Shown: positions 1-64,000 of the stretch, piece after piece
Layout of the letters: each line of letters begins with the position of its first letter
Numbering within the stretch: the stretch's first letter is position 1
Source of the DNA: Sulfurospirillum diekertiae
Lineage (GTDB): Bacteria; Campylobacterota; Campylobacteria; Campylobacterales; Sulfurospirillaceae
Length of the DNA: 64,000 bases
Assembly (NCBI RefSeq): GCF_002309535.1
Contig: NZ_CP023275.1
Location: 2,604,001-2,668,000 of the forward strand
Reading direction: 5' to 3'
The notes under the pieces: generated by a model
What the model was told of the DNA's origin: nothing
Database searches by the model: none
Seen by the model: the letters and a program-made list of their open reading frames with translations, nothing else
Program-made: the position numbers and the translations under genes

Positions 1-1
1 T

Positions 2-349
2 GAGATTATTGATCTTTATAATGCATTGAAAAAAGAGAAAGAGTCATTTGGAGATTTAGGTATTGATTTTGAGGAGAAAGCTTTTTACGATATCTTGAAA
101 ATGATCTCTATCAAATATGACTTTTCATATCCTGATAATAAATTAATAGCTCTTGCAAAAGAAGTCAAAATTGTCGTCGATGATAAATCTAAATATACCG
201 ATTGGAATATACGAGAAGACATCAAAGCTGAACTCAAAGTGGATTTGATAATGTTGCTTGCAAAACATGGCTATCCACCAATTACAAAAGATGAAGTGTT
301 TAAAGAGATATTTGAACAAGCTGAAAATTTTAAGAAATTTAGGCAATAA
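2..349 (+). CDS. hsdR: Type I restriction enzyme R subunit, C-terminal end (partial)
   Basis: The reading frame is open from base 2 and enters from outside the window, so this is a 115-residue tail; the first in-frame TTG at 26 is not a real start. The sequence matches the C-terminal helical domain (DUF3387) of HsdR, the motor/nuclease subunit of type I restriction-modification: it carries the family signature around YTDWNIREDIKAELKVD and ends with the AKHGYPP and EIFEQAENFK blocks. HsdR normally translocates and cuts unmodified foreign DNA with HsdM and HsdS, which should lie to the left. It sits in an integrated element with a Fic protein and an integrase, consistent with a defence island. 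The nuclease and helicase motifs are outside the window, so whether it is intact cannot be judged. Confidence 0.88.
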   Translation, partial: EIIDLYNALKKEKESFGDLGIDFEEKAFYDILKMISIKYDFSYPDNKLIALAKEVKIVVDDKSKYTDWNIREDIKAELKVDLIMLLAKHGYPPITKDEVFKEIFEQAENFKKFRQ

Positions 350-645
350 ACAACATGAAAATATGTCTAAAGTGATTTTAAAATGAATATAGCTTCGCAG
401 AATTAAAGTGCATCTATAGATATAGGGGCATTCCAGCTAAATTTCTCTTTGAAATCCATTCTTTTTTGCTTCTAAATTTTTACACTTTGGGCAATTTTTT
501 CACTTTTTAAAATTCATTTTAAATAATCCTTTACAAACCACCATGGAAACAAAATCTTACGGCAGTTTCAGCCTCTCATTGTTTTCATTACGTCTTTAAG
601 TATAATTAGAATAGAATTGGTTTAAATATATTTATAGGCTTCATA
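350..645. other. Intergenic region with no gene seen
   Basis: About 296 AT-rich bases between the restriction gene and the SPFH cassette. No ORF with a ribosome site, no tRNA and no strong hairpin is visible. It presumably holds the promoter of the next operon; an AT-rich stretch just upstream of 646 could supply a -10, but no clear consensus is seen. Confidence 0.4.
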
Positions 646-1944
646 ATGGCGGTAGTGGATTTAGTTAAATGGAATGGTAACCCAAATATATTAGCTTGGA
701 AATTTCCCTCGGAAGAGCTTTCAACATGGACACAGTTGATTGTAAATGAGACACAAGAAGCATATGTTGTAAAAGAAGGTGTTTATCAAGGGCCTTTTGG
801 TGCAGGTAGACACACTTTATCAACAGAAAACATTCCTCTATTGCGAAGTTTAATTGGCATACCATTTGGAGGAAAGTCACCTTTCACTGCAGAAGTTTGG
901 TATGTCAATCGCGCAACTAATCTTGATATTAGGTGGGGGACACCTGATCCAATTCAGCTACAAGATCCTAAATATCAACTTATGATACCGGTTCGAGCAT
1001 TCGGTCAATACGGTATAAAAACTACAGATGCCAAAAAATTTTTATTAAAACTTGTTGGAACTCTTTCTGGATTTGATGTTAATACAATGTCGGATTATTT
1101 TAAGGGCGTATTGACTACAAAAATTAAAACTGGTATTGCAAATGCAATCATAAAAAATGGTCACTCTGTCTTGGAAATTTCTACAGAACTTGAAGTGCTT
1201 TCGAACATGCTAAAAGATTCACTTATTCCTGAGATGGAAGAATATGGGATCGGTCTGACTCAATTCAACATTCATTCAATCAATGTTCCCGAAGATGATC
1301 CAGCTGTTATTTCATTGAAAACTGCATTAGCAAAACGTACGGAAATGGGCTTATTAGGATTTAATTATCAGCAAGAGCGCAGTTTCGATGTGATGCAAAC
1401 CGCTGCAGGCAATGAAGGAAGTGCGGGGAGCGTCATGGGTGCAGGTCTTGGAATGGGCATGGGAGTTGGTATGGGACTTCCTTTTGGAAATGCTTTTGCT
1501 CAAATTACACCCAACATGCAGCCTAATATGGCGCAAACTCAAATTATTTGTCAGAAGTGCAATACTGCAAATCCAGTAGGAACTAAATTCTGTGGAAATT
1601 GTGGTGCGATGCTTACTGTAGTTTCAAATGAACCCAACAGACAACCTATAACATGTGATAAGTGTAATGCGATCATTCCTCATGGGTCAAAATTTTGTCC
1701 AAATTGCGCTGATCCTGTTAATAATTGCCCAGTATGTGGCGAAGATAATCCTGATGGTGCTAAACAATGTCGTCGCTGTGGGAATTCTATGCCAGTTGCA
1801 TGCTCAAGTTGCAACACAACAATTCCAAACGGCATTAAGTTTTGTCCAGAATGCGGTAAGAAAACAACTCCATTGTGTGTTAAATGCGGAAGTGACTTAT
1901 CAATTGGAGCTAAATTTTGTAATGCCTGTGGTGAAGCACAGTAA
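646..1944 (+). CDS. SPFH-domain protein with five C-terminal zinc ribbons (YdjI-like)
   Basis: 432 residues. Residues about 20-240 form an SPFH/Band 7 domain of the YdjI type ('virion core protein-like' SPFH), with characteristic WGTPDPIQLQDP and IPVRAFGQYGIK segments; there is no transmembrane helix. A Gly/Met-rich linker (about 258-286) leads to five zinc ribbons of the form CxxC-x10-CxxC at about 302, 337, 361, 386 and 411. Bacillus YdjI, a member of this class, links phage-shock proteins to the membrane together with the membrane protein YdjG (known). The two downstream genes encode a small membrane protein and a zinc-ribbon membrane protein, so the three probably form one membrane-associated complex (inferred). 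Location in an integrated element next to restriction and Fic genes suggests a stress or defence role; this is not shown by sequence. Confidence 0.85.
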   Translation: MAVVDLVKWNGNPNILAWKFPSEELSTWTQLIVNETQEAYVVKEGVYQGPFGAGRHTLSTENIPLLRSLIGIPFGGKSPFTAEVWYVNRATNLDIRWGTPDPIQLQDPKYQLMIPVRAFGQYGIKTTDAKKFLLKLVGTLSGFDVNTMSDYFKGVLTTKIKTGIANAIIKNGHSVLEISTELEVLSNMLKDSLIPEMEEYGIGLTQFNIHSINVPEDDPAVISLKTALAKRTEMGLLGFNYQQERSFDVMQTAAGNEGSAGSVMGAGLGMGMGVGMGLPFGNAFAQITPNMQPNMAQTQIICQKCNTANPVGTKFCGNCGAMLTVVSNEPNRQPITCDKCNAIIPHGSKFCPNCADPVNNCPVCGEDNPDGAKQCRRCGNSMPVACSSCNTTIPNGIKFCPECGKKTTPLCVKCGSDLSIGAKFCNACGEAQ

Positions 1945-1962
1945 ATTTTTCAAGGAGTGATA

Positions 1963-2652
1963 ATGCGTTTATTGGGAGTGTTCAATATTGTAGCAATTGT
2001 TGCCAGTATAATGGTATTGGTAATAGCTTTTATATTGGTTCCTGATAAGTCTTGGAATTTATCAACCATTATTTCGGTTATTATTTTTGCATTAGCACTG
2101 GGATTTGTTTTTTATACACCTAACATTGTTGCAAAAAGACAAGGTTCTAATAATGCGAATCATCTGGCTTCAATTGGACCATTAGGTGTCATAATTGGTT
2201 GGATGCTTTTACTTGCTTCTGGTGCTTTTGTTCTGGCAGTAGCAGGCTATCCGAAATTAGCATTAGCATTAGATGTCTTTGTTATTGGTACATTTATAAT
2301 CAGTTTATTTATGTTAAATACGGCCCTCAGTATTGTAAATAATGCAACCGAACAATCTAATGAACCGAGTAAGCATTTTCAATGGCAAACCACATTGAAA
2401 GGTTTCTGCACTATTACATCAGATGCAAATTCGAAGAATTCGTTGGAAAAGCTTGTTGAAAAATTAAGATATGTGGCCAGTGATGTTATGGGTGAAACTC
2501 CACAAGATATTCAAATCGAAAGTATTATTCAAGCAATCAATGATGAATTAACCTTGGATAATTCATCAAATATTCAAAACCTGATTTCAAAAATTGAAGT
2601 ATTAATGGCTCAACGTGATATTTATTTACGTTCAGCTCGTAGTAAAGCATAA
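1963..2652 (+). CDS. Multi-pass membrane protein of the SPFH cassette
   Basis: About 229 residues when started at the ATG at 1963, which lies 5 nt after AAGGAG (1952-1957); an in-frame GTG at 1957 overlaps that ribosome site and is less likely. Four hydrophobic segments lie in the first two thirds (roughly residues 4-27, 36-52, 73-97, 102-122). A hydrophilic, mostly helical C-terminal third without cysteines follows. I do not recognise a family. It starts 18 nt after the SPFH gene and ends 27 nt before the zinc-ribbon membrane gene, so it is co-transcribed. It may be the membrane anchor through which the soluble SPFH protein is recruited (inference). Confidence 0.75.
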   Translation: MRLLGVFNIVAIVASIMVLVIAFILVPDKSWNLSTIISVIIFALALGFVFYTPNIVAKRQGSNNANHLASIGPLGVIIGWMLLLASGAFVLAVAGYPKLALALDVFVIGTFIISLFMLNTALSIVNNATEQSNEPSKHFQWQTTLKGFCTITSDANSKNSLEKLVEKLRYVASDVMGETPQDIQIESIIQAINDELTLDNSSNIQNLISKIEVLMAQRDIYLRSARSKA

Positions 2653-2679
2653 CAATTAATTTATTAATGAGGGATAAAA

Positions 2680-4380
2680 ATGTCTTTAAATCTACTGTGT
2701 AATGGGTGTGGAGGAGAGATTGAATATGAAGCGGGAAATCAGTCATTGAAGTGCCCGTATTGTGGTGCAATAAATGAAATTGCCAAACCTGAAAATAGAG
2801 TTTCAGATCATGTTGAAAAAGTAATTCCATTAACTGTGAAAAAACAGGATTTGGAAAATAGAGTTTATGAGTATATGGCTAGTGGAAACTACACACCTGA
2901 TGATATGATTGAGGAAGCAAAAATTATTAATCGTCAATTTTTTTACGTTCCAGCATATAAATTTCAAGTTGAATTTGAGGCTACGTGGACAGCTTCATTT
3001 GGTTATGACCGTCAAGAACATTACACTGAATATGTTTCAGTAACAAAATGGACTGGCCAAGGGGCGAATCGCAGAGGTTACACAGTCCAAGAACCACAGA
3101 CTCGTACAAGAACTGTAACAGACTGGAGACCAGCAAATGGTACAGATACAGGAGTCTTTTTTGTTGCTGAATATGCAGGAAATAAATTGCATGAATCAGA
3201 ATTGCGTCCTACAGATCTTGTAAAGTTTACAGCTATAGAAGGAAAAATGACGGATTTTAACCCATCGTTTTTGCAAGGAGTTGAAACTGAAAATTTCTGC
3301 ATATCTGAGTCAAATTCATTTGCATCTCTTAAAAATGAGACTAATTCTATTATTGAACGTAGTGTAAAAAATCATGGACAAGGTGATCGACAGAAAGATT
3401 GGCATTGGAGTGCAACAATGTCACATTCAAGCAAAACTGTTTATGTGCCAATATGCCACGCTGTGTTTGATTATAAAGGAGCTGAGTATCAAGTATGGAT
3501 AGATGGAATTGGTAGCAATGAAATAATAGCTGATGCTTTGCCGGAAGATAAAGAAAAAAAACAAGAAGTATATAAAGGTTTTATTCCTGTAATAGTTGGG
3601 CTATCAAGTTTGATAGCAACAAGTTATTTTTGGGTATTTACTTGGATAGGGATAGGATTTGTGAGTGCCGTTGGTTCATATGCGCTCTTAAGGCGCTATT
3701 CTTTAATTGGGTACTCGAAAAAAATACGAGATTCACTATTGACTCAAATGAAGGCATCCTCTAATGCCATGAATGATTTAAGTGATGATGAACGTAATAA
3801 ATTGGCAATAGCATTTCAGCGTCCCAAAAAACCATTTTTTGCTAAAATACATCGTGACAAATTAATTCTTCCATGTTTGAGTTTTCTCGCAATTCTTGGT
3901 GTCACAATTCCAAGCTATGATGCAAGTCATTTATCGAGGTCACGGATAACGGAAGTAGTTCCAGTTGTCAAGGAAGTAGTTCCAGTTGTCAAGGAAGTAG
4001 CTCCAGTTGTCGAGGAAGTAGCTCCAGCTTCCAAGGATACGAATAAAAACAAATCTTCGAATGATACCATTTCAGGTATATGGGATGGAGAAATGCAAGA
4101 AGGTATTGGTGAAGTGTCGATGAAAATAACACCTGCTCAAACTGTATATAATATTGTATTGGATGCTGTCACAAATAATGGTAGTTGTATTGGAAACATA
4201 TCAGGAATTGGAACACTTAAGGGAAAGCATATGGTCTTTACACAAAAACCTGGTGAAGAACCATGTAAAATAAATATTGTGTTCGATGGTGAGACTGCTA
4301 TATTAACAGAAGAACAGTGCATGTATTATCATGGTTCAGCCTGTACTTTTTCAGGCGTGGTAGAAAAAGGAGACAATTAA
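2680..4380 (+). CDS. Zinc-ribbon membrane protein with C-terminal beta domain (YdjG-like)
   Basis: 566 residues. An N-terminal zinc ribbon (CNGCGG...CPYCGA, residues 7-29) is followed by a long soluble region (about 40-290) rich in Tyr/Trp. Two hydrophobic helices follow at about 305-345 and another at about 395-412. Next come four tandem copies of a 7-residue Val/Pro/Glu unit (VVPVVKE type, about 425-452), then a roughly 100-residue beta-rich domain with paired cysteines that would lie outside the membrane. The zinc ribbon plus membrane helix layout matches YdjG of Bacillus, which works with the SPFH protein YdjI (known). ATG at 2680 is preceded by GAGGG. The repeat linker and the C-terminal domain are unusual and suggest a sensor or effector part across the membrane (inference). 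Confidence 0.75.
   Translation: MSLNLLCNGCGGEIEYEAGNQSLKCPYCGAINEIAKPENRVSDHVEKVIPLTVKKQDLENRVYEYMASGNYTPDDMIEEAKIINRQFFYVPAYKFQVEFEATWTASFGYDRQEHYTEYVSVTKWTGQGANRRGYTVQEPQTRTRTVTDWRPANGTDTGVFFVAEYAGNKLHESELRPTDLVKFTAIEGKMTDFNPSFLQGVETENFCISESNSFASLKNETNSIIERSVKNHGQGDRQKDWHWSATMSHSSKTVYVPICHAVFDYKGAEYQVWIDGIGSNEIIADALPEDKEKKQEVYKGFIPVIVGLSSLIATSYFWVFTWIGIGFVSAVGSYALLRRYSLIGYSKKIRDSLLTQMKASSNAMNDLSDDERNKLAIAFQRPKKPFFAKIHRDKLILPCLSFLAILGVTIPSYDASHLSRSRITEVVPVVKEVVPVVKEVAPVVEEVAPASKDTNKNKSSNDTISGIWDGEMQEGIGEVSMKITPAQTVYNIVLDAVTNNGSCIGNISGIGTLKGKHMVFTQKPGEEPCKINIVFDGETAILTEEQCMYYHGSACTFSGVVEKGDN
3952..4035 (+). repeat. Tandem 21-bp repeat, four copies
   Basis: Four consecutive 21-bp units starting GAAGTAG(T/C)TCCAG, at 3952, 3973, 3994 and 4015; the first two are identical and the last is the most diverged. 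They keep the reading frame and encode a Val/Pro/Lys/Glu linker between the last membrane helix and the C-terminal domain of the host gene. Confidence 0.9.
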
Positions 4381-4567
4381 AATTGTCTCTTAATCCATTG
4401 TTTTTATAATTTTGAGGAGAAACTAGTATTGAAAAAATATTAAAGTCAAAATTGTTGATTGTAATTATGGATATATTAGGTAATCTTTTCACAAAAATGA
4501 ACTGGAAGAATGTGACTAACGCTCCCTTCCGAACAAAGCAGTTTCACACACAAACATTTTGGTAAAC

Positions 4568-4588
4568 ACCTCGATTAAAGAGGTTTTT
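4568..4588 (+). terminator. Weak rho-independent terminator after the SPFH cassette
   Basis: ACCTC (4568-4572) pairs with GAGGT (4580-4584) over a 7-nt loop and is followed by TTTT. It lies about 190 nt past the stop codon of the zinc-ribbon membrane gene and before the convergent Fic gene. The stem is only 5 bp. Confidence 0.4.
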
Positions 4589-4620
4589 ACCTCTAATACA
4601 GTAAGTTCGAGCTGCATTTT

Positions 4621-5748
4621 TTATATAATAATCTTATAACTCACATTCCTCCCAGCAGTTCCCTCAATCTGTTCAAGACACCCAAACTCTAGCAATTCCG
4701 CAATATCTCTTGATGCCGTTGTCGAAGCAGTATCCGCAATACTCATGTATTTCTTCTTACTTAAATTCCCTTTGAAATTCTCTATGCCAATATCTAAAAC
4801 AAAGTTCATGACTTTGATTTGTCTAGCGTTAAATGGTTGATCTCTATGTTTATCCCAAAATTCTGTTTTAAAAATAATATGATTCAATTTACTTTTGGTA
4901 TCAAGCAATGCTTGATAGAGTGTATTTAAAAACCATTCACACCACAGTGTAATGTCAAGATGATTATCTACCTTTTTGATATACCCAGTTGTATATTCAA
5001 GTGCAGAATAGTAAGCTTTTTTGTTTTCATTAATTGAGCTTGACATAGAATAGAGTCTTGATATTTTAGAGTTTTCAATATTGGATAATACTAAATCAGT
5101 AATAGCCCTTGTGATTCTTCCATTACCATCATCAAAGGGATGAATGATAACAAACCATAAATGAGCAATGCACGCTTTGATAAGGCTTGGTTTTTCAGTA
5201 TTGAACCATTCTAAAAACCTCTGCATTTCATTGTCTAGCTCATTTCGTGGCGGTGCTTCATAATAAATAACTTCTTTTCCAATTGATCCACCAACAACTT
5301 GCATAGTCTCTTCACCTCTAAATGTTGCTGTGTTTATTTTACGTAAACCACTATAGCCTTTAGGAAAAAGTGCATTATGCCAACCAAAGAGTCTCTCTAA
5401 TGTCAATGCTTTATCATAGTTAGTATTAGCATCTATCAGGATTGCAACGAGATTATCTGTTGAATCAATAATCTTCTTATCATCGATCTCTTTCAATCCA
5501 AATTTCTTAGCAATAGAAGCTTTGACACTATCACGATTAAGTATTTCTCCTTCGATGGCAGCAGTACTTAGTGTTTCATTTAGCAAAGCATCACATTGTC
5601 TTTGAAGAATGGTATCTTTACTCATTGTTTGCGTAAGAGCAAGAAGATAGCCTTGCTCCATAGAGATCTTTTGAAGTAACTGTTCTAGCTTCTCAAAATT
5701 GTAAGTAAAATGCGGATAATTATTGTATTGCCAAATCCATCGTTTCAT
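4621..5748 (-). CDS. Fic-domain AMPylase with N-terminal inhibitory helix
   Basis: 375 residues. The N-terminus (about 1-80) looks like the DUF4172 region of solitary Fic proteins. STAAIEGE at 61-68 fits the (S/T)xxxE(G/N) inhibitory motif, so this is a class II, self-inhibited Fic. The catalytic loop HPFDDGNGR (203-211) is complete, with the His that activates a target hydroxyl and the Gly/Asn/Arg that bind phosphates. A winged-helix-like segment (about 305-375) ends the protein. Such enzymes transfer AMP from ATP to a Ser/Thr/Tyr of a target protein (family knowledge); the target is unknown. The gene is transcribed towards the SPFH cassette. Its promoter holds an imperfect palindrome (5783-5808), which would suit autoregulation through the winged helix (inference). 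Confidence 0.9.
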   Translation of the reverse strand: MKRWIWQYNNYPHFTYNFEKLEQLLQKISMEQGYLLALTQTMSKDTILQRQCDALLNETLSTAAIEGEILNRDSVKASIAKKFGLKEIDDKKIIDSTDNLVAILIDANTNYDKALTLERLFGWHNALFPKGYSGLRKINTATFRGEETMQVVGGSIGKEVIYYEAPPRNELDNEMQRFLEWFNTEKPSLIKACIAHLWFVIIHPFDDGNGRITRAITDLVLSNIENSKISRLYSMSSSINENKKAYYSALEYTTGYIKKVDNHLDITLWCEWFLNTLYQALLDTKSKLNHIIFKTEFWDKHRDQPFNARQIKVMNFVLDIGIENFKGNLSKKKYMSIADTASTTASRDIAELLEFGCLEQIEGTAGRNVSYKIII

Positions 5749-5782
5749 AGTTGTATTCCAAAGTGGTTTAATTAGGATAGCA

Positions 5783-5808
5783 TAATCATACCATAAATGG
5801 TACGATTA
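5783..5808. promoter_or_regulatory. Palindrome in the Fic gene promoter
   Basis: TAATC-A-TACCA, a 4-nt spacer, then TGGTA-C-GATTA: an 11-bp inverted repeat with one mismatch, 35-60 nt upstream of the Fic start. It has the size and place of an operator; the binding protein is unknown. Confidence 0.45.
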
Positions 5809-5862
5809 TTTGTATTTAATCGTTTATTGGTCTCTTTATAAACCTCTTTGTCTTCACATTAA

Positions 5863-7104
5863 CTAATACAAAAATCCAAAGAGCCATAATGGAATTTTGT
5901 AACCAATGCCTATTTCTAGATCATCACTCACAACATAAGAATCAGGGGTGTCTTTAATTTGACTAAAACCCTTCTTTTTACCACCCACTTCAAATGTATA
6001 TTTTTCCTCACAGTAAAAATCTCCACTTTTACCAGCAAAGATACCATCATCATTAAGGCTTCGTTTGATTTTATAATAATTGTCTAACTGATTTACAAAG
6101 AAAGTTTCTCTCAAATTCCCAATATCAGGCTCTTTTGTATACATTAGATTTGGATTAGCTAGATAAATCTTCTCTGGTTTATCAATAGACTTCATAGCTA
6201 AAGCGTTTCGCATCAAAAGCTTAATAAGCCCTGCGTCATCTAGTTTTGAAAGATACTCTTTTAATGTTCTATCATCGGTGATATCTGCTGCTTTTTTCAT
6301 ATCACTCATATTGGGTTCAAACGGTACACTTTTGATAATAATAGAAAGCAATGTTTTGATTTTTTTAATACTGGTACCATTAAGTTTTGGATAGACGTAG
6401 AGTAAATCACTCTCAATGGAGACATTGATATTCTGTTGAAGGGTTTGCAAAAAAAGTGTTGTATTGGGCATTGATAAATAATAAGGATAATAACCGTATT
6501 TGAGATAATTTTTAAACAAAGGGATAATCTTATGCTCTTTTTGTTCAATCTGTTTTTTAACCTCTGTTGCTATCTCCACGTGCTTTTCTAAAACATCTTG
6601 TAAACTATATGGACTAAATTTAAAACCATAGTGCAATTCTAAAAATTCTCGAAAGCTCATTCCTACCATTGTATAGACGATCGCTCGCCTGCTGAGATCA
6701 TGGCTACCTTGATTAATTTGTAAAGCCGAACTTCCTGTAGCAATAATTTTAAGTTCACCAAAACGATCATAGATGTTTTTAAGTTCAGCTGACCAAGAGT
6801 TATATTTGTGAATCTCATCAAAGCATAGTAGCTTTCCACCATTTAAAACAAACTCTTCTGCAATCTCTGTCATACTAAATTGGGCGGTGTTTTGAATATC
6901 ATCAAGGTTAACATACAAAGCTTCATGCTCTTTATAATATAAGCTCATATATTGTGCAATCGTCGTTGTTTTACCAATACCTCTTGCTCCAATAATAATA
7001 GAAAGCCTATGTTCTAATAGTTGTGTTGTTAAAAAATAACGCTTATATACTTGATTATTGAGTGCTATAAATTCACGACTTTTAATAAAGAGTTCTTCCA
7101 ACAT
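5863..7104 (-). CDS. AAA-family ATPase (AAA_14/DUF4143 type)
   Basis: 413 residues from the ATG at 7104, which follows an AGGATGG ribosome site; a longer frame opens at a TTG 27 nt upstream and is less likely. Walker A GARGIGKT lies at about 39-46 and Walker B LLCFDEIH at about 92-99, followed by a sensor-like IIATGSS segment. The C-terminal half matches the DUF4143-type region of archaeal/bacterial ATPases of unknown role, often strain-specific. It lies between the Fic gene and the integrase in the same orientation, but gaps of more than 100 nt and separate palindromes argue for its own promoter. Substrate and function are unknown; many relatives sit in mobile or defence regions. Confidence 0.8.
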   Translation of the reverse strand: MLEELFIKSREFIALNNQVYKRYFLTTQLLEHRLSIIIGARGIGKTTTIAQYMSLYYKEHEALYVNLDDIQNTAQFSMTEIAEEFVLNGGKLLCFDEIHKYNSWSAELKNIYDRFGELKIIATGSSALQINQGSHDLSRRAIVYTMVGMSFREFLELHYGFKFSPYSLQDVLEKHVEIATEVKKQIEQKEHKIIPLFKNYLKYGYYPYYLSMPNTTLFLQTLQQNINVSIESDLLYVYPKLNGTSIKKIKTLLSIIIKSVPFEPNMSDMKKAADITDDRTLKEYLSKLDDAGLIKLLMRNALAMKSIDKPEKIYLANPNLMYTKEPDIGNLRETFFVNQLDNYYKIKRSLNDDGIFAGKSGDFYCEEKYTFEVGGKKKGFSQIKDTPDSYVVSDDLEIGIGYKIPLWLFGFLY

Positions 7105-7143
7105 AGCCCATCCTAATGTTTTATAAAACAATTATACATCAAT

Positions 7144-7169
7144 TTTATATGTAATACAATACATATAAA
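7144..7169. promoter_or_regulatory. Perfect inverted repeat upstream of the ATPase gene
   Basis: TTTATATGTA (7144-7153) and TACATATAAA (7160-7169) form 10-bp perfect arms around a 6-nt spacer, 40-65 nt upstream of the ATPase start. It resembles an operator in a minus-strand promoter. The core is AT-rich, so chance is not excluded. Confidence 0.45.
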
Positions 7170-7238
7170 TAACTTTTATTGTGCATATCAGATATTCATT
7201 TTTTGAGAAATATTTTTACTATCAAATATTAATAACAC

Positions 7239-8417
7239 TTATTTTCTTACTCTACTAAAAAAATCATCTAATGATTCAGCAGCAACTTCTTGACGAACTT
7301 TAGAATACCGCTTTGTCACACTAATGGACGTATGCCCTAAAACAGAAGCCACTTGCTCTAAGGTTCTACCACTCGATACAAGTGTACCACCAATCAAATG
7401 CCTCAAATCATGAATTCTCAGATGAACGCCTAGCTGTTTTAAGACTTTATCCCAATGATTACGTACCGTTCCCTTATCCATTTTTCTACTTTTATCGCTG
7501 AACGCATGGAAAATATAATGATTTCCACTCTTAATTCCTAGAACTTCTAGTGTTCCTATAAGTTCTTTGCTCAATTTATACGTCATCGGCTTTCTGACTT
7601 TATTGTTCTCGTATTTGATAGTATAAGTGTTGTTTTCAAGGTTAATGTCACTCCATTGAAGGCTTAATGTCTCATTGAGCCTTCTACCATGCGTTAACCA
7701 AATAAATATACTTTTAAAAGGCTCTAATGGATAGTTATACAAAATATCGTAAAGCTCTTTTGTTTTTTCATCGGATAATTCAACGCTCATCTGATTATCA
7801 AATTTTGGTATTTGAATTAAGTCTGCTGGATTTGATTTTAATGTCCCATCTAATACATAGCGTTTGAACATAGGTCGAAGAGTTTCTTTTAACGATTTTG
7901 CAGTACGAGGGCTTTTCCCAGAATCTAAAATACCATTAACAATCGATTGTAATTTACGTGTTGTAACTTTATCAATGGGCGCCTTTGCTAAGTCTGGTTG
8001 AGAAAGTATCCATTTGTTAGCAAACGTCTTATACGAAACAAGTGTATTGAGGGAGAGTTGATTCTTCTTCATATCCATAAATTCTTCCCATGCTTGCTGA
8101 AGAGTTGGAATTTTAATCTTCAATTCTTTATGCGAGCCTTCTATTAACTTTGTCAATAGTATTTCTCTTTGAGAAGAAACCTGTCGAAGAGCTTGTAAAA
8201 AAGTGGTCTTTTGAGAAAAATCAAATGTTTTTTTAGTTTGTGTTCGCACACAACTTTGATTAACATATGTAATGCGAAGTACGAGCTTAAAATCTCGAGG
8301 AATATAGGTTGGAGCTTTTGTGATTTCCTTGCCACTAAAAATTTCATCATTGTTAATAAAATATATATTACGACAATCTACATTTGGGATATTTACTTTT
8401 ACAAAGATATCAGCCAT
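7239..8417 (-). CDS. int: Tyrosine recombinase / phage-type integrase
   Basis: 392 residues. An N-terminal arm-binding part (1-100) and a SAM-like core-binding domain (about 104-190) precede the catalytic domain. Catalytic residues are visible: Arg in HGRR (245/246), H336-x-x-R339 in IHDLRH, His362 in LGHTS and the nucleophile Tyr371 in KRYSK. It would integrate and excise the element by site-specific recombination at a tRNA gene. The gene starts about 160 nt from a 3' tRNA-Leu fragment that marks the element end, the usual arrangement. Short repeats in its upstream region (8442-8497) may be arm-type binding sites. It appears full length. Confidence 0.93.
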   Translation of the reverse strand: MADIFVKVNIPNVDCRNIYFINNDEIFSGKEITKAPTYIPRDFKLVLRITYVNQSCVRTQTKKTFDFSQKTTFLQALRQVSSQREILLTKLIEGSHKELKIKIPTLQQAWEEFMDMKKNQLSLNTLVSYKTFANKWILSQPDLAKAPIDKVTTRKLQSIVNGILDSGKSPRTAKSLKETLRPMFKRYVLDGTLKSNPADLIQIPKFDNQMSVELSDEKTKELYDILYNYPLEPFKSIFIWLTHGRRLNETLSLQWSDINLENNTYTIKYENNKVRKPMTYKLSKELIGTLEVLGIKSGNHYIFHAFSDKSRKMDKGTVRNHWDKVLKQLGVHLRIHDLRHLIGGTLVSSGRTLEQVASVLGHTSISVTKRYSKVRQEVAAESLDDFFSRVRK

Positions 8418-8580
8418 TTTTACAACCTTGAATATGTTGTGTTAGGGTACACATTAGGGTACACATTTTCATATACAATTATAGTTATGTGTACCTTACA
8501 AAAAAGTCATCATGTCTTTATAAAGCCCTAAAATACGAATATTGTAAGCACTTATAATTACTTGTAATTATCTTCATAAT
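8418..8580. promoter_or_regulatory. Integrase upstream region with TACACAT repeats
   Basis: TTAGGGTACACAT occurs twice in direct orientation 12 nt apart (from 8442 and 8454), and an inverted relative, ATGTGTACCTTA, lies at 8487-8498. Together they fit arm-type integrase or excisionase sites beside the attachment core; the protein that binds is not known. Confidence 0.5.
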
Positions 8581-8637
8581 CGGACTTAGGATCTGGTGCC
8601 GAGAGGCATGGGAGTTCGAGTCTCTTTATCCGCACCA
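8581..8637 (+). other. 3' fragment of tRNA-Leu(TAG): distal attachment site of the element
   Basis: The sequence begins in the anticodon arm (CTTAGGA loop, anticodon TAG), continues through the leucine-type variable arm (TGCC-GAGA-GGCA), the T arm (loop TTCGAGT) and the 3' acceptor strand, and ends in CGCACCA at 8637. The D arm and 5' acceptor strand are missing and T-stem pairs have decayed to G-T, so it is not a functional tRNA. For a tRNA read on this strand, the intact copy should lie at the other end of the element, left of the window. The element therefore spans at least positions 1-8637. Confidence 0.88.
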
Positions 8638-8652
8638 TCCCTATTTTAGGGA
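8638..8652 (+). terminator. Hairpin after the tRNA fragment
   Basis: TCCCTA-TTT-TAGGGA directly follows the CCA end. It probably is the original terminator of the tRNA gene left on the chromosomal side. Only weak T content follows. Confidence 0.4.
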
Positions 8653-8898
8653 CTTTCAAACAAATTAAAATCTTCAAATTTTTTTACTCGTTATCCATAA
8701 ATTACTAAAATAATTAAATATCCGTGTATGTCAAAAAGCTTATATGCCTAGAAATAAACTTCATTTAACATTAGATGCCTCATTCCATTAAAGTTAGTTA
8801 ACATTTCATTGATATAATACCGTCACAGATACCAAACCTTTATTTTCGTTTGGCAAAAGCGTGTCAAAGACTCTTTATTTTACAAAAAGGTCAATTTT
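8653..8898. promoter_or_regulatory. Promoter region of the MdtABC-type operon
   Basis: About 245 bases without a gene. A consensus -10 TATAAT lies at 8813-8818. Downstream, CCAAAC (8832-8837) and GTTTGG (8848-8853) can pair around a 10-nt loop, either as an operator at the start of transcription or as a leader hairpin. No regulator gene is adjacent. Confidence 0.45.
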
Positions 8899-10122
8899 AT
8901 GTCATTTTCCACTCCTTCCGAAACCATCAAAAATCAAAAATCATCTCTCAAAAAATGGGCTCTCGTCCTCATCATAGGCACTCTTATTGGCATAGCAAGT
9001 TATTTTACTGTTTTTAAAAGTCAACCTAGCACAAGCAATGATCCTAGAAAAGTCTTTGCTACACGAGTGATGTCCGTTTCAACGGCTCCTGTTCAGCAAG
9101 GTGCTATTAAAATCTTTTTTCAGGGTCTTGGAACCGTCATTCCTTTGTCCAATGTCGTTGTGAAAAGCCGCGTGGATGGGCAGTTGATGGATATTTTGTT
9201 CACCGAAGGACAAATGGTTAAACAAGGCGATGTTCTTGCAAAAATTGATGCAAGAAGCTTTGAAGTACAGCTCAAACAAGCGCAAGGACAACTGTTGAAA
9301 GACCAAGCACTCCTTGAAAATGCGCTGATTGATCTGAAGCGTTATGAAGTGCTTTTGCAACAAGATTCTATCTCCAAACAAGTTTTAGACACCCAAACAG
9401 CCCTTGTGCATCAATACCAAGGGACGATAAAAGTAGACGAAGCCTCCATCGATAGTGCCAAATTGCAACTAGACTACAGCACGATTACAGCACCTACGAG
9501 CGGACGAATAGGTCTTCGCTTGGTCGATAAAGGCAATATGATCCACGCCTCCGATACCACAGGCTTAGCGGTGATTGCGCAAATCAATCCGATTTCAGCC
9601 ACCTTTACCTTACCCGAAGACAAAGTTCCTGCCATCACCCAAGCTTTACACGACACGAAAACACTTGAAGTTGAAGCGTACGATCGAAGTGACTCCATAC
9701 TCATCGCCAAAGGGCACCTTGCCAGTATGGACAACCAAATCGATACCGCAACAGGCACACTCAAATTCAAAGCAGAATTTGATAACACTGAGAACAAGCT
9801 CTTCCCCAATCAATTTGTCAATATTCATCTTTTAGTTACAACGAAGCAAAATGCACTGTATGTTCCCAGTGCAGCCATACAACACGGCTCACAAGGTAAT
9901 TTTGTTTACCGTGTCAAAGAAGATCAAACGGTGAGTGTGCAACAGGTTAAAATAAGCTCTACCCAAAATGGCAATTCGATCATTGAAGAGGGCTTAAACC
10001 TGAGCGACATCGTTGTCGTTGATGGTGTGGATAAATTGCGTGAAGGAAGTAAAGTCGACATGAACGCCACGAAAGAAACGCCTTCAAAAGCTTCTCGTAC
10101 TAAAAACGATACGCAAAAATGA
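8899..10122 (+). CDS. mdtA: RND efflux periplasmic adaptor (MdtA-type)
   Basis: 407 residues. A signal-anchor helix (about 19-38) leads to the membrane-fusion fold: half-lipoyl motif around [11 protein letters not shown], an alpha-hairpin (about 115-175), the second half-lipoyl with [16 protein letters not shown], then beta-barrel and membrane-proximal domains. It bridges the inner-membrane pumps and the outer-membrane channel across the periplasm. It is first of four overlapping genes (the next starts within its stop codon, ATGA), matching the mdtABC order plus an outer-membrane factor. The Ser/Lys-rich C-terminal tail (about 385-407) is typical of MdtA. Substrates (bile salts and drugs in enterobacteria) are not predictable here. 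Confidence 0.9.
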
Positions 10123-13100
10123 ACCCTTCTCGCATCTTTATTTTAAGGCCTATCGCAACATCGTTGGTGATGCTTGCTCTCTTATTAGCAGGCAGTATCG
10201 GCTATCGCATGCTCTCATTATCGGCATTGCCTGAAGTTGATTACCCGACCATTCAAGTTGTCACGCTTTACCCAGGGGCGAGTCCTGATGTCATCACCTC
10301 TTCGATTACCGCTCCATTAGAGAGACAATTTGGGCAAATGCCAGGACTCAATCAAATGTTATCCACCAGTTCGGGTGGGTCTTCTATTATTACGTTGCAG
10401 TTTGATCTCAAATTGGCCTTAGACGTTGCCGAACAAGAGGTTCAAGCGGCCATCAATGCCGCTACATCTATGTTGCCAACCGATCTGCCCACGCCTCCTA
10501 TTTACAACAAAGTCAATCCTGCGGATACGCCTATTTTAACCCTTGCCGTGACTTCTAAAACCATGCCACTGCCTGTGGTACAAAATTTGGTCGACACGCG
10601 TATTGCCCAAAAAATTTCACAATTAAGCGGTGTAGGGTTAGTCAGTTTAAGTGGAGGACAAAAACCCGCTGTTCGTATCCAAGTCAACCCCAAAGCGTTA
10701 TCCGCCTATGGCATCTCTTTGGAGACGCTGCGAACCATCGTCACTAGTGCTAATGTCAACCAAGCTAAAGGCGGATTTGACGGTCCTAAAAACGCCTCGA
10801 CCATCGATGCTAATGATCAACTGAAATCTGCCAAAGAGTATGAAAATATTATTATCGCCTACACAAACGGCAGAGCTATTCGCCTTACCGACGTTGCAAC
10901 CGTCATTGATGACGCTGAAAATGTACGTTTGGCGGCATGGAAAAATACCACGCCTGCTATTTTGATCAATATTCAACGCCAACCTGGCTCCAACGTGATC
11001 GAAGTCGTCGATCGTGTCAAAAAACTTCTCCCTCAACTGCAAGAATCCTTACCCAATGCGGTGGAAGTTTCACTGCTCACGGACCGTACGACAACCATTC
11101 GTGCTTCGGTTCAAGATGTCAAACAGGAGCTCATCTTAGCGGTTATTTTGGTGGTTATGGTCATCTTTGTTTTTTTACGCAATATCCCTGCGACGTTAAT
11201 TCCAAGCGTCGCCGTACCCCTTTCATTGGTCGGAACATTTGGGGCAATGTACCTTTTGGGCTTTAGCTTGAACAATTTAACGCTGATGGCGCTGACGATT
11301 GCCACAGGATTTGTTGTCGATGATGCTATTGTCATGATTGAAAATATCGCACGGTACATTGAAGAGGGAGAAAATCCCTTGGATGCAGCGCTCAAAGGCT
11401 CGAAACAGATTGGGTTTACCATCATCTCTTTAACCATCTCACTTTTGGCGGTTTTAATTCCACTTGTTTTTATGCAAGATGTCGTTGGAAGACTGTTTCG
11501 TGAATTTGCCATCACCTTGGCTGTTGCTATCTTGATTTCAGCATTTATTTCCTTAACATTGACGCCGATGATGAGCGCTAAATTGTTGGGTAAAAAACCG
11601 ATGAATGAACAGGGGAAATTTTACCGTTACAGTGGCGCTATCATTGATGCGATGATTCAAGGCTATGCCAAGATGCTCACATGGGTTCTTGATCGTCAAA
11701 AAATGATGCTCACCATTGCTGTGTTAACTATGTTTTTAAATGCCTTGTTGTACGTGTACATTCCCAAAGGATTTTTTCCCATCCAAGATACGGGCGCTAT
11801 TCAAGGGATCACCGAAGCACCACAAGCCATTTCCTTTAGCGCTATGGCACAAAAACAGTGTGAACTTGCCGATAAAATCTTAGAAAATCCCGATATCGAG
11901 AGTATTTCCTCTTTTATCGGCGTTGATGGTGTGAATACCACACTCAATAGTGGACGCATTCTCATCAACCTTAAGCCCCATGATCAACGTCAACACAATG
12001 CGCAGGAGATCATTCAAGCACTTCAAACAAAGCTTCATGATGTAGAGGGCATTACGCTTTACATGCAACCCATTCAAGACTTGAGCCTTGAAGATAGGGT
12101 GAGTCGAACTCAATACCAATTTACCTTAGAGAGTGCCAATGCCAAAGACCTTGAGACATGGACACCCAAAATTATCGAAGCGCTCCATCAGCTTTCACAA
12201 TTAAGAGATGTTGCAAGCGATCAACAAGATCAAGGACTTCAAATCTACGTCGATATTGACCGCTCAACTGCAAGTCGTTTGGGCATTAGCGTCGCGGCCA
12301 TCGATGCGGCACTCTACAATGCGTTCGGACAACGCTTAATCTCAACCATCTACACACAAACCAGCCAATATCGCGTTATCCTCGAAGTAGAACCTCGGTA
12401 TCAAATGGGACCTGGTGCGCTTGAAAACCTTTACGTCACGAGTAGCACGGGGGCGACCATTCCACTCAGTGCTATCGCCCATATTAGCGAGCGCCAAACG
12501 CCTTTAGTCATCAATCATCTGGATCAATTTCCGACCACAACCATTTCATTTAACCTTGCACCCAACGCCTCTTTGGGCGATGCAACAGAGGCGATCCAAC
12601 AGCAAAAAGATACGCTTGGATTACCCCCTAGTATGGAATTACGCTTTCAAGGAGCGGCGGCGGCATTTCAAAAATCACTGACCAATACGTTACTTCTTAT
12701 TCTAGCAGCCATTGTGACTATGTATATTGTTTTAGGTGTTCTGTACGAAAGTTATATCCATCCTCTTACCATTCTTTCAACACTTCCTTCTGCGGGGGTG
12801 GGAGCTCTTTTGATGCTCTTATTTACCAAAAACGATCTGGATATTATCGCCATCATTGGTATTATTTTATTAATTGGTATCGTTAAAAAGAATGCCATTA
12901 TGATGATTGATTTTGCCCTTGAAGCGGAAAGGCATCAGGGACAATCACCACGAGATGCCATCTATCAAGCGTGCTTATTGCGCTTTCGTCCTATTTTAAT
13001 GACCACCTTAGCCGCACTGTTTTCAGCGATTCCCTTGATGGTTGGAACAGGTGTGGGGTCTGAATTAAGACATCCATTAGGACTTGTGATGGTGGGAGGA

Positions 13101-13202
13101 TTGCTCGTAAGCCAAGTGTTGACCCTGTTCACGACACCCGTCATTTATCTCTTTTTTGATCGTTTAGCTACGCGATTCAAATCTTTACATGTAAAGCATT
13201 AG
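10119..13202 (+). CDS. mdtB: RND efflux pump subunit (MdtB-type)
   Basis: 1027 residues, usual length for an HAE1-type RND pump with 12 membrane helices and two large periplasmic loops. The helix-4 motif [13 protein letters not shown] carries the paired aspartates used for proton coupling, and [15 protein letters not shown] in the second half is the matching helix-10 block. In the Mdt system two different RND proteins form a B2C heterotrimer; the next gene is a clear paralogue, fitting that design. It overlaps the adaptor gene by 4 nt. The last codons contain a TTTACATGTAAA palindrome (13184), giving a SLHVKH C-terminus. Confidence 0.92.
13184..13195. repeat. TTTACATGTAAA palindrome, exact
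   Basis: The only exact copy before 25 kb; lies in the last codons of the MdtB-type gene and is read as LHVK. Confidence 0.9.
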
Positions 13203-13204
13203 CC

Positions 13205-16200
13205 ATGCATCTCAGCGCCCCTTTCATCGCAAGACATGTAGCGACAACACTGTTAACCATCGGTATTGTTTTAGCAGGCGCCCTTGCGTTTGGCTTGTTG
13301 CCCGTTTCTCCTTTACCACAAGTGGCTTTTCCAACGATTTCTGTCTCGGCCTCTTTACCAGGCGCAAGCCCTGAAACGATGGCAGCAACGGTTGCAACGC
13401 CTCTAGAGCGTAGTCTTGGGCGCATTGCTGGGGTAACGGAGATGACTTCATCCAGTTCGATGGGGTCTACTCGCGTCACCTTGCAATTTGATTTGGATCG
13501 CGACATTAACGGTGCGGCACGCGATGTTCAAGCGGCCATTAATGCCTCTTTATCGCTCTTACCCACAGGCATGCTCAGCAATCCAACGTACCGAAAAGTC
13601 AATCCTGCCGACGCTCCAATACTGATCCTCTCCATGACATCTGACACCCTGACACAAGCGCAAATGTATGACGCGGCTTCAACCATTTTAGCGCAAAAAC
13701 TTTCACAGGTTGAGGGTATCGGACAAGTCATTGTCGGAGGTAGTTCTCTGCCTGCGGTAAGGGTTGAAGTCAATCCCACAAGCCTCAACCATTACGGCCT
13801 TAGTTTTGAAACACTGCGTACAAGTATCAACGCAACCAACGCCAATCGCCCCAAAGGCACGGTGGAGGATGCTGAACATCATTGGCAAATAGGGGCAAAC
13901 GATCAAGCCAAAAAAGCCACAGATTATAGACCTCTTATCGTTTCGTATCACAATGGAGCACCCGTTTTACTCCAAGATGTTGCAACCGTGATCGATTCCA
14001 ACCAAGATTTGCACAATGCAGGCTCTGCAAACGGTAAACCTTCGGTTCTACTCATCTTATTTCGCCAACCCGATGCCAATATTATCCAAACGGTCGATGC
14101 AGTCGTAGAGTCACTGCCATGGCTCTCCTCATCCATTCCTCAAGGAATCGACTTAAAAATTGCAATGGATAGAACGCCCACCATTCGCGCATCACTTCAT
14201 GAAGTTGAGCGAACGCTTATTATTTCTCTGTTTCTGGTGATTGCCGTTGTCTTTTTATTTTTGCGTAACTGGCGCGCGGCGTTAATCCCCAGTGTTGCAG
14301 TACCTGCTTCGCTGATAGGAACATTTGCCATCATGTACTTGCTTGGTTACAGCCTTGATAACCTCTCCTTGATGGCCTTGACCATCGCCACAGGATTTGT
14401 CGTGGACGATGCTATCGTTGTTTTGGAAAACATCTCCAAAAAGATGGAACAAGGCTTGAGTGCTTTTGAAGCAGCACTTGCGGGGAGTAAAGAGGTTGGC
14501 TTTACCGTTTTATCGATGAGCTTATCGTTGATTGCAGTTTTCTTACCCATTTTACTGATGGGAGGCATTATAGGACGCTTGTTTAGAGAATTTGCGATCG
14601 TGCTCTCCATTGCCATTATTATTTCACTGATTATTTCGCTCACAACAACACCGATGATGTGCGCCTATTTACTCAAAGCTCCCGAAAAAAAACAAGGTCG
14701 GTTAGCGGAACTGAACGAAAGAGTGTTTACCAAAATTCTAAACGCATATGAACGCTCTTTGGCATGGGCGATTCGCCACTCAAAGTTGATGCTCGCCCTC
14801 TTTTTTACGACGATTGGCATCACCATTGCTTTATACATCATCATCCCTAAAGGGTTTTTCCCCCAACAAGATACGGGACGGATTATAGGGGGAATTCAAG
14901 CGGATCAATCTATCTCATTTCAAGCCATGTCTCAAAAACTAAATACGTTTGTCTCCATTGTCAAAGCCGATCCTGCCATTGAAAATGTCATTGCCTACAC
15001 AGGAGGACAACAGGCCAATAGTGGACGAATGTTCATTAGTCTTAAGCCTTTATCCGAACGTAAAATTTCAGCCGATAAAGTTATTGCGAGACTCAGAGGT
15101 AAACTAGCCCATGTTCCAGGTGCTAATCTTTTTTTAGTCCCTGTACAAGATATCCGAATCGGCGGAAGGCAATCGAACGCGCAATACGAATACACCCTCC
15201 AATCGGATGACTTAAGCACTTTACGCGAATGGGAGCCCATCGTTCGTAAAACATTGATGCAACTTCCCCAAATTATCGATGTGAGCAGTGACCAAGAGAT
15301 TAAAGGCTCCCAAACAAAACTGGTAATCAACCGTGATGCGGCCTCAAGACTGGGCATTAGTGCAAGTATGATTGATGCCGTTTTAAACGATTCTTTTGGA
15401 CAACGCACAATCTCGACCATCTATAATCCTCTGAACCAATATCGTGTGGTGTTGGAGGTCGATCCCAAATTTTCGCAGTATCCTAACGCCTTAGATTCGG
15501 TCTATATCATTACCAGTGATGGCTCACAAGTACCCTTATCAGCTTTTAGTCATTATGAGCCTTCACTCACCTCTTTGGGGGTCAACCACCAAGGACAATT
15601 TGCCGCCGCAACACTCTCGTTCAATCTTCCCCTTGGCGTTTCGCTCTCTGAAGCCTCCGATGCAATCACTTCTGCGGTTGAAAAATTGAATTTACCCGTT
15701 TCAATTCACGGAAGTTTTCAAGGTAGCGCCAATGCCTTTAAAGCGTCCCTTCAGAGCCAACCGCTGTTAATCTTAGCTGCCATTTTAACGGTTTACATCG
15801 TACTGGGTATTTTGTATGAAAGCTATATTCACCCACTTACCATTCTTTCTACTCTGCCTTCTGCGGGCGTGGGTGCCCTGCTCGCCCTCATGGCCTTTCA
15901 TACGGAATTTAATATCATCGCGCTTATAGGTGTCATTTTACTCATCGGTATCGTCAAAAAAAATGCCATTATGATGATCGACTTTGCCATTGCTGCGCAA
16001 AGAAATGAAGGACTATCCGCAAGTAATGCTATTCAAAAAGCGTGTAGTTTGCGTTTTAGACCTATTATGATGACGACGATGGCAGCACTTTTAGGCGCGA
16101 TCCCTTTAGCCATAGGATTTGGAGATGGGGCAGAATTACGCCAAGGGCTTGGTATTTCTATTGTAGGAGGCTTGATTTTAAGCCAATTATTGACGTTATA

Positions 16201-16270
16201 TACGACACCCGTCATTTATCTGTACGGTGAAAAAATTCGTTCGAAATTTTCCAAGACACCTCAACCATGA
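13205..16270 (+). CDS. mdtC: RND efflux pump subunit (MdtC-type)
   Basis: 1021 residues, paralogous to the preceding pump along its whole length. The proton-relay helix reads [13 protein letters not shown], and the second half carries [13 protein letters not shown]. It starts 2 nt after the MdtB-type stop and overlaps the outer-membrane gene by 4 nt, so expression is translationally coupled. As second member of an MdtBC pair it should supply the other chains of a mixed trimer (family knowledge). No truncation or missing key residue is seen. Confidence 0.92.
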
Positions 16271-17688
16271 AAGGTTCATTGATTATGCGATACTCACTTT
16301 TATCCATACTGCTTATCACCAATACACTCTTTATAGGGTGTGCTCAGCAAAATACACCTTCTGTACCAACAGATGTTGCTATTCCACAAGCTTACCATGA
16401 AGAGGGAAATTGGAAAAAAGCAACGCCTAATGACAATGCAGTTCGAGGAGCGTGGTGGGAGATGTATCACGATGCAGAACTGAGTACTTTAATGGAAGAG
16501 TTATCGCACTTCAATCCATCCATTAGCAAGTACCAAGCCTTATACAAACAAGCTTTAGCGGTTATGGAGTCTTCACAAGCATCCCTATTCCCAACCTTGA
16601 GTGTTGGAGCAAACGTCACAAGATCTCAAACCTCTGCGGGGAGTAATTCAACGAACAAACAAAGACGCTCAACCGATTATAAACTCCCGCTTCAAGCATC
16701 ATGGACACCTGATATTTGGGGAGATACGCATCGTTTAGTGGATGCCTATTCCCTCAGTGCAGAAGCGAGTTTAAACGATTTAGAAGCCGCAAAACTCTCC
16801 GCGCAGACACTGTTGGCACAAAATTATTTCCAGTTGCGAAACGTGGATGCACAAGAGGCATTTTTGCAACAAACCCTCGAAGCTTACGAGAAATCCCTTC
16901 AGATTACCCAAAATCAATACTATGCAGGAATCGTAACGAAAAAAGATGTCATCACAGCGCAAGCCCAGATAAAAAGTGTTGAAGCGCAAACAATTGATCT
17001 GCATGCGCAGAGGCAACAGTTAGAACATGCCATTGCCGCATTAATCGGCAAAACGCCTTCAGAATTTTCAATACACGCTAATCCAAAGCTGCCTATTGTT
17101 CTGCCCGATATTCCTTATTCTTTACCTTCGGAACTTTTGGAGCGACGACCCGATATCGCGGCTGCGGAACGTAGGATGAAACAAGCCAATCTTCAAGTCG
17201 GTATCGCGCAAGATGCATGGTTTCCAACTTTTAATCTGACCGCTTCAAGTGGTTATGAAAGTAACGTACTTTCTTCGTTGATTTCCAAACCAAACCTTAT
17301 CTGGGCAATCGGTGGAGCACTGTCTCAAACTGTTTTTGATGGAGGTGCGCGTGAGGCAACTTTGAAGCAAATGCAAGGTGCTTATGAAGCCAATATTGCG
17401 ACGTATCGACAAAGTATCTTAACCGCTTTTCAACAGGTTGAAGATGCCCTTGCCACCCTTGAAACACTTTCAAGAGAAGTGAAAGTACAACATGAAGCCG
17501 TTGACTTGGCGCAGCAAGTATTTGACTTCAATATATATCAGTATCGACAAGGTATTGTGAACTATACGAGTGTTGTCGTGGCGCAAACATCGCTTTTAAG
17601 CAACCAAATTACCGTTCTTAACCTTCAAAATAGACAAGTTCTGGCGACCATCTCATTGATCTCTGCCTTAGGAGGTAATTTTCAATAA
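16267..17688 (+). CDS. Outer-membrane efflux lipoprotein (NodT/OprM family)
   Basis: 473 residues. The N-terminus is a lipoprotein signal ending in LFIGC, with Cys25 as the probable lipid-modified residue when started at 16267; an internal ATG at 16285 would give a shorter signal with the same lipobox. Two repeats of the outer-membrane efflux fold follow (about 60-260 and 280-470), with the [12 protein letters not shown] signature of the NodT family. It should form the trimeric exit channel for the MdtABC-type pump encoded just upstream. The ATG overlaps the stop of the MdtC-type gene (ATGA). Confidence 0.92.
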
Positions 17689-17831
17689 TAGTCATTAAAA
17701 AGTGTTCATTTTGAATTCATCTAAATCTTCTACTATATCATCAAAGATTCTTGTTAAAAAGAACGTGACAATAACTCATTAACGTTTATGTTAAGATCAA
17801 TTTTTTGAGCATGATTTTTGGGGAGTATGAT

Positions 17832-18212
17832 GTGAATTGGAATCAACTAAAACGTTTTGTTATGAGTGGTGGTGGAGCGACACTCCTTCATCTTTCCAGC
17901 ATGACTTTGTTAGTCTGGTTAGGTGCCAATGCCATTTTTGCAACTGCTTTTGGAATGGTATTAGGGGCTGTGGTTAACTACATTTTCCAATACTATTATA
18001 CGTTTGATTCCAATACGCAACACCACACATCGATTTTCAAATACTGCATGAGCGTCGCCCTATCGTTTGCAAGCAATATGCTTCTTTTTACACTCTTCTA
18101 TACGCTCTTGCATTTCAATGCGTTTGTATCGCAGTTCCTGACATCCGCACTCGTGGCAATACAAAATTATTGCATTTATAAAAAATTTGTTTTTCTAAGG
18201 AATGTACAATGA
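17832..18212 (+). CDS. GtrA-family flippase-like membrane protein
   Basis: About 126 residues with four transmembrane helices covering most of the chain. The start is taken as GTG at 17832 because GGGGAG lies 6 nt upstream and the product then begins at the family-typical QLKRFVMSGG segment; longer frames from 17805 or 17811 are possible. GtrA proteins are small membrane proteins thought to flip undecaprenyl-phosphate sugars. The gene overlaps the following glycosyltransferase by 4 nt and opens a five-gene cluster for surface sugar transfer, so it likely flips the lipid-linked sugar made by the next gene (inference). Confidence 0.85.
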   Translation: MNWNQLKRFVMSGGGATLLHLSSMTLLVWLGANAIFATAFGMVLGAVVNYIFQYYYTFDSNTQHHTSIFKYCMSVALSFASNMLLFTLFYTLLHFNAFVSQFLTSALVAIQNYCIYKKFVFLRNVQ

Positions 18213-19156
18213 ACCTTCCTTTAGTCAGCATTGTGATTTCTTTATACAATGAAGAGGGTAATCTTGTGAAATTATTTGAAGAACTTTTCAAAGTAGAAAT
18301 CGCTCTTCAAGAAGTGGCTACTTTTGAATACATGTGTGTCAACGATGGCAGTACCGATGCAACACTTCAAACGCTTGAAACACTAACCAAAACCTATCCC
18401 AATATCCAAATTTATAACTTGTATCGAAACTTTGGACATGAAGTTGCAATGAGCGCTGGTATGGATAATGCGCGAGGAGATTGTGTTATTTTTATGGATG
18501 GTGATTTACAACATCCTCCTTATTTAGTGGAGGAGATGGTACATTCGTGGCTCAATGGTCATCAAGTCATCTTAACCAAGAAAATAAGCAATGATGCCGA
18601 AAAATCTTACATGTATACCTATTTATCAAAAATATTTTATTGGATACTTGACAAGCTTTCTGATATTAAAGTCCCAAAAAATTATCCAGATTTTAGACTA
18701 CTCAGTCGTAAACATATTGATACGCTCAAAACTATGAATGAAAATGATAGAATGTTTAGAGGGTTACTCAATTATATTGGGTATGCAAACTGTAAAGTTC
18801 TCGAATTTGAGGTTCCTAAACGTTTTTCAGGACACACCAAATACAATTTTAAAAAATCGTTTGGACTAGCGATTGATAGTATCATGCAATTTTCCATTAA
18901 GCCATTGCGTTTTGCCATCTATATCGGCGTACTGACCGCTTTTATCTCAACAATGTTAGGTGCATATACTTTTTTTGATTATATGTTATTTGATGTGAAA
19001 CGCACAGGCTATGCCACAACGCTGATTGTGACTATTTTTATGAATTCAATTCAACTTGTTGTGTTAGGCATTATTGGCGAGTACATTGGAAAAATTCATC
19101 TTGAAGTGAAAAAACGACCCCTTTATTTTGGAGAATTAGTTGAACATCATCATTAA
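18209..19156 (+). CDS. Family 2 glycosyltransferase making undecaprenyl-phosphate sugar (ArnC/GtrB-like)
   Basis: 315 residues. A GT-A catalytic domain occupies about 1-225, with VNDGSTD and MDGDLQHPP metal and nucleotide-sugar binding motifs. Two membrane helices follow at about 233-255 and 268-292, the layout of ArnC, GtrB and Dpm-like enzymes. It should load a sugar from its UDP form onto undecaprenyl phosphate at the cytoplasmic face. With the neighbouring deacetylase and ArnT-like transferase, the likeliest sugar is an N-acetyl-hexosamine (inference from the Francisella FlmF2/NaxD/FlmK pathway). Its 3' end overlaps the next gene by 17 nt. Confidence 0.88.
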   Translation: MNLPLVSIVISLYNEEGNLVKLFEELFKVEIALQEVATFEYMCVNDGSTDATLQTLETLTKTYPNIQIYNLYRNFGHEVAMSAGMDNARGDCVIFMDGDLQHPPYLVEEMVHSWLNGHQVILTKKISNDAEKSYMYTYLSKIFYWILDKLSDIKVPKNYPDFRLLSRKHIDTLKTMNENDRMFRGLLNYIGYANCKVLEFEVPKRFSGHTKYNFKKSFGLAIDSIMQFSIKPLRFAIYIGVLTAFISTMLGAYTFFDYMLFDVKRTGYATTLIVTIFMNSIQLVVLGIIGEYIGKIHLEVKKRPLYFGELVEHHH

Positions 19157-20045
19157 TGCCGACGATTTTGCCAATTCTATGGCGATGAGTGAAACAATCT
19201 GTCGTTGTTTTGATGAAGGCATGCTCACATCAACCAGCATGATGATCAATACCCCTTATGTCGAAGATGCATTCGAAAAAATACGTCAAAGACCCTCTTT
19301 AAGAGTCTCTTTGCATCTAAATATTGCTGAGGGAAAACCGCTTGCAGATACCAAAGAAATAGCCTATTTGGTGGATGAAAAAGGATTTTTTTGCAAACGC
19401 TATGAAACGATACTCACACATTACTATTTTGGCAATGTGATGCAAAAAAAAATCATCAAATCAGCGATCAAAGCTGAATATGCCGCTCAAATTACACGCT
19501 ATGCAACATTACTAGGAACTGAGACGATTCATCTTGACTCCCATCAGCACTATCATACAATACCCTTTATCAGCGATATACTGATCGAATTATTGCAAGA
19601 ATTACCCTACCAAATAACATATGTTCGTGTGCCGAAAGAGCCTTTTTTTCTTGAACTTTCTTCTTTTCGCGATCTAAAAAATTATTGCGGTCTTAATATC
19701 ATTAAACATTTTTTGCTCAACCTGTTTTCACATCAGCTAGCACGAAAACTTCAAGCACATCACATTACATGTAATACCTCTTTTATTGGTGTTCTATTTA
19801 CGGGAAACATGACCCTTGCTTCCATTCAAAAAGCATTGCAAAAATGTCATCAAGAGGATTTGATTGAGATTTTACTGCATCCTGGATTTTTAGCAGAGGC
19901 TGAAGCCACAAAATGGTCAGAATCACCCTTTAAAACCTTTTATACCCATCCTCATCGAAAAGAAGAGATGGAAATTTTACTAAGCCCTATATTTAAAACA
20001 TTCATACAAAGCATCACAGGGAATCATTATGCAAAACACATTTAA
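19140..20045 (+). CDS. YdjC/ChbG-family carbohydrate deacetylase (NaxD-like)
   Basis: 301 residues from a TTG start at 19140, supported by GGAG 6 nt upstream and by the NADDF motif, which belongs at the extreme N-terminus. Metal and catalytic motifs are present: ADD (residues 7-9), SLHLN and the HLDSHQHYH block. The family removes acetyl groups from N-acetyl sugars; NaxD of Francisella and Bordetella deacetylates undecaprenyl-phosphate-linked GalNAc or GlcNAc before transfer to lipid A (known). Position between an ArnC-like and an ArnT-like gene points to the same job. It overlaps both neighbours by 17 nt, so the cluster is tightly coupled. Confidence 0.85.
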   Translation: MNIIINADDFANSMAMSETICRCFDEGMLTSTSMMINTPYVEDAFEKIRQRPSLRVSLHLNIAEGKPLADTKEIAYLVDEKGFFCKRYETILTHYYFGNVMQKKIIKSAIKAEYAAQITRYATLLGTETIHLDSHQHYHTIPFISDILIELLQELPYQITYVRVPKEPFFLELSSFRDLKNYCGLNIIKHFLLNLFSHQLARKLQAHHITCNTSFIGVLFTGNMTLASIQKALQKCHQEDLIEILLHPGFLAEAEATKWSESPFKTFYTHPHRKEEMEILLSPIFKTFIQSITGNHYAKHI

Positions 20046-21489
20046 AAACCTCATTCTGGCATTATTCTCTCTTGTAGGTGCTCGCCTTATTGTGATGTAT
20101 TATTTTCCTTTAACAGACAGTACCGAAGCACGTTATGCCAATACCGCCCTGATGATGGCAAAGCTCAACGATTGGATTAGCCCTTATTATGATTATGGTG
20201 TCCCTTTTTGGGGAAAGCCGCCCTTGTCTTTTTGGGCAGAAGCACTCTCCTATAAGTTTTTAGGCATCAGCGATTTTACGCCACGCTTGCCTTCCTTGTT
20301 CATAAGTTTAGCAACCGCTTGGCTGATGTATCACTTTGTCAAAACATTAACAAACACAAAAAGTGCCTTATGGTCTGTTGTCATCTATTTTGGTATGCTC
20401 CTTTCATTTCAACTGAGTGGCGCTGTATTGACAGACCCTTTTTTAGCATTTAGTACCACCTTGTCCTTGGTCGCTTTTATGCTGTTTACCCTCAAAGGAA
20501 AGCGTTCATGGGGATATCTTTTTTTTATTGGGTTAGGATTGGGACTTCTTGCCAAAGGACCTTTGGCTTTGGTCATTATAGGAGGAATTCTTTTTTTATG
20601 GATGCTCCCTTCCATTAAAACACGTTTTGCACAGCTAGGGCAACTTCCTTGGATAAAAGGTACGCTTTTAATGGTGTGCATTAGCCTTCCTTGGTATATT
20701 CTTGCAGAAATGAAGACACCTGGATTTTTGAATTATTTTATCATTGGAGAGCATTTTGGTCGCTTTTTAGATGCTGGATGGCATGGCGATAAATACGGCT
20801 ATGTTCACAAAAATCCACACGGTGCTATTTGGTTGATGTGGTTGGCGGCATCTTTACCATGGGGGTTGAGTGCTTTCTTTTTTGGCTATCAAAGTCTTCA
20901 TCAGCACACTCAAAAAGAGGTGTTTTTTAAGCTCTTTAAAGATCCAATTTTGTGTTTACTGATCATTTGGGCGCTCTTTTTAGTCCTGTTTTTTACATTG
21001 GCAAGTAATGTCATTTGGACATACGTATTGCCATCACTCCCTGCTTTTGCCATTCTTCTAGCCCTACTGTTAAATCAAAATGAAGGCAGTTTGATTCAAA
21101 AATATCCTAAAGTGATCGCTGTTAACATCTATCTTGTACCCGTTGTATCATTGATTGGGTTGGTGATTGTCGCGTGGTTTCCAAACCTTGTGATGAGCGA
21201 AAAATATCTTATTGCTTCTTACCGCCATCACGCTTCTTCACAAGAGCCTATTTACTTTTTAGAAAAGAAATCTTTTTCCTCCATGTATTACATGAATGAA
21301 CCGATCCAAACAACTTCTCTTGAAGCATTTAATGATCTCAATCTCTCCAATGAATCGCATTATTTTGTCGTTATGAACAAAGGAGATGAAAAGCATATTA
21401 CCCAACCAATAGACTTGCATAAAGTTTACAGTAGTAAGAGCTATGTTCTCTATGAAGTAAAAAATACTTTTTTGAATATAGAAAAATAA
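20029..21489 (+). CDS. ArnT-like GT39 lipid A glycosyltransferase
   Basis: 486 residues with about 11-12 membrane helices. The first periplasmic loop has DSTEARYANTA, matching the acidic/RYA site of ArnT and related GT-C enzymes, and a GKPPLSFW segment follows. Such enzymes move a sugar from undecaprenyl phosphate to lipid A phosphate or another acceptor at the periplasmic face. It overlaps the deacetylase gene by 17 nt. The soluble C-terminal part (about 390-486) is shorter than in enterobacterial ArnT (about 550 residues). Acceptor and sugar are inferred from context; an O-linked protein acceptor is a possible alternative. Confidence 0.82.
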   Translation: MQNTFKNLILALFSLVGARLIVMYYFPLTDSTEARYANTALMMAKLNDWISPYYDYGVPFWGKPPLSFWAEALSYKFLGISDFTPRLPSLFISLATAWLMYHFVKTLTNTKSALWSVVIYFGMLLSFQLSGAVLTDPFLAFSTTLSLVAFMLFTLKGKRSWGYLFFIGLGLGLLAKGPLALVIIGGILFLWMLPSIKTRFAQLGQLPWIKGTLLMVCISLPWYILAEMKTPGFLNYFIIGEHFGRFLDAGWHGDKYGYVHKNPHGAIWLMWLAASLPWGLSAFFFGYQSLHQHTQKEVFFKLFKDPILCLLIIWALFLVLFFTLASNVIWTYVLPSLPAFAILLALLLNQNEGSLIQKYPKVIAVNIYLVPVVSLIGLVIVAWFPNLVMSEKYLIASYRHHASSQEPIYFLEKKSFSSMYYMNEPIQTTSLEAFNDLNLSNESHYFVVMNKGDEKHITQPIDLHKVYSSKSYVLYEVKNTFLNIEK

Positions 21490-21526
21490 AAACTTGAAAT
21501 AATGAAAATATGAAGAAAAGTGAGCG

Positions 21527-22102
21527 ATGATGATTTTAAATATAGAAGAATTAAATTTAACATGGTTTCAGAGTATCAATGCTTCGGCTAATGCTCCAGA
21601 ATTAGTTGTGAATAGTGCAAAATTTTTTGCGGAATATGTACTTTATGCGCTTCCTCTTTTTTTTATATTTCTTTGGTTTTTTGGCACTAAAGCTCAAAAA
21701 GAGATTGTTCTTAAATCACTCTTGGTCATCTTCATTTCACTGTGTATTGGGCAGCTCATTATCATGTTCTTTCCGCATCCACGACCTTTTATGATGGGGG
21801 TTGGAAGAACATTGATTGTCCATGCGCCAAACGCTTCATTCCCCAGTCATCATATGATATTTTTTAGTGCTGTATTTATCAGTCATTTTTTGGCAAAAAA
21901 CTATAAAATTAGCCTGATTTTTTTTATTTTAACGCTTCTTGTCGCTTGGTCTAGGATTTATTTGGGTGTTCATTTCCCCTTCGATATGATCGGAGCATTT
22001 TGTATAGTGATGTGTGTTGCACTGTTGCTTGAGCTTTTTTGGAAACGAATCAGAGATGTCATCATGAACTTTTTAATGAGATACAAATGCACCCAGAAGT
22101 AA
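21527..22102 (+). CDS. PAP2-family membrane phosphatase
   Basis: 191 residues, about five membrane helices. The three PAP2 motifs are visible: HPRPF, PSHH and SRIYLGVHFPFD, giving the catalytic His and the His/Asp relay. The family includes undecaprenyl-diphosphatase (BcrC type) and lipid A phosphatases (LpxE/LpxF). It follows the ArnT-like gene by 37 nt, so it may recycle undecaprenyl carrier or trim a lipid A phosphate ahead of sugar addition; sequence does not decide between these. Confidence 0.82.
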   Translation: MMILNIEELNLTWFQSINASANAPELVVNSAKFFAEYVLYALPLFFIFLWFFGTKAQKEIVLKSLLVIFISLCIGQLIIMFFPHPRPFMMGVGRTLIVHAPNASFPSHHMIFFSAVFISHFLAKNYKISLIFFILTLLVAWSRIYLGVHFPFDMIGAFCIVMCVALLLELFWKRIRDVIMNFLMRYKCTQK

Positions 22103-22187
22103 TATGAAAGTGTACAGTAAATACTGCGCCTTCATAACATGTTACAATTCAAGATAATTGACCCTTTTGACTTTAAAGGAAATTCTG

Positions 22188-22676
22188 ATGCAAAAAATTT
22201 ATCTTGCAGGTCCTGAAGTTTTTTTACCCAATGCTACTGAAGTTGGCAAAGCACATAAGCACCTGTGTCAGCAGTATGGTTATGAAGGACTTTTCCCACT
22301 TGATAACACTATTTCAGGAAATACTCCCAAGAAGATAGCAGAAGCAATTCGTCAGGCCAATGAAGCAATGATACGTACATGTGACATCGTTATTGCCAAT
22401 TTCTCCCCATTCAGAGGGCCAGAACCAGACAGTGGCACGGTTTGGGAAGTAGGTTTTGCGCAAGGACTAGGTAAAAAAGTTATAGCCTATTCTACAGACC
22501 TTCGCACCCATAAAGAAAAAACTCAATCCATTCTCAACTTAGGAAATGCAAACTATGATGCTTTGGGTATGGCAATTGAAGATTTTGGACTGACGCACAA
22601 TCTCATGTTTTCACCTATCGTCATTGCAAATAGCTTTGAAGCTTCTCTTCAATACCTTGCACAAAATGGCTTATAA
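22188..22676 (+). CDS. Nucleoside 2-deoxyribosyltransferase family protein
   Basis: 162 residues from ATG 22188, preceded by AAAGGA with suitable spacing; the frame upstream to 22158 has no ribosome site. The start IYLAGPEVF is the nucleotide-sugar binding beginning of the family, and GPEPDSGTVWEVGFA carries the catalytic Asp/Glu region. These enzymes move or remove the deoxyribose (or ribose) of nucleosides and nucleotides in base salvage or nucleotide clean-up. It stands alone between the lipid A cluster and the aldehyde dehydrogenase. Confidence 0.85.
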   Translation: MQKIYLAGPEVFLPNATEVGKAHKHLCQQYGYEGLFPLDNTISGNTPKKIAEAIRQANEAMIRTCDIVIANFSPFRGPEPDSGTVWEVGFAQGLGKKVIAYSTDLRTHKEKTQSILNLGNANYDALGMAIEDFGLTHNLMFSPIVIANSFEASLQYLAQNGL

Positions 22677-22757
22677 ATATTTAATCCAATCTAAAAAAAA
22701 TAGTTAGTTGTCGCTTTGTCTTTGTTGTTAAAGCTAGCTGGTATAGAGTAACTAAAG

Positions 22758-22772
22758 AGATAATTATTATCT
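22758..22772. promoter_or_regulatory. Fur-like operator upstream of the aldehyde dehydrogenase
   Basis: AGATAATTATTATCT is a perfect 7-1-7 inverted repeat, 31-45 nt before the start codon. Its GATAAT-N-ATTATC core equals the Fur box core, and the same 13-mer occurs in reverse at 25202-25214 at the other end of the module. Confidence 0.6.
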
Positions 22773-22802
22773 TTTAACTCTATTATTAAGGAAGGTGCAA
22801 AA

Positions 22803-24299
22803 ATGGCATATTCAAGACCTACATACAAACCTCGTTATGAGAACTTTATCGGCGGCGAGTGGGTTGCTCCACTTAGCGGTGAATATTTCGACAATCTTTC
22901 CCCTGTTGATGGTGAATTTCTAACTAAAATCCCTCGTTCATCTGAAGCGGATGTTGATGCAGCAGTGGCTGCTGGTGTTAAAGCATTTGAAACGTATAAA
23001 CATACCTCCGTTATTGAACGAAGCACATTACTTAACAAAATTGCTGACGCTATCGAAGCCAATTTAGAGGCTCTTGCTGTTGCAGAAACACTCGACAATG
23101 GTAAAGCGATTCGCGAAACTTTGAATGCAGATGTTCCTTTGGTTATAGATCACTTTAGATATTTTGCTTCTGTTATTCGAGCAGAATCAGGTACAGTTTC
23201 AGATTTGGATGAAAACACAATTTCTCAAGAGATCCATGAACCACTCGGTGTTGTCGCACAAATCATTCCATGGAACTTTCCACTCTTAATGGCGGCATGG
23301 AAAATCGCTCCTGCCATTGCTGCTGGTAACTGCGTTGTTTTAAAACCAGCGAGTGCAACACCAATGTCAATTTTAATTTTGATGGAAACTATTCAAAATA
23401 TATTGCCAAAAGGCGTTGTGAATATTATTAACGGTGCAGGTGGCAAGATTGGTAAACACCTCTCAACACACCCTGACATTAAAAAAGTAGGCTTTACCGG
23501 TGAAACCACCACAGGTCAGCTTATTATGCAATACGCTACTGAAAACATCATCCCTTCTACCTTGGAACTCGGTGGTAAATCACCTAACGTTTTCTTTGAA
23601 TCTATCATGGCAAAAGATGATGAATTTTTTGACAAAGCGATCGAAGGACTTGTGTTATTCGCCTTTAATAGCGGTGAAGTCTGCACATGCCCATCACGCG
23701 CACTCATTCAAGAGTCTATCTATGAGCCATTTATGAAACGTGTTTTAGAACGTGTCAAAGCGATCACACAAGAAAATCCTCTTGATCCAACCACGAAAAT
23801 GGGAGCACAAGCTTCAGTCAATCAAAAAGAGAAAATCTTAGAATATATTAAAATCGGTAAAGCAGAAGGGGCTGAGTGCCTTATTGGTGGAGGTGAGTAC
23901 AAAAATAAAACTTTCCCAAAAGGAAATTACATCCAACCAACCATCTTCAAAGGTCACAACAAAATGCGTATCTTCCAAGAAGAGATTTTTGGACCAGTAT
24001 TATGTGTCACAACCTTTAAAGATGAAGCCGAAGCACTTGCCATCGCCAATGACACCATTTATGGCTTAGGCTCAGGTGTTTGGTCAAGAGACGCGCATCA
24101 ACTTCATAGCATGTCACGTGGCATTGAAGCGGGACGTGTATGGGTCAACTGCTACCATCTCTACCCATCTCATGCCTCTTTTGGTGGGTATAAAAAATCA
24201 GGTATCGGCCGTGAAACACACATGATGATGCTTAACGCTTATAGACACACCAAAAACATCTTGACATCATTCAATAAAAATAAACTTGGATTTTTCTAG
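22803..24299 (+). CDS. aldB: NAD(P)-dependent aldehyde dehydrogenase (AldB/ExaC type)
   Basis: 498 residues, full length. Cofactor segment IIPWNFPLLMAAWK, the catalytic base Glu255 in LELGGKS and the nucleophile Cys294 in NSGEVCTCPSR are present; the CTCPS form is characteristic of the AldB/ExaC branch, which oxidises acetaldehyde and other short aldehydes. The ribosome site AAGGAAGG precedes ATG 22803. The DUF779 gene follows in the same transcript, a common partner of this branch. A Fur-like box in the promoter suggests metal- or redox-responsive control (inference). Confidence 0.92.
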   Translation: MAYSRPTYKPRYENFIGGEWVAPLSGEYFDNLSPVDGEFLTKIPRSSEADVDAAVAAGVKAFETYKHTSVIERSTLLNKIADAIEANLEALAVAETLDNGKAIRETLNADVPLVIDHFRYFASVIRAESGTVSDLDENTISQEIHEPLGVVAQIIPWNFPLLMAAWKIAPAIAAGNCVVLKPASATPMSILILMETIQNILPKGVVNIINGAGGKIGKHLSTHPDIKKVGFTGETTTGQLIMQYATENIIPSTLELGGKSPNVFFESIMAKDDEFFDKAIEGLVLFAFNSGEVCTCPSRALIQESIYEPFMKRVLERVKAITQENPLDPTTKMGAQASVNQKEKILEYIKIGKAEGAECLIGGGEYKNKTFPKGNYIQPTIFKGHNKMRIFQEEIFGPVLCVTTFKDEAEALAIANDTIYGLGSGVWSRDAHQLHSMSRGIEAGRVWVNCYHLYPSHASFGGYKKSGIGRETHMMMLNAYRHTKNILTSFNKNKLGFF

Positions 24300-24309
24300 G
24301 CGACACTAA

Positions 24310-24333
24310 TGCATGGGCATCAAAGCCCATGCA
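24310..24333 (+). promoter_or_regulatory. Intercistronic hairpin
   Basis: TGCATGGGC and GCCCATGCA form a perfect 9-bp stem around a 6-nt loop between the dehydrogenase and DUF779 genes. No T-run follows, so it more likely stabilises or partly attenuates the mRNA than terminates it. Confidence 0.6.
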
Positions 24334-24355
24334 CCTCTCTTTGAAAGGAGCTCAA

Positions 24356-24733
24356 ATGACAATCCATCGTCTTACTGCAACCTCTGAAGCTCTTAAAGTT
24401 ATCGAAATGCTTAAAAATGAATATGGTGAACTTGTTTTCAACCAAAGTGGTGGCTGTTGTGATGGTACAGCACCGATGTGTTATGAAAAAAAAGATTTTC
24501 ATGTCCCTTCGCGCAATATCAAAATGGGCGAAGTCGGAGGATGTGAGTTTTTCATCGATAAAGACCAATTTGAATACTTTCGTTATTCTCAAATTGTCTT
24601 AGATGTGAAAGAAGAAAAAGCTGCTTTTGGAAACTCTTTTTCATTGGAAATTGATGAAGGGTATCAGTTTATTACACGTTCGCGTATTTTTAGTGATGAA
24701 GAAAATAGACTTTTAGCCGAACAAGAGAAGTGA
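24356..24733 (+). CDS. DUF779 protein, partner of aldehyde dehydrogenase
   Basis: 125 residues from ATG 24356 behind AAAGGAG; the frame extends upstream through the hairpin to 24329 but that part is unlikely to be translated. The family signature QSGGCCDGTAPMCY, with three cysteines, lies at about 34-47, and a second conserved block GGCEFFIDKDQFE follows. DUF779 genes sit beside aldB-like genes in many bacteria; the biochemical role is unknown and the cysteines suggest metal or thiol chemistry (inference). Confidence 0.85.
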   Translation: MTIHRLTATSEALKVIEMLKNEYGELVFNQSGGCCDGTAPMCYEKKDFHVPSRNIKMGEVGGCEFFIDKDQFEYFRYSQIVLDVKEEKAAFGNSFSLEIDEGYQFITRSRIFSDEENRLLAEQEK

Positions 24734-24747
24734 AATTCACTTCTCTT
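24723..24747. terminator. Bidirectional hairpin between convergent genes
   Basis: AAGAGAAGTGAA (24723-24734) and TTCACTTCTCTT (24736-24747) are perfect 12-bp arms. The stem includes the DUF779 stop codon and ends just before the stop codon of the convergent periplasmic gene. Confidence 0.7.
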
Positions 24748-24752
24748 ACATA

Positions 24753-25187
24753 TTAGAGTTTATCTTTAAAGTCAATAGCCGTAACATTGAGATTATTAAG
24801 CGTAATGATGGTGAGTTGATCCTCTTTTTTGGGAAAATACGCCACATCTTTTTCATTTTCTAACAGTCCAATCGCATAAGGATATTTCTTAAATTTTGGT
24901 AGCATAAACATACTCATCACCATACTAGGAACCGCTGTTGCATCCATCAAATAAAGCGCACTGTTCTCACTTAAATAGTTTGGATTTGCTTCCAAAAAAG
25001 CCTTGAGCACATCCCCTTGAGCTTTGGTATAGGCGATGATAATCTGTTTGGTTTGAGGTGTAATGTCCACCGTTTTTTCAAACTGGTCTTTCATAACAGG
25101 CGCTTGTATTGTCGTACCTTCTTTAAGCGTATCGGCAAAGAGTCCAAACGGTAGAAGAAGCATTACTGCAAAAAAAAGTTGTTTCAT
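24753..25187 (-). CDS. Periplasmic protein of unknown function, Fur-like box in promoter
   Basis: 144 residues with a cleavable signal peptide (about 1-18, ending FGLFADT). The mature part alternates predicted strands and helices and could be a thioredoxin-like fold (APVMKDQFEKTVDI at the start, ATAVPSMVM in the middle), but it has no cysteine pair, so no redox role can be claimed. ATG at 25187 is preceded by AAGGAA. A near-perfect Fur-type box begins 13 nt upstream of the start, which predicts tight repression when the regulator is loaded. It converges on the aldehyde dehydrogenase/DUF779 pair. Confidence 0.7.
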   Translation of the reverse strand: MKQLFFAVMLLLPFGLFADTLKEGTTIQAPVMKDQFEKTVDITPQTKQIIIAYTKAQGDVLKAFLEANPNYLSENSALYLMDATAVPSMVMSMFMLPKFKKYPYAIGLLENEKDVAYFPKKEDQLTIITLNNLNVTAIDFKDKL

Positions 25188-25200
25188 AGAGTTCCTTTAT

Positions 25201-25215
25201 TGATAATAATTATCT
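25201..25215. promoter_or_regulatory. Fur-like operator of the periplasmic gene
   Basis: TGATAATAATTATCT matches the 7-1-7 Fur half-site arrangement at 14 of 15 positions. Its core is the reverse complement of the box at 22759-22771. Confidence 0.65.
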
Positions 25216-25250
25216 GATTGTATCTTTTCAAAGTAAATAGCAAATTAACA

Positions 25251-25266
25251 AAAATTGATCAATTTT
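25251..25266. promoter_or_regulatory. Perfect 16-bp palindrome in a divergent promoter region
   Basis: AAAATTGATCAATTTT lies between the two divergent starts at 25187 and 25338. It could be an operator for either gene; the factor is unknown. Confidence 0.4.
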
Positions 25267-25314
25267 CTTTGTAAAGTTTTCAAAAAGCATGCTATACTCT
25301 TTTATCCTAGATTC

Positions 25315-25326
25315 TTTACATGTAAA
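25315..25326. repeat. TTTACATGTAAA palindrome, exact
   Basis: Ends 11 nt before the 2-hydroxyacid dehydrogenase start; overlaps the ribosome-site region (AAAAGGA follows). Confidence 0.9.
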
Positions 25327-25337
25327 AGGAAAATTTC

Positions 25338-26258
25338 ATGAAAATCGCTGTTATTACACCCCTTTTTTCGCGTTCTCCCGAGTTGATGAACGAACTGACA
25401 TTTCATTTTCCAGATACCAAACACAATGCCAATAATACGCTGAAAACCAAAGAAGACATCATCACTTTTTTGCAAGATATGGATGGTGCTATTGTTGGGC
25501 GTGAAGAGATAGACGATGAGATCTTAAGCGCCTGTCCAAAACTCAAAATTCTCTCTCGCTATGGTGTAGGACTGGATAATTTAGACCTGGAGGCGATGAA
25601 AAAAAGAGGTGTCAAACTCGGTTGGAGTGGCGGAACCAATAGCAATTCGGTTGCCGAAGTCACACTAAGCCTTATGCTCTCGCTCATTCGAAACTTACAC
25701 ATTGCTACAACACTTCTTAAACAACATGTTTGGAAAGTGAACGGCGGAAGTGAACTCACCGGAAAAACCATTGGTCTTTTTGGCTTTGGCAACATTGCAA
25801 AGCGTGTGGTAGAGCTTTTAGCTCCTTTTCACTGTACCATTTTAGTTTATAATCGTACACAAGATGAAACAGAAGCTAAAAAATATGGCATCACCTTTGC
25901 CAGTAAAGAGCGCATCTTAGAAGAAGCGGACATCATCTCGATTCATCTTCCACTGACATCAGAGAGTAAAAATCTCTTCTCAACCGCCGAGTTTAAAACG
26001 ATGAAAAAGAGTGCGTTTATTATCAACACCGCACGTGGCGGTATTATCGATGAAGAGGCGCTTAAAGTGGCACTCAAAAGCGGTGAAATTGCAGGCGCTG
26101 GACTGGAAGCTTTTTTGGTTGAACCAATACAAGATTGGGAACTGATCGATCTACCGAACCTTGTCTGTACTCCCCATCTTGGTGGTAACTCAAAAGAGAG
26201 TATCTTGGCGATGGGATATAGCTGTATTGAGCATCTTAAAGCTCATTTTACACATTAA
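25338..26258 (+). CDS. D-isomer-specific 2-hydroxyacid dehydrogenase (phosphoglycerate dehydrogenase-like)
   Basis: 306 residues. The NAD-binding loop GLFGFGNIAKRVVE, the TARGGIIDEEAL block and the catalytic His in CTPHLGGNSKESI are present, with the substrate Arg and Glu expected in between. The enzyme should interconvert a 2-hydroxy acid and its 2-oxo acid using NAD(H). It lacks the C-terminal ACT/ASB domains of SerA, so it is a short-form enzyme whose substrate is not defined by sequence. It is monocistronic. Confidence 0.9.
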   Translation: MKIAVITPLFSRSPELMNELTFHFPDTKHNANNTLKTKEDIITFLQDMDGAIVGREEIDDEILSACPKLKILSRYGVGLDNLDLEAMKKRGVKLGWSGGTNSNSVAEVTLSLMLSLIRNLHIATTLLKQHVWKVNGGSELTGKTIGLFGFGNIAKRVVELLAPFHCTILVYNRTQDETEAKKYGITFASKERILEEADIISIHLPLTSESKNLFSTAEFKTMKKSAFIINTARGGIIDEEALKVALKSGEIAGAGLEAFLVEPIQDWELIDLPNLVCTPHLGGNSKESILAMGYSCIEHLKAHFTH

Positions 26259-26321
26259 GTGTCACCAAAATTTTATTATTTTCAGGTACAATAAAACCGA
26301 TTTTACACTGATAGGGAAGTT

Positions 26322-27581
26322 ATGGAAGAGTCATCATTTAGTCTCGTTGAAAAAACCATTGAGAAATTTTTTGAAAATTTTGAGCCAAAAGAGTATTTAT
26401 ATCTGGATGTGTTATACCGTTTTGAAGAAGAAAATATTGAAGAGGTTCTTACCAATGCGCGCAGTTGTAAACTACCTAAAAAATACCATTCATACAAAGA
26501 CCTTTTACAGGAACAAATCGCTAAAAAACTCTCTTTAACGAACAATGATCTCTTTTTATATACAGAAAATGTGATTTACGTCAAACGATTTTTTCAAGTA
26601 GAAACGCCTGCGGATGGACCCGATAGAAGGGCATGTGGTATTCCTCCTGAAATGTTGCAAGAGTATAAAAAACGTTTTTTCCCAAATGATGAGTACAAAG
26701 CACGAATGTTGGAACTTCTCACTTTTGCACTTGATAGCACACTGAATATTAAAAAAATAAACCCATCCGAATTTCGCGCTCTTTTTATCCCTGTCTTTGT
26801 GAACATCTCCGACATTGTTGTAATCGAGTCCAGTGAACTTGAAGATTTGCGGGAAATTCGGGGACTAAGCTACTTTTTACTGCGCGAGATGTTTGAAAAA
26901 ATGATGCTCAGCATCGCTGAAATTATTTTATTTCACTTTTCAAATCAAGAGAAAAAAGCCATTGAATTTCTCAGTCACTATGGCATTCATGAGACCATTG
27001 ATGCCAAAGGCAATCATTACAAACCAAACCCTATTTTAGATGAAAGCAATCGCGCATGGAATATGACAACCATTCGCTCGACGATGATTCAACATAAAAA
27101 ATCCAAACAAACACTTTACGATAAACGAAACGATATTATCGCCATTAAAAAGAAACTCAACACATACCGAAATGAACATAAAGAACTTACAAAACATCTC
27201 TACAAAGAACATAAAGAGTATGAGAAAGTAGAAGAGAAATTAGATCATATCCATCAAACACTTGATAGACTCGAATATACCGATGCTAAAGAGGTAAAAT
27301 TTTTAGAAAATGGCGAAGAAAAGCTCTATGAGCGCAAACCCTTGATCACCCATCTTTTCAAGAGCGAAGATTTACTGCTAAACCAAAAAGCTCAGCTTCA
27401 TAAATCAACCAAAGAGCTAGAGCTTACCCTTTCAAATAAACAAAAAGAAATTTACGTGTGGGAAAAGAAACTGGCGGAAAGCGAAAGTGCCCTTAAAAAT
27501 CTTGAATCTCACGGACACCCCATTGACTCACAGTATGAGAGAATTCAGCGGGCATTGGCTAAAACTCTCTCACAGAGGTAA
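26322..27581 (+). CDS. Coiled-coil protein of unknown function
   Basis: 419 residues, no signal peptide or membrane helix. The N-terminal two thirds (1-240) are helical and acidic with no motif I recognise; the segment ADGPDRRACGIPPEM (about 94-108) is the most distinctive. Residues about 255-400 form long charged heptad-like helices broken by a short hinge. Codon use looks like the neighbouring host genes, so it is probably a lineage-specific cytoplasmic protein rather than a recent import. ATG 26322 follows AGGGAAG. Confidence 0.7.
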   Translation: MEESSFSLVEKTIEKFFENFEPKEYLYLDVLYRFEEENIEEVLTNARSCKLPKKYHSYKDLLQEQIAKKLSLTNNDLFLYTENVIYVKRFFQVETPADGPDRRACGIPPEMLQEYKKRFFPNDEYKARMLELLTFALDSTLNIKKINPSEFRALFIPVFVNISDIVVIESSELEDLREIRGLSYFLLREMFEKMMLSIAEIILFHFSNQEKKAIEFLSHYGIHETIDAKGNHYKPNPILDESNRAWNMTTIRSTMIQHKKSKQTLYDKRNDIIAIKKKLNTYRNEHKELTKHLYKEHKEYEKVEEKLDHIHQTLDRLEYTDAKEVKFLENGEEKLYERKPLITHLFKSEDLLLNQKAQLHKSTKELELTLSNKQKEIYVWEKKLAESESALKNLESHGHPIDSQYERIQRALAKTLSQR

Positions 27582-27584
27582 TAC

Positions 27585-27806
27585 TTAAGCGTTGAGCTTC
27601 TCTTTGATCTTTTCAAAAGCCTCTTCGTCGATCTCTCCGCGTGCAAAACGCTTACGGGCGATCTCTAACGCTTCATCTTCCTTCTCGCGATGATGGCAAG
27701 ACGATCTACCACCTCGCATCACCATAAAAAACACTAAAAGCATAATGGGAAATACAATCATCCACGGCATAAAAAACCCGTGCCCCATCCATTCATATCC
27801 ATACAT
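27585..27806 (-). CDS. Small membrane protein with SHOCT domain
   Basis: 73 residues: a hydrophobic helix (about 10-30), a short HHREK-type basic/His stretch, then a C-terminal SHOCT segment (ALEIARKRFARGEIDEEAFEKIKEKL). SHOCT tails are short oligomerisation modules found on many membrane proteins. It ends 3 nt past the coiled-coil gene in the opposite direction and is divergent from the nickel sensor gene. Confidence 0.85.
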   Translation of the reverse strand: MYGYEWMGHGFFMPWMIVFPIMLLVFFMVMRGGRSSCHHREKEDEALEIARKRFARGEIDEEAFEKIKEKLNA

Positions 27807-27896
27807 GGTGACTCCTTTGAATCAAGTTATCGTATTGTAATCTTTTTGTGTGAACAACATGTTAACTCTTTCAATTTTTTCACAGAGTTATTAAAC

Positions 27897-27920
27897 TATA
27901 ATATCCTACCCCATAGGATA
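27897..27920 (+). promoter_or_regulatory. -10 element and overlapping operator of the nickel sensor operon
   Basis: TATAAT lies at 27897-27902 and TATCCTA-CCCCA-TAGGATA at 27902-27920, a perfect 7-bp inverted repeat around a C-tract. A further TAGGATA half-copy overlaps its right edge. AT-rich arms around a G/C tract are typical of RcnR/CsoR-family operators, so the repressor probably binds its own promoter here. Confidence 0.65.
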
Positions 27921-27929
27921 GGATACATC

Positions 27930-28199
27930 ATGTCGCAACATCTTTCACACGAAGATATACTCAAACGCCTTAAAAGAGCTGATGGACATCTCAAAAGTAT
28001 TATGACTATGATCGAAAAAGAGCGTAATTGCTCTGAAATAGCTCAACAACTCTATGCTGTAGAAAAAGCTATCTCCAATGCTAAAAAATTACTCATACAC
28101 GACCACATCGACCATTGCCTCGATAGTGCAGCAAAAGATGGCTCACTCAGTTCGGATGAAGTGATTCAAGAATTTAAACAAATTACAAAATACTTATAA
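27930..28199 (+). CDS. CsoR/RcnR-family metal-sensing repressor, probably nickel (InrS-like)
   Basis: 89 residues from ATG 27930; the frame extends upstream to 27780 but crosses the promoter and operator. All-helical DUF156 fold. Candidate metal ligands are Cys34, His59 and Cys63, the same spacing (25 and 4) as in CsoR and InrS, plus His20, which corresponds to the extra His of the nickel sensor InrS. The next gene is a NicO nickel/cobalt exporter starting 8 nt downstream, so nickel (or cobalt) rather than copper is the likely ligand (inference). Metal binding should release the operator at 27902-27920. Confidence 0.85.
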   Translation: MSQHLSHEDILKRLKRADGHLKSIMTMIEKERNCSEIAQQLYAVEKAISNAKKLLIHDHIDHCLDSAAKDGSLSSDEVIQEFKQITKYL

Positions 28200-28207
28200 G
28201 GTAACAA

Positions 28208-29065
28208 ATGACAGACATCGCTTCAATCATTCAAAGCAGTTCAGGTAACGCGTGGCTTTTTCTTCCCAGTGCAATTTTGCTTGGCGCACTCCATGGACTA
28301 GAGCCAGGGCACTCTAAAACAATGATGGCGGCATTTATCATTGCCATTAAAGGTACGGTTAAACAGTCCATTATGCTTGGTATTGCTGCGACACTTTCAC
28401 ATACTGCAGTGGTTTGGGCTATCGCACTTTTGGGTATGCATTTTGGTGCGCGTTTTGCAACCGAAGCTGTGGAACCGTACCTTGAAATTGTTTCGGGCTG
28501 TCTCATGGTAGGCATTGCACTCTGGACACTTTGGCAAACACGCAAAAATGAACGTGCCTGCTTCACAACACATGAACATGACGACGACCATCATCATTCG
28601 CATGAGCATGGTCATGACCACGATGAGCACCATCATCACGAGCACCACCACAGCACAGAAGAGATCATCTTTGAAGAACTTGGAAGTTGCAGTGATCCCC
28701 ATGAACTCGCACACGCCAAAGATATTAAAAAGCGCTTTTCAAACAAAGAGGTTACCAACGGACAGATTTTGCTTTTTGGACTAACGGGCGGACTTATCCC
28801 CTGCCCTGCGTCGATCACGGTGCTTCTCATCTGCCTACAACTCAAACAGTTTACACTCGGTGTTGCGCTTGTGTTAGCCTTTAGCATTGGTCTTGCACTT
28901 ACGTTGGTAACATCAGGTGTCATCGCCGCGTTGAGTATGCGCCATCTCTCAAAAAGATGGAATGGCTTTGGGGAATTTGCCAAAAAAGCGCCTTATTTCT
29001 CAGGCGGCCTTATTTTGCTTGTGGGCTTGTATATTGGGTATCAAGGCTTGCATCATTTTTTCTAA
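28208..29065 (+). CDS. NicO/RcnA-family nickel/cobalt exporter
   Basis: 285 residues, six to seven membrane helices. Family motifs HGLEPGHSKTMMA (about 28-40) and GLIPCPASITVLL (about 196-208) are present. A cytoplasmic or periplasmic loop between helices 3 and 4 (about 120-150) is extremely His/Asp/Glu rich and should bind metal. The protein pumps Ni(II)/Co(II) out of the cytoplasm. It is co-transcribed with the upstream metal-sensing repressor. Confidence 0.92.
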   Translation: MTDIASIIQSSSGNAWLFLPSAILLGALHGLEPGHSKTMMAAFIIAIKGTVKQSIMLGIAATLSHTAVVWAIALLGMHFGARFATEAVEPYLEIVSGCLMVGIALWTLWQTRKNERACFTTHEHDDDHHHSHEHGHDHDEHHHHEHHHSTEEIIFEELGSCSDPHELAHAKDIKKRFSNKEVTNGQILLFGLTGGLIPCPASITVLLICLQLKQFTLGVALVLAFSIGLALTLVTSGVIAALSMRHLSKRWNGFGEFAKKAPYFSGGLILLVGLYIGYQGLHHFF

Positions 29066-29071
29066 GTGATC

Positions 29072-29083
29072 TTTACATGTAAA
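29072..29083. repeat. TTTACATGTAAA palindrome, exact
   Basis: Begins 6 nt after the NicO stop codon, in the context CTTTACATGTAAAG. Confidence 0.9.
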
Positions 29084-29107
29084 GTATTTCATGTCGAGTC
29101 ATTTACT

Positions 29108-29177
29108 TGATTAATAAATAGGCAAATAGCGTTTTTATTCACATCAAAATATTTCAAAATTGATTATTTATTAATCA
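29108..29177. promoter_or_regulatory. Paired inverted 13-mers upstream of the chemoreceptor gene
   Basis: TGATTAATAAATA (29108-29120) and TATTTATTAATCA (29165-29177) are perfect inverse copies separated by 44 nt; the second site is itself part of TGATTA-TTTAT-TAATCA. The arrangement would suit two binding sites for one regulator. Confidence 0.45.
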
Positions 29178-29250
29178 GCCAAGGGTGACCTAGCATTTAT
29201 TTCTCCTGTAAAATACGGCGTAGCATTTGAAATTTTACAAAGGATCTTTA

Positions 29251-30885
29251 ATGTTTAAGTCCATCACCATAAAACTGCGGCTTTGGGGTATTGCGATTGT
29301 CTTTATCTCAGGCTCATTTTTATTTGCATTTTTTGCCTATACAACCATTCATGAAGTTAAAATCAATGGTAAACTTTACAATGAAATTATCCTCGCCAAA
29401 GATTTGGTTGCTGACATTTTACCGCCACCTGAATATATTATTGAAACGCGTCTGGTTAGCTTAGAGATGTTACGCACCGAGAACAGCGCTGAACTTGCCA
29501 CTTTTATCGCAAAAATCAAAACATTAAAGCAAGAATACGAAGAAAGACATGCCTTTTGGGTCAAAAACCTTCACCATGAGAAAATAAAACCGCTAATGGT
29601 CGAAAAAGCGTATGCTCCAGCGATGCACTATTTCACACTTTTGGAGACAGAGTTTATCCCTGCTGTGCAAGCAGGAGACTTCAAACAAGCATCTCTCTTA
29701 GCCTCTGGAAAACTGAAAGATGCCTATGTAGAACATCGAAATATTGTTGATCAAATTGTTGTGTTAGCCAATGAATATGCCAGTGCCAATGAGACCAATG
29801 CCAGTGATCTTTTGCGCAATGAAAGTATCATGCTTAGTTTTATATTCGCGTTTATCTTTCTTGCGACCATTACTTTAATTTATCTCTCCATTAAAGTTAT
29901 TTTGCACCGTATTAAAGCCATTTCCTTCTTAGCTCAAGAGTTCCAACAAGGCAACCTTCTTTACCAAGTGACCTTAGATGGAAACGATGAAATTTCAAAT
30001 GCTACCGACAACTTTAACCATTCCATTGCCAAAATGCAGAGCATTATGCACAATGTCAAAGAGGCTTCTGAAAAAAATGCCCTCACGGCTGCAGAGCTGA
30101 GTCAAACGTCCCGTACGATTGGCATGCATATTGAAGATAATGCCAAAGAGATCAATCTCAATCAAGTAGAATTACTCAAACTTGAAGAGGTCATAGAAGC
30201 AACAACAGAGCAATCTGTCATGATGGTTCAAGAGATTGATAATGCGAACACCATGTTGCAAGAAGCAAAAACTAAAATCAGTCGCATGGAAGCGGACATC
30301 CAACAAAGTTCAGAATCCGAAAATGCCCTAGCCGGCGACTTAGAGAGGCTTTCACAGGAGACAGAACAAGTACAATCCATCCTAACCATGATTAGCGATA
30401 TTGCCGATCAAACCAATCTTTTAGCGCTCAATGCCGCCATCGAAGCGGCGCGTGCGGGTGAACATGGGCGTGGATTTGCCGTGGTAGCCGATGAAGTACG
30501 AAAACTCGCAGAACGAACCCAAAAAAGCTTACTGGAAATCAACGCGACCATTCAGGTCATCGTCCAGTCAATCAATAGTGTCAGCGAAAAGATGAGCGTC
30601 AATGCTCGTTTTATTCAAGAGAGCTCAGAATCTTCTAAAACTGTTCAAAAGGTCATTACCTTAACAGTCGATACGATGTCAAAAGCGAAAGCGAAAGTCG
30701 AAGTCACTGCCAATAATTCTACACAGATCAAACTTGGCATCCACAATATCTTAGCACTCTTTGAAAAGATCAATACTTCTGCTGCCTCAAATGTTGTAAG
30801 CATCGAACAAATCGCTGCAACTTCGCATGATCTTGATGCCATGAGTGAAGCACTCAACGCTCAACTCAAACAGTTTAAAGCATAA
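29251..30885 (+). CDS. Methyl-accepting chemotaxis protein
   Basis: 544 residues from ATG 29251, preceded by AAAGGA; the frame runs upstream to 29227 without a ribosome site. Helix 1 at about 9-32, a small helical periplasmic sensor (about 33-185, four-helix-bundle type), helix 2 at about 192-215, HAMP (about 215-270), then the signalling hairpin with its conserved tip (from [20 protein letters not shown]). The C-terminus ends soon after the methylation helix, with no CheR-docking pentapeptide. Ligand unknown. Monocistronic, ended by the hairpin at 30898. Confidence 0.92.
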
Positions 30886-30897
30886 GAAAATGAAACG

Positions 30898-30920
30898 GAG
30901 CTACCAACCTACGGTAGCTC
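30898..30920. terminator. Shared terminator between convergent genes
   Basis: GAGCTACC and GGTAGCTC form a perfect 8-bp stem around a 7-nt loop, followed by TTT on the plus strand. The left part of the stem follows the chemoreceptor gene and the right part includes the last codons of the convergent tex gene. Confidence 0.75.
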
Positions 30921-33026
30921 TTTAAGACTAAGACTCACTTTGCCTTTTTCTTTATCCACTTCAAGGACGCGAATACGTGTGAGTTGTTGGTTGATGCTGA
31001 GCACTTCCAAAGGATGAGCGATGCGTTTGTCGCTCATTTGCGAGATATGAATGAGTCCGTCGTTTTTAAGCCCAATGTCCACAAATGCGCCAAAATCAGC
31101 AATGTTTCGCACCACGCCTGAAACAATCGAACCCTCACTCAGCTCGCTGATGTCGGTCAAATCCGAACGAAAGGCAATCGGTGGCAAGCTCTCTCGTGGG
31201 TCAAACCCTGGTTTTAAAAGCTCGGCAATGATGTCTTGAAGCGTTGCTTCGCCAATGCCCTGCTCTAGCGCTAAAGTGATAATCTGCTCTTTGGAAAGTG
31301 TTGCCAAATCGACACGCGTCAAAAGCTTCTGAGCAATGGCGTAACTCTCAGGGTGAACGCCCGTATTGTCCAGCACACTTTGACCCTCACGAATGCGGAA
31401 AAATCCCGCACATTGCTCGTACGCTTTCGCCCCCAAACCCTTTACATGTAAAAGTTCAGACTTACATGTAAACGGCCCTTTGCTCTCACGATGCTCGACG
31501 ATCGCTTTAGCCAATTTTGCGCCAACGCCCGCTACATAAGAGAGCAACGAGATGGAAGCGCTGTTAGGATCAACGCCAATGCGGTTAACCAAATCTTCGA
31601 TGACTTCACTCAGTTTTTTCTCTAGACTTTTTTGATCGACATCGTGTTGGTACTGACCAATTCCAAGCGATTTTGGGTCGATTTTCACGAGTGCCGCCAT
31701 CGGGTCGCGCAGACGTTGCGCAATGGAAATCGCTCCCCTGATCGTCACGTCAAGGTTTGGGTACTCTTCGGTGGCAATTTTCGATGCGGAGTAGATGGAA
31801 GCGCCCGCTTCGGAAACCACCGTATAAGCAAGGTTGAGTCCTTCTTCACGGTTGAGACGTGCAAAAAACTCTTGGCTTTCGCGCGAACCTGTACCATTGC
31901 CAATCGCCACAGCGGTGATGTGATACTTCTGCGTAAATTCTTTGATGACTTTTGCAGACTTTTCATAGTCACTTTGCGGTGGTGTTGGATAGATGACGGC
32001 ATGGGTCAGGTACGTGCCATATTCATCCACAACAGCGAGTTTACACCCCGTACGATACGCAGGATCAACCCCTAAAATTACACGTTTGGTCACAGGTGGC
32101 GTGTTGAGCAGTTGTGAGAGGTTTTTCCCAAAGGTGGCAATCGCTTGTGTGTCGGCTTTTTCTTTCACAATGGCGTGAATTTCACGCTCTAGTGAAGGAA
32201 AGAGAAGTCGTTTAAAGCCATCCAAATAGGCTTCCAAAAGGTAGCTTTTCGAGCTTCTGGCATTGCGTGGAATGCGGTAACGCGTGATGGCACTTTCCAC
32301 TCGCTCCATGTCGTGCAGTATCTTTACATGTACCTCTTTTTCGCTCACGCCACGCATCATCGCGAGGTAACGATGCGATGGTATGGAGGCGATTTTCTCG
32401 GCTTTTCCCGCAAGTTTGGCGTAAAGTCCATCAGGTTTGAGCGTTTTAGTCGCTTTGATCTCAAACGAGGCGTAGTCATGCAGTTGTGCCCTCCAATACT
32501 CTCGCTCTTTCGCATCGTCACTGTAACGCTCCGCGATAATGTCTTGTGCCCCAGCTATTGCCTCTTTCACGCTTTTAACTGTGTCGTTCACAAAGCTCTG
32601 CGCCCTTTTTTCAAATGCTTCAAATTCTAACTCAGCCCTCTCTAAAACATCAGCTAAAGGACTCAGCCCTGCCGCAATCGCCACTGCGGCACGCGTATTT
32701 TTCTTCTCTTTGTATGGCCTGTAAATATCTTCCAACTCTTGAAGTGTTTGCGCCTTTTCCACCGCTTTTTTCACCTCAGAGCTCAAGACGACTTTCTCCG
32801 CAATCAGCCGTAAAATCTCCTCTTTGCGATCATGGAGTTTCTTCGCATACGCATAAATGCTATCAAACTCCCTAAGCTGCTCATCACTTGCCCCACCCGT
32901 CATCTCCTTGCGGTATCTTGCGATAAACGGAATGGTCGAGCCTTCATCTAACAGCTTTAAAATGTTGATAATATTTTCTTTGGCAATGCCAGTTTTTTGC
33001 ACTAAAATGGGAATAAGTGGATTCAT
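30909..33026 (-). CDS. tex: Tex-family RNA-binding transcription accessory protein
   Basis: 705 residues: N-terminal helical Tex domain, YqgF/RNase H-like domain (VILGVDPAYRTGCK, about 320-440), helix-hairpin-helix region (GVGAKLAKAIVEHRE, about 490-560) and a C-terminal S1 domain (GAFVDIGLKNDGLIHISQM, about 640-700). Tex binds nucleic acid and affects transcription and stress tolerance. It is somewhat shorter than the roughly 770-residue proteobacterial form. The gene carries three copies or near-copies of the TTTACATGTAAA palindrome, two of them in the hairpin region. Confidence 0.93.
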   Translation of the reverse strand: MNPLIPILVQKTGIAKENIINILKLLDEGSTIPFIARYRKEMTGGASDEQLREFDSIYAYAKKLHDRKEEILRLIAEKVVLSSEVKKAVEKAQTLQELEDIYRPYKEKKNTRAAVAIAAGLSPLADVLERAELEFEAFEKRAQSFVNDTVKSVKEAIAGAQDIIAERYSDDAKEREYWRAQLHDYASFEIKATKTLKPDGLYAKLAGKAEKIASIPSHRYLAMMRGVSEKEVHVKILHDMERVESAITRYRIPRNARSSKSYLLEAYLDGFKRLLFPSLEREIHAIVKEKADTQAIATFGKNLSQLLNTPPVTKRVILGVDPAYRTGCKLAVVDEYGTYLTHAVIYPTPPQSDYEKSAKVIKEFTQKYHITAVAIGNGTGSRESQEFFARLNREEGLNLAYTVVSEAGASIYSASKIATEEYPNLDVTIRGAISIAQRLRDPMAALVKIDPKSLGIGQYQHDVDQKSLEKKLSEVIEDLVNRIGVDPNSASISLLSYVAGVGAKLAKAIVEHRESKGPFTCKSELLHVKGLGAKAYEQCAGFFRIREGQSVLDNTGVHPESYAIAQKLLTRVDLATLSKEQIITLALEQGIGEATLQDIIAELLKPGFDPRESLPPIAFRSDLTDISELSEGSIVSGVVRNIADFGAFVDIGLKNDGLIHISQMSDKRIAHPLEVLSINQQLTRIRVLEVDKEKGKVSLSLKELP
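31441..31472. repeat. Two TTTACATGTAAA palindromes inside tex
   Basis: Exact copy at 31441-31452, read as LHVK; CTTACATGTAAA at 31461-31472, read in another frame as FTCK. They lie 8 nt apart in the helix-hairpin-helix region. Confidence 0.85.
32323..32334. repeat. TTTACATGTACC, partial palindrome inside tex
   Basis: Ten of twelve positions match; read as VHVK in the Tex protein. Confidence 0.5.
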
Positions 33027-33045
33027 AATTTCTGCTTTCCTAGGT

Positions 33046-33057
33046 TTTACATGTAAA
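33046..33057. repeat. TTTACATGTAAA palindrome, exact
   Basis: Lies 20-31 nt upstream of the tex start codon, between tex and the AT-rich HEPN-motif gene. Confidence 0.9.
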
Positions 33058-33125
33058 GATTTTTTGGAGAGGTATTTTAGCGGAAAAGAAGTATGAATAA
33101 GTAGAAATGGCTTTTTATAATTATC

Positions 33126-33746
33126 CTACCCTAAAATAGATACCATATCTTTTTCATAGTTTTTATAAGTCGTCCAGTCCAATAATCTAATAATTTCAAG
33201 TGATTTATTTTTGGGTGGCTTGGATAATAAAAAATCTGAGCCATAAGCAATTTCCAAATTTTTGAAACAGTCTATTATTGGTTGCTGAAAAATCCCTTCC
33301 TCAAAATGTAATGTTTGATTTCTACCTTCCCAAATTACATTTTTGAGTGTTTCTGCTCCAAAAGTTTTGTGCCCATTAGGTGCTAAATGTTTATACTTAC
33401 CATGTACAAAAGAAATCCCTTGTTTTGCAATTTGCAATAATGCACCGCATAGAGCTCGAATCGAAAAATCTTTATTTTGAATGCTTATAGATAATACATG
33501 AATTTGACTTTTCAAAATATCAACACCTTTCTTTGATTCAGCCATTTTTATAAAAGCATCTTGTACCTGTAAATCACAAAAATCATCATTAAAATCTTTA
33601 AATTCAAATTCTTTTTGATAATGCTGAAATTGACTTTCTTTTGCTGATAGTTCGCTTTTAAAAGTATCGAGACTATGTATTTCATCAAAAATTAAATTTA
33701 TTAAAATTTCGACACTATATTTTGTATTTATTATGTATGCATGCAT
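33126..33746 (-). CDS. AT-rich protein with HEPN-type RNxxxH motif
   Basis: 206 residues, no signal or membrane helix. Predicted helical throughout. R142-N-Q-T-L-H147 in EGRNQTLHFEEG fits the R-N-x3-H active motif of HEPN ribonucleases, and the preceding helix GALLQIAKQGISFVHG fits the HEPN helix pair (inference, no close family recalled). Base composition is clearly more AT-rich than tex or the chemoreceptor nearby, suggesting transfer. It is flanked by TTTACATGTAAA at 33046 and 33794. No antitoxin-like partner is adjacent, so it would be a solitary HEPN protein, as in several abortive-infection systems. Confidence 0.55.
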   Translation of the reverse strand: MHAYIINTKYSVEILINLIFDEIHSLDTFKSELSAKESQFQHYQKEFEFKDFNDDFCDLQVQDAFIKMAESKKGVDILKSQIHVLSISIQNKDFSIRALCGALLQIAKQGISFVHGKYKHLAPNGHKTFGAETLKNVIWEGRNQTLHFEEGIFQQPIIDCFKNLEIAYGSDFLLSKPPKNKSLEIIRLLDWTTYKNYEKDMVSILG

Positions 33747-33793
33747 TACGTATTTTTCCCTTCTTTAATAAATGTAAATGCAGCTAGACTACT

Positions 33794-33805
33794 TTTACAT
33801 GTAAA
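33794..33805. repeat. TTTACATGTAAA palindrome, exact
   Basis: Lies upstream of the HEPN-motif gene and before the end of the next minus-strand gene. Confidence 0.9.
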
Positions 33806-33844
33806 GCTAATTATACTTCATCCCAAGCCATGCAAACTAGAAAA

Positions 33845-34402
33845 TCATCTCTTCATTGCATTGTCATCCACTGCCAACGGAGCTCTTCGTACCACGAAGC
33901 CTGTTGGGGTTTTATAGATTTCAAAGACTTGATTAAGTGTGATTTCTTGGTAGACGGAGCTTCCATATTCAATGTCGACAAAGGGGTTCCATCCCAGCAG
34001 GGTGAAACGATCTAATAAGGTGTTTTCGCCAAGATCGTATGAGAGGTTTTGATGGCTGTTTTGGTCTTCACTCTTTTTATAACGCCCTTCAAAGCGCTCT
34101 AAAACATAGCGTGAGTCCAGTTTTAAAAGATTGGACCAGTATTTCATTTTCATAAATTTAGCATCGATGCGCCACTGTTCACCATAGATCTTAAAATCGC
34201 CAACCACTTTGCCATTTTCACCATTCAAATGCGCGACATGAAAACCACTGCTATCGTAGGGTTTTGTAAAGTAAACCGTTGCGACGAGTGTCTCTTGCGT
34301 GAGGGCGGTATAGGTCCATGAAAACATCACCACCAAAACAGCATTTAACACAAGACTTGCGAGGATCAGCCCAAAAGAGATTCGCATCAAAAATCGTCTC
34401 AT
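33845..34402 (-). CDS. Membrane-anchored protein of unknown function
   Basis: 185 residues. One N-terminal helix (about 8-32) anchors a soluble, probably periplasmic domain (about 40-170) with many aromatic residues in alternating strands (VYFTKPYD, IYGEQWRIDAKFMKMKYW, LLKLDSRYVLERFEGRY). No motif allows a functional call. ATG 34402 follows a GGGAGAAAAA ribosome site. It is divergent from the dCache chemoreceptor gene, with about 260 bases between. Confidence 0.65.
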   Translation of the reverse strand: MRRFLMRISFGLILASLVLNAVLVVMFSWTYTALTQETLVATVYFTKPYDSSGFHVAHLNGENGKVVGDFKIYGEQWRIDAKFMKMKYWSNLLKLDSRYVLERFEGRYKKSEDQNSHQNLSYDLGENTLLDRFTLLGWNPFVDIEYGSSVYQEITLNQVFEIYKTPTGFVVRRAPLAVDDNAMKR

Positions 34403-34665
34403 TTTTTCTCCCTTAGCACGTTTATCTTTCCTCTATCATAACTCAATTATTCCATACAATGCTAAAAATTATGCTCGCTCTGAACCCTACGATAAACTTT
34501 TCTACTTGATTTCCAACGAAAAAAGTTTATTGATAGCTCTCTTTATTATTTTAATTTTACGTCATAAAATTACTCATAAATTATAAGATGATGTAATAGT
34601 TTGGTAATTTCCACTCAGTATCATTGCATAAAAAATTGCACGATTGAGTCAAATAAAGGAACAAT

Positions 34666-36564
34666 ATGCATCTCGGATTTAAGCAAAAAATCATTGTATC
34701 AGCAGGCCTATTTTTAGGAGCATCTCTCTTTATTTTTGGAATGTTAAGTTTTATCAATCTTAAACAAGACCTACGGCAAGAGATAGAACAGACGCAATTA
34801 GCCAAAGCACATGCGTTAAAACTGGAGATTGATTCGTGGTTTGATGCTCAAAAACTCGTCCTAGAGACAACCGCGGAAGACATTGCCCACTTGCCAGAAT
34901 TTACAGATGTTACGATGAAACCTTATCTCCAAACAGCGTTTAAAAAGACTAAAGCTGCCGTAGCATACATGGGTGTAGAAGAGAGTGGTTTGATGATCTA
35001 CAGTGACCAAACGAAACAAAAAGAGGGGTATGATCCTAGAAAACGACCGTGGTACATCAAGGCAAAAGCGGAAGGAAAATCTGTCGTCACCGATGTTTAC
35101 ACCGATGCCACCACAGGACAACCCACCATTTCTATCGCCACGCCTGTATTTGTGAATGGTGTATTCACAGGTGTTGTTTCCAATGATGTTTATTTAACCC
35201 AAGTGATTGAGAAAATTAATACAAAAAAATTTGAAGGTGGGTATGCCTTTGCAACCGATGCTATGGGAAAAAGAAATGTTCATCCTGATCCAAAATTAAT
35301 TGGGAAAGTGCTGTATGACGCCAATGAGTCGCTTAAGCATCTTGAGCTTCTTGTCAAAAATAGCCCTGAAGGCATTTATGACTATCAAGCAAGCGACGGA
35401 AAAGATAAAGTATTAGTTTTCAATAAGCTAGAAAATAGCTGGATTATTTTTGTGACCATAGACAAAGACGTTGCTTTCAAAGCTATCGATCACATGTTCA
35501 TCACGTTAACTATCTCTGGAAATATCCTGCTTGGGCTTTCACTGATTCTGTTGTGGTTCATTCTCAATACGCAGTTTAAACCTTTGGAGAGACTCAATGA
35601 TGTCATCAAAAACCTTTCTAGCAATGATGGTGATTTGACACAACGCCTTACGATACATTCAAGAGATGAGTTAGGCAAGATGAGTCAAAACATCAATCTC
35701 TTCATCGATAAAATTCATACCATCATTACAACGGCAAAAACAAACAGTGCGGAAAACGCTTCCGTGGCACATGAACTCTCTATCTCTGCGATTGATGTGG
35801 GGAGACGTGCTGAAGAAGAGGCGCTTATCGTAACTAAAACCACCACAGAAGCTACTTCATTAAAAGCCTATTTGAGAGAATCTAGGCATAGTGCAGAAAG
35901 CTCTAAAAATGAATTACATGAGGTCACACAAAGCCTTAAAAAAGTCGAAGAAAACGTTTCTAACCTCTCAAGTCTTCTTCAAAATACCGCCCACAACGAA
36001 ATCGAACTTGCGAACAAACTCACTCTTGTGAGTGATAATACCAATGAAGTGAAAAACGTCCTTAATGTCATCAATGACATCGCCGATCAAACCAATCTCC
36101 TCGCACTCAATGCCGCCATTGAAGCAGCAAGGGCAGGAGAACATGGAAGAGGATTTGCAGTCGTTGCGGATGAAGTACGCAAACTTGCAGAGCGTACGCA
36201 AAAATCCTTGGTCGAGATCAATGCGACCATCAATGTTGTCACACAATCCATCAATGGAGTCAGTGTTGAGATGAATACCAACTCTGAAAATATCACTAAA
36301 ATTTCTGGCATTTCCATCAATGTCCAGTCCAATGTTTCAGAAGTGGCAACCGTTCTTGCACGTACCATCACCAACACGCAAAAAACCGTTCAAGACTATA
36401 TCGATACATCCAATCAGATTGATGCCATTACCAAAGATATCGAAGCAATTAGCACATTGACCCATACCAATACACGCAGTGTCGAAGAGATCGCAGGGGC
36501 GAGTGAACACCTTCATGAACTCACGGAAACACTCAATCATGAATTATCGAAGTTTAAATCGTAG
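34666..36564 (+). CDS. Methyl-accepting chemotaxis protein with amino-acid-type dCache sensor
   Basis: 632 residues. Helix 1 (about 9-31), dCache_1 periplasmic sensor (about 35-275), helix 2 (about 280-303), HAMP (about 304-355), signalling hairpin with conserved tip (about 472-500). The sensor has Tyr122, Arg127, Trp129, Tyr130, Tyr145 and Asp174; these residues sit at the positions, shifted by one, of the amino-acid-binding set recalled for PctA (Y121, R126, W128, Y129, Y144, D173). It therefore probably senses an amino acid directly (inference). ATG 34666 follows AAGGAA. Confidence 0.92.
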
Positions 36565-36572
36565 TTTTTTAG

Positions 36573-36592
36573 GGGCAACCAAGTAGTTGCCC
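36573..36592. terminator. Hairpin between convergent chemoreceptor and ABC permease genes
   Basis: GGGCAAC and GTTGCCC form a 7-bp stem around a 6-nt loop. No T-run follows on either strand, so termination would not be canonical. Confidence 0.4.
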
Positions 36593-36611
36593 ACACACGA
36601 TTTATATATAC

Positions 36612-37706
36612 TTAACGAGATTTCCGTCTAAAAAATACCATAGCTACACTCATAGAAATAATGCCTAATCCAAACATAGGCGCAATCAGTGGCCATGCAA
36701 CGCTCCATGTGATATTTTTTAAGAAAACCCCTTTGATCAGAATAAGGTAGTATTTAAGGGGAATGAACTCGGTCAGCGGTTGAAGCCATAAAGGCATATT
36801 TTCCACAGGTGTCGCGAAGCCTGAGAGTAACAACGAAGGAAGTAAAAAGACAAATGCCCCTAAAATAGCTTGCTGTTGAGTATTGCAGATTGCTGAGATA
36901 AACAAACCAACTCCTGATATGGAAAATAAAAAGACAACCACACTGGCATAAAGAATGGCTAAAGAGCCCATAAGTGGGACACCAAAAAAATAAATGGCAG
37001 ACAGTAAGATTAAGGTTGATTCAAAAATGCTGATCACTAAGGCAGGGATGAGTTTACCTAAAAGAATTTCAAAAGGGCGCAACGGTGAGACCAAGATCTG
37101 ATCAAATGTGCCAAGTTCTCGCTCTCTGGCAATGGAAAGCGATGTTAAAAGCATGGCAACCACCATCGTGATGGAGCCAAAAAGGTTGGGGACAATCCAC
37201 CAAAAATTGCTGATATTGGGATTGTATAAAAATCGAGTGTTGATCGTGACATTGAGTGTTACATGTGATTGGGCGAGAAAAAATGTCTGCACAATGCTAC
37301 TGATATAACCCTCCGCGATTTGTGCTGTATTGGAACGCCTACCATCTAACAATAACTGCACCGTTGCTTTTTCATTTTGTATTTGTTTGCTAAAGCCTTG
37401 AGGTATGACAAGAACAGCTAAAACTTTTTGGGTATTGAGAAGTTCTGCCACGTCATGCTCACTCTTAATCTGCACAAGGTTTTTAATGTACGAGGAGCCT
37501 TTAAAGTCTTGAATCAGAGCTTGACTTTCCTGTGAGCCATCGTGATCAAACACCGCTAAATCAATATTTTTTACCTCCAATGTCGCGGCAAAAGAAAATA
37601 TTAACACTTGTATTAAAGGTGGTACGATCACCACAAAAAGACTTTTTTTGTCATTTTTTATGGCTAACGCTTCTTTACGAATGAGGGCCCATAACCGTGT
37701 AATCAT
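36612..37706 (-). CDS. ybhR: ABC-2 type exporter permease (YbhR-like)
   Basis: 364 residues: a membrane helix near the N-terminus (about 22-42), a large periplasmic domain (about 45-175) and five helices in the C-terminal half, the ABC2_membrane_3 layout. The family signature RERELGTFDQILVSPLRPFEILLGKLIP is present. It is last of the YbhGFSR-type operon and overlaps the preceding permease gene by 4 nt. With its partner it forms the membrane channel of a drug or cation exporter driven by the fused ATPase. Confidence 0.9.
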   Translation of the reverse strand: MITRLWALIRKEALAIKNDKKSLFVVIVPPLIQVLIFSFAATLEVKNIDLAVFDHDGSQESQALIQDFKGSSYIKNLVQIKSEHDVAELLNTQKVLAVLVIPQGFSKQIQNEKATVQLLLDGRRSNTAQIAEGYISSIVQTFFLAQSHVTLNVTINTRFLYNPNISNFWWIVPNLFGSITMVVAMLLTSLSIARERELGTFDQILVSPLRPFEILLGKLIPALVISIFESTLILLSAIYFFGVPLMGSLAILYASVVVFLFSISGVGLFISAICNTQQQAILGAFVFLLPSLLLSGFATPVENMPLWLQPLTEFIPLKYYLILIKGVFLKNITWSVAWPLIAPMFGLGIISMSVAMVFFRRKSR

Positions 37707-38794
37707 TCCAATCCCTTTTTACTTTTCTTGACAACCAGTAAGAAAAAGAAAAGCCCGACAAGAAACATACACACCATGTCTTTGATAAAAATAGAAGGTA
37801 TATCTCCCACAAGAAAAATTGTCTGCAAGGACTCAACAAAATAACGCGCAGGAATGATGTGTGTAAAAATTTGCAACCAGTAAGGCATATTGTTGATCTC
37901 AAATAAAAAACCCGATAATAAAAATGCCGGTAGATAGCCTGCAACGATTGAAACTTGTGCAGCAACAAATTGGTTTTTTGCAACCGTGGAAATCAGTAAG
38001 CCAATGCTAAGCGAAGGAAAAAGGTAAAAAGCACTTAAAAGAAATAAGATCCAGATACTGCCTTCAAAAGGAATCTCATACCAAAAATAAGCCACACCAA
38101 AACAGAGCACCATCGAGCCCATACCTAAACAAAAATACGGTATTAATTTGCCTAGTATAATCTCCATCATCGAAGCGGGTGTTGCCATCAATGCTTCCAT
38201 TGTACCTCGTTCCCACTCACGCGCGATCACCAAAGCTGTCAGCAAAGTACCGATCAATGTCATGATAACCGCGATGGAGCCTGGAAGTAAAAAATAACGA
38301 CTCGAAAGTGGTGGATTGAACCAATAGCGTGGAATAACACTAATACCTGCTGAGGGCATTATTCCTTCTTGTACCGCCCATTTTTGGATAATCTTCGAGG
38401 CATAATTTTGAATTAAACCTCCTGTGTTAGGCTCTGTCGCATCGATTAAAAGTTGTATCGCGTAGGTATTATTTTTTCCAAAATTACCAGAGACTTCCAT
38501 CACGCCCTTAAGATGGCCATCTTGAAGTGATTGGATTAATTTTTGTTTATCATACTGTATTGATGTGTCGAAAAAAGGCGATCCAACAAAAGAAGTTACT
38601 AGTTCATGAGCCTCTTTCGTATTACTTTTAGGAAATATCCCCAAAGGAATATGTTTCGCATCTAATGAAACAGCATATCCCATCAAAAAAAGTAAAATAA
38701 GGGGCAAGATAATAGCAATTAAAATGGCGCTTGGATCACGTATGATTTGAAGGCTTTCTTTGATCAAAAGGGCAACAAGACGTTTACTTTTCAT
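37703..38794 (-). CDS. ybhS: ABC-2 type exporter permease (YbhS-like)
   Basis: 363 residues, the same architecture as the following permease: helix 1 at about 24-44, a periplasmic domain and five C-terminal helices, with REWERGTMEALMATPASMMEIILGKLIP as signature. It overlaps the ATPase gene by 11 nt and the next permease by 4 nt. The two paralogues should form a heterodimer, as in E. coli YbhS/YbhR. Confidence 0.9.
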   Translation of the reverse strand: MKSKRLVALLIKESLQIIRDPSAILIAIILPLILLFLMGYAVSLDAKHIPLGIFPKSNTKEAHELVTSFVGSPFFDTSIQYDKQKLIQSLQDGHLKGVMEVSGNFGKNNTYAIQLLIDATEPNTGGLIQNYASKIIQKWAVQEGIMPSAGISVIPRYWFNPPLSSRYFLLPGSIAVIMTLIGTLLTALVIAREWERGTMEALMATPASMMEIILGKLIPYFCLGMGSMVLCFGVAYFWYEIPFEGSIWILFLLSAFYLFPSLSIGLLISTVAKNQFVAAQVSIVAGYLPAFLLSGFLFEINNMPYWLQIFTHIIPARYFVESLQTIFLVGDIPSIFIKDMVCMFLVGLFFFLLVVKKSKKGLE

Positions 38795-40496
38795 CTATAA
38801 GCCTTTGATCATATGCTTGTATCAGATGAATAAAAGCCTCTTCCATTGTCGCATTCAAAGAGACAAGATGTTTAAGCTCATCGGGTGTTCCCGAAGCAAT
38901 GGCTTTGCCTTTATAAATCAACATAATCCGATCACAATACTCTGCTTCATCCATAAAATGCGTGCTCACCATCACTGAAACACCTTTTTTGACAATGCCG
39001 TTGATGTGTGTCCAAAACTCTTTGCGAGTGATGGGATCAACTCCGCTGGTCGGTTCATCTAAGAACAGAACCAAAGGCTCATGCATTAAGGCACACGAAA
39101 GCGCTAAACGCTGTTTAATGCCTAGAGGTAAGAGATCTGCTTGGGTTTGAAGATGCGGTTTGAATTCAAATGTTTGAATGATATCTTTTATTTTTTGCGC
39201 GCATTTTTGACCAGATAAGCCATACACGCCTGCAAAAAAATCTAAGTTATCTTGAACACTTAAACTCCCGTATAATGAAAATTTTTGTGCCATATAGCCT
39301 ATATGTGTTCGCGCATTTGCCCCAGCAACATAGAGGTCTTCACCCATCACTTTCGCAGTACCTTGTGTTGGAACAAGCAATCCGCAAAGCATTTTAAAAG
39401 TGGTTGATTTTCCAGCACCATTAGGTCCTAAAAAGCCAAATATTTCCCCTCGTCCAATTTCAAAATCAATATGATCTGTTGCTGTAAAATTACCAAATTT
39501 TTTGGTTAAATTCTTGGCTTCTATCAGAAGCGAATGGCTCATTGGAGTCGTAGCCATTTTTGTGGCTACGAGTGATTCAGGTTCGGTTTTAACTCCCAAT
39601 AAACGGACAAAAGCATCTTCAAAGGTGGGATCACACACCACCGCTTTTGCCTTGGCATCGCAGGCATGTAACGCATCAAAGGGGAAAGAGGCATTTTCTT
39701 TCAGGTTAACGCGTATCGCTTCACCCACTAACACTGCGTCCATGACGTCTTCTAAATGCAACAACGCCGTTAAAAGTGCTCGTTTATCACTGCTTATGTT
39801 TTCAATACGGTACACATAGCCAATCAACGGCGCTTTCATAATTGTAGGCGTGCCTTGGTACAAGGCATTACCTTCATTGAGCAATATCACAGAATCACAT
39901 TTATCGGCTTCATCTAAATACGATGTTCCCCACAAAACTGCAATATCTTCTTTCAGAAGACTCTGAATCATTTCCCAAAGATTTTTACGCGAAATTGGGT
40001 CAACCCCAACACCTGGTTCATCTAACAGTAACAATTTTGGTTTTTTAATCAACGCGCAGGCTAGACCTAGTTTTTGCTTCATCCCGCCTGAAAGCGCTCC
40101 TGCCTTACGTGTATAAAAAGCCGAAAGATCGGTAAAATCTAAGAGCTCTTTGATGCGTTTTGTAGGTTCTTCAACGTCTTGCAAAGCCGCATAAAGTCGC
40201 ATATTTTCTGCGACACTCAAGTCTTCATACAAACCAAATTTTTGAGGCATATAACCAATTTGCTGTAAAAAGTCACTTTGAGAACAAGGCATGATCGTAC
40301 CTAAAATTTCCAACGATCCACTACTGGATTTTAGCAACCCTGCTAAGATACGAATCAGTGTTGTTTTTCCAGCACCATCAGGCCCCACCAGTCCTGTAAT
40401 CTTTCCACTCTCGATATTAAAATTTAACGCATCAAAAGCTGGTTTCTGACTATTTGCAAATGTTTTAGAGAGGTTTTGAGCCGTTACAATCGTCAT
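38784..40496 (-). CDS. ybhF: ABC exporter ATPase with two fused nucleotide-binding domains (YbhF-like)
   Basis: About 570 residues from ATG 40496, 2 nt after the stop of the adaptor gene; a frame starting at 40517 overlaps that gene and would add 7 residues. Two complete ABC domains: Walker A GPDGAGKTT and GPNGAGKST, signature LSGGMKQ in the first; the second has the altered signature LPLGIKQR, and both have LLLDEPGVG/LFLDEPTSG Walker B motifs. It powers the two permeases encoded downstream. The weakened second signature could make one ATP site slower (inference). Confidence 0.9.
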   Translation of the reverse strand: MTIVTAQNLSKTFANSQKPAFDALNFNIESGKITGLVGPDGAGKTTLIRILAGLLKSSSGSLEILGTIMPCSQSDFLQQIGYMPQKFGLYEDLSVAENMRLYAALQDVEEPTKRIKELLDFTDLSAFYTRKAGALSGGMKQKLGLACALIKKPKLLLLDEPGVGVDPISRKNLWEMIQSLLKEDIAVLWGTSYLDEADKCDSVILLNEGNALYQGTPTIMKAPLIGYVYRIENISSDKRALLTALLHLEDVMDAVLVGEAIRVNLKENASFPFDALHACDAKAKAVVCDPTFEDAFVRLLGVKTEPESLVATKMATTPMSHSLLIEAKNLTKKFGNFTATDHIDFEIGRGEIFGFLGPNGAGKSTTFKMLCGLLVPTQGTAKVMGEDLYVAGANARTHIGYMAQKFSLYGSLSVQDNLDFFAGVYGLSGQKCAQKIKDIIQTFEFKPHLQTQADLLPLGIKQRLALSCALMHEPLVLFLDEPTSGVDPITRKEFWTHINGIVKKGVSVMVSTHFMDEAEYCDRIMLIYKGKAIASGTPDELKHLVSLNATMEEAFIHLIQAYDQRLIDEK

Positions 40497-40498
40497 GG

Positions 40499-41479
40499 TT
40501 ACTGATCTTTTTGACATGTAATCGTAACAGGCATTCCTTGTTTGAGATGTGAATCAGGCTCTGCAATAATGACGCGAAAACGATACACAAGATCGGGACG
40601 AAGCTGTGTTGTTTCAATATTTTTAGGGGTAAACTCCGCAACAGGAGAGATAAATCCAATGTGACCTTCATACGGTTTTTTGCGTGAGTCAACATACACA
40701 AGCATCTTTTCACCTTGCGTGATTGAGCCAAGGTCTGGTTCATCAACATAAGCTTGAACCCAATATTCATCTTCTAACGCGATTTGTAAGATACTCTGCC
40801 CAGCAGACACAATCGAAGAAGGCTCTTTGTGACGAGCAAGGATAGTTCCTTTGGTTGGTGCATAAATCGTCGCATCTTTAATGTCATATTCAAGGCTTTT
40901 GGCTTTAGCTTCAAGTGCCAATACTTTGGCTTTTTGCACCTCAACATCTTCTACTTGATACCCACTTTGAAGGAGTGCATAATTGCTCTTTGCTTTATCG
41001 TATGTGGCTTTTGCTTTATCGTATTGTGTCTTTGCTGCGATATAGTCTTGCTCTGTTGTAGCATCCAAATCAAACAGTTTTTTTTGTCTATTATAGATAT
41101 CTTGTACCCCCAAAAATGCTGCATAGCTTTCTTGCACACTGGCTTGTGCTTGAGCAATATCTTCTGTACGATACCCTTTCATCAGCCTCTTTAGCGTTGC
41201 CTTTTCAGCTATGATTTGCGCATTGATATTTTCCAATTCATACCGCAATAATGTAGTATCTAGCGTAACAAGCATTTCGCCTTTTTCGATAGACTGACCT
41301 TCATCTTTTGCAATTGTTTCGATCTTGCCAAGAAAACGAAACGCCAGATCTTGTGTACGATTTTCGATATTTCCATAAAAATGTAGTGTCTTATCCAATA
41401 CTTTGACATAGTTCTGATAATAGTACCATCCACCACTTCCTAAAAGTGCCAATGCAATCACTATTGCTATCTTCTTCAT
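40499..41479 (-). CDS. ybhG: HlyD-family periplasmic adaptor (YbhG-like)
   Basis: 326 residues: signal-anchor helix (about 4-22), half-lipoyl motif (IETIAKDEGQSIEKGEML), a long alpha-hairpin (about 80-185) with the typical QAQASVQ and YNRQKKLFDLDA repeats, then the second lipoyl half with APTKGTILAR and the beta-barrel domain. It should connect the ABC exporter to an outer-membrane channel; no channel gene is in this operon. It starts 2 nt after the broken regulator gene. Confidence 0.9.
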   Translation of the reverse strand: MKKIAIVIALALLGSGGWYYYQNYVKVLDKTLHFYGNIENRTQDLAFRFLGKIETIAKDEGQSIEKGEMLVTLDTTLLRYELENINAQIIAEKATLKRLMKGYRTEDIAQAQASVQESYAAFLGVQDIYNRQKKLFDLDATTEQDYIAAKTQYDKAKATYDKAKSNYALLQSGYQVEDVEVQKAKVLALEAKAKSLEYDIKDATIYAPTKGTILARHKEPSSIVSAGQSILQIALEDEYWVQAYVDEPDLGSITQGEKMLVYVDSRKKPYEGHIGFISPVAEFTPKNIETTQLRPDLVYRFRVIIAEPDSHLKQGMPVTITCQKDQ

Positions 41480-41481
41480 CG

Positions 41482-42168
41482 CTATTTCCTTTGTCTGCTC
41501 AACTCTTGTAAGACATACTCTGTATTTTCTAAAATTGTACGAATAATAATTTCCATGTTTGTATCCACATCTTCCCCTAAAAAAGGGATACGCTGTGAAA
41601 TGGTACTTTGTTGAACACTAAATACGATGATCGAGCCAAGAAGGGCATGAGTGCGTGCTTTTACTTCGATGGTAGCGCTATCTTGGTGCATGATATGTGC
41701 CACCAAGCTATCTAATGTATTCAGCATTGGCTCAAGTCCCTTGGTATAGAGAAGCTCAAAACCATTGGAAGGTGTCATCTGCTCACGTATTAAAATACGA
41801 TGCAGATAATTATTGGTTTTCAGTTTACCAAGCATCGTTCAAGCCAATGTTTCGATAAGATATTTTACCCACATTATATAAAATGCATCAGAAGGTATTG
41901 ATGTTTTGAGCGCTGTTTCATAGGCAAGTGTAAACGCACTGTATTTTTCAGCCATGAGTTCTGTAATATTGGTCACAACAGCAAGATATAATGCTTCTTT
42001 ACTTCCATAATAATAGTGAATTGAAGCAATATTGACCCCTGCTTCTTTGGCAAGCTCTCGGATAGAAACATCTTCTGGAGAACGCTCTCCAAAAAGACGA
42101 TAAGCCGTTTCTAAGATCTTTGCTTTGGATTGGTTGATTGTTTTTGCTTTGCTAGGAATCTTGAACAC
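41482..42168 (-). pseudogene. cecR: CecR-like TetR-family repressor interrupted by an in-frame TGA
   Basis: Residues 1-109 (42168 to 41842) give a TetR DNA-binding domain with the recognition helix IASIHYYYGSKEALY. An in-frame TGA at 41839-41841 follows ...YLIETLA. The same frame continues without shift (Thr, then MLGKLKTNN...) for 117 more residues that match the C-terminal ligand domain (DUF1956 type) of CecR/YbiH. The summed length, about 226-228, equals an intact CecR. In E. coli CecR represses ybhGFSR, the very operon found downstream here. Options are a nonsense mutation (loss of repression), a sequencing error, or restart at the ATG 3 nt after the stop. Confidence 0.8.
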
Positions 42169-42208
42169 TGTCTTCCTTTATGAAATATATGAGTCAAATG
42201 CTATCACA

Positions 42209-42234
42209 AAACAGATGTTTATGTCAAACGTTTG
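42209..42234. promoter_or_regulatory. Two palindromes in the TetR-type promoter
   Basis: AAACA-GA-TGTTT (42209-42220) and CAAACGTTTG (42225-42234) lie 41-66 nt upstream of the regulator gene. They are candidate operators for autoregulation of the regulator-exporter operon. Confidence 0.5.
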
Positions 42235-42255
42235 TTTTAATTTTAATAGTGACTC

Positions 42256-42267
42256 TTTACATGTAAA
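42256..42267. repeat. TTTACATGTAAA palindrome, exact
   Basis: In the gap between the TetR-type promoter and the end of the nitroreductase gene, in the context CTTTACATGTAAAA. Confidence 0.9.
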
Positions 42268-42309
42268 AGAAGAGAAAAGGAATGCCTTGGCATTCCTCTG
42301 TTTGAAAGG

Positions 42310-43065
42310 CTATTCGTCCTTAAACGCAAACCCTTGTGCCATTAAAACTTTGCCTGTCTTTCGGTAGTAAATACTCGAATACGCATTTGAGGTAATCTCT
42401 GCGTAAGTAGGCATTGAACCGCTTCCTGTCGCATCTCTGAAAGCTTTAAAGGTCTTATTATATTCCAATACCCCTTTTTTCACTTTTTCACTATCGTAGG
42501 TATCTTGCATTGCGAAGCTCTCGAGTGCAACACGTGGTTTCAAAGGAGCATTTTTGGCTTCTTTGGTTGGAACACCGATGGTACACCCTACCGCTAAGAA
42601 CGTTTTGGGAGGAAGGTTGAAAAGTTTTATCATCGTGTCAGAATTTTCACGCACCGCACCGATAGATGTTGTGCCATACCCCAAAGCTTCAGCAGCCACT
42701 TGAAGCTGAATAAGCATAATCCCCGCATCCACAGCTCCCACCATAATGCCCTCCGCACTCTGCTCGATGACGTGTTTTTTTCCCATGCTCTCGGTAATGA
42801 TGTTTGTACGATTGAAGTCAATAACAATGCCCACAAACACGTCCGCAGTGGCAATATGCGCTTGATGGTTGCACAACTCGGAAATCTGTTTGAGTTTGGC
42901 TTTATCGCGTGTGTAAACGAGGCTTATTTGTTGCGCATTGATGGAAGTTGGTGCGCGTTGCGCTGTTTTAAAGATAAGCTCTAAGTGCTCATCGTTGATC
43001 ACTTCACCCGTGAATTGACGGATGGATTTTCGATTTTGCAGTTGTTTGATTGTTGGATTTTCCAT
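42310..43065 (-). CDS. NfsA/FRP-type flavin nitroreductase
   Basis: 251 residues with the nitroreductase fold: FMN-phosphate segment RKSIRQFTGE near the N-terminus, RAPTSINAQQ, and GAVDAGIMLIQLQVAAEALGYGTT in the core; the C-terminal third (about 170-251) has the extension of the NfsA branch. It reduces nitro compounds, quinones or flavins with NAD(P)H. The gene follows a small monooxygenase gene by 8 nt, so the two are probably co-expressed in a quinone/electrophile response (inference). Confidence 0.9.
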   Translation of the reverse strand: MENPTIKQLQNRKSIRQFTGEVINDEHLELIFKTAQRAPTSINAQQISLVYTRDKAKLKQISELCNHQAHIATADVFVGIVIDFNRTNIITESMGKKHVIEQSAEGIMVGAVDAGIMLIQLQVAAEALGYGTTSIGAVRENSDTMIKLFNLPPKTFLAVGCTIGVPTKEAKNAPLKPRVALESFAMQDTYDSEKVKKGVLEYNKTFKAFRDATGSGSMPTYAEITSNAYSSIYYRKTGKVLMAQGFAFKDE

Positions 43066-43073
43066 AGTGTCTC

Positions 43074-43364
43074 CTATAAGATTTTTTCCAATTTTTGGAG
43101 CGTTATGCTCTTTAGTTTATCACCCATAAATGCTTTATACACTTTATAGTGCTCTTTTTCCATATGTGCCGCCAAAAGCGCTTCGCTCCCCCACGTCTCA
43201 ATAAAAACATAGGTATTTTCTTTTTCGATGTCTTGATGAACATCATACTGCAAACAGCCCTTATCGTCTTGATGGGTTGCTTTATGCAACGTGGTTAACG
43301 CCTCCAAAACACCTTCACGTGAGTCTTTCAATACAAGGGTTGCGATTAAAACGATTTTTTTCAT
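43074..43364 (-). CDS. Antibiotic biosynthesis monooxygenase (ABM) domain protein, YgiN-like
   Basis: 96 residues forming one ferredoxin-like ABM domain: KGCLQYDVHQDIEKENTYVFIE in the middle and a HMEKEHYKVY segment with the family histidines. YgiN-type proteins oxidise quinols without cofactor. Cotranscribed with the nitroreductase. ATG 43364 follows AAGAGAG. Confidence 0.87.
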   Translation of the reverse strand: MKKIVLIATLVLKDSREGVLEALTTLHKATHQDDKGCLQYDVHQDIEKENTYVFIETWGSEALLAAHMEKEHYKVYKAFMGDKLKSITLQKLEKIL

Positions 43365-43463
43365 CTGCTCTCTTTTTTAAGTTATCTGCAAAGTATAGAA
43401 GTTATGCACTTAAAATACTCTTACGATACTTTTGGAATGTAAGAGAAAAATAGCATTTCACCT

Positions 43464-43475
43464 TTACATGTAAAC
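43464..43475. repeat. TTTACATGTAAA palindrome, exact
   Basis: In the divergent intergenic region between the ABM gene and the TauE-type gene, about 50 nt before the latter. Confidence 0.9.
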
Positions 43476-43524
43476 CTCATCTACTTTGTTATAATGTCGT
43501 ATCGACGTAAAGGAGACGGTGGAA

Positions 43525-44259
43525 GTGTTGATAGAATGGTATATTTTTGCTGTCTTTATCCTTTCAAGCTTTTTACAAACCACGACTGGATTTGGCTATG
43601 CGATCATAACAGCGCCGCTTTTAGCCCTTGTGTTAGACCCCAAAGATACGGTGATGATCACCATGCTCACCGGTCTTATCATACGACTGATGATGATGAA
43701 AACAACGCATCATGACGGTAGTTTCAAAGCGATCTCACCTTTTCTGATCACGAGTATTTTAGGGGCAATGATTGGGGCGTATTGTCTGCGTGTCATCAAT
43801 GTGGATCTGCTGAAACTCTTTATGGGCGGAATCTTACTTATTTTTACATTCCTTTTGTGGAAAAACTATCACGTCACGATTCGTCATCATACCTTTGCAA
43901 AAGCCATTGCAGGCGGATTAAGTGGTTTTTTGGCGACGACCACGAGTATCAATGGGCCACCGATTATTTTATATTATCTCAACGCCAAAGCAGAAGAACA
44001 TGCACGTGTTCTCAGAGGAAATCTGACGCGGTATTTTTTACTGATCAATCTCGTGTCTATCATTTTGTCGTACATGGCAGGCACCCTCAAAGTAAAAGAA
44101 CTCTGGGTCATCTTGCTTTTTTCTATTCCGGCATTGGCTATAGGATTTTATCTGGGGGAAAAGTTGTTTCACCGTATTAATGCGGAGATTTTCAAAAAAA
44201 TAGCATTGTGCATGGTTGTGGTGAGCAGTGTCGTGCTGATCTTTAAAGCAGTCAGCTAA
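43525..44259 (+). CDS. TauE/SafE-family membrane transporter
   Basis: About 244 residues, seven to eight membrane helices. The start is GTG; AAAGGAG (43509-43515) lies 9 nt before 43525 and only 3 nt before an alternative GTG at 43519. The N-terminal half has SFLQTTTGFGYAIITAPLLALVLDP and the second half the matching GGLSGFLATTTSINGPPIILYYL, the two repeats of the family. Members export sulfite or organosulfonates; the substrate here is unknown. Followed by a strong terminator. Confidence 0.88.
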   Translation: MLIEWYIFAVFILSSFLQTTTGFGYAIITAPLLALVLDPKDTVMITMLTGLIIRLMMMKTTHHDGSFKAISPFLITSILGAMIGAYCLRVINVDLLKLFMGGILLIFTFLLWKNYHVTIRHHTFAKAIAGGLSGFLATTTSINGPPIILYYLNAKAEEHARVLRGNLTRYFLLINLVSIILSYMAGTLKVKELWVILLFSIPALAIGFYLGEKLFHRINAEIFKKIALCMVVVSSVVLIFKAVS

Positions 44260-44297
44260 AGAAGCCCTAGATAACTAGGACTTCTTCGCTTTTTTTT
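44259..44297 (+). terminator. Terminator of the TauE-type gene
   Basis: AAGAAG-C-CCTAG, loop ATAA, CTAGG-A-CTTCTT (44259-44286), followed by CGC and a run of eight T. The stop codon of the small minus-strand ORF lies in the stem. Confidence 0.75.
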
Positions 44298-44370
44298 CTT
44301 CGCGTTTCTCTTTGAGCGACTTCTCGGGTTTCTTCTTGACTTCTTTTTTCATATCTTTACTTTTTGCCAT
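44275..44370 (-). CDS. Lysine-rich small protein, 31 residues
   Basis: ATG at 44370, TAG at 44275; GGAGAGACC directly precedes the start, a good ribosome site. The product is almost entirely Lys, Glu, Ser and Ala (it begins MAKSKDMKKEVKKK), so it is strongly basic and probably helical. I recall similar tiny Lys-rich proteins in related genomes but no function. Its coding strand is opposite to the TauE gene and its 3' end overlaps that gene's terminator. Confidence 0.6.
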   Translation of the reverse strand: MAKSKDMKKEVKKKPEKSLKEKREEKKAKKS

Positions 44371-44432
44371 GGTCTCTCCTTTTTGAAGTTGGTTACTACG
44401 CATTTATTGTACAAAGGTTATGCTTAATTTGG

Positions 44433-44444
44433 ATCAATATTGAT
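44433..44444. promoter_or_regulatory. ATCAATATTGAT palindrome upstream of cytochrome c
   Basis: A perfect 12-bp palindrome about 67 nt before the cytochrome start. Half-sites point the opposite way from an FNR box, so the factor is uncertain. Confidence 0.35.
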
Positions 44445-44510
44445 ATTCGTCAAGGACATAATTTTCTATTTATTATATATTTTTAAAAATTCATTCCAAA
44501 AGGGAAAATC

Positions 44511-44807
44511 GTGAAAAAAATTCTTTTAAGTTTACTCATTGCCTCTGTTTCAACTTTATTTGCAGCCGATGGTGCTGAAATTTATAAGGCGAAGTGCTTC
44601 TCTTGTCATGGGGAAAAAGCAGCTAAGGTAGCATTGAACAAGTCTCAAATTATTGCAGGCTGGGATGCAGACAAAATCATTGCCTCTGTCAATGGTTATA
44701 AAAATGGCGAAGGTGGCGCAATGAAAGGCGTTATGAAACCTATCGCTGTGGGATTAAATGACGATGATTTAAAAGCAGTTGCAGCGACCATCGCTTCTTA
44801 CAAATAG
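44511..44807 (+). CDS. Class I cytochrome c (c553 type), periplasmic
   Basis: 98 residues with a signal peptide (about 1-19, ending STLFAAD). One heme site CFSCH at about 30-34 and a likely distal Met in GAMKGVMKP (about 74-82). It should carry electrons in the periplasm between the quinol-oxidising complex and terminal enzymes, as c553 does in this phylum. Spacing of about 100 nt and a separate promoter suggest it is not part of the downstream efflux operon. GTG start at 44511 follows AAAAGGGAA. Confidence 0.9.
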   Translation: MKKILLSLLIASVSTLFAADGAEIYKAKCFSCHGEKAAKVALNKSQIIAGWDADKIIASVNGYKNGEGGAMKGVMKPIAVGLNDDDLKAVAATIASYK

Positions 44808-44840
44808 TCACACGTACCGATAACGCTCACACTTGCAAAA

Positions 44841-44882
44841 TTGATACGAATCAAGTAAAGACTCACGTGGACATAGTACAAT
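44841..44882 (+). promoter_or_regulatory. FNR/CRP-type box and -10 of the TolC-HlyD-ABC operon
   Basis: TTGAT-ACGA-ATCAA (44841-44854) is a perfect FNR-type consensus. TACAAT lies at 44877-44882; a start site 7 nt further (about 44889) puts the box centre at about -41.5, the usual activator position. Confidence 0.75.
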
Positions 44883-44904
44883 ACGTTACCGTATAGGAGC
44901 GCTT

Positions 44905-46182
44905 ATGATGACACTACTGCGAACTGTTATTTTAATTTTTTTGGCACTGCAAACACTTTTTGCGAAAACACTTTCACTGCAAGAAGCCATTGACGCCACG
45001 CTTATATCGCATCCCGATGCCAAACTCGCACTGTATCAATTAGATTCGGCACGCGAAAGTATCGGTATAGCACAAGCCGCTACGTATCCCGAGCTAAGTC
45101 TTAATGCAGAATATTATCCCACAAAAACGCTCGTTTCGCAAAATAGTGGCAGTTTTGTAACCAGAGATCATTTTTCAACACATGTCGATGTGACACTGAC
45201 CTATACCTTGTGGGATTTTGGTCGAACACAAAAACGCATTGATGCGGCACAGCAAGATGCAGAGTCTGCTTTAGCACTGAATGAAAATGCCAAAGCATTG
45301 CTGGGCGAAAGAGTCTGGCAAGCGTACTATTCACTCGCATACCTTCAACGCGTCAGCACAGCTAATGCCCTCTCGCTTGCCTTTTACCAAGCACTGTACG
45401 ATCAATCGCGTCAAATGAAACATGTGGGATTGAAAACGGAAGCCGATAGCGAACGCTTTTATGCTTCGTTACTGGACGCTAAAGATTTACTGGAAACCAG
45501 TCGCAATGAGGAGCGTAAATTTACCCATTTGCTGAGCATGCTCACCGGTTTTTCGGAACAGGACATTAGCATTGAAGATGATTTTACAGCACTCTCACAC
45601 ACCACGTTACCTTCTTTTCCTGATGCACAATGGCGACACATGCTCAAAGAACATAACGCTGAGCTTGAAGCATTGGGCGCTAAAATAAAACAAAGTCACG
45701 CCTTATACGAATCATCGAAAGCAGAACACTATGGCACCATCCTCTCCGCAGGTTCGCTAGGAAGTGATACCTCCATCTCCTCTTATTCAAGCAATCAAAT
45801 TGGCATTAAGGCCTCTATCCCTCTCGTAACAGGTGGTAGGATTTCCCATCAAATCGAAAAAGATAGAGTCAGTATTTTAATGGCAGAAGAAGCATTGCGA
45901 GCGCGTGAATTAACCCTTTGGCAAGAGTTGTATGAAGCCATTTTAGATACAAAGCGCTTGGATGCGACCATTCAAGCCAAACAGATGGCAGCACTCGCAC
46001 TTGCCAAGACCGTTGCCATTACCAAAGGGCGTTACAAAGAGGGGTTAGCCACCTACATTGAAGTGCTTGAAGCCCAACGCGCCTATGACAATGCTTTGAT
46101 TGCGCAAAGTGCTGCTATGTTGCAAAAAATAGCCTCTTTAGCCCATATTAAAAGACTCATTCCCAAAGGAGCTTCCCTATGA
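44905..46182 (+). CDS. TolC-family outer-membrane efflux protein
   Basis: 425 residues. Signal peptide (about 1-21, ending TLFAKT), then two outer-membrane efflux repeats with coiled-coil helices; the segment AYYSLAYLQRV and the C-terminal KGRYKEGLATYIEVLEAQRAYDNA are typical. First gene of a four-gene tripartite exporter; it overlaps the adaptor gene by 4 nt. The promoter has an FNR-type box, so expression should depend on oxygen, redox state or cAMP-like signals (inference). Confidence 0.9.
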   Translation: MMTLLRTVILIFLALQTLFAKTLSLQEAIDATLISHPDAKLALYQLDSARESIGIAQAATYPELSLNAEYYPTKTLVSQNSGSFVTRDHFSTHVDVTLTYTLWDFGRTQKRIDAAQQDAESALALNENAKALLGERVWQAYYSLAYLQRVSTANALSLAFYQALYDQSRQMKHVGLKTEADSERFYASLLDAKDLLETSRNEERKFTHLLSMLTGFSEQDISIEDDFTALSHTTLPSFPDAQWRHMLKEHNAELEALGAKIKQSHALYESSKAEHYGTILSAGSLGSDTSISSYSSNQIGIKASIPLVTGGRISHQIEKDRVSILMAEEALRARELTLWQELYEAILDTKRLDATIQAKQMAALALAKTVAITKGRYKEGLATYIEVLEAQRAYDNALIAQSAAMLQKIASLAHIKRLIPKGASL

Positions 46183-47327
46183 ACAGGGCGTCTGTTATGA
46201 AAAATACATTGATTTTAGTGGTGGTGATGGCCATTGGAAGCTTTTTTTATTTCAAAGTGTATCTGCCGAAGATCACATTTGCTTCGATCTCGCCTATTTT
46301 CCAAGATGTCAATGAAACCGCTTTTGGAGTCGGAACGATTGAAGCGAAAGAGATGATCGTGTTAGCGCCTAAAACAACAACAAAAGTGCTCTCCCTTTTT
46401 GCCGATCAAGGCGAAATAGTTGTGAAAGGAAAGATTCTTGCGGTGATGGATCCTTCTGATCTGCTTGCATCCAAGGAAGAAGCCTTGATGGCGATGAAAA
46501 AAAGCCAGATGTCGCTTCTTTCCCAACAAAGTCTCCTGAAAGATTTGGAAGCCAAATATCATTTAGCACACACGACACTGACACGCTATCAGCATCTCAT
46601 TTCGGAAGGTTTTGTGGCACAAGCGGAGTTAGATACGGCATTTTCCGTAGAACAAAGTGCCAAAGCTCAAGTGGAAAATGCAACGTGGCAAGTGAACCTT
46701 ATGCAGGCCGATATCGCACGAAATGAAGCTCTTGTGAAAAGCAACAACGCCAAAATTGAGGATCTTACGTTAAAAGCTCCTGAGAATATGGTGGTTCTTT
46801 CTCGTGATGCCGAAGTGGGAAGCACCGTTCTTTCGGGCTCACCTGTCTTTCGACTGATCAATCCAAACTCCATTTGGGTTAAAATCTATATCAATGAACG
46901 ACAAAGTGGAACTTTACATGTAGGAGCGTCTGCGTCTATTACATTGCGTTCACATCCTTCCACGCCTTATCATGGACATATCGCTCGAATTGGTTTGGAA
47001 AGCGATCGAACCACAGAGGAGCGAGAGGTCAACATTGCGTTTGATCAGCCACAACACCCTCTTTACGTGGGCGAACGTGCGGAAGCGACGATTGCGCTGG
47101 CACATCACACCCATGTCTTAACCCTTCCGCTCTTAGCGCTTGCAACACACAAAGGTGAAAAAGGCGTTTGGCTCGGCAATGAAGGTCATGCACATTTTAA
47201 ACCACTGAGCTTTCAGTCCATCAGCGCCGATGGTCTCATCATCATAAAAAATGGCGTAACGGAGAAGGATACGATCCTTTTACCAGCAGGACGTGACATA
47301 ACGGAAGGTATGCGGATTAAATTATGA
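46179..47327 (+). CDS. HlyD/MacA-type periplasmic adaptor
   Basis: 382 residues; ATG 46179 overlaps the TolC stop, and an internal ATG at 46197 would also be plausible. Signal anchor at about 9-27, lipoyl half (LSLFADQGEIVVKGKIL), alpha-hairpin (about 95-190), second lipoyl half (LSRDAEVGSTVLSGSP) and beta-barrel domain. It joins the permease/ATPase pair encoded downstream to the TolC channel. A near-copy of the TTTACATGTAAA palindrome at 46913 is read as LHVG. Confidence 0.9.
   Translation: MNRASVMKNTLILVVVMAIGSFFYFKVYLPKITFASISPIFQDVNETAFGVGTIEAKEMIVLAPKTTTKVLSLFADQGEIVVKGKILAVMDPSDLLASKEEALMAMKKSQMSLLSQQSLLKDLEAKYHLAHTTLTRYQHLISEGFVAQAELDTAFSVEQSAKAQVENATWQVNLMQADIARNEALVKSNNAKIEDLTLKAPENMVVLSRDAEVGSTVLSGSPVFRLINPNSIWVKIYINERQSGTLHVGASASITLRSHPSTPYHGHIARIGLESDRTTEEREVNIAFDQPQHPLYVGERAEATIALAHHTHVLTLPLLALATHKGEKGVWLGNEGHAHFKPLSFQSISADGLIIIKNGVTEKDTILLPAGRDITEGMRIKL
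46913..46924. repeat. TTTACATGTAGG, near copy inside the adaptor gene
   Basis: Ten of twelve positions match, read as LHVG. Confidence 0.5.
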
Positions 47328-48460
47328 TCAGTTTAGCACAAAGAGACATCGCCCATTCTCTGGGTAAATTTCTCACAACATCGATGGGCATTGGGATGCT
47401 TTTAGGCGTTGTTTTAATTATGATTGGTGTCTATCGGGGATTGGTGGATGATGCCAATATTTTGCTCAAAGACACCCACGCCAATTTATGGATTGTGCAA
47501 CAAGACACCCTAGGCCCTTTTGCGGAAAATTCGCGCCTGCATGAAGACATCAAGTACCAAATCAAAGCCTTTGAAGGCGTGAAAGATGTCTCAGCCCTCA
47601 CCTTTCAAAACCTTCAACTTTACCGTAACAATCAGCCGATTAGGGTTTTTGCGATGGGGTACGATATTGGCTCCTTTTACACGCCCCATCATCTCGTAGA
47701 AGGAAGACCGATTCTTGCGAATCATTTTGAAATGATTGTCGATAAAAAAACGGGATTTAAATTGCATGATGAAATTTTGATTGGAAGAGATATGTTTAAC
47801 GTCGTCGGCATTACGAAAGACGCTGTCTCTTCCAGTGGCGATTTGATGGTCTATTTTTCGCTTCCCGATGCACAAAAACTTCAATTTTTATCGAGCAATG
47901 AGCAAATTCGCAATGACCGTGCCAGAGGCACTAAAGCAACCGATACAACAACCATCAACGCGATCATCGCGACGGTGGAAGAAGGGGCGGATCTTAAAGC
48001 AATCGGGCAAGAAATCGAACGATGGAAACACGTTAAGGTCTTTACCCAAGAGGAACAATCCTCGCTCTTAACCAAAAATCTCATCGAACGTTCCGCCAAA
48101 CAGATCGGTATGTTTACCGTTATTTTATTGCTCGTAGCTTCCGTAATTATCTCGCTCATTATTTACACCATGACCATGGGCAAACTCAAAGAAATCGCCA
48201 TTTTGAAGCTCATCGGTGCTTCAAATGCGGTGATTATTAAGATGATTGTGCAACAATCGGTTCTTTTAGGCATCTTATCATTCATCGCAGGAACTATTTT
48301 CTCACACAGCTTGATGGATTTATTTCCCAAACGTACTATTTTGATGAGTGCTGATGCATTCAGTCTTTTGGTGATTGTCATCATCGTGAGTATCTTAGGC
48401 TCTCTTGTTGGCGTGCGCTCCGCACTCAAAATTGATCCTGCTAGCGCCATTGGAGGCTAA
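47324..48460 (+). CDS. ABC exporter permease, FtsX/DevC type
   Basis: 378 residues: helix 1 (about 15-38), a periplasmic MacB-like domain (about 40-255) and three C-terminal helices (about 265-290, 310-335, 340-365), the FtsX fold. The N-terminal SLAQRDIAHSLGKFLTTSMGIGMLLGVVLIMIG is like DevC-type permeases. It overlaps the adaptor by 4 nt and is followed by the ATPase gene 4 nt later. Together with the other three genes it forms a DevBCA- or MacAB-like exporter; substrate unknown (glycolipid, peptide or drug are all possible). Confidence 0.88.
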   Translation: MISLAQRDIAHSLGKFLTTSMGIGMLLGVVLIMIGVYRGLVDDANILLKDTHANLWIVQQDTLGPFAENSRLHEDIKYQIKAFEGVKDVSALTFQNLQLYRNNQPIRVFAMGYDIGSFYTPHHLVEGRPILANHFEMIVDKKTGFKLHDEILIGRDMFNVVGITKDAVSSSGDLMVYFSLPDAQKLQFLSSNEQIRNDRARGTKATDTTTINAIIATVEEGADLKAIGQEIERWKHVKVFTQEEQSSLLTKNLIERSAKQIGMFTVILLLVASVIISLIIYTMTMGKLKEIAILKLIGASNAVIIKMIVQQSVLLGILSFIAGTIFSHSLMDLFPKRTILMSADAFSLLVIVIIVSILGSLVGVRSALKIDPASAIGG

Positions 48461-48464
48461 GAAA

Positions 48465-49166
48465 ATGCCATCATCACATTCAAGTGTCATTAAAGTAGAA
48501 CAACTTTCAAAAACTTATGGAAAAGGCGAAAATGCTGTCAAGGCGATTAAAGCGTGTTCGTTTGAAATTTTCAGAGGAGAAACCGTTGCGCTTTTGGGAC
48601 CAAGTGGGTCGGGAAAGACAACACTCATCACCATGATAGGATGCATCACAGAACCCACGCAAGGGAAGTTATATCTAGATGGTGAACTGATTTTTGATCA
48701 ACAGTGGTGCATCAATGATACACGGAAATTGCGACGTCAAAAAATCGGCTTTATCTTTCAATCGCACAATCTCATTCCCTTTTTAAATGTCGAAGAGAAC
48801 ATAACGCTCGTTCCACTGATGAACAAAACCAATCCCAAAGAAGCGACACTAAAGGCACAAGAACTGTTGGAGTATTTGGGTGTGGGGAACAAACTCACCG
48901 CTATGCCTTCACAACTTTCAGGAGGGCAAAGCCAAAGAGTCGCCATCGCAAGGTCATTAGCCAATAACCCAAAAATTATTTTAGCCGATGAACCAACAGC
49001 CGCTTTGGACGGCGAACGTGCTCTCTCGGTCATGCAGTTACTTAAAAAGCTTGCCATCGAACAAGACGTTGCCATCTTGGTCGTCACGCATGATGAACGA
49101 ATGATTCCGTTATTTGACAGAATTATTCGTGTTAATGATGGATTTGTGATAGAAGAGACTCAGTAA
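48465..49166 (+). CDS. ABC exporter ATPase (DevA/MacB-N type)
   Basis: 233 residues from ATG 48465, behind GGAGG; the frame runs upstream into the permease gene but that part is not translated. Walker A GPSGSGKTT, signature LSGGQSQR, Walker B IILADEPTAALD and the H-loop VVTHDE are intact. Shortest sort of ABC subunit, dimerising below the FtsX-type permease. Last gene of the four-gene exporter. Confidence 0.92.
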   Translation: MPSSHSSVIKVEQLSKTYGKGENAVKAIKACSFEIFRGETVALLGPSGSGKTTLITMIGCITEPTQGKLYLDGELIFDQQWCINDTRKLRRQKIGFIFQSHNLIPFLNVEENITLVPLMNKTNPKEATLKAQELLEYLGVGNKLTAMPSQLSGGQSQRVAIARSLANNPKIILADEPTAALDGERALSVMQLLKKLAIEQDVAILVVTHDERMIPLFDRIIRVNDGFVIEETQ

Positions 49167-49213
49167 ATGTCATAATATTTTTTGACTCTATGCTCTTTTG
49201 ATCATTTTTTTAT

Positions 49214-49225
49214 TTTACATGTAAA
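49214..49225. repeat. TTTACATGTAAA palindrome, exact
   Basis: Between the ABC ATPase gene and the DTW gene, in the context TTTTACATGTAAAAA, about 95 nt before the next start. Confidence 0.9.
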
Positions 49226-49291
49226 AAATGTTTATAACTTTAATATTGGGTGACTGAACTTTATATTTACTAAGCTTTTCCTATATTCTAG

Positions 49292-49297
49292 TATAAT
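49292..49297 (+). promoter_or_regulatory. -10 element of the DTW gene
   Basis: TATAAT 23 nt before the start codon, preceded by T-rich DNA without a clear -35, as is common in this phylum. Confidence 0.55.
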
Positions 49298-49319
49298 CCC
49301 CATTATTTTAAGGGAATCC

Positions 49320-50000
49320 ATGCAGACGATTTACGGCGATAGAGCAAAATGTTACAGCTGTTACAGACCCAAAAGCTCGTGCATGTGTAGTTCTATTCGA
49401 CCCATAGAAACACAGACAAGATTCATCGTTTTGATGCACCCCAAAGAGTTTAAAAAAACTAAAAACGGTACGGGGCATTTGACGCATCTTTCCTTACCAA
49501 ACTCTGAGCTTTTTATGGGCATCGATTTTAGTGACAATGCACGTATTAACGAAATTATCGCAACGCATGAGAGTTTTATTCTCTACCCTTCCAAGCATGC
49601 TATCAACCTCAGTCATCATAATCCTCTGGCTGAAAAATCTTTACATGTAAAGAAGAGGATGGCGATTTTCCTCATTGATTCAACATGGGCGTGTTCGCTG
49701 AAAATGATGCGTGAGAGTAAAAATTTACACGCGCTTTCGCACATCAGTTTTGACGCGACTAAACGTTCGGAGTTTAAAATCAAAGAGCAACCCTTGGAAT
49801 ATTGCCTCTCGACTATTGAGTCAACACTCACGGTGTTAGAACTACTGAACCAGTGGCAGATCGAAACGATAGCGCAAGAAAAATTAGAAACGTTTCTCAC
49901 TCCTTTTCACGCGATGATTGACTATCAACTCCATTGCATCCAAAATCCTCTGCATCAAGCCGTGAGATTCAAGCCCAAGAAAATTTTAACTGCGCTATAA
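49320..50000 (+). CDS. DTW-domain tRNA aminocarboxypropyltransferase (TapT/YfiP-like)
   Basis: 226 residues. N-terminal cysteines CYSC...CMC (about 12-25) fit the zinc-binding start of the family, and the DTW motif appears as DSTWACSLKMM (about 120-130). Members transfer the aminocarboxypropyl group of S-adenosylmethionine to a uridine of tRNA (acp3U). A TTTACATGTAAA palindrome at 49640 is read as LHVK in the middle of the protein. Monocistronic or cotranscribed with the GH3 gene 25 nt downstream. Confidence 0.88.
   Translation: MQTIYGDRAKCYSCYRPKSSCMCSSIRPIETQTRFIVLMHPKEFKKTKNGTGHLTHLSLPNSELFMGIDFSDNARINEIIATHESFILYPSKHAINLSHHNPLAEKSLHVKKRMAIFLIDSTWACSLKMMRESKNLHALSHISFDATKRSEFKIKEQPLEYCLSTIESTLTVLELLNQWQIETIAQEKLETFLTPFHAMIDYQLHCIQNPLHQAVRFKPKKILTAL
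49640..49651. repeat. TTTACATGTAAA palindrome, exact, inside the DTW gene
   Basis: Context CTTTACATGTAAAG, read as LHVK. Confidence 0.9.
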
Positions 50001-50025
50001 TTTTTAAAAAATAGAAGGATATTTT

Positions 50026-51111
50026 TTGCACAAAATTATTCCCTTTTTTATGGTTTTACTACTCAGTACACTCCCTCTTCAAGCGATGCCAGACGATGCT
50101 ATTTTAAAAAAGATGATAGGGCGAATGCTCGTTGTTGGCTTTGATGACGCAACCATTGACGCGCGAAGTACCATTGTCAAAGAGCTGCAAAACTATGAAC
50201 TCGGCGGGGTTATTTTATTTGACAGATTTTACCGAGACAGAGAACGTATAAAAAACATTAGCTCTCCTGCACAGCTGAGAGAACTCACCAAACAGCTTAA
50301 ACATTACGCCACAAAACCGCTTCTCATCTCCATCGACCAAGAGGGTGGCAGGGTTGCAAGACTCAAAGCGCGTGATGGCTTTAAAGAGACTCCTTCCGCA
50401 TTTACACTTTCTAAAATGTCGCTCGAACAGACCAAAGAGGTTTATACACATATGGCAGAAATGCTCAAAGAGCATGGCATCAACTGTGATTTTGGACCGG
50501 TGGTGGATTTGGCGTTGAACCCAGAAAACAGAGTCATCTATAAACTGGAGCGCTCGTACGGAAAAGAGAGTGAAACGGTTGCCCAATATGCCACTGTGTT
50601 TATCGATGCGCTAAGGGGAAAGGGCGTTATCAGCGTGCTCAAACATTTTCCAGGGCATGGCTCTTCCTTAGGTGACTCGCACGAAGGTTTTGTTGATGTG
50701 ACCCAAACATGGAGCGAAAAAGAGCTAGAGCCGTACCAAAAGCTCATCGACGCGAACAGTGTCTCCATGATTATGTCTGCTCATGTCTATAACGCCAAAC
50801 TTGATGACACTTACCCCGCAACACTCTCTTATGCCATCAACACTCAGCTTTTGCGTAAGAAAATGCACTACACGGGCGTGCTCATTAGCGATGATTTGCA
50901 GATGGAAGCGATTGCCAAGTATTACACGCTTAAAGACACCGTGACCTTGGCGATTAATTCGAGCATCGACATGCTTCTCTTTGGTAACCAACTTTCAAAG
51001 ACGAAAACCGATGAGATCGTCGAAACCATTTTAGCACAAGTCAAAAACGGTGCTATTCCGCTTGAGCGTATCATACAAGCCAATGAACGAATTGCAAGCT
51101 TAACGTTCTAA
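50026..51111 (+). CDS. Glycoside hydrolase family 3 protein (NagZ-like), exported
   Basis: 361 residues from TTG 50026, 6 nt after GAAGGA. Signal peptide at about 1-18 (ending LPLQAMPD). The NagZ signature KHFPGHGSSLGDSHEG (about 204-219) and the nucleophile Asp in LISDDLQM (about 286-293) are present. The enzyme should release N-acetylglucosamine from peptidoglycan fragments. Cytoplasmic NagZ has no signal peptide, so this form acts in the periplasm or outside, a less usual setting. Confidence 0.9.
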   Translation: MHKIIPFFMVLLLSTLPLQAMPDDAILKKMIGRMLVVGFDDATIDARSTIVKELQNYELGGVILFDRFYRDRERIKNISSPAQLRELTKQLKHYATKPLLISIDQEGGRVARLKARDGFKETPSAFTLSKMSLEQTKEVYTHMAEMLKEHGINCDFGPVVDLALNPENRVIYKLERSYGKESETVAQYATVFIDALRGKGVISVLKHFPGHGSSLGDSHEGFVDVTQTWSEKELEPYQKLIDANSVSMIMSAHVYNAKLDDTYPATLSYAINTQLLRKKMHYTGVLISDDLQMEAIAKYYTLKDTVTLAINSSIDMLLFGNQLSKTKTDEIVETILAQVKNGAIPLERIIQANERIASLTF

Positions 51112-51117
51112 AAATAA

Positions 51118-51129
51118 TTTTACATGTAA
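51118..51129. repeat. TTTACATGTAAG, near copy of the palindrome
   Basis: Starts 6 nt after the GH3 stop and 20 nt before the adenosine deaminase start; AAGGA within it supplies a ribosome site. Confidence 0.75.
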
Positions 51130-51137
51130 GGACAACC

Positions 51138-52613
51138 ATGCGCTATCTCAAACACTTAAGCCTCTTACTTTTTTTGAGCTTTCTGGTAGGCTGTGCCCCC
51201 ACGCCAAATCTGCCACATAGCGATGATGAGAGTGCAACCTCAGCACTGTATGAACGCTCTTTTGAGACACATGTTCCCAATGTTGCCATGCTCAACCTCT
51301 TTTTCACCCAAATGCCCAAAGGTGGCGACTTGCACCACCACTATACGGGTTCTATTTATGCCGAAACCTACCTTGAATGGGTGAAAAACAAGGGGTGGTT
51401 TATTGACTCCTGTAGCTTTAAAATACTCAAAGCCAAAGGCAATGAACCCTGCAAAAGTGTCAGTGTGGATGAACTCATCGCCAATGATACGCTCTATCGC
51501 AAACTGCTCACGATCTGGTCTGACAAAGATTTCGATAACCACAGCCATGAACAACTCCCACCCGATAGCAACTTTTTCAATACCTTTGGCTATTTTTCAC
51601 CCATCTCTGACCAATATATGGACGTGGGGCTGAACATCATCAAAGAGCGTGCACTCAGCGAAAATGTCTCGTACATCGAAACCATGCTCTCACGTGTAGG
51701 TGTCAACAGTGCTGAATTTTTCAACGCCGATGAAGCCAAAAATATCAATGCCGCCCTTCGCCATGCCACCACCCAAGAAGAGGTCAACGCTCTGTTAGAT
51801 CGCATCAGCGCGGTTTATGCACAAAACCAAGCCTTTAGCGAAAAAGTGCACCATTTTGTTAGTGAGGTAGAACACCGTCATGAAGGTATCGACACGGAAA
51901 ATTTTACGATGCGCTTTCAAACCTATGCAGTCAGAGTGCTTGAACCACTGCAAGTCTATACCGACCTGCTTGCAGGGTACAAAGCCGTTCTTAGTTCTCC
52001 GCTTATCGTGGGCGTGAACATCGTAGCACCCGAGAACAACACGGTGGCGATCAACGACTACACACTTCATATGCGCATGTTTAACTACCTCGCAAGTCAC
52101 TACCCACAAGTGCCTCACTCCCTTCACGCGGGAGAGCTGACCATCGGTATGGTCGAGCCCAAAGAGCTTCTCTTTCACATCACCCAAGCGCGAAAAATTG
52201 CAGGAGCAGATCGCATCGGGCATGGTGTTGACATTGCCTATGAAAAAGAGTCGCTCTCGCTTCTAAAAGAGCTCAAAGAACATGCCGCCATCGAGATCAA
52301 CCTCTCAAGTAATGAGTTCATCTTAGGCGTTGCAGGTAGAGAACACCCCTACTCCCTTTATGCCGCTTATGGCGTGCCTATCGTCATTTCTACAGATGAT
52401 TCAGGTGTCTCACGAGACAACTTGGCGCATGAGTATGTCTTGCTTGCCAGCCGTTATCACCCAAGCTATGCGACCATCAAAACCTATGTCTACAACAGCA
52501 TCGACTATTCGTTTTTGACACCTGCTGAAAAAGCAAAAGTAAAAATGCAACTGGATAAAAAATTTGAAGTGTTTGAAAAAGAGATAAGCACGCTAGCAAA
52601 GAATTTGAAATAG
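51138..52613 (+). CDS. Adenosine deaminase-family lipoprotein
   Basis: 491 residues. Lipoprotein signal with lipobox LVGC (Cys at about 19). The metal and catalytic motifs of adenosine deaminases are in order: GDLHHHYTGS (about 64-73), HAGE (about 334), RIGHGVD (about 355-361), LSSNEFILG (about 385) and STDDSGVS (about 413-420). Such enzymes deaminate adenosine to inosine. Lipid anchoring puts it outside the cytoplasm, like the secreted CECR1/ADGF class, so it would salvage extracellular nucleosides or destroy an adenosine signal (inference). The substrate could also be another purine derivative. Confidence 0.87.
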   Translation: MRYLKHLSLLLFLSFLVGCAPTPNLPHSDDESATSALYERSFETHVPNVAMLNLFFTQMPKGGDLHHHYTGSIYAETYLEWVKNKGWFIDSCSFKILKAKGNEPCKSVSVDELIANDTLYRKLLTIWSDKDFDNHSHEQLPPDSNFFNTFGYFSPISDQYMDVGLNIIKERALSENVSYIETMLSRVGVNSAEFFNADEAKNINAALRHATTQEEVNALLDRISAVYAQNQAFSEKVHHFVSEVEHRHEGIDTENFTMRFQTYAVRVLEPLQVYTDLLAGYKAVLSSPLIVGVNIVAPENNTVAINDYTLHMRMFNYLASHYPQVPHSLHAGELTIGMVEPKELLFHITQARKIAGADRIGHGVDIAYEKESLSLLKELKEHAAIEINLSSNEFILGVAGREHPYSLYAAYGVPIVISTDDSGVSRDNLAHEYVLLASRYHPSYATIKTYVYNSIDYSFLTPAEKAKVKMQLDKKFEVFEKEISTLAKNLK

Positions 52614-52659
52614 AGGTTATTTTTTAAAAGAGACTAAGCTAGAAATTTGGCTTTGTCTC

Positions 52660-52671
52660 TTTACATGTAAA
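52660..52671. repeat. TTTACATGTAAA palindrome, exact
   Basis: Between the convergent ends of the deaminase and LysE genes, 4 nt before the latter's stop codon on this strand. Confidence 0.9.
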
Positions 52672-52674
52672 AGC

Positions 52675-53304
52675 TTACCCAAACGCCAGCCACACACCCA
52701 CACCGAGCATCAATGTGCCTGCAATGCGGTTCATCAGTCTGACGTTATTGCTTTTTTGCAGAAACTTACGCATCGTACTGCCGCCACTCGCGTAGATAAT
52801 CAAACAAATCAATTCAAGCACTAAAATAATGGCTAAAAGTACCGACACCTGAGGGATTAGCGGTTTGGTTTGGTTGATAAAGGGCGGTAAAAGTGCGATG
52901 AAAAACGCCCACCCTTTGGGATTGGCAATGGCTGTCACGAAGCCTTGCGTCGCTAAAGAGGCCGCAGAGATCGTGGCAGAACATTCGGTTTTGGAAAGTG
53001 CCATCTTGCCGCGATTGAGCCAAAGTTGTAACCCCAAATAACCTAAGTAAAGTCCACCCGCGTACTTAAAAATCGTAAAAATATCAGGATGATTGATCAT
53101 AATCGCCGCAACACCAATGACCGAAGAGAGTGCGACTATCGCCACACCAACCAGTTCACCCGCCATCATGTAAAACGTGCGCTTGAGCCCAATGCTCATA
53201 CCCAAACTCATCGCAAGTGTCATACACATACCCGGAGTGACCGAGACAAAAAAGAAAGTGGGAAGAAAAAGCGCCATAATGGAAAAATCAACTGCAGAAG
53301 CCAC
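52675..53304 (-). CDS. LysE-family amino acid/metabolite exporter
   Basis: 209 residues with six membrane helices. The RhtB/LysE signature VTPGMCMTLAMSLGMSIGLKR lies near the N-terminus (about 22-42), followed by GGLYLGYLGLQLW and the AIANPKGWAFFIALLPPF block. It should export an amino acid, homoserine lactone-type or similar metabolite. Stand-alone gene without adjacent regulator. Confidence 0.88.
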   Translation of the reverse strand: MASAVDFSIMALFLPTFFFVSVTPGMCMTLAMSLGMSIGLKRTFYMMAGELVGVAIVALSSVIGVAAIMINHPDIFTIFKYAGGLYLGYLGLQLWLNRGKMALSKTECSATISAASLATQGFVTAIANPKGWAFFIALLPPFINQTKPLIPQVSVLLAIILVLELICLIIYASGGSTMRKFLQKSNNVRLMNRIAGTLMLGVGVWLAFG

Positions 53305-53436
53305 GACAAATCCTTTAAAATAAAGAGGAATTATACCCCATGTTTTCTTTCTAAAAAAGTGTGGTTAGTTTTAAAGTATTTCATTTAATTTCAAGAAAGT
53401 TTCGTAGAATAAACAAAAACATGAAAAGGCTAACTC

Positions 53437-54102
53437 ATGACTGTATCGGAAGCACTTAAAATGCGAAAATCCACACGCGCTTTTTTACCCAAAGAGGTTT
53501 CACCAACACTCATCGAAGCGATTTTAAACGATGCCAAACACGCACCTTCAGGTGTCAACATGCAACCGTGGCATGTGTGTGTGCTCAGCGGAGAAAAAAA
53601 ACGCACGCTGGAAACCAAAGTCATCGAAGCCTTTGAGCATGGGCACACCGAGGTTATGGACTACGCTTACTATCCGTCCACATGGGAAGAGCCTTATAAA
53701 AGCCGCCGTAAAGAGACAGGACTTTTGATGTACTCTACACTGGGCATTAGCAAAGAGGACAAAGGGAGACAAAAAGAACAATGGAAGCTCAACTACCGCG
53801 CCTTCGACGCTCCTGTGGTACTCTTCTTTTTTATTGATGCGCGTTTGGAAAAAGGCTCGTACCTCGACTATGGTATGTTTTTGCAGTCCATTATGCTAAG
53901 CGCTATGGAAAAAGGGTTAGCCACCTGTCCCCAAGCCGCTTTGGCTGAATTTCCAAGCATTGTGAAACATGAGCTTGACGCCCCAGAGAACATGCTTTTG
54001 CTCTGCGGTATGGCATTGGGCTATGAAGATACAAGCGCCCTCATCAACAGCTACCGAACACCTCGCATTAGCCTTGAGGAGTTTGTCACCTTTTATTCGT
54101 GA
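53437..54102 (+). CDS. Nitroreductase family protein
   Basis: 221 residues. MRKSTRAF (about 10-17) and the HAPSGVNMQPWHVCVL block bind FMN; a C-terminal ALGYEDTSALINSYRTPR block closes the fold. Different branch from the NfsA-like enzyme at 42310. It should reduce nitroaromatics, quinones or another activated double bond. The 3' end overlaps the convergent acetyltransferase gene by 17 nt. Confidence 0.9.
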   Translation: MTVSEALKMRKSTRAFLPKEVSPTLIEAILNDAKHAPSGVNMQPWHVCVLSGEKKRTLETKVIEAFEHGHTEVMDYAYYPSTWEEPYKSRRKETGLLMYSTLGISKEDKGRQKEQWKLNYRAFDAPVVLFFFIDARLEKGSYLDYGMFLQSIMLSAMEKGLATCPQAALAEFPSIVKHELDAPENMLLLCGMALGYEDTSALINSYRTPRISLEEFVTFYS

Positions 54103-54655
54103 GCGCTTTGGCTGTGTCATAGACCAGTTCATAATAGTGATTGTTATTGAACGAAAACTCTTGGATCACTTCGAGTCCAATTTTTTTTGTGTGCGCTGCG
54201 TAGGAGCGCGTGTTGATTTTGTTGATAAACGTCACTAAAATGGGGTATTTTGTACTCATCTGCTCCCTTGCAAAATCAAAGATCGCTTCAAGCACACCAC
54301 TGCCTCGCATGCTTTTATCGACGCAAACAGGTCCATATTGGTAAGAGTTTTCAGGCGTTATTTTTTGCCCTAAATATTCAAGATTTACTAAGTCATCCAT
54401 CATGTATGCAAAAATCGGCCATGAGGCTAAAAACTGCCACGAAGCGGACATCACGTATGCCACGACTTCGCCCTCATGAATGGCGATGAAAAGCCCCTGC
54501 TCTTCGTTGATGAGTTTAGTGAGCTCCTCTTTGCTAAGAGCGGTGGTGACGAAACCATCTTTTTTATCTTCTTCTTGAATTGTACTGATCTGATACTTCG
54601 CGTGAAGCTTTAAAACGTTGTCGATGTCACTGAGTTCGGCTATTTTGAGCTGCAT
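54086..54655 (-). CDS. GNAT-family N-acetyltransferase
   Basis: 189 residues. The beta-strand and acetyl-CoA loop region reads GPVCVDKSMRGSGVLEAIFDFAREQM (about 109-134), with the R-G-x-G-V loop of the GNAT fold; the segment QEEDKKDGFVTTALSKEELTKLI near the start is also seen in a subgroup of uncharacterised members. Acceptor unknown. Confidence 0.85.
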   Translation of the reverse strand: MQLKIAELSDIDNVLKLHAKYQISTIQEEDKKDGFVTTALSKEELTKLINEEQGLFIAIHEGEVVAYVMSASWQFLASWPIFAYMMDDLVNLEYLGQKITPENSYQYGPVCVDKSMRGSGVLEAIFDFAREQMSTKYPILVTFINKINTRSYAAHTKKIGLEVIQEFSFNNNHYYELVYDTAKALTNKR

Positions 54656-54761
54656 ATCTTCTCCTTATTATCTCTCCATCATGGGCATGAGTATAACGCA
54701 AAGCGTCTTTTGGCACAATCCAAAAATTGCTTTCTTTTGAAGAGACGCCACTGAAAAAATC

Positions 54762-54773
54762 TTTACATGTAAC
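54762..54773. repeat. TTTACATGTAAC, near copy of the palindrome
   Basis: Lies 17-28 nt upstream of the start codon of the second acetyltransferase gene, within its likely promoter. Confidence 0.7.
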
Positions 54774-54789
54774 ATGCTACAATAGGCGT

Positions 54790-55260
54790 ATGAAAATCAC
54801 GATTACCCCCTACACAGACGAGAATGCTACGGAAGTGACTGACCTGCATCATGCTTCCATACATGCGATTGACCCAACGATTTATTCACGCGAACAGCAA
54901 GAAGCATGGGCGCACACGCCACCCAATTACCCCTACTGGGTCAAAAGACTCGCCCTTAAAAAACCGTTTTTAGCGATGGTGGAAGGACACATTGCCGGCT
55001 TTATAGAGCTTGAGGCAGACGGGCACATCGACTGTGCGTACACGCATCCTTTCTTTCAACAGTGCGGTGTGATGGCAAAACTGTACGATCATATCGAATC
55101 ACTCGCGCATCAAAATACAATGCCTCGCCTTTATGTGGAAGCTTCCAAGCTTATCAAACCTTTTTTTGAAAAACGAGGTTTTACAACACTCCAACGCAAT
55201 GAAATCAAACGAAATGGGCAGATACTGGTAAACTATTCAATGGAAAAAACGCTAAACTGA
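54790..55260 (+). CDS. GNAT-family N-acetyltransferase
   Basis: 156 residues from ATG 54790; an upstream frame to 54727 crosses a palindrome and has no ribosome site. Conserved GNAT beta4/helix3 region: AGFIELEADGHIDCAYTHPFFQQCGVMAKLYDHIE (about 84-118). It is bracketed by palindromes at 54762 and 55264. Substrate unknown. Confidence 0.85.
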   Translation: MKITITPYTDENATEVTDLHHASIHAIDPTIYSREQQEAWAHTPPNYPYWVKRLALKKPFLAMVEGHIAGFIELEADGHIDCAYTHPFFQQCGVMAKLYDHIESLAHQNTMPRLYVEASKLIKPFFEKRGFTTLQRNEIKRNGQILVNYSMEKTLN

Positions 55261-55263
55261 ATC

Positions 55264-55275
55264 TTTACATGTAAA
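55264..55275. repeat. TTTACATGTAAA palindrome, exact
   Basis: Begins 3 nt after the acetyltransferase stop. Confidence 0.9.
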
Positions 55276-55297
55276 TTCGTTCTAACCTTATTTTTTC

Positions 55298-55326
55298 TTG
55301 ACCCTCTTACTTCTTCGTAATATAAT
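55298..55326 (+). promoter_or_regulatory. Sigma-70-type promoter of the FMN reductase gene
   Basis: TTGACC (55298-55303), 17-nt spacer, TATAAT (55321-55326), 35 nt upstream of the start codon. Confidence 0.7.
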
Positions 55327-55360
55327 AATCCCAACGCTATTATCTAAAAAAGGATGAATC

Positions 55361-55864
55361 ATGTATTTAATATTGGTTGCAAGTCTCAATGAAAATATGA
55401 AGTTAGCCCACACCATTGAAAAAAGCCTAGAAACGATGGGAATTCAAAGTCAAATCATCAATTTAGTCGATCTTGACATAACGCTTTACGATAGCGCAAA
55501 AGAGCTCAACGATGGCATTCCAAGCAAGATCGTTGCACTCTCAGAACAGATGAAAAACGCCTCAGGGTACATCATTGTATCGCCCGAGTACAACTACTCC
55601 ATTCCACCGTCCCTCACCAATGTCATCGCGTGGTTATCCCGAAGCGGTGAAAATTTTAGAGAACTCTTCACCCTCAAATACGTTCAACTTGCCACCCACT
55701 CAGGAAGTGGCGGCAATGACGTCTGTAATGCGATGCGTTCACAGTTCTCCAAACTCGGAGCCATCGTTGCGCCCAGAGAGATTGTAGCAACGTATGATAA
55801 AAAAGTCGAAGAAGGAAGTTTAAAGAGAATCTTGACACAGTTTGTGGGGATTTCACAAAAGTAG
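55361..55864 (+). CDS. NADPH-dependent FMN reductase family protein
   Basis: 167 residues with a flavodoxin-like fold. The SPEYNYSIPPSLTNVIAWLSR segment (about 73-93) and the LATHSGSGGNDVCNAMRSQF loop (about 110-129) are the FMN-binding signatures. It should reduce FMN, azo compounds, quinones or chromate with NAD(P)H. Own promoter with near-consensus -35 and -10. Confidence 0.88.
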   Translation: MYLILVASLNENMKLAHTIEKSLETMGIQSQIINLVDLDITLYDSAKELNDGIPSKIVALSEQMKNASGYIIVSPEYNYSIPPSLTNVIAWLSRSGENFRELFTLKYVQLATHSGSGGNDVCNAMRSQFSKLGAIVAPREIVATYDKKVEEGSLKRILTQFVGISQK

Positions 55865-55898
55865 TAGTACTTTTAGATAGCAAAAGAAAGGGTAAATT

Positions 55899-55910
55899 TT
55901 TACATGTAAA
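55899..55910. repeat. TTTACATGTAAA palindrome, exact
   Basis: 34 nt after the FMN reductase stop, followed by GTTGCCC; the segment may also act as a weak terminator, GGTAAAT upstream of it being partly complementary. Confidence 0.9.
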
Positions 55911-55954
55911 GTTGCCCTTATTTTCCTATTGTTATTTCATTGACTTATCAATAC

Positions 55955-55988
55955 TTGTCTTGACAATTAAATAGTTGCTCGTTATAAT
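55955..55988 (+). promoter_or_regulatory. Consensus promoter with overlapping operator, MarR-SDR operon
   Basis: TTGACA (55960-55965), 17 nt, TATAAT (55983-55988): a perfect sigma-70 promoter. TTGTC-TT-GACAA (55955-55966) is an inverted repeat over the -35, well placed for a repressor such as the MarR protein encoded downstream. Confidence 0.75.
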
Positions 55989-56006
55989 GCATCGAAAGGA
56001 GTAACC

Positions 56007-56444
56007 ATGAACTTTGATATGGACAATTCTTTAGGATTTATTCTTAACAAAACCGCCCTCTTTTCCAAAGCGCATTTCAATAATCTTATCAAACCGTACG
56101 ATATTTCGCCCGAACAGTGGTCGCTCATTTTTCGTGTTGTGGAACGAAGCGGTCTGACGCAAAAAGAGCTTTCCGATTCGACCTACAAAGATCAGGCCAA
56201 TATCACGAGAAGCATTGACCGTTTGGAGCAAAAAGGATTATTGAAACGCATCGAACACCCGAGTGACCGTAGGTCTTTTCAACTGATTCCCACGCAAGAA
56301 GCGCTCACGCTTGTGGAGCAGGTCGTGCCGCTTTCTCAAGCATTTAACCAACGCCTCAGCAAAGGTTTGAGTGAAGCAGAGGCGCAAATGCTCATCGTAT
56401 TACTCAAAAAAGTGCATCATACTTTAGAAGGAGAACCATGTTAA
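56007..56444 (+). CDS. MarR-family transcriptional regulator
   Basis: 145 residues with the winged helix-turn-helix of MarR: SGLTQKELSDSTYKDQANITRSIDRLEQKGLLKRIEHPSDRRSF spans the recognition helix and wing, with the DRR tip. No cysteine that would give thiol sensing in the N-terminal helix. It overlaps the SDR gene by 7 nt and probably represses its own perfect promoter (55955-55988). Confidence 0.92.
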   Translation: MNFDMDNSLGFILNKTALFSKAHFNNLIKPYDISPEQWSLIFRVVERSGLTQKELSDSTYKDQANITRSIDRLEQKGLLKRIEHPSDRRSFQLIPTQEALTLVEQVVPLSQAFNQRLSKGLSEAEAQMLIVLLKKVHHTLEGEPC

Positions 56445-57148
56445 CCCATAAAACTGTTTTAATTACTGGAGCAAACGGCGGACTAGGCACCGCACTGCTC
56501 AAAGAAGCTCTCGCGCACAATGCCAAAAAAATTTACGCATGCGTACGTGACCCGCAAAAGGCTGAGGCGCTGAAATCACTTGATCCACGCGTTGAAGTGC
56601 TCCCGCTTGTCACCACCGATCCCTCAAGCGTTCAGCATCTCGCATCGGTTGTAGGTACCATTGATGTTTTGATCAATAATGCCGGCGTTAACAGCGAAAA
56701 ACGGATTTTAGAGCCGTGCATGAGCGACTTTGAAACCAATGTTTTTGGAACACTAAATATGTGTCGTACGTTTGAAAACAAAATCGCCCATCAAGGCGCT
56801 ATCATCAATATCAGTTCCATTTTGGCACTGGTGAATTTACCCGTCATGGGACTTTACTGTGCCTCTAAAAGCGCGCTTCATTCGATCACTCAAGCCTTGA
56901 GAGCAGAGTTTGCCCTCAAACACATCGACGTTTACGAAGTTTTCCCAGGACCCATGGATACCAAAATGACACAAAACCAAGTGTTCGATAAAGCCGATAC
57001 CAAAGACGTTGCGCAGGAAATTTGGGCAGGCTACAAAGCAAAAACATTTGAAATCTATCCCGACGCTGCCGCCAAAGGCATGAAAGAAGGACTTCTTCAC
57101 GCACCCGAAGCCATCATCGCCGAATGTGCCAAATCGATTTTAGGCTAA
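56438..57148 (+). CDS. Short-chain dehydrogenase/reductase
   Basis: 236 residues with the classical SDR set: NAD(P)-binding TGANGGLG (about 10-17), NNAGVN (about 83-88), catalytic Ser in NISSI (about 128), and YCASK (about 141-145) for the Tyr-x3-Lys pair. The substrate is unspecified. Encoded behind a MarR regulator, so probably an inducible aldehyde, ketone or quinone detoxification enzyme (inference). Confidence 0.9.
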   Translation: MLTHKTVLITGANGGLGTALLKEALAHNAKKIYACVRDPQKAEALKSLDPRVEVLPLVTTDPSSVQHLASVVGTIDVLINNAGVNSEKRILEPCMSDFETNVFGTLNMCRTFENKIAHQGAIINISSILALVNLPVMGLYCASKSALHSITQALRAEFALKHIDVYEVFPGPMDTKMTQNQVFDKADTKDVAQEIWAGYKAKTFEIYPDAAAKGMKEGLLHAPEAIIAECAKSILG

Positions 57149-57149
57149 G

Positions 57150-57161
57150 TTTACATGTAAA
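57150..57161. repeat. TTTACATGTAAA palindrome, exact
   Basis: Begins 1 nt after the SDR stop and marks the left side of an AT-rich gene. Confidence 0.9.
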
Positions 57162-57290
57162 TATAACAAAAATTAAAAGTTTGGCTCAGACCTTTTTTCT
57201 TCTTTTTTTGTTCCATTCTTAATTATTATTTTCTTAATGTGTTGAGATTATAATACAATGCTTAATCAAAATAAAATTTAGGAAGCAATA

Positions 57291-58646
57291 ATGTCAAAAT
57301 GGTCTGAGAATTACTCCACTCATGTGTTTCATCAAACTTGGAACGATTTTAAAGATAAAATCAAGTCAATCAACAGTGAAGAGATAGCAGATCAAACATT
57401 ATTACTTGAGCTTGCACGAGTTAATAAGGTAATTCAATATACTGAAGATTATTTAAAATTAATTGACCCTGATTTGAATAGCCTCGCTGTTTTAACCCCT
57501 CTCAATAATTCCATTGTGACAGCAAATACCGAAATTACAAATTTTATTGCAAATAGAAATATCGGACATATTCAAAATGCAAATACTCACCTCGACACAT
57601 TTTTAGTACAACTTAAACAAATTAATACCATTCTTCCATCAATAACTAAAGAGTCTATTAATTCAATAATCACTAGCTATGATAAAGCAATTTCTGACGC
57701 ACTCAAACAAATAGATTTACCTACAACAATAAGTGCAAGTCAAGCTATCAATGATTTAAAGAATGAGCTGATAGATAAAGAAGACAGTATAAAATCAAAA
57801 ATAGATTTAATGGTTCAAGAGAGTGAAACAAAAACTAATGAAATTACCATTTTTCATGATAAAACTTTAATTGGTAATGATGCTACAAAAGTTACTATTG
57901 AAGAAGCAAAAAAAGACATTATACGAGATGTGGAAGATGCTAAAAATAAGCTAACTAATGTGTCAAGAGAAATTGTAGAGTTAGACAAATTTTATATTAG
58001 AATTTTTGGAAAACCTGATGAGAGTGATGAGTCAAAAACGAGTGGATTAAAATATGAACTTGACACAAGAGTCACAAATTTGGATAATTTGGAAAAAAGC
58101 CAACAGAAAAAATATGAAGCTTTAGTTACGCAAATTGAAGATTTGTTGTCAGGGGCAACAAGTGTTGGTCTAACAAAAGCCTATGGAGATGAAAGAAAAA
58201 AATTTAAAACACCAATCATAATGTGGAATATTGTTTTTATAGTTTCACTCATTGGTATGTCTGTAATGTCATTTTTATCTTTAAAAGGTTTGGTAACTCT
58301 TGATGATTTAGTCAAGCAAATTTTTCATTCATTGCCTATTATTGCTCCTCTAATTTGGTTAGCCTTATATGCAAGTAAAAGACGAAGTGAAAATCAAAGG
58401 CTTGAACAAGAATATGCCCATAAAGAAGCCCTAGCCAAGTCTTATAGTAGTTATAAACAACAAATTGAAGAATTAGATCAGGAAGACAAAGTTTTAATTA
58501 TTAAACTATTAGAAAGTACTATAAATACTATTTCTTATAATGTGAGTGAAGTCCTAGATAAAAAGCATGGAGACACTTTACCTATACAAGAGCTCATAAA
58601 AAGTATAACTGAATTAAAAAGTATGGTGCCAACAATAAAACCATAA
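57291..58646 (+). CDS. AT-rich coiled-coil membrane protein of unknown function
   Basis: 451 residues. Residues 1-300 are almost entirely helical, with heptad-like Asn/Lys/Asp-rich stretches. Two hydrophobic helices (about 305-330 and 343-362) are followed by another coiled coil (about 365-451). No enzymatic motif is seen. It lacks a signal peptide, so the long N-terminal coil is probably cytoplasmic. Much lower GC than the flanking SDR and CusA genes points to recent acquisition. Its -10 TATAAT is at 57249 and GGAAG precedes ATG 57291. TTTACATGTAAA copies flank it on both sides. Large coiled-coil/membrane proteins of this sort occur in phage-defence systems, but nothing here proves that. Confidence 0.65.
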   Translation: MSKWSENYSTHVFHQTWNDFKDKIKSINSEEIADQTLLLELARVNKVIQYTEDYLKLIDPDLNSLAVLTPLNNSIVTANTEITNFIANRNIGHIQNANTHLDTFLVQLKQINTILPSITKESINSIITSYDKAISDALKQIDLPTTISASQAINDLKNELIDKEDSIKSKIDLMVQESETKTNEITIFHDKTLIGNDATKVTIEEAKKDIIRDVEDAKNKLTNVSREIVELDKFYIRIFGKPDESDESKTSGLKYELDTRVTNLDNLEKSQQKKYEALVTQIEDLLSGATSVGLTKAYGDERKKFKTPIIMWNIVFIVSLIGMSVMSFLSLKGLVTLDDLVKQIFHSLPIIAPLIWLALYASKRRSENQRLEQEYAHKEALAKSYSSYKQQIEELDQEDKVLIIKLLESTINTISYNVSEVLDKKHGDTLPIQELIKSITELKSMVPTIKP

Positions 58647-58650
58647 ACTA

Positions 58651-58684
58651 TCTTTACATGTAAGGATTTCTCCTTACATGTAAA
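58651..58684. terminator. Hairpin built from two TTTACATGTAAA-type palindromes
   Basis: TTTACATGTAAGGA (58653-58666) and TCCTTACATGTAAA (58671-58684) are perfect 14-bp arms around a 4-nt loop, with further T/A at each side. It lies between convergent gene ends at 58646 and 58691 and should act as a bidirectional terminator; each arm also contains a near copy of the palindrome. Confidence 0.8.
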
Positions 58685-58690
58685 ACCCTC

Positions 58691-61600
58691 TCACTCCTCG
58701 ATTTTCTGCATCCGATAATACAGCACTGGAATCACCAAAAGTGTCAAAATAGCCGAACTCACCACACCGCCGATCATTGGGGCGGCGATGCGTTGCATGA
58801 CTTCACTTCCGACACCGTTTAACCACATAATGGGCAAAAGTCCACCAAGGATGGCAAACACAGTCATCAGTTTGGGGCGGACTCTTAGCACTGCGCCTTC
58901 AAAGATGGCTTCTTGCACCGCCTCTTTGGTTTTATGCTTTACATGTAAAAGTGCTTCTTCAAGGTAGATGATCATCACGATCGCCGTTTCCACTGCGATG
59001 CCGATGAGCGCTAAAAAGCCTACAATAACGGCAATGGAGAGATTAAAGTTCAGATAATCCACATACAAAAACCCACCCACAGCGGCGAGCGGCAAGGTCA
59101 AAAAGACCAAAAGCGCATTTTTAAACGAACCAAGTCCTAAGTAAATGAGCATAAACGTGACCAAAAGCGTGAGCGGAAGAATGAACTGTAAGCGCTCCAT
59201 TGCACTCTCTAGGTACTCGCTCTCCCCTGCCCAACCGATGTAAAAACCTGTTGGAAGCTCCACGCTCTCTTTGAGGATTTTGCTCGCTTCCTCTTTATAT
59301 GTTTTAGACGAAAAGCCCTCTTTCATGGTAATGTAGATGTAGTTGACTTTCTTGCCCATCTCCGACTTCAGCTCACTTGCCCCCACATCATAACTAAGAT
59401 CTACAAAATGCCCAAGGCGTTGAAATCCATACGGTGTTTTGATGGTGAGTTCACTGATGGCACTCAGGTCTTTACGACTCTCCTCTTCCAACCTTAGTGT
59501 GATAGCATAACGTTCAATACCTTGGTAAAGGGTGGTCACTTTTGAGCCGCCGATGGCACTGTCCACAAAGTTTAGAACATCGTCTTTACTCAGCCCATAC
59601 GCGGCAATATTTTCAGGTTTGAGCGTCATATTGAGGTAGTAGCCACTGTTCGCTTTGTCCGCAAAAACACTTTTAGTTCCTTCATAGTTGGCAAGCACAC
59701 TGGCGATTTTGTTCGCACTATCTTCTAGCGCTTGGTCATTGTCGCCATACAGTTTGATGCCAAGTGGCGTTCTTATACCAGTAATAAGCATGTCAATACG
59801 TCCGCGAATCGGGTATGTCCACGAGTTGACAAGCCCCGTCATTTGAAGCTGTTCGTTCATCTCATCTCTCAGCTTTTCATACGTCATGCCCTCTCTCCAC
59901 TGCTCTTTGGGTTTGAGCTGTATGATGGTTTCTATCATCGAAAGTGGAGCGGGGTCTGTTGCACTCTCGGCACGCCCTGCTTTGGCAAAGGTGCTTTCCA
60001 CTTCGGGAAAACTTTTGATGATCTCATTGCTTTTTTGTGCGTATTCCTTAGCGAGCTCGATGTTAATGCCAAAAGGCGTGACGGGCATATACATAAAGGT
60101 TTGCTCATTCAGAGGTGGCATAAACTCCCAACGCTGTTTCGTAAAAGTATGATACCCCAACACCAAAAAGCCGATAAACGCAACCATAGCAATATACCAA
60201 AAACGCATATGCAGTTTCAAAAGTGGCGCATAAACCCAGATAAAAAAGCGGTTGAGCGGATTTTTATGTTCTTCAAGAATTTTGCCTTTGACAAAATAAA
60301 GCATCAAAAGCGGAACAAGGGTAATGGAAAGCACCGCGCCAATGAGCATTGCAAAGGTTTTGGTGTACGCCAACGGCTTAAAGAGCGCACCTTCTTGCCC
60401 ACTGAGCGTAAAGATAGGTAGAAAACTAACCACGATCAGCAACAGTGCAAAAAAGATCGGGCGTCCGACTTGTTTGGACGAAGCAATGATGATGGCTTTG
60501 CGCTCTTCCTCGCTTTTAGGCTCGCCGTGCGAAAGCTTTTTATGCACGTTTTCGATCATCACGATACACGCATCGACCATCGCACCAATGGCAATGGCAA
60601 TGCCGCCCAAACTCATGATGTTCGACTCCAGCCCAAAAAGCTTCATCGCCAAAAAGGTCAAAGCGATGGTAAGAGGTAGAACGATAATGACGACTAAAGC
60701 GCTTCTAAAATGAAGCAAAAAGAGCATCACAACGGCTAAAACAACGATGCTCTCTTCAAAAAGGGCGCGCTTAAGATTGTTGATCGCTTTGGTGATGAGA
60801 TCGCTCCTATCGTAGGTTGTGACCACTTCCACATCGTTTACATGTAAAGATGCCAGCTTCTCTTTGACCGCTTGAATGACCTTGTACGCATTTTCTTTGT
60901 AGCGCACCACGACGACACCGCCAACGACTTCACCCTCTCCATTGAGTTCCGCCACACCGCTTCGATACGTTGGCACGATACGAGCATCTGCAATGTCAGA
61001 GAGTTTCAGAGGAATGCCATTCACCGTTTTGATGGTAATGCCTGCTATCTCGTCCAAAGAGCGCGCAAACCCTCTGGCTTGAACGATCTGCTCAAACCCA
61101 TTTTCAAGCACGACTCGACCGCCGAGGTCATTGTTGTTTTTGGAAAGTGCATTCATCAGATCATCGATGCTGAGATCATATTTGTAGAGTGCATCTTGGT
61201 GCAATGTGATCTCATAGTCTTTGACATACCCACCTACACTGGCAACCTCACTGACCCCTTCAACACCCAAAAGGGCGTAGCGGTAGAGGTAGTCTTGAAT
61301 ACTTCGAAGCTCCTCAAGACTGCGATTGTGAGACTTAAGTGCATACTCAAACGCCCAGCCAATGCCCGTGGCATCAGGTCCAAGCTTGATGGTCGCACTT
61401 TTAGGCGCGTTTTTAGAGACATTTTGGATGACTTCATTCACCCGATCTCTCGCCCAGTAAAGGTCCGTACCCTCTTCAAAAATGATGTAAACAATGGCGT
61501 TTTCATACGACGTAAACGCACGCACCGTTTTGGTTTTGGCTGTTGCTAAAAGGGCATTGGTCAGCTCATAAATGATCTGATCTTCGATGATTTTGGGTGA

Positions 61601-61768
61601 CTGACCCAAATACTTGACATTGACGATGACTTGCGGTGGCGTAAGATCAGGCAAAGCGTCCAGTGGTGTCTGTCTGATCGCCCAGTACGACAAAAATGCA
61701 CCAATGAGCAAAGCGATAAGAAGGAGTGCTTTGTTTTTGACACTCTTTTCAATGATGCTCTCGATCAT
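58691..61768 (-). CDS. cusA: CusA-type copper/silver RND efflux pump
   Basis: 1025 residues, 12 membrane helices, heavy-metal RND class. Proton-relay GAMVDACIVMIEN (Asp399) and the LSMIETIIQLKP and RIDMLITGIRTPLG blocks are present. Met561, Met611 and Met660 have the 50 and 49 residue spacing of the CusA copper-binding methionines (M573, M623, M672), so Cu(I)/Ag(I) specificity is likely. Last gene of a TolC-CusB-CusA operon with 4-nt overlaps. Two TTTACATGTAAA palindromes lie inside it: one at 60837 in a loop (LHVN) and one at 58938 (LHVK). Confidence 0.92.
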   Translation of the reverse strand: MIESIIEKSVKNKALLLIALLIGAFLSYWAIRQTPLDALPDLTPPQVIVNVKYLGQSPKIIEDQIIYELTNALLATAKTKTVRAFTSYENAIVYIIFEEGTDLYWARDRVNEVIQNVSKNAPKSATIKLGPDATGIGWAFEYALKSHNRSLEELRSIQDYLYRYALLGVEGVSEVASVGGYVKDYEITLHQDALYKYDLSIDDLMNALSKNNNDLGGRVVLENGFEQIVQARGFARSLDEIAGITIKTVNGIPLKLSDIADARIVPTYRSGVAELNGEGEVVGGVVVVRYKENAYKVIQAVKEKLASLHVNDVEVVTTYDRSDLITKAINNLKRALFEESIVVLAVVMLFLLHFRSALVVIIVLPLTIALTFLAMKLFGLESNIMSLGGIAIAIGAMVDACIVMIENVHKKLSHGEPKSEEERKAIIIASSKQVGRPIFFALLLIVVSFLPIFTLSGQEGALFKPLAYTKTFAMLIGAVLSITLVPLLMLYFVKGKILEEHKNPLNRFFIWVYAPLLKLHMRFWYIAMVAFIGFLVLGYHTFTKQRWEFMPPLNEQTFMYMPVTPFGINIELAKEYAQKSNEIIKSFPEVESTFAKAGRAESATDPAPLSMIETIIQLKPKEQWREGMTYEKLRDEMNEQLQMTGLVNSWTYPIRGRIDMLITGIRTPLGIKLYGDNDQALEDSANKIASVLANYEGTKSVFADKANSGYYLNMTLKPENIAAYGLSKDDVLNFVDSAIGGSKVTTLYQGIERYAITLRLEEESRKDLSAISELTIKTPYGFQRLGHFVDLSYDVGASELKSEMGKKVNYIYITMKEGFSSKTYKEEASKILKESVELPTGFYIGWAGESEYLESAMERLQFILPLTLLVTFMLIYLGLGSFKNALLVFLTLPLAAVGGFLYVDYLNFNLSIAVIVGFLALIGIAVETAIVMIIYLEEALLHVKHKTKEAVQEAIFEGAVLRVRPKLMTVFAILGGLLPIMWLNGVGSEVMQRIAAPMIGGVVSSAILTLLVIPVLYYRMQKIEE
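58938..58949. repeat. TTTACATGTAAA palindrome, exact, inside cusA
   Basis: Read as LHVK after the helix with YLEEALLHVK. Confidence 0.9.
60837..60848. repeat. TTTACATGTAAA palindrome, exact, inside cusA
   Basis: Read as LHVN at residues 308-311, in a surface loop of the porter domain. Confidence 0.9.
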
Positions 61769-62751
61769 TGCATTGCCCCGCCATTGTTTTGAGCATCGGC
61801 GTCAAACATAAAGAGCGCGTTTGAGACAACCACATCGCCCTCTTTTAGCCCTGAGATAATCTCAAAAGTGTCGTTATTAAGGCGTTTGGCTTCAATCTCT
61901 CGTGGCTCATACTCGCCCTCAAATTCACCTTTGACAAACACGCTCGTCTTCGCACCCTTTGTCATCACCGCACTTTTTGGAAGCGCTAAATACTCACGCT
62001 TGGCTGTTCCAAATCTCGCTTTGGCAAATGCGTTTTCGTAGATTTCAAGGTCTTTATTGTCAATGACTAAGCGTACATCCACACTTTTCGTTTGTGGGTC
62101 AACTTTGGGGTAGATAAAGTCGATTTTGGCTTTGTAAGGCTTTGAATTCATATCAAAAAAGATGTCGGCACTTTGCGCACGTTTAACAAAATCAAGGTCT
62201 TTTTCATACACTTTGACGATAAGCCATAAGTTCGTGTAGTCACTGATCTCGTAGAGTTTCATCCCTTTGGGAACGAACGCACCTTGGTTGACTGCTTTTT
62301 GGGTTACGATGCCACTGTAGGGCGAAACAATGGTGATGCTTTCAGGTACATTTTTATCCGCGATGATCTTCTGGATGGTCTTCTCATCGACCCCTAAAAG
62401 TTTGAGCTTTTGCGTGATGCTCTGCACCATACTGTCACTTTTAATGCGTAATGCGTTGATAAGCTCCAACTCCGCGGTGTAAATTTCTTGCGAATAGAGC
62501 TTCGCCAAAGGTTCACCTTTTTTAACACTCGTAAAACTTTTGTTCACGTAAAGCGTTTCGATAAACGCGTCATAACGCAAACTCACTTCTTTGACATTTT
62601 CTTCATTGGCTTTGGTGTAGCCGTAAAACTCTTTGGCAGAGCCTTCCAACACTTTTTTCACTTCAATGGTTTTGACATTGAAAATCTGCTTGGCATCAAG
62701 CTGAGCGCCTAAAAGTAGGAGTGCTCCTAAAATGAGATGGGTGACTTTCAT
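61765..62751 (-). CDS. cusB: CusB-type periplasmic adaptor
   Basis: 328 residues. Signal peptide (about 1-19, ending LLGAQLDA), half-lipoyl and alpha-hairpin region (about 60-140), YSGIVTQKAVNQGAFVPKGM for the second lipoyl half, then beta-barrel (DIFFDMNSKPYKAKIDFIYP) and membrane-proximal domains. It overlaps cusA by 4 nt and the outer-membrane gene by 4 nt. It is shorter than enterobacterial CusB (about 400 residues), lacking the N-terminal Met-rich extension, so metal handover must rely on other residues or on a chaperone not seen here. Confidence 0.9.
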   Translation of the reverse strand: MKVTHLILGALLLLGAQLDAKQIFNVKTIEVKKVLEGSAKEFYGYTKANEENVKEVSLRYDAFIETLYVNKSFTSVKKGEPLAKLYSQEIYTAELELINALRIKSDSMVQSITQKLKLLGVDEKTIQKIIADKNVPESITIVSPYSGIVTQKAVNQGAFVPKGMKLYEISDYTNLWLIVKVYEKDLDFVKRAQSADIFFDMNSKPYKAKIDFIYPKVDPQTKSVDVRLVIDNKDLEIYENAFAKARFGTAKREYLALPKSAVMTKGAKTSVFVKGEFEGEYEPREIEAKRLNNDTFEIISGLKEGDVVVSNALFMFDADAQNNGGAMQ

Positions 62752-63932
62752 AGCTCGACTCCTAAAAGGGTGTAGATTTTGATGATAGACTCGTTATACG
62801 CAAACGTGTTAGCGTTGATCTGCTTTTGTGCTTCAATGATTTGCGTAAGTACATTGAGAAGGCTTAAGAGTGCGTCATTTTGAGACAATGCCGTGCTTTG
62901 GAGCACTTCGTACATTTTCTCATTTTCATGTAACACCTCTTTTGCCAAAGAGATTTTGTCGTACTGCAACTCTTTGTTGAGAAGCTCGTCTCTTAGCTCA
63001 AACTGCAAGCTTTTATGCACCGACTGCACACTTTGTTCAGACGAGGCATGGGTGAGTGTGGCTTTTTGGATAGAGGCATTTTCTTTGCCATAAATCGGAA
63101 GCGGTACAGAAACGCCTAAAAAGGCATAATCATCTCTTCCTTGTCTTCGATTGTAGCCAAGCGTTACCGTGACATCGGGTGTTTTATTCGCTTTTTCGTA
63201 ACGTAAATTGAGCAGCTCTTTTTGGCTAATCATTATTTGGGTTTGAAGCTTCGGCGATTTTTCCAAAAGCTTCTCTTCATCACTGAGCGTGTAGGGCAAT
63301 AGTCCATCATGTGTGCTCATCTCAGGCATATGCGCTACGATAATGCTCTCTAACTTTCGCTCTATGGAAGCTTTGTCACGAAGCAGTGTCTTTTTCTCGA
63401 TGGCTAGATTTTTTTGCAAAATTGTATTGTTCAGGGTATCGACATAGTGCGCGCTGGTGGTGTTATAAGCAAGGTGGGCGTTTTTAAGGTCTTCCAACAC
63501 TTTTTCATACTTCATTACCAAAGCAAGGTCTTGGTTGATGCGGATGTAACTTTGCTCCAACACACCAATTTCTTGTTGCATCTCTAATTTTTTGGTTTTA
63601 AGTTCCAGCTTTTTAATCGCCAAATCTTGCAAAGCAATCGACTCTTTGATGTCCAGTTTTCCACCCGTTGGAATTTTTTGAGAAAGAGAAATCGCCTCAT
63701 TTTGGGCGTCTTTATCTCTTGTGAGAGGCTCATTTAAAAAGATGTCGTTGACCCCAAGAGAGAGCATAGGGTTTTCCCAAATCTTGCTTATATCAACCTC
63801 TTTTTCAAGTGCGCTCACTTCAGCTTCAAGTGCCTTTAACTCATAGTTATGCTCATACGCCAAAGAGGTCAACTCGCTTTGCGCCAAGGCGTAGCCCGAA
63901 AGGGCTACGAGCATGAAAATGACGCGTTTCAT
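62748..63932 (-). CDS. TolC-family outer-membrane channel of the Cus system
   Basis: 394 residues: signal peptide (about 1-17, ending GYALAQ), then the outer-membrane efflux fold with long coiled coils (VSALEKEVDISK, AHLAYNTTSAHYVDTLNN). No lipobox is seen, unlike enterobacterial CusC. It overlaps cusB by 4 nt and starts in the stop codon of the preceding partial gene (TAATG), so at least four genes are in one transcript. It should form the exit duct for copper or silver. Confidence 0.88.
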   Translation of the reverse strand: MKRVIFMLVALSGYALAQSELTSLAYEHNYELKALEAEVSALEKEVDISKIWENPMLSLGVNDIFLNEPLTRDKDAQNEAISLSQKIPTGGKLDIKESIALQDLAIKKLELKTKKLEMQQEIGVLEQSYIRINQDLALVMKYEKVLEDLKNAHLAYNTTSAHYVDTLNNTILQKNLAIEKKTLLRDKASIERKLESIIVAHMPEMSTHDGLLPYTLSDEEKLLEKSPKLQTQIMISQKELLNLRYEKANKTPDVTVTLGYNRRQGRDDYAFLGVSVPLPIYGKENASIQKATLTHASSEQSVQSVHKSLQFELRDELLNKELQYDKISLAKEVLHENEKMYEVLQSTALSQNDALLSLLNVLTQIIEAQKQINANTFAYNESIIKIYTLLGVEL

Positions 63933-64000
63933 TAGAGATTTACGCTTGATTTTAAGCGTTGTTTTTTACCGTCGCTCGTTTCGATGACGATGCTAAGCTG
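63932..64000 (-). CDS. C-terminal end of an upstream gene in the Cus operon (partial)
   Basis: The minus strand is open from the window edge for 22 codons, ending at TAA 63932-63934; this stop shares one base with the ATG of the TolC-family gene. The tail reads QLSIVIETSDGKKQRLKSSV and then NL. The overlap implies translational coupling with the efflux genes. Too short to identify; a metal chaperone or accessory protein is possible. Confidence 0.6.
   Translation of the reverse strand, partial: QLSIVIETSDGKKQRLKSSVNL

Follow-up and report, generated by a model that had tools for sequence, protein, structure and literature searches.

Right end of a 23-kb mobile element with virus-defence genes in a tRNA-Leu gene of Sulfurospirillum diekertiae

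The partial tRNA-Leu gene at positions 8583-8637 of the stretch analysed here (the window: 64,000 nucleotides, positions 2604001-2668000 of the 2.81-Mb genome of Sulfurospirillum diekertiae) is the right end of a 23-kb mobile element that lies in a tRNA-Leu gene and carries virus-defence genes. We are highly confident that it bounds an integrative element of 23.16 kb, inserted in the sole tRNA-Leu(TAG) gene and delimited by the two copies of that tRNA. The comparisons show both ends directly, together with the direct repeat, end repeats that match each other and the genes carried between them; they also show close relatives at this tRNA and, in other species, sites that are empty.

The fragment (attR, plus strand) comprises the 3' 55 nt of tRNA-Leu(TAG), including the CCA, and matches nucleotides 31-85 of the intact gene base for base. 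ARAGORN places that gene left of the window at genome positions 2589396-2589480 (window -14604 to -14520), as the last in a 3.1-kb run of five tRNA genes; it is present in a single copy in the genome. Within the window ARAGORN reported no tRNA gene. A 56-base pattern for the fragment had one match in the window, where 0.00 were expected, and the 26 bases of the tRNA 3' end, with up to three mismatches allowed, matched the genome exactly twice (reversed control, zero). The two copies form a perfect direct repeat of 82 bp, with the left copy at genome positions 2589426-2589507 (window -14574 to -14493) and the right copy at window 8583-8664 (plus strand; genome 2612583-2612664), where it extends through a hairpin to 8664. 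Their spacing is 23,157 bp.

From the orientation of the fragment, the first-pass annotation had predicted that an intact tRNA-Leu with a matching 3' end, and with it the other end of the element, would lie leftward past the restriction genes and within about 100 kb. Both the intact gene and the repeat were found there, 23.16 kb away. The same annotation correctly recognized a tRNA-Leu 3' piece with CCA close to an integrase start, but its measurements need small corrections: the piece is 55 rather than 57 nt long, as positions 8581-8582 mismatch the tRNA, and the integrase starts (at 8417) 165 rather than 160 nt away. Its assignment of the restriction, SPFH, Fic, ATPase and integrase genes to one element is supported, as all of them lie between the two repeat copies.

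The integrase, a tyrosine recombinase of 392 aa (7239-8417, minus strand), is full length, retains the catalytic HDLR and GH...RY motifs and adjoins the att site. Just within each end of the element, GTACACATTA occurs twice with a 12-bp step. Both left-end copies are exact (genome 2589544 and 2589556). At the right end (8447-8494, unstranded), GTACACATTA at 8447 is followed by the one-base variant GTACACATTT at 8459 and by an inverted near-copy at 8485. The repeat was chosen after inspection of both ends; with up to one mismatch allowed, it has a single further match elsewhere in the element besides the end copies and the inverted near-copy. The same pairs are found at both ends in this genome (G000), G013, G025 and G033 (there on two contigs); G026 has such a pair at its right end. 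We suspect that these repeats are the arm sites of the integrase. Integrase matches at E<=1e-20 occur in 15 of 44 family genomes, and integrases with 94-98% identity occur in four of the 43 other family genomes (G013, G025, G026 and G033), each beside a tRNA-Leu fragment. Relatives in a plasmid collection are distant, with all 306 records below 60% identity, and viral contigs yielded no confirmed relative of the integrase or of the 313-aa protein described below.

From left to right, the element encodes a 611-aa SF3-helicase-like protein (window -14252 to -12417, genome 2589748-2591583), a 71-aa helix-turn-helix (HTH) protein on the opposite strand, DUF932, Gp157-like, Rad52 and DUF2958 proteins, and a 313-aa protein. 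The defence part follows, with hsdM split over two overlapping frames (genome 2596677-2598061, window -7323 to -5939), SIR2 (window -5825 to -4782, in a region at genome 2598052-2599218, window -5948 to -4782), HerA (window -4785 to -2797) and hsdR (1047 aa, plus strand, genome 2601206-2604349). All genes from that for the 611-aa protein to HerA lie left of the window; hsdR starts at window -2794 and its 3' end occupies window positions 1-349. Next come an SPFH/Band_7 protein with a zinc-ribbon tail (432 aa, 646-1944) and two proteins without family matches at E<=0.001 (231 aa, 1957-2652; 566 aa, 2680-4380), all on the plus strand. These three co-directional genes (646-4380) lie in a segment that varies among relatives, and it is possible that they constitute a three-gene system. 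The minus strand then encodes a Fic-domain protein (DUF4172 plus Fic, 375 aa, 4621-5748; top PADLOC model SoFic), an AAA_14 ATPase in the conserved right end (422 aa, 5863-7131) and the integrase.

GC content is 25-41% within the element against 39-49% in the flanks. The HTH_17 match of the 71-aa protein (E=0.0026) is under the family cut-off. The SIR2 and HerA genes are adjacent and match PADLOC models strongly (E=4.5e-117 and E=1.5e-212, respectively). The HerA protein also exceeds the TrwB_AAD_bind cut-off (25.5 versus 20.5 bits); we read it as HerA because its matches to DUF87 and to the PADLOC HerA model (705 bits) are far stronger. No relaxase was found among 18 element ORFs searched against Pfam, 10 of which were also searched against PHROGs, and the Pfam and PHROGs searches of element ORFs detected no capsid, portal, terminase or packaging genes. 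The AAA_14 ATPase has a weak match to a terminase profile (E=0.00086), and phage-type recombination genes (Gp157/Gam-like and Rad52) are present.

These features indicate how the element very probably arrived. Its att site carries a copy of the 3' part of the tRNA, from the anticodon stem-loop to the CCA, and the integrase recombined this site with the chromosomal tRNA-Leu gene. This rebuilt the tRNA at the left end from DNA of the element and left the original 3' half behind as 8583-8637. The same integrase could excise the element as a circle, perhaps aided by the 71-aa HTH protein, and the SF3-like/Rad52 module may replicate it. Any benefit to the host would presumably be defence.

Other explanations of the repeat and its contents have to be considered. 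If the 82-bp repeat had arisen when the tRNA region was duplicated or rearranged, the intervening genes would be ordinary chromosomal ones, and the fact that neither virion genes nor clear transfer genes were identified would be in keeping with this. We regard it as extremely improbable, given the integrase by the repeat, the matched end repeats, the same integrase with a tRNA fragment in four other genomes, the empty sites in relatives and the drop in GC inside. A degraded, immobile remnant would share every aspect of the favoured reading except present mobility, and several features could be taken as decay: the split hsdM, the absence of hsdS, a SIR2 gene without a usable start before the GAG motif and a 611-aa helicase-like protein that lacks the Walker A lysine. 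Decayed relatives do exist: in G020 only residues 1-258 of the helicase-like protein remain next to the tRNA, G014 has the ATPase and the last 38 integrase residues, and G015 has the Fic and ATPase genes without the window's integrase. However, the integrase is full length with its catalytic motifs, the att repeat is perfect and the end repeats are intact. The altered Walker A is common to seven of the ten relatives examined, and thus may be a trait rather than a sign of decay. We consider an immobile remnant possible but rather unlikely, and continue with the reading of an integrative element bounded by the two tRNA copies.

The tRNA-Leu(TAG) site is a hotspot for such elements, and the kind of element is itself familiar. 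An intact tRNA-Leu(TAG) was found in 23 of 24 genus genomes, the exception being G026 (88% complete), which has a fragment only. Twelve of the 24 carry a 3' fragment, for a total of 13 fragments. Nine of these are accompanied by an integrase that has its start at a distance of 104-203 nt and points away from the fragment (in G017, G028 and G030 it was identified by integrase search and visible motifs); no integrase was found beside the remaining four, in G012, G015, G019 and G024. G013 has two tandem elements at tRNA-Leu, with an integrase at the right end of each. Both are att-bounded (G013 2270001-2318000; L061/L055/L054), and the left one encodes a TrwB-like coupling protein and may be conjugative.

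In G015, the other genome of this species, the tRNA is occupied by a different insert of 21.3 kb, which has in common with the window's element the Fic-ATPase stretch (92.7% identity over 2,544 bp) and lacks the window's integrase. Its tRNA fragment is shorter, a different integrase-like ORF, recognized by eye, lies by the intact tRNA, and on the right comes an efflux adaptor gene, as in the window. Other occupants of the site differ in content. In G012 (C3:129001-143000; L066), the 9.8 kb between tRNA-Leu repeats include what appear by eye to be molybdopterin and iron-sulphur respiratory-like genes, with no integrase by the fragment. G033 has an intact tRNA-Leu(TAG) on each of two contigs (C141 and C222; L031/L048), which reflects either a true duplicate or a mixed assembly.

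Genomes without the element indicate what preceded it. At 22191-22673 the window encodes a putative deoxyribosyltransferase-like protein, and this gene was found in 11 of 24 genus genomes. With distances measured to the start of the match, it lies 92 bp (G018) and 80 bp (G023) after an intact tRNA with no element, and these are empty sites; it lies 87 bp (G025) and 95 bp (G012) after a fragment. G025, whose integrase is 95% identical, has an element between the intact tRNA and the fragment and represents the filled state. Given the direct succession in these four genomes, the ancestral order was probably tRNA-Leu followed by the deoxyribosyltransferase-like gene. Across this junction, G018 and G012 align in 589 of 704 columns. 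The G019/G021 pair was left out as proof of an empty site because only the first part of the flank is common to both (387 of 801 aligned). The gene is farther off in G000, G015, G016, G020, G022 and G028, and on another contig in G032. No empty site for exactly this insertion was found, the other genome of the species being occupied by the 21.3 kb described above.

A terminator-like hairpin (CCCT...AGGG, 8639-8651) with its tail follows the fragment (8638-8664, plus strand). The first-pass annotation noted this hairpin, which is indeed present, and took it for the terminator of the original tRNA; the latter is probably incorrect, as none of the four sites at which the tRNA or a fragment abuts the ancestral neighbour has it. 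The exact pattern was found after 14 of 24 intact tRNA copies and four of 13 fragments, a count that leaves out some near-variants and in which the G029 sequence is truncated. G025 and G012 both have it after the intact tRNA, on the side of the element, and lack it after the fragment, on the side of the chromosome. Together with its absence from the ancestral junctions, this suggests that the hairpin is borne by incoming DNA. Thus, the copy after the window's fragment is probably a terminator left by an earlier insertion. The hairpin is an imperfect mark of insertion: the G028 fragment lacks it, though there the ancestral gene is 15.3 kb off.

In the window's genome the fragment and hairpin are separated from the ancestral gene, with 13.55 kb between the fragment and that gene. 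Given the position of the ancestral neighbour at 22191, the 13.5 kb from 8665 to 22150 are probably an older accretion. We think it fairly likely, judging from comparison with relatives, that an earlier insertion left behind the DNA between 8638 and about 22150 and that elements stack at this site. On the simplest reading an earlier insertion delivered 8665-22150, and its far tRNA fragment has since been lost. The genes in question are presumably an efflux adaptor, two RND-type pumps, an outer-membrane factor, a glycosyltransferase and other envelope genes. At E<=1e-120 the adaptor gene (8899) occurs in four of 24 genus genomes, in three of them at tRNA-Leu (G000, G015 and, at 5.3 kb, G022). 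Against stacking, the GC content of the flank (9 to 16 kb) is like that of the host, a search for a third tRNA fragment within the window found none, and the hairpin marks insertions imperfectly.

The same rarity of the adaptor gene, and the position of the deoxyribosyltransferase-like gene directly after the tRNA in G018 and G023, could instead mean that the right boundary is near 22150 rather than at 8664, and that a single 36.7-kb element extends from the tRNA to the deoxyribosyltransferase-like gene. This seems very improbable to us, as the tRNA fragment, integrase and end repeats set an end at 8583-8637, G015 and G022 carry the adaptor gene at tRNA-Leu without the window's integrase, and the host-like GC of the flank is likewise unfavourable. 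We therefore retain 8664 as the right boundary of the 23.16-kb element.

Comparison with G013, whose integrase is 98% identical, indicates that the element is a mosaic. Common to both at 88-94% identity are genome positions 2592285-2598050, hsdR (2601184-2604350), and the ATPase and integrase (2609781-2612660); the two elements differ in the interval from hsdM to hsdR and in the DNA that follows hsdR. Thus, the genes are in one element without having one common history. In G013, hsdM and hsdR are both open, and the slot between them holds an hsdS-like ORF (recognized by position and by eye), a 163-aa ORF and an AAA_13 protein. In the window's element the slot holds SIR2-HerA, with the junction close to the 3' end of hsdM, and the hsdM 3' end is missing at that junction. 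No hsdS ORF was found in the element, so that the type I set of open hsdM, hsdS and hsdR is incomplete, and the hsdR and HerA frames are open. The SIR2 GAG motif is in frame and is preceded by 30 open codons without an ATG, GTG or TTG; in three relatives (L106-L108) the first usual SIR2 start is about 46-58 residues before the GAG. Given the split hsdM, the lack of hsdS and the missing SIR2 start, restriction-modification and SIR2 are probably inactive, unless translation begins at a rare start codon. Some of the defence genes are therefore, from their reading frames, probably non-functional. A segment exchange in the restriction operon seems to have cost the element hsdS and the SIR2 start.

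The core of the element recurs in other families of the order, in MAGs of Arcobacter sp. (G289) and Sulfurimonas sp. (G337) and in G397, and partially in G371 and G407. The copy in the Sulfurimonas MAG is found next to a tRNA-Phe pair, and the integrase there, identified from sequence, is a different one. Among 397 class genomes, including that of the window, the 313-aa protein is found in five (E<=1e-6) and the 611-aa family in 10 (E<=1e-8). As a single query, the 611-aa protein of the window's genome had no match in PDB or phages. A four-member profile of its family matches the helicase domain of the NrS-1 phage polymerase (PDB 6K9C/6K9E; E=4.5e-14), for which a catalytic Walker A lysine is described (PMC7102993). 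In contrast to NrS-1, seven of the ten family members, that of the window included, lack this lysine, which is present in G096, G286 and G371. The NrS-1-like domain encoded here possibly has a role without ATP hydrolysis. An AlphaFold model of a helicase-like relative had a pLDDT of 33.

The motifs of the 313-aa protein resemble those of Rep_trans initiators, a link that the searches did not support: none of 200 genomes yielded a match over the cut-off, and one weak match in G015 lies at an unrelated place. A Pfam search with five family members and a profile search of PDB gave no support for any family, and plasmid and phage collections searched at E<=0.001 contained no relative. For the Arcobacter relative, AlphaFold gave a model with a mean pLDDT of 44, and Foldseek searches with a relative against PDB and viral models gave one match each below E=0.001, with uninformative TM-scores of 0.21-0.35. 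As a protein without an assignable family, it may be a divergent relaxase. Relatives of Rad52 in the plasmid and phage collections are weak (two plasmids and 14 phages, none above 60% identity), and a search for repeats near the presumed replication genes revealed nothing clear.

From these comparisons we tentatively propose, with more doubt than confidence, an order-wide family of replicating integrative elements in Campylobacterales that has gone undescribed. Its core would consist of an NrS-1-like helicase, mostly without the Walker A lysine, with DUF932, Gp157, Rad52, DUF2958 and often the 313-aa protein. An hsdM-slot-hsdR operon would dock exchanged defence genes, and newcomers would bring their own tRNA terminator and so stack without harming the tRNA. 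Among the open-access papers surveyed by title and opening of the abstract, we found no description of such a family, which does not prove its absence.

Islands integrated in tRNA genes by tyrosine recombinases use the tRNA 3' end as the att site and have direct repeats, a restored tRNA, an integrase at one end and cargo in the middle. The window's element shares all of these traits and differs in family details only: the use of tRNA-Leu(TAG) in this genus, an integrase located by the fragment and not by the intact tRNA, a seemingly element-borne hairpin, and serial stacking. Like defence islands and hotspots on mobile elements, it groups type I restriction, SIR2-HerA and Fic genes, with segments that vary among relatives; it differs from them in that the restriction operon itself contains one such segment, flanked by hsdM and hsdR. 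Overall, this is an element of an ordinary kind in a busy hotspot, with refinements in the likely stacking, the seemingly element-borne terminator, the slots of mosaic content and the damage to the defence genes.

The analysis places the restriction, SIR2-HerA, SPFH, Fic and ATPase genes in one element with exact ends. It also provides an example from nature of what looks like serial stacking at a single tRNA gene, where the incoming element would give the tRNA its 3' half and terminator, and of defence-gene exchange within a restriction operon. The recurring core offers a handle for locating such elements in other Campylobacterales.
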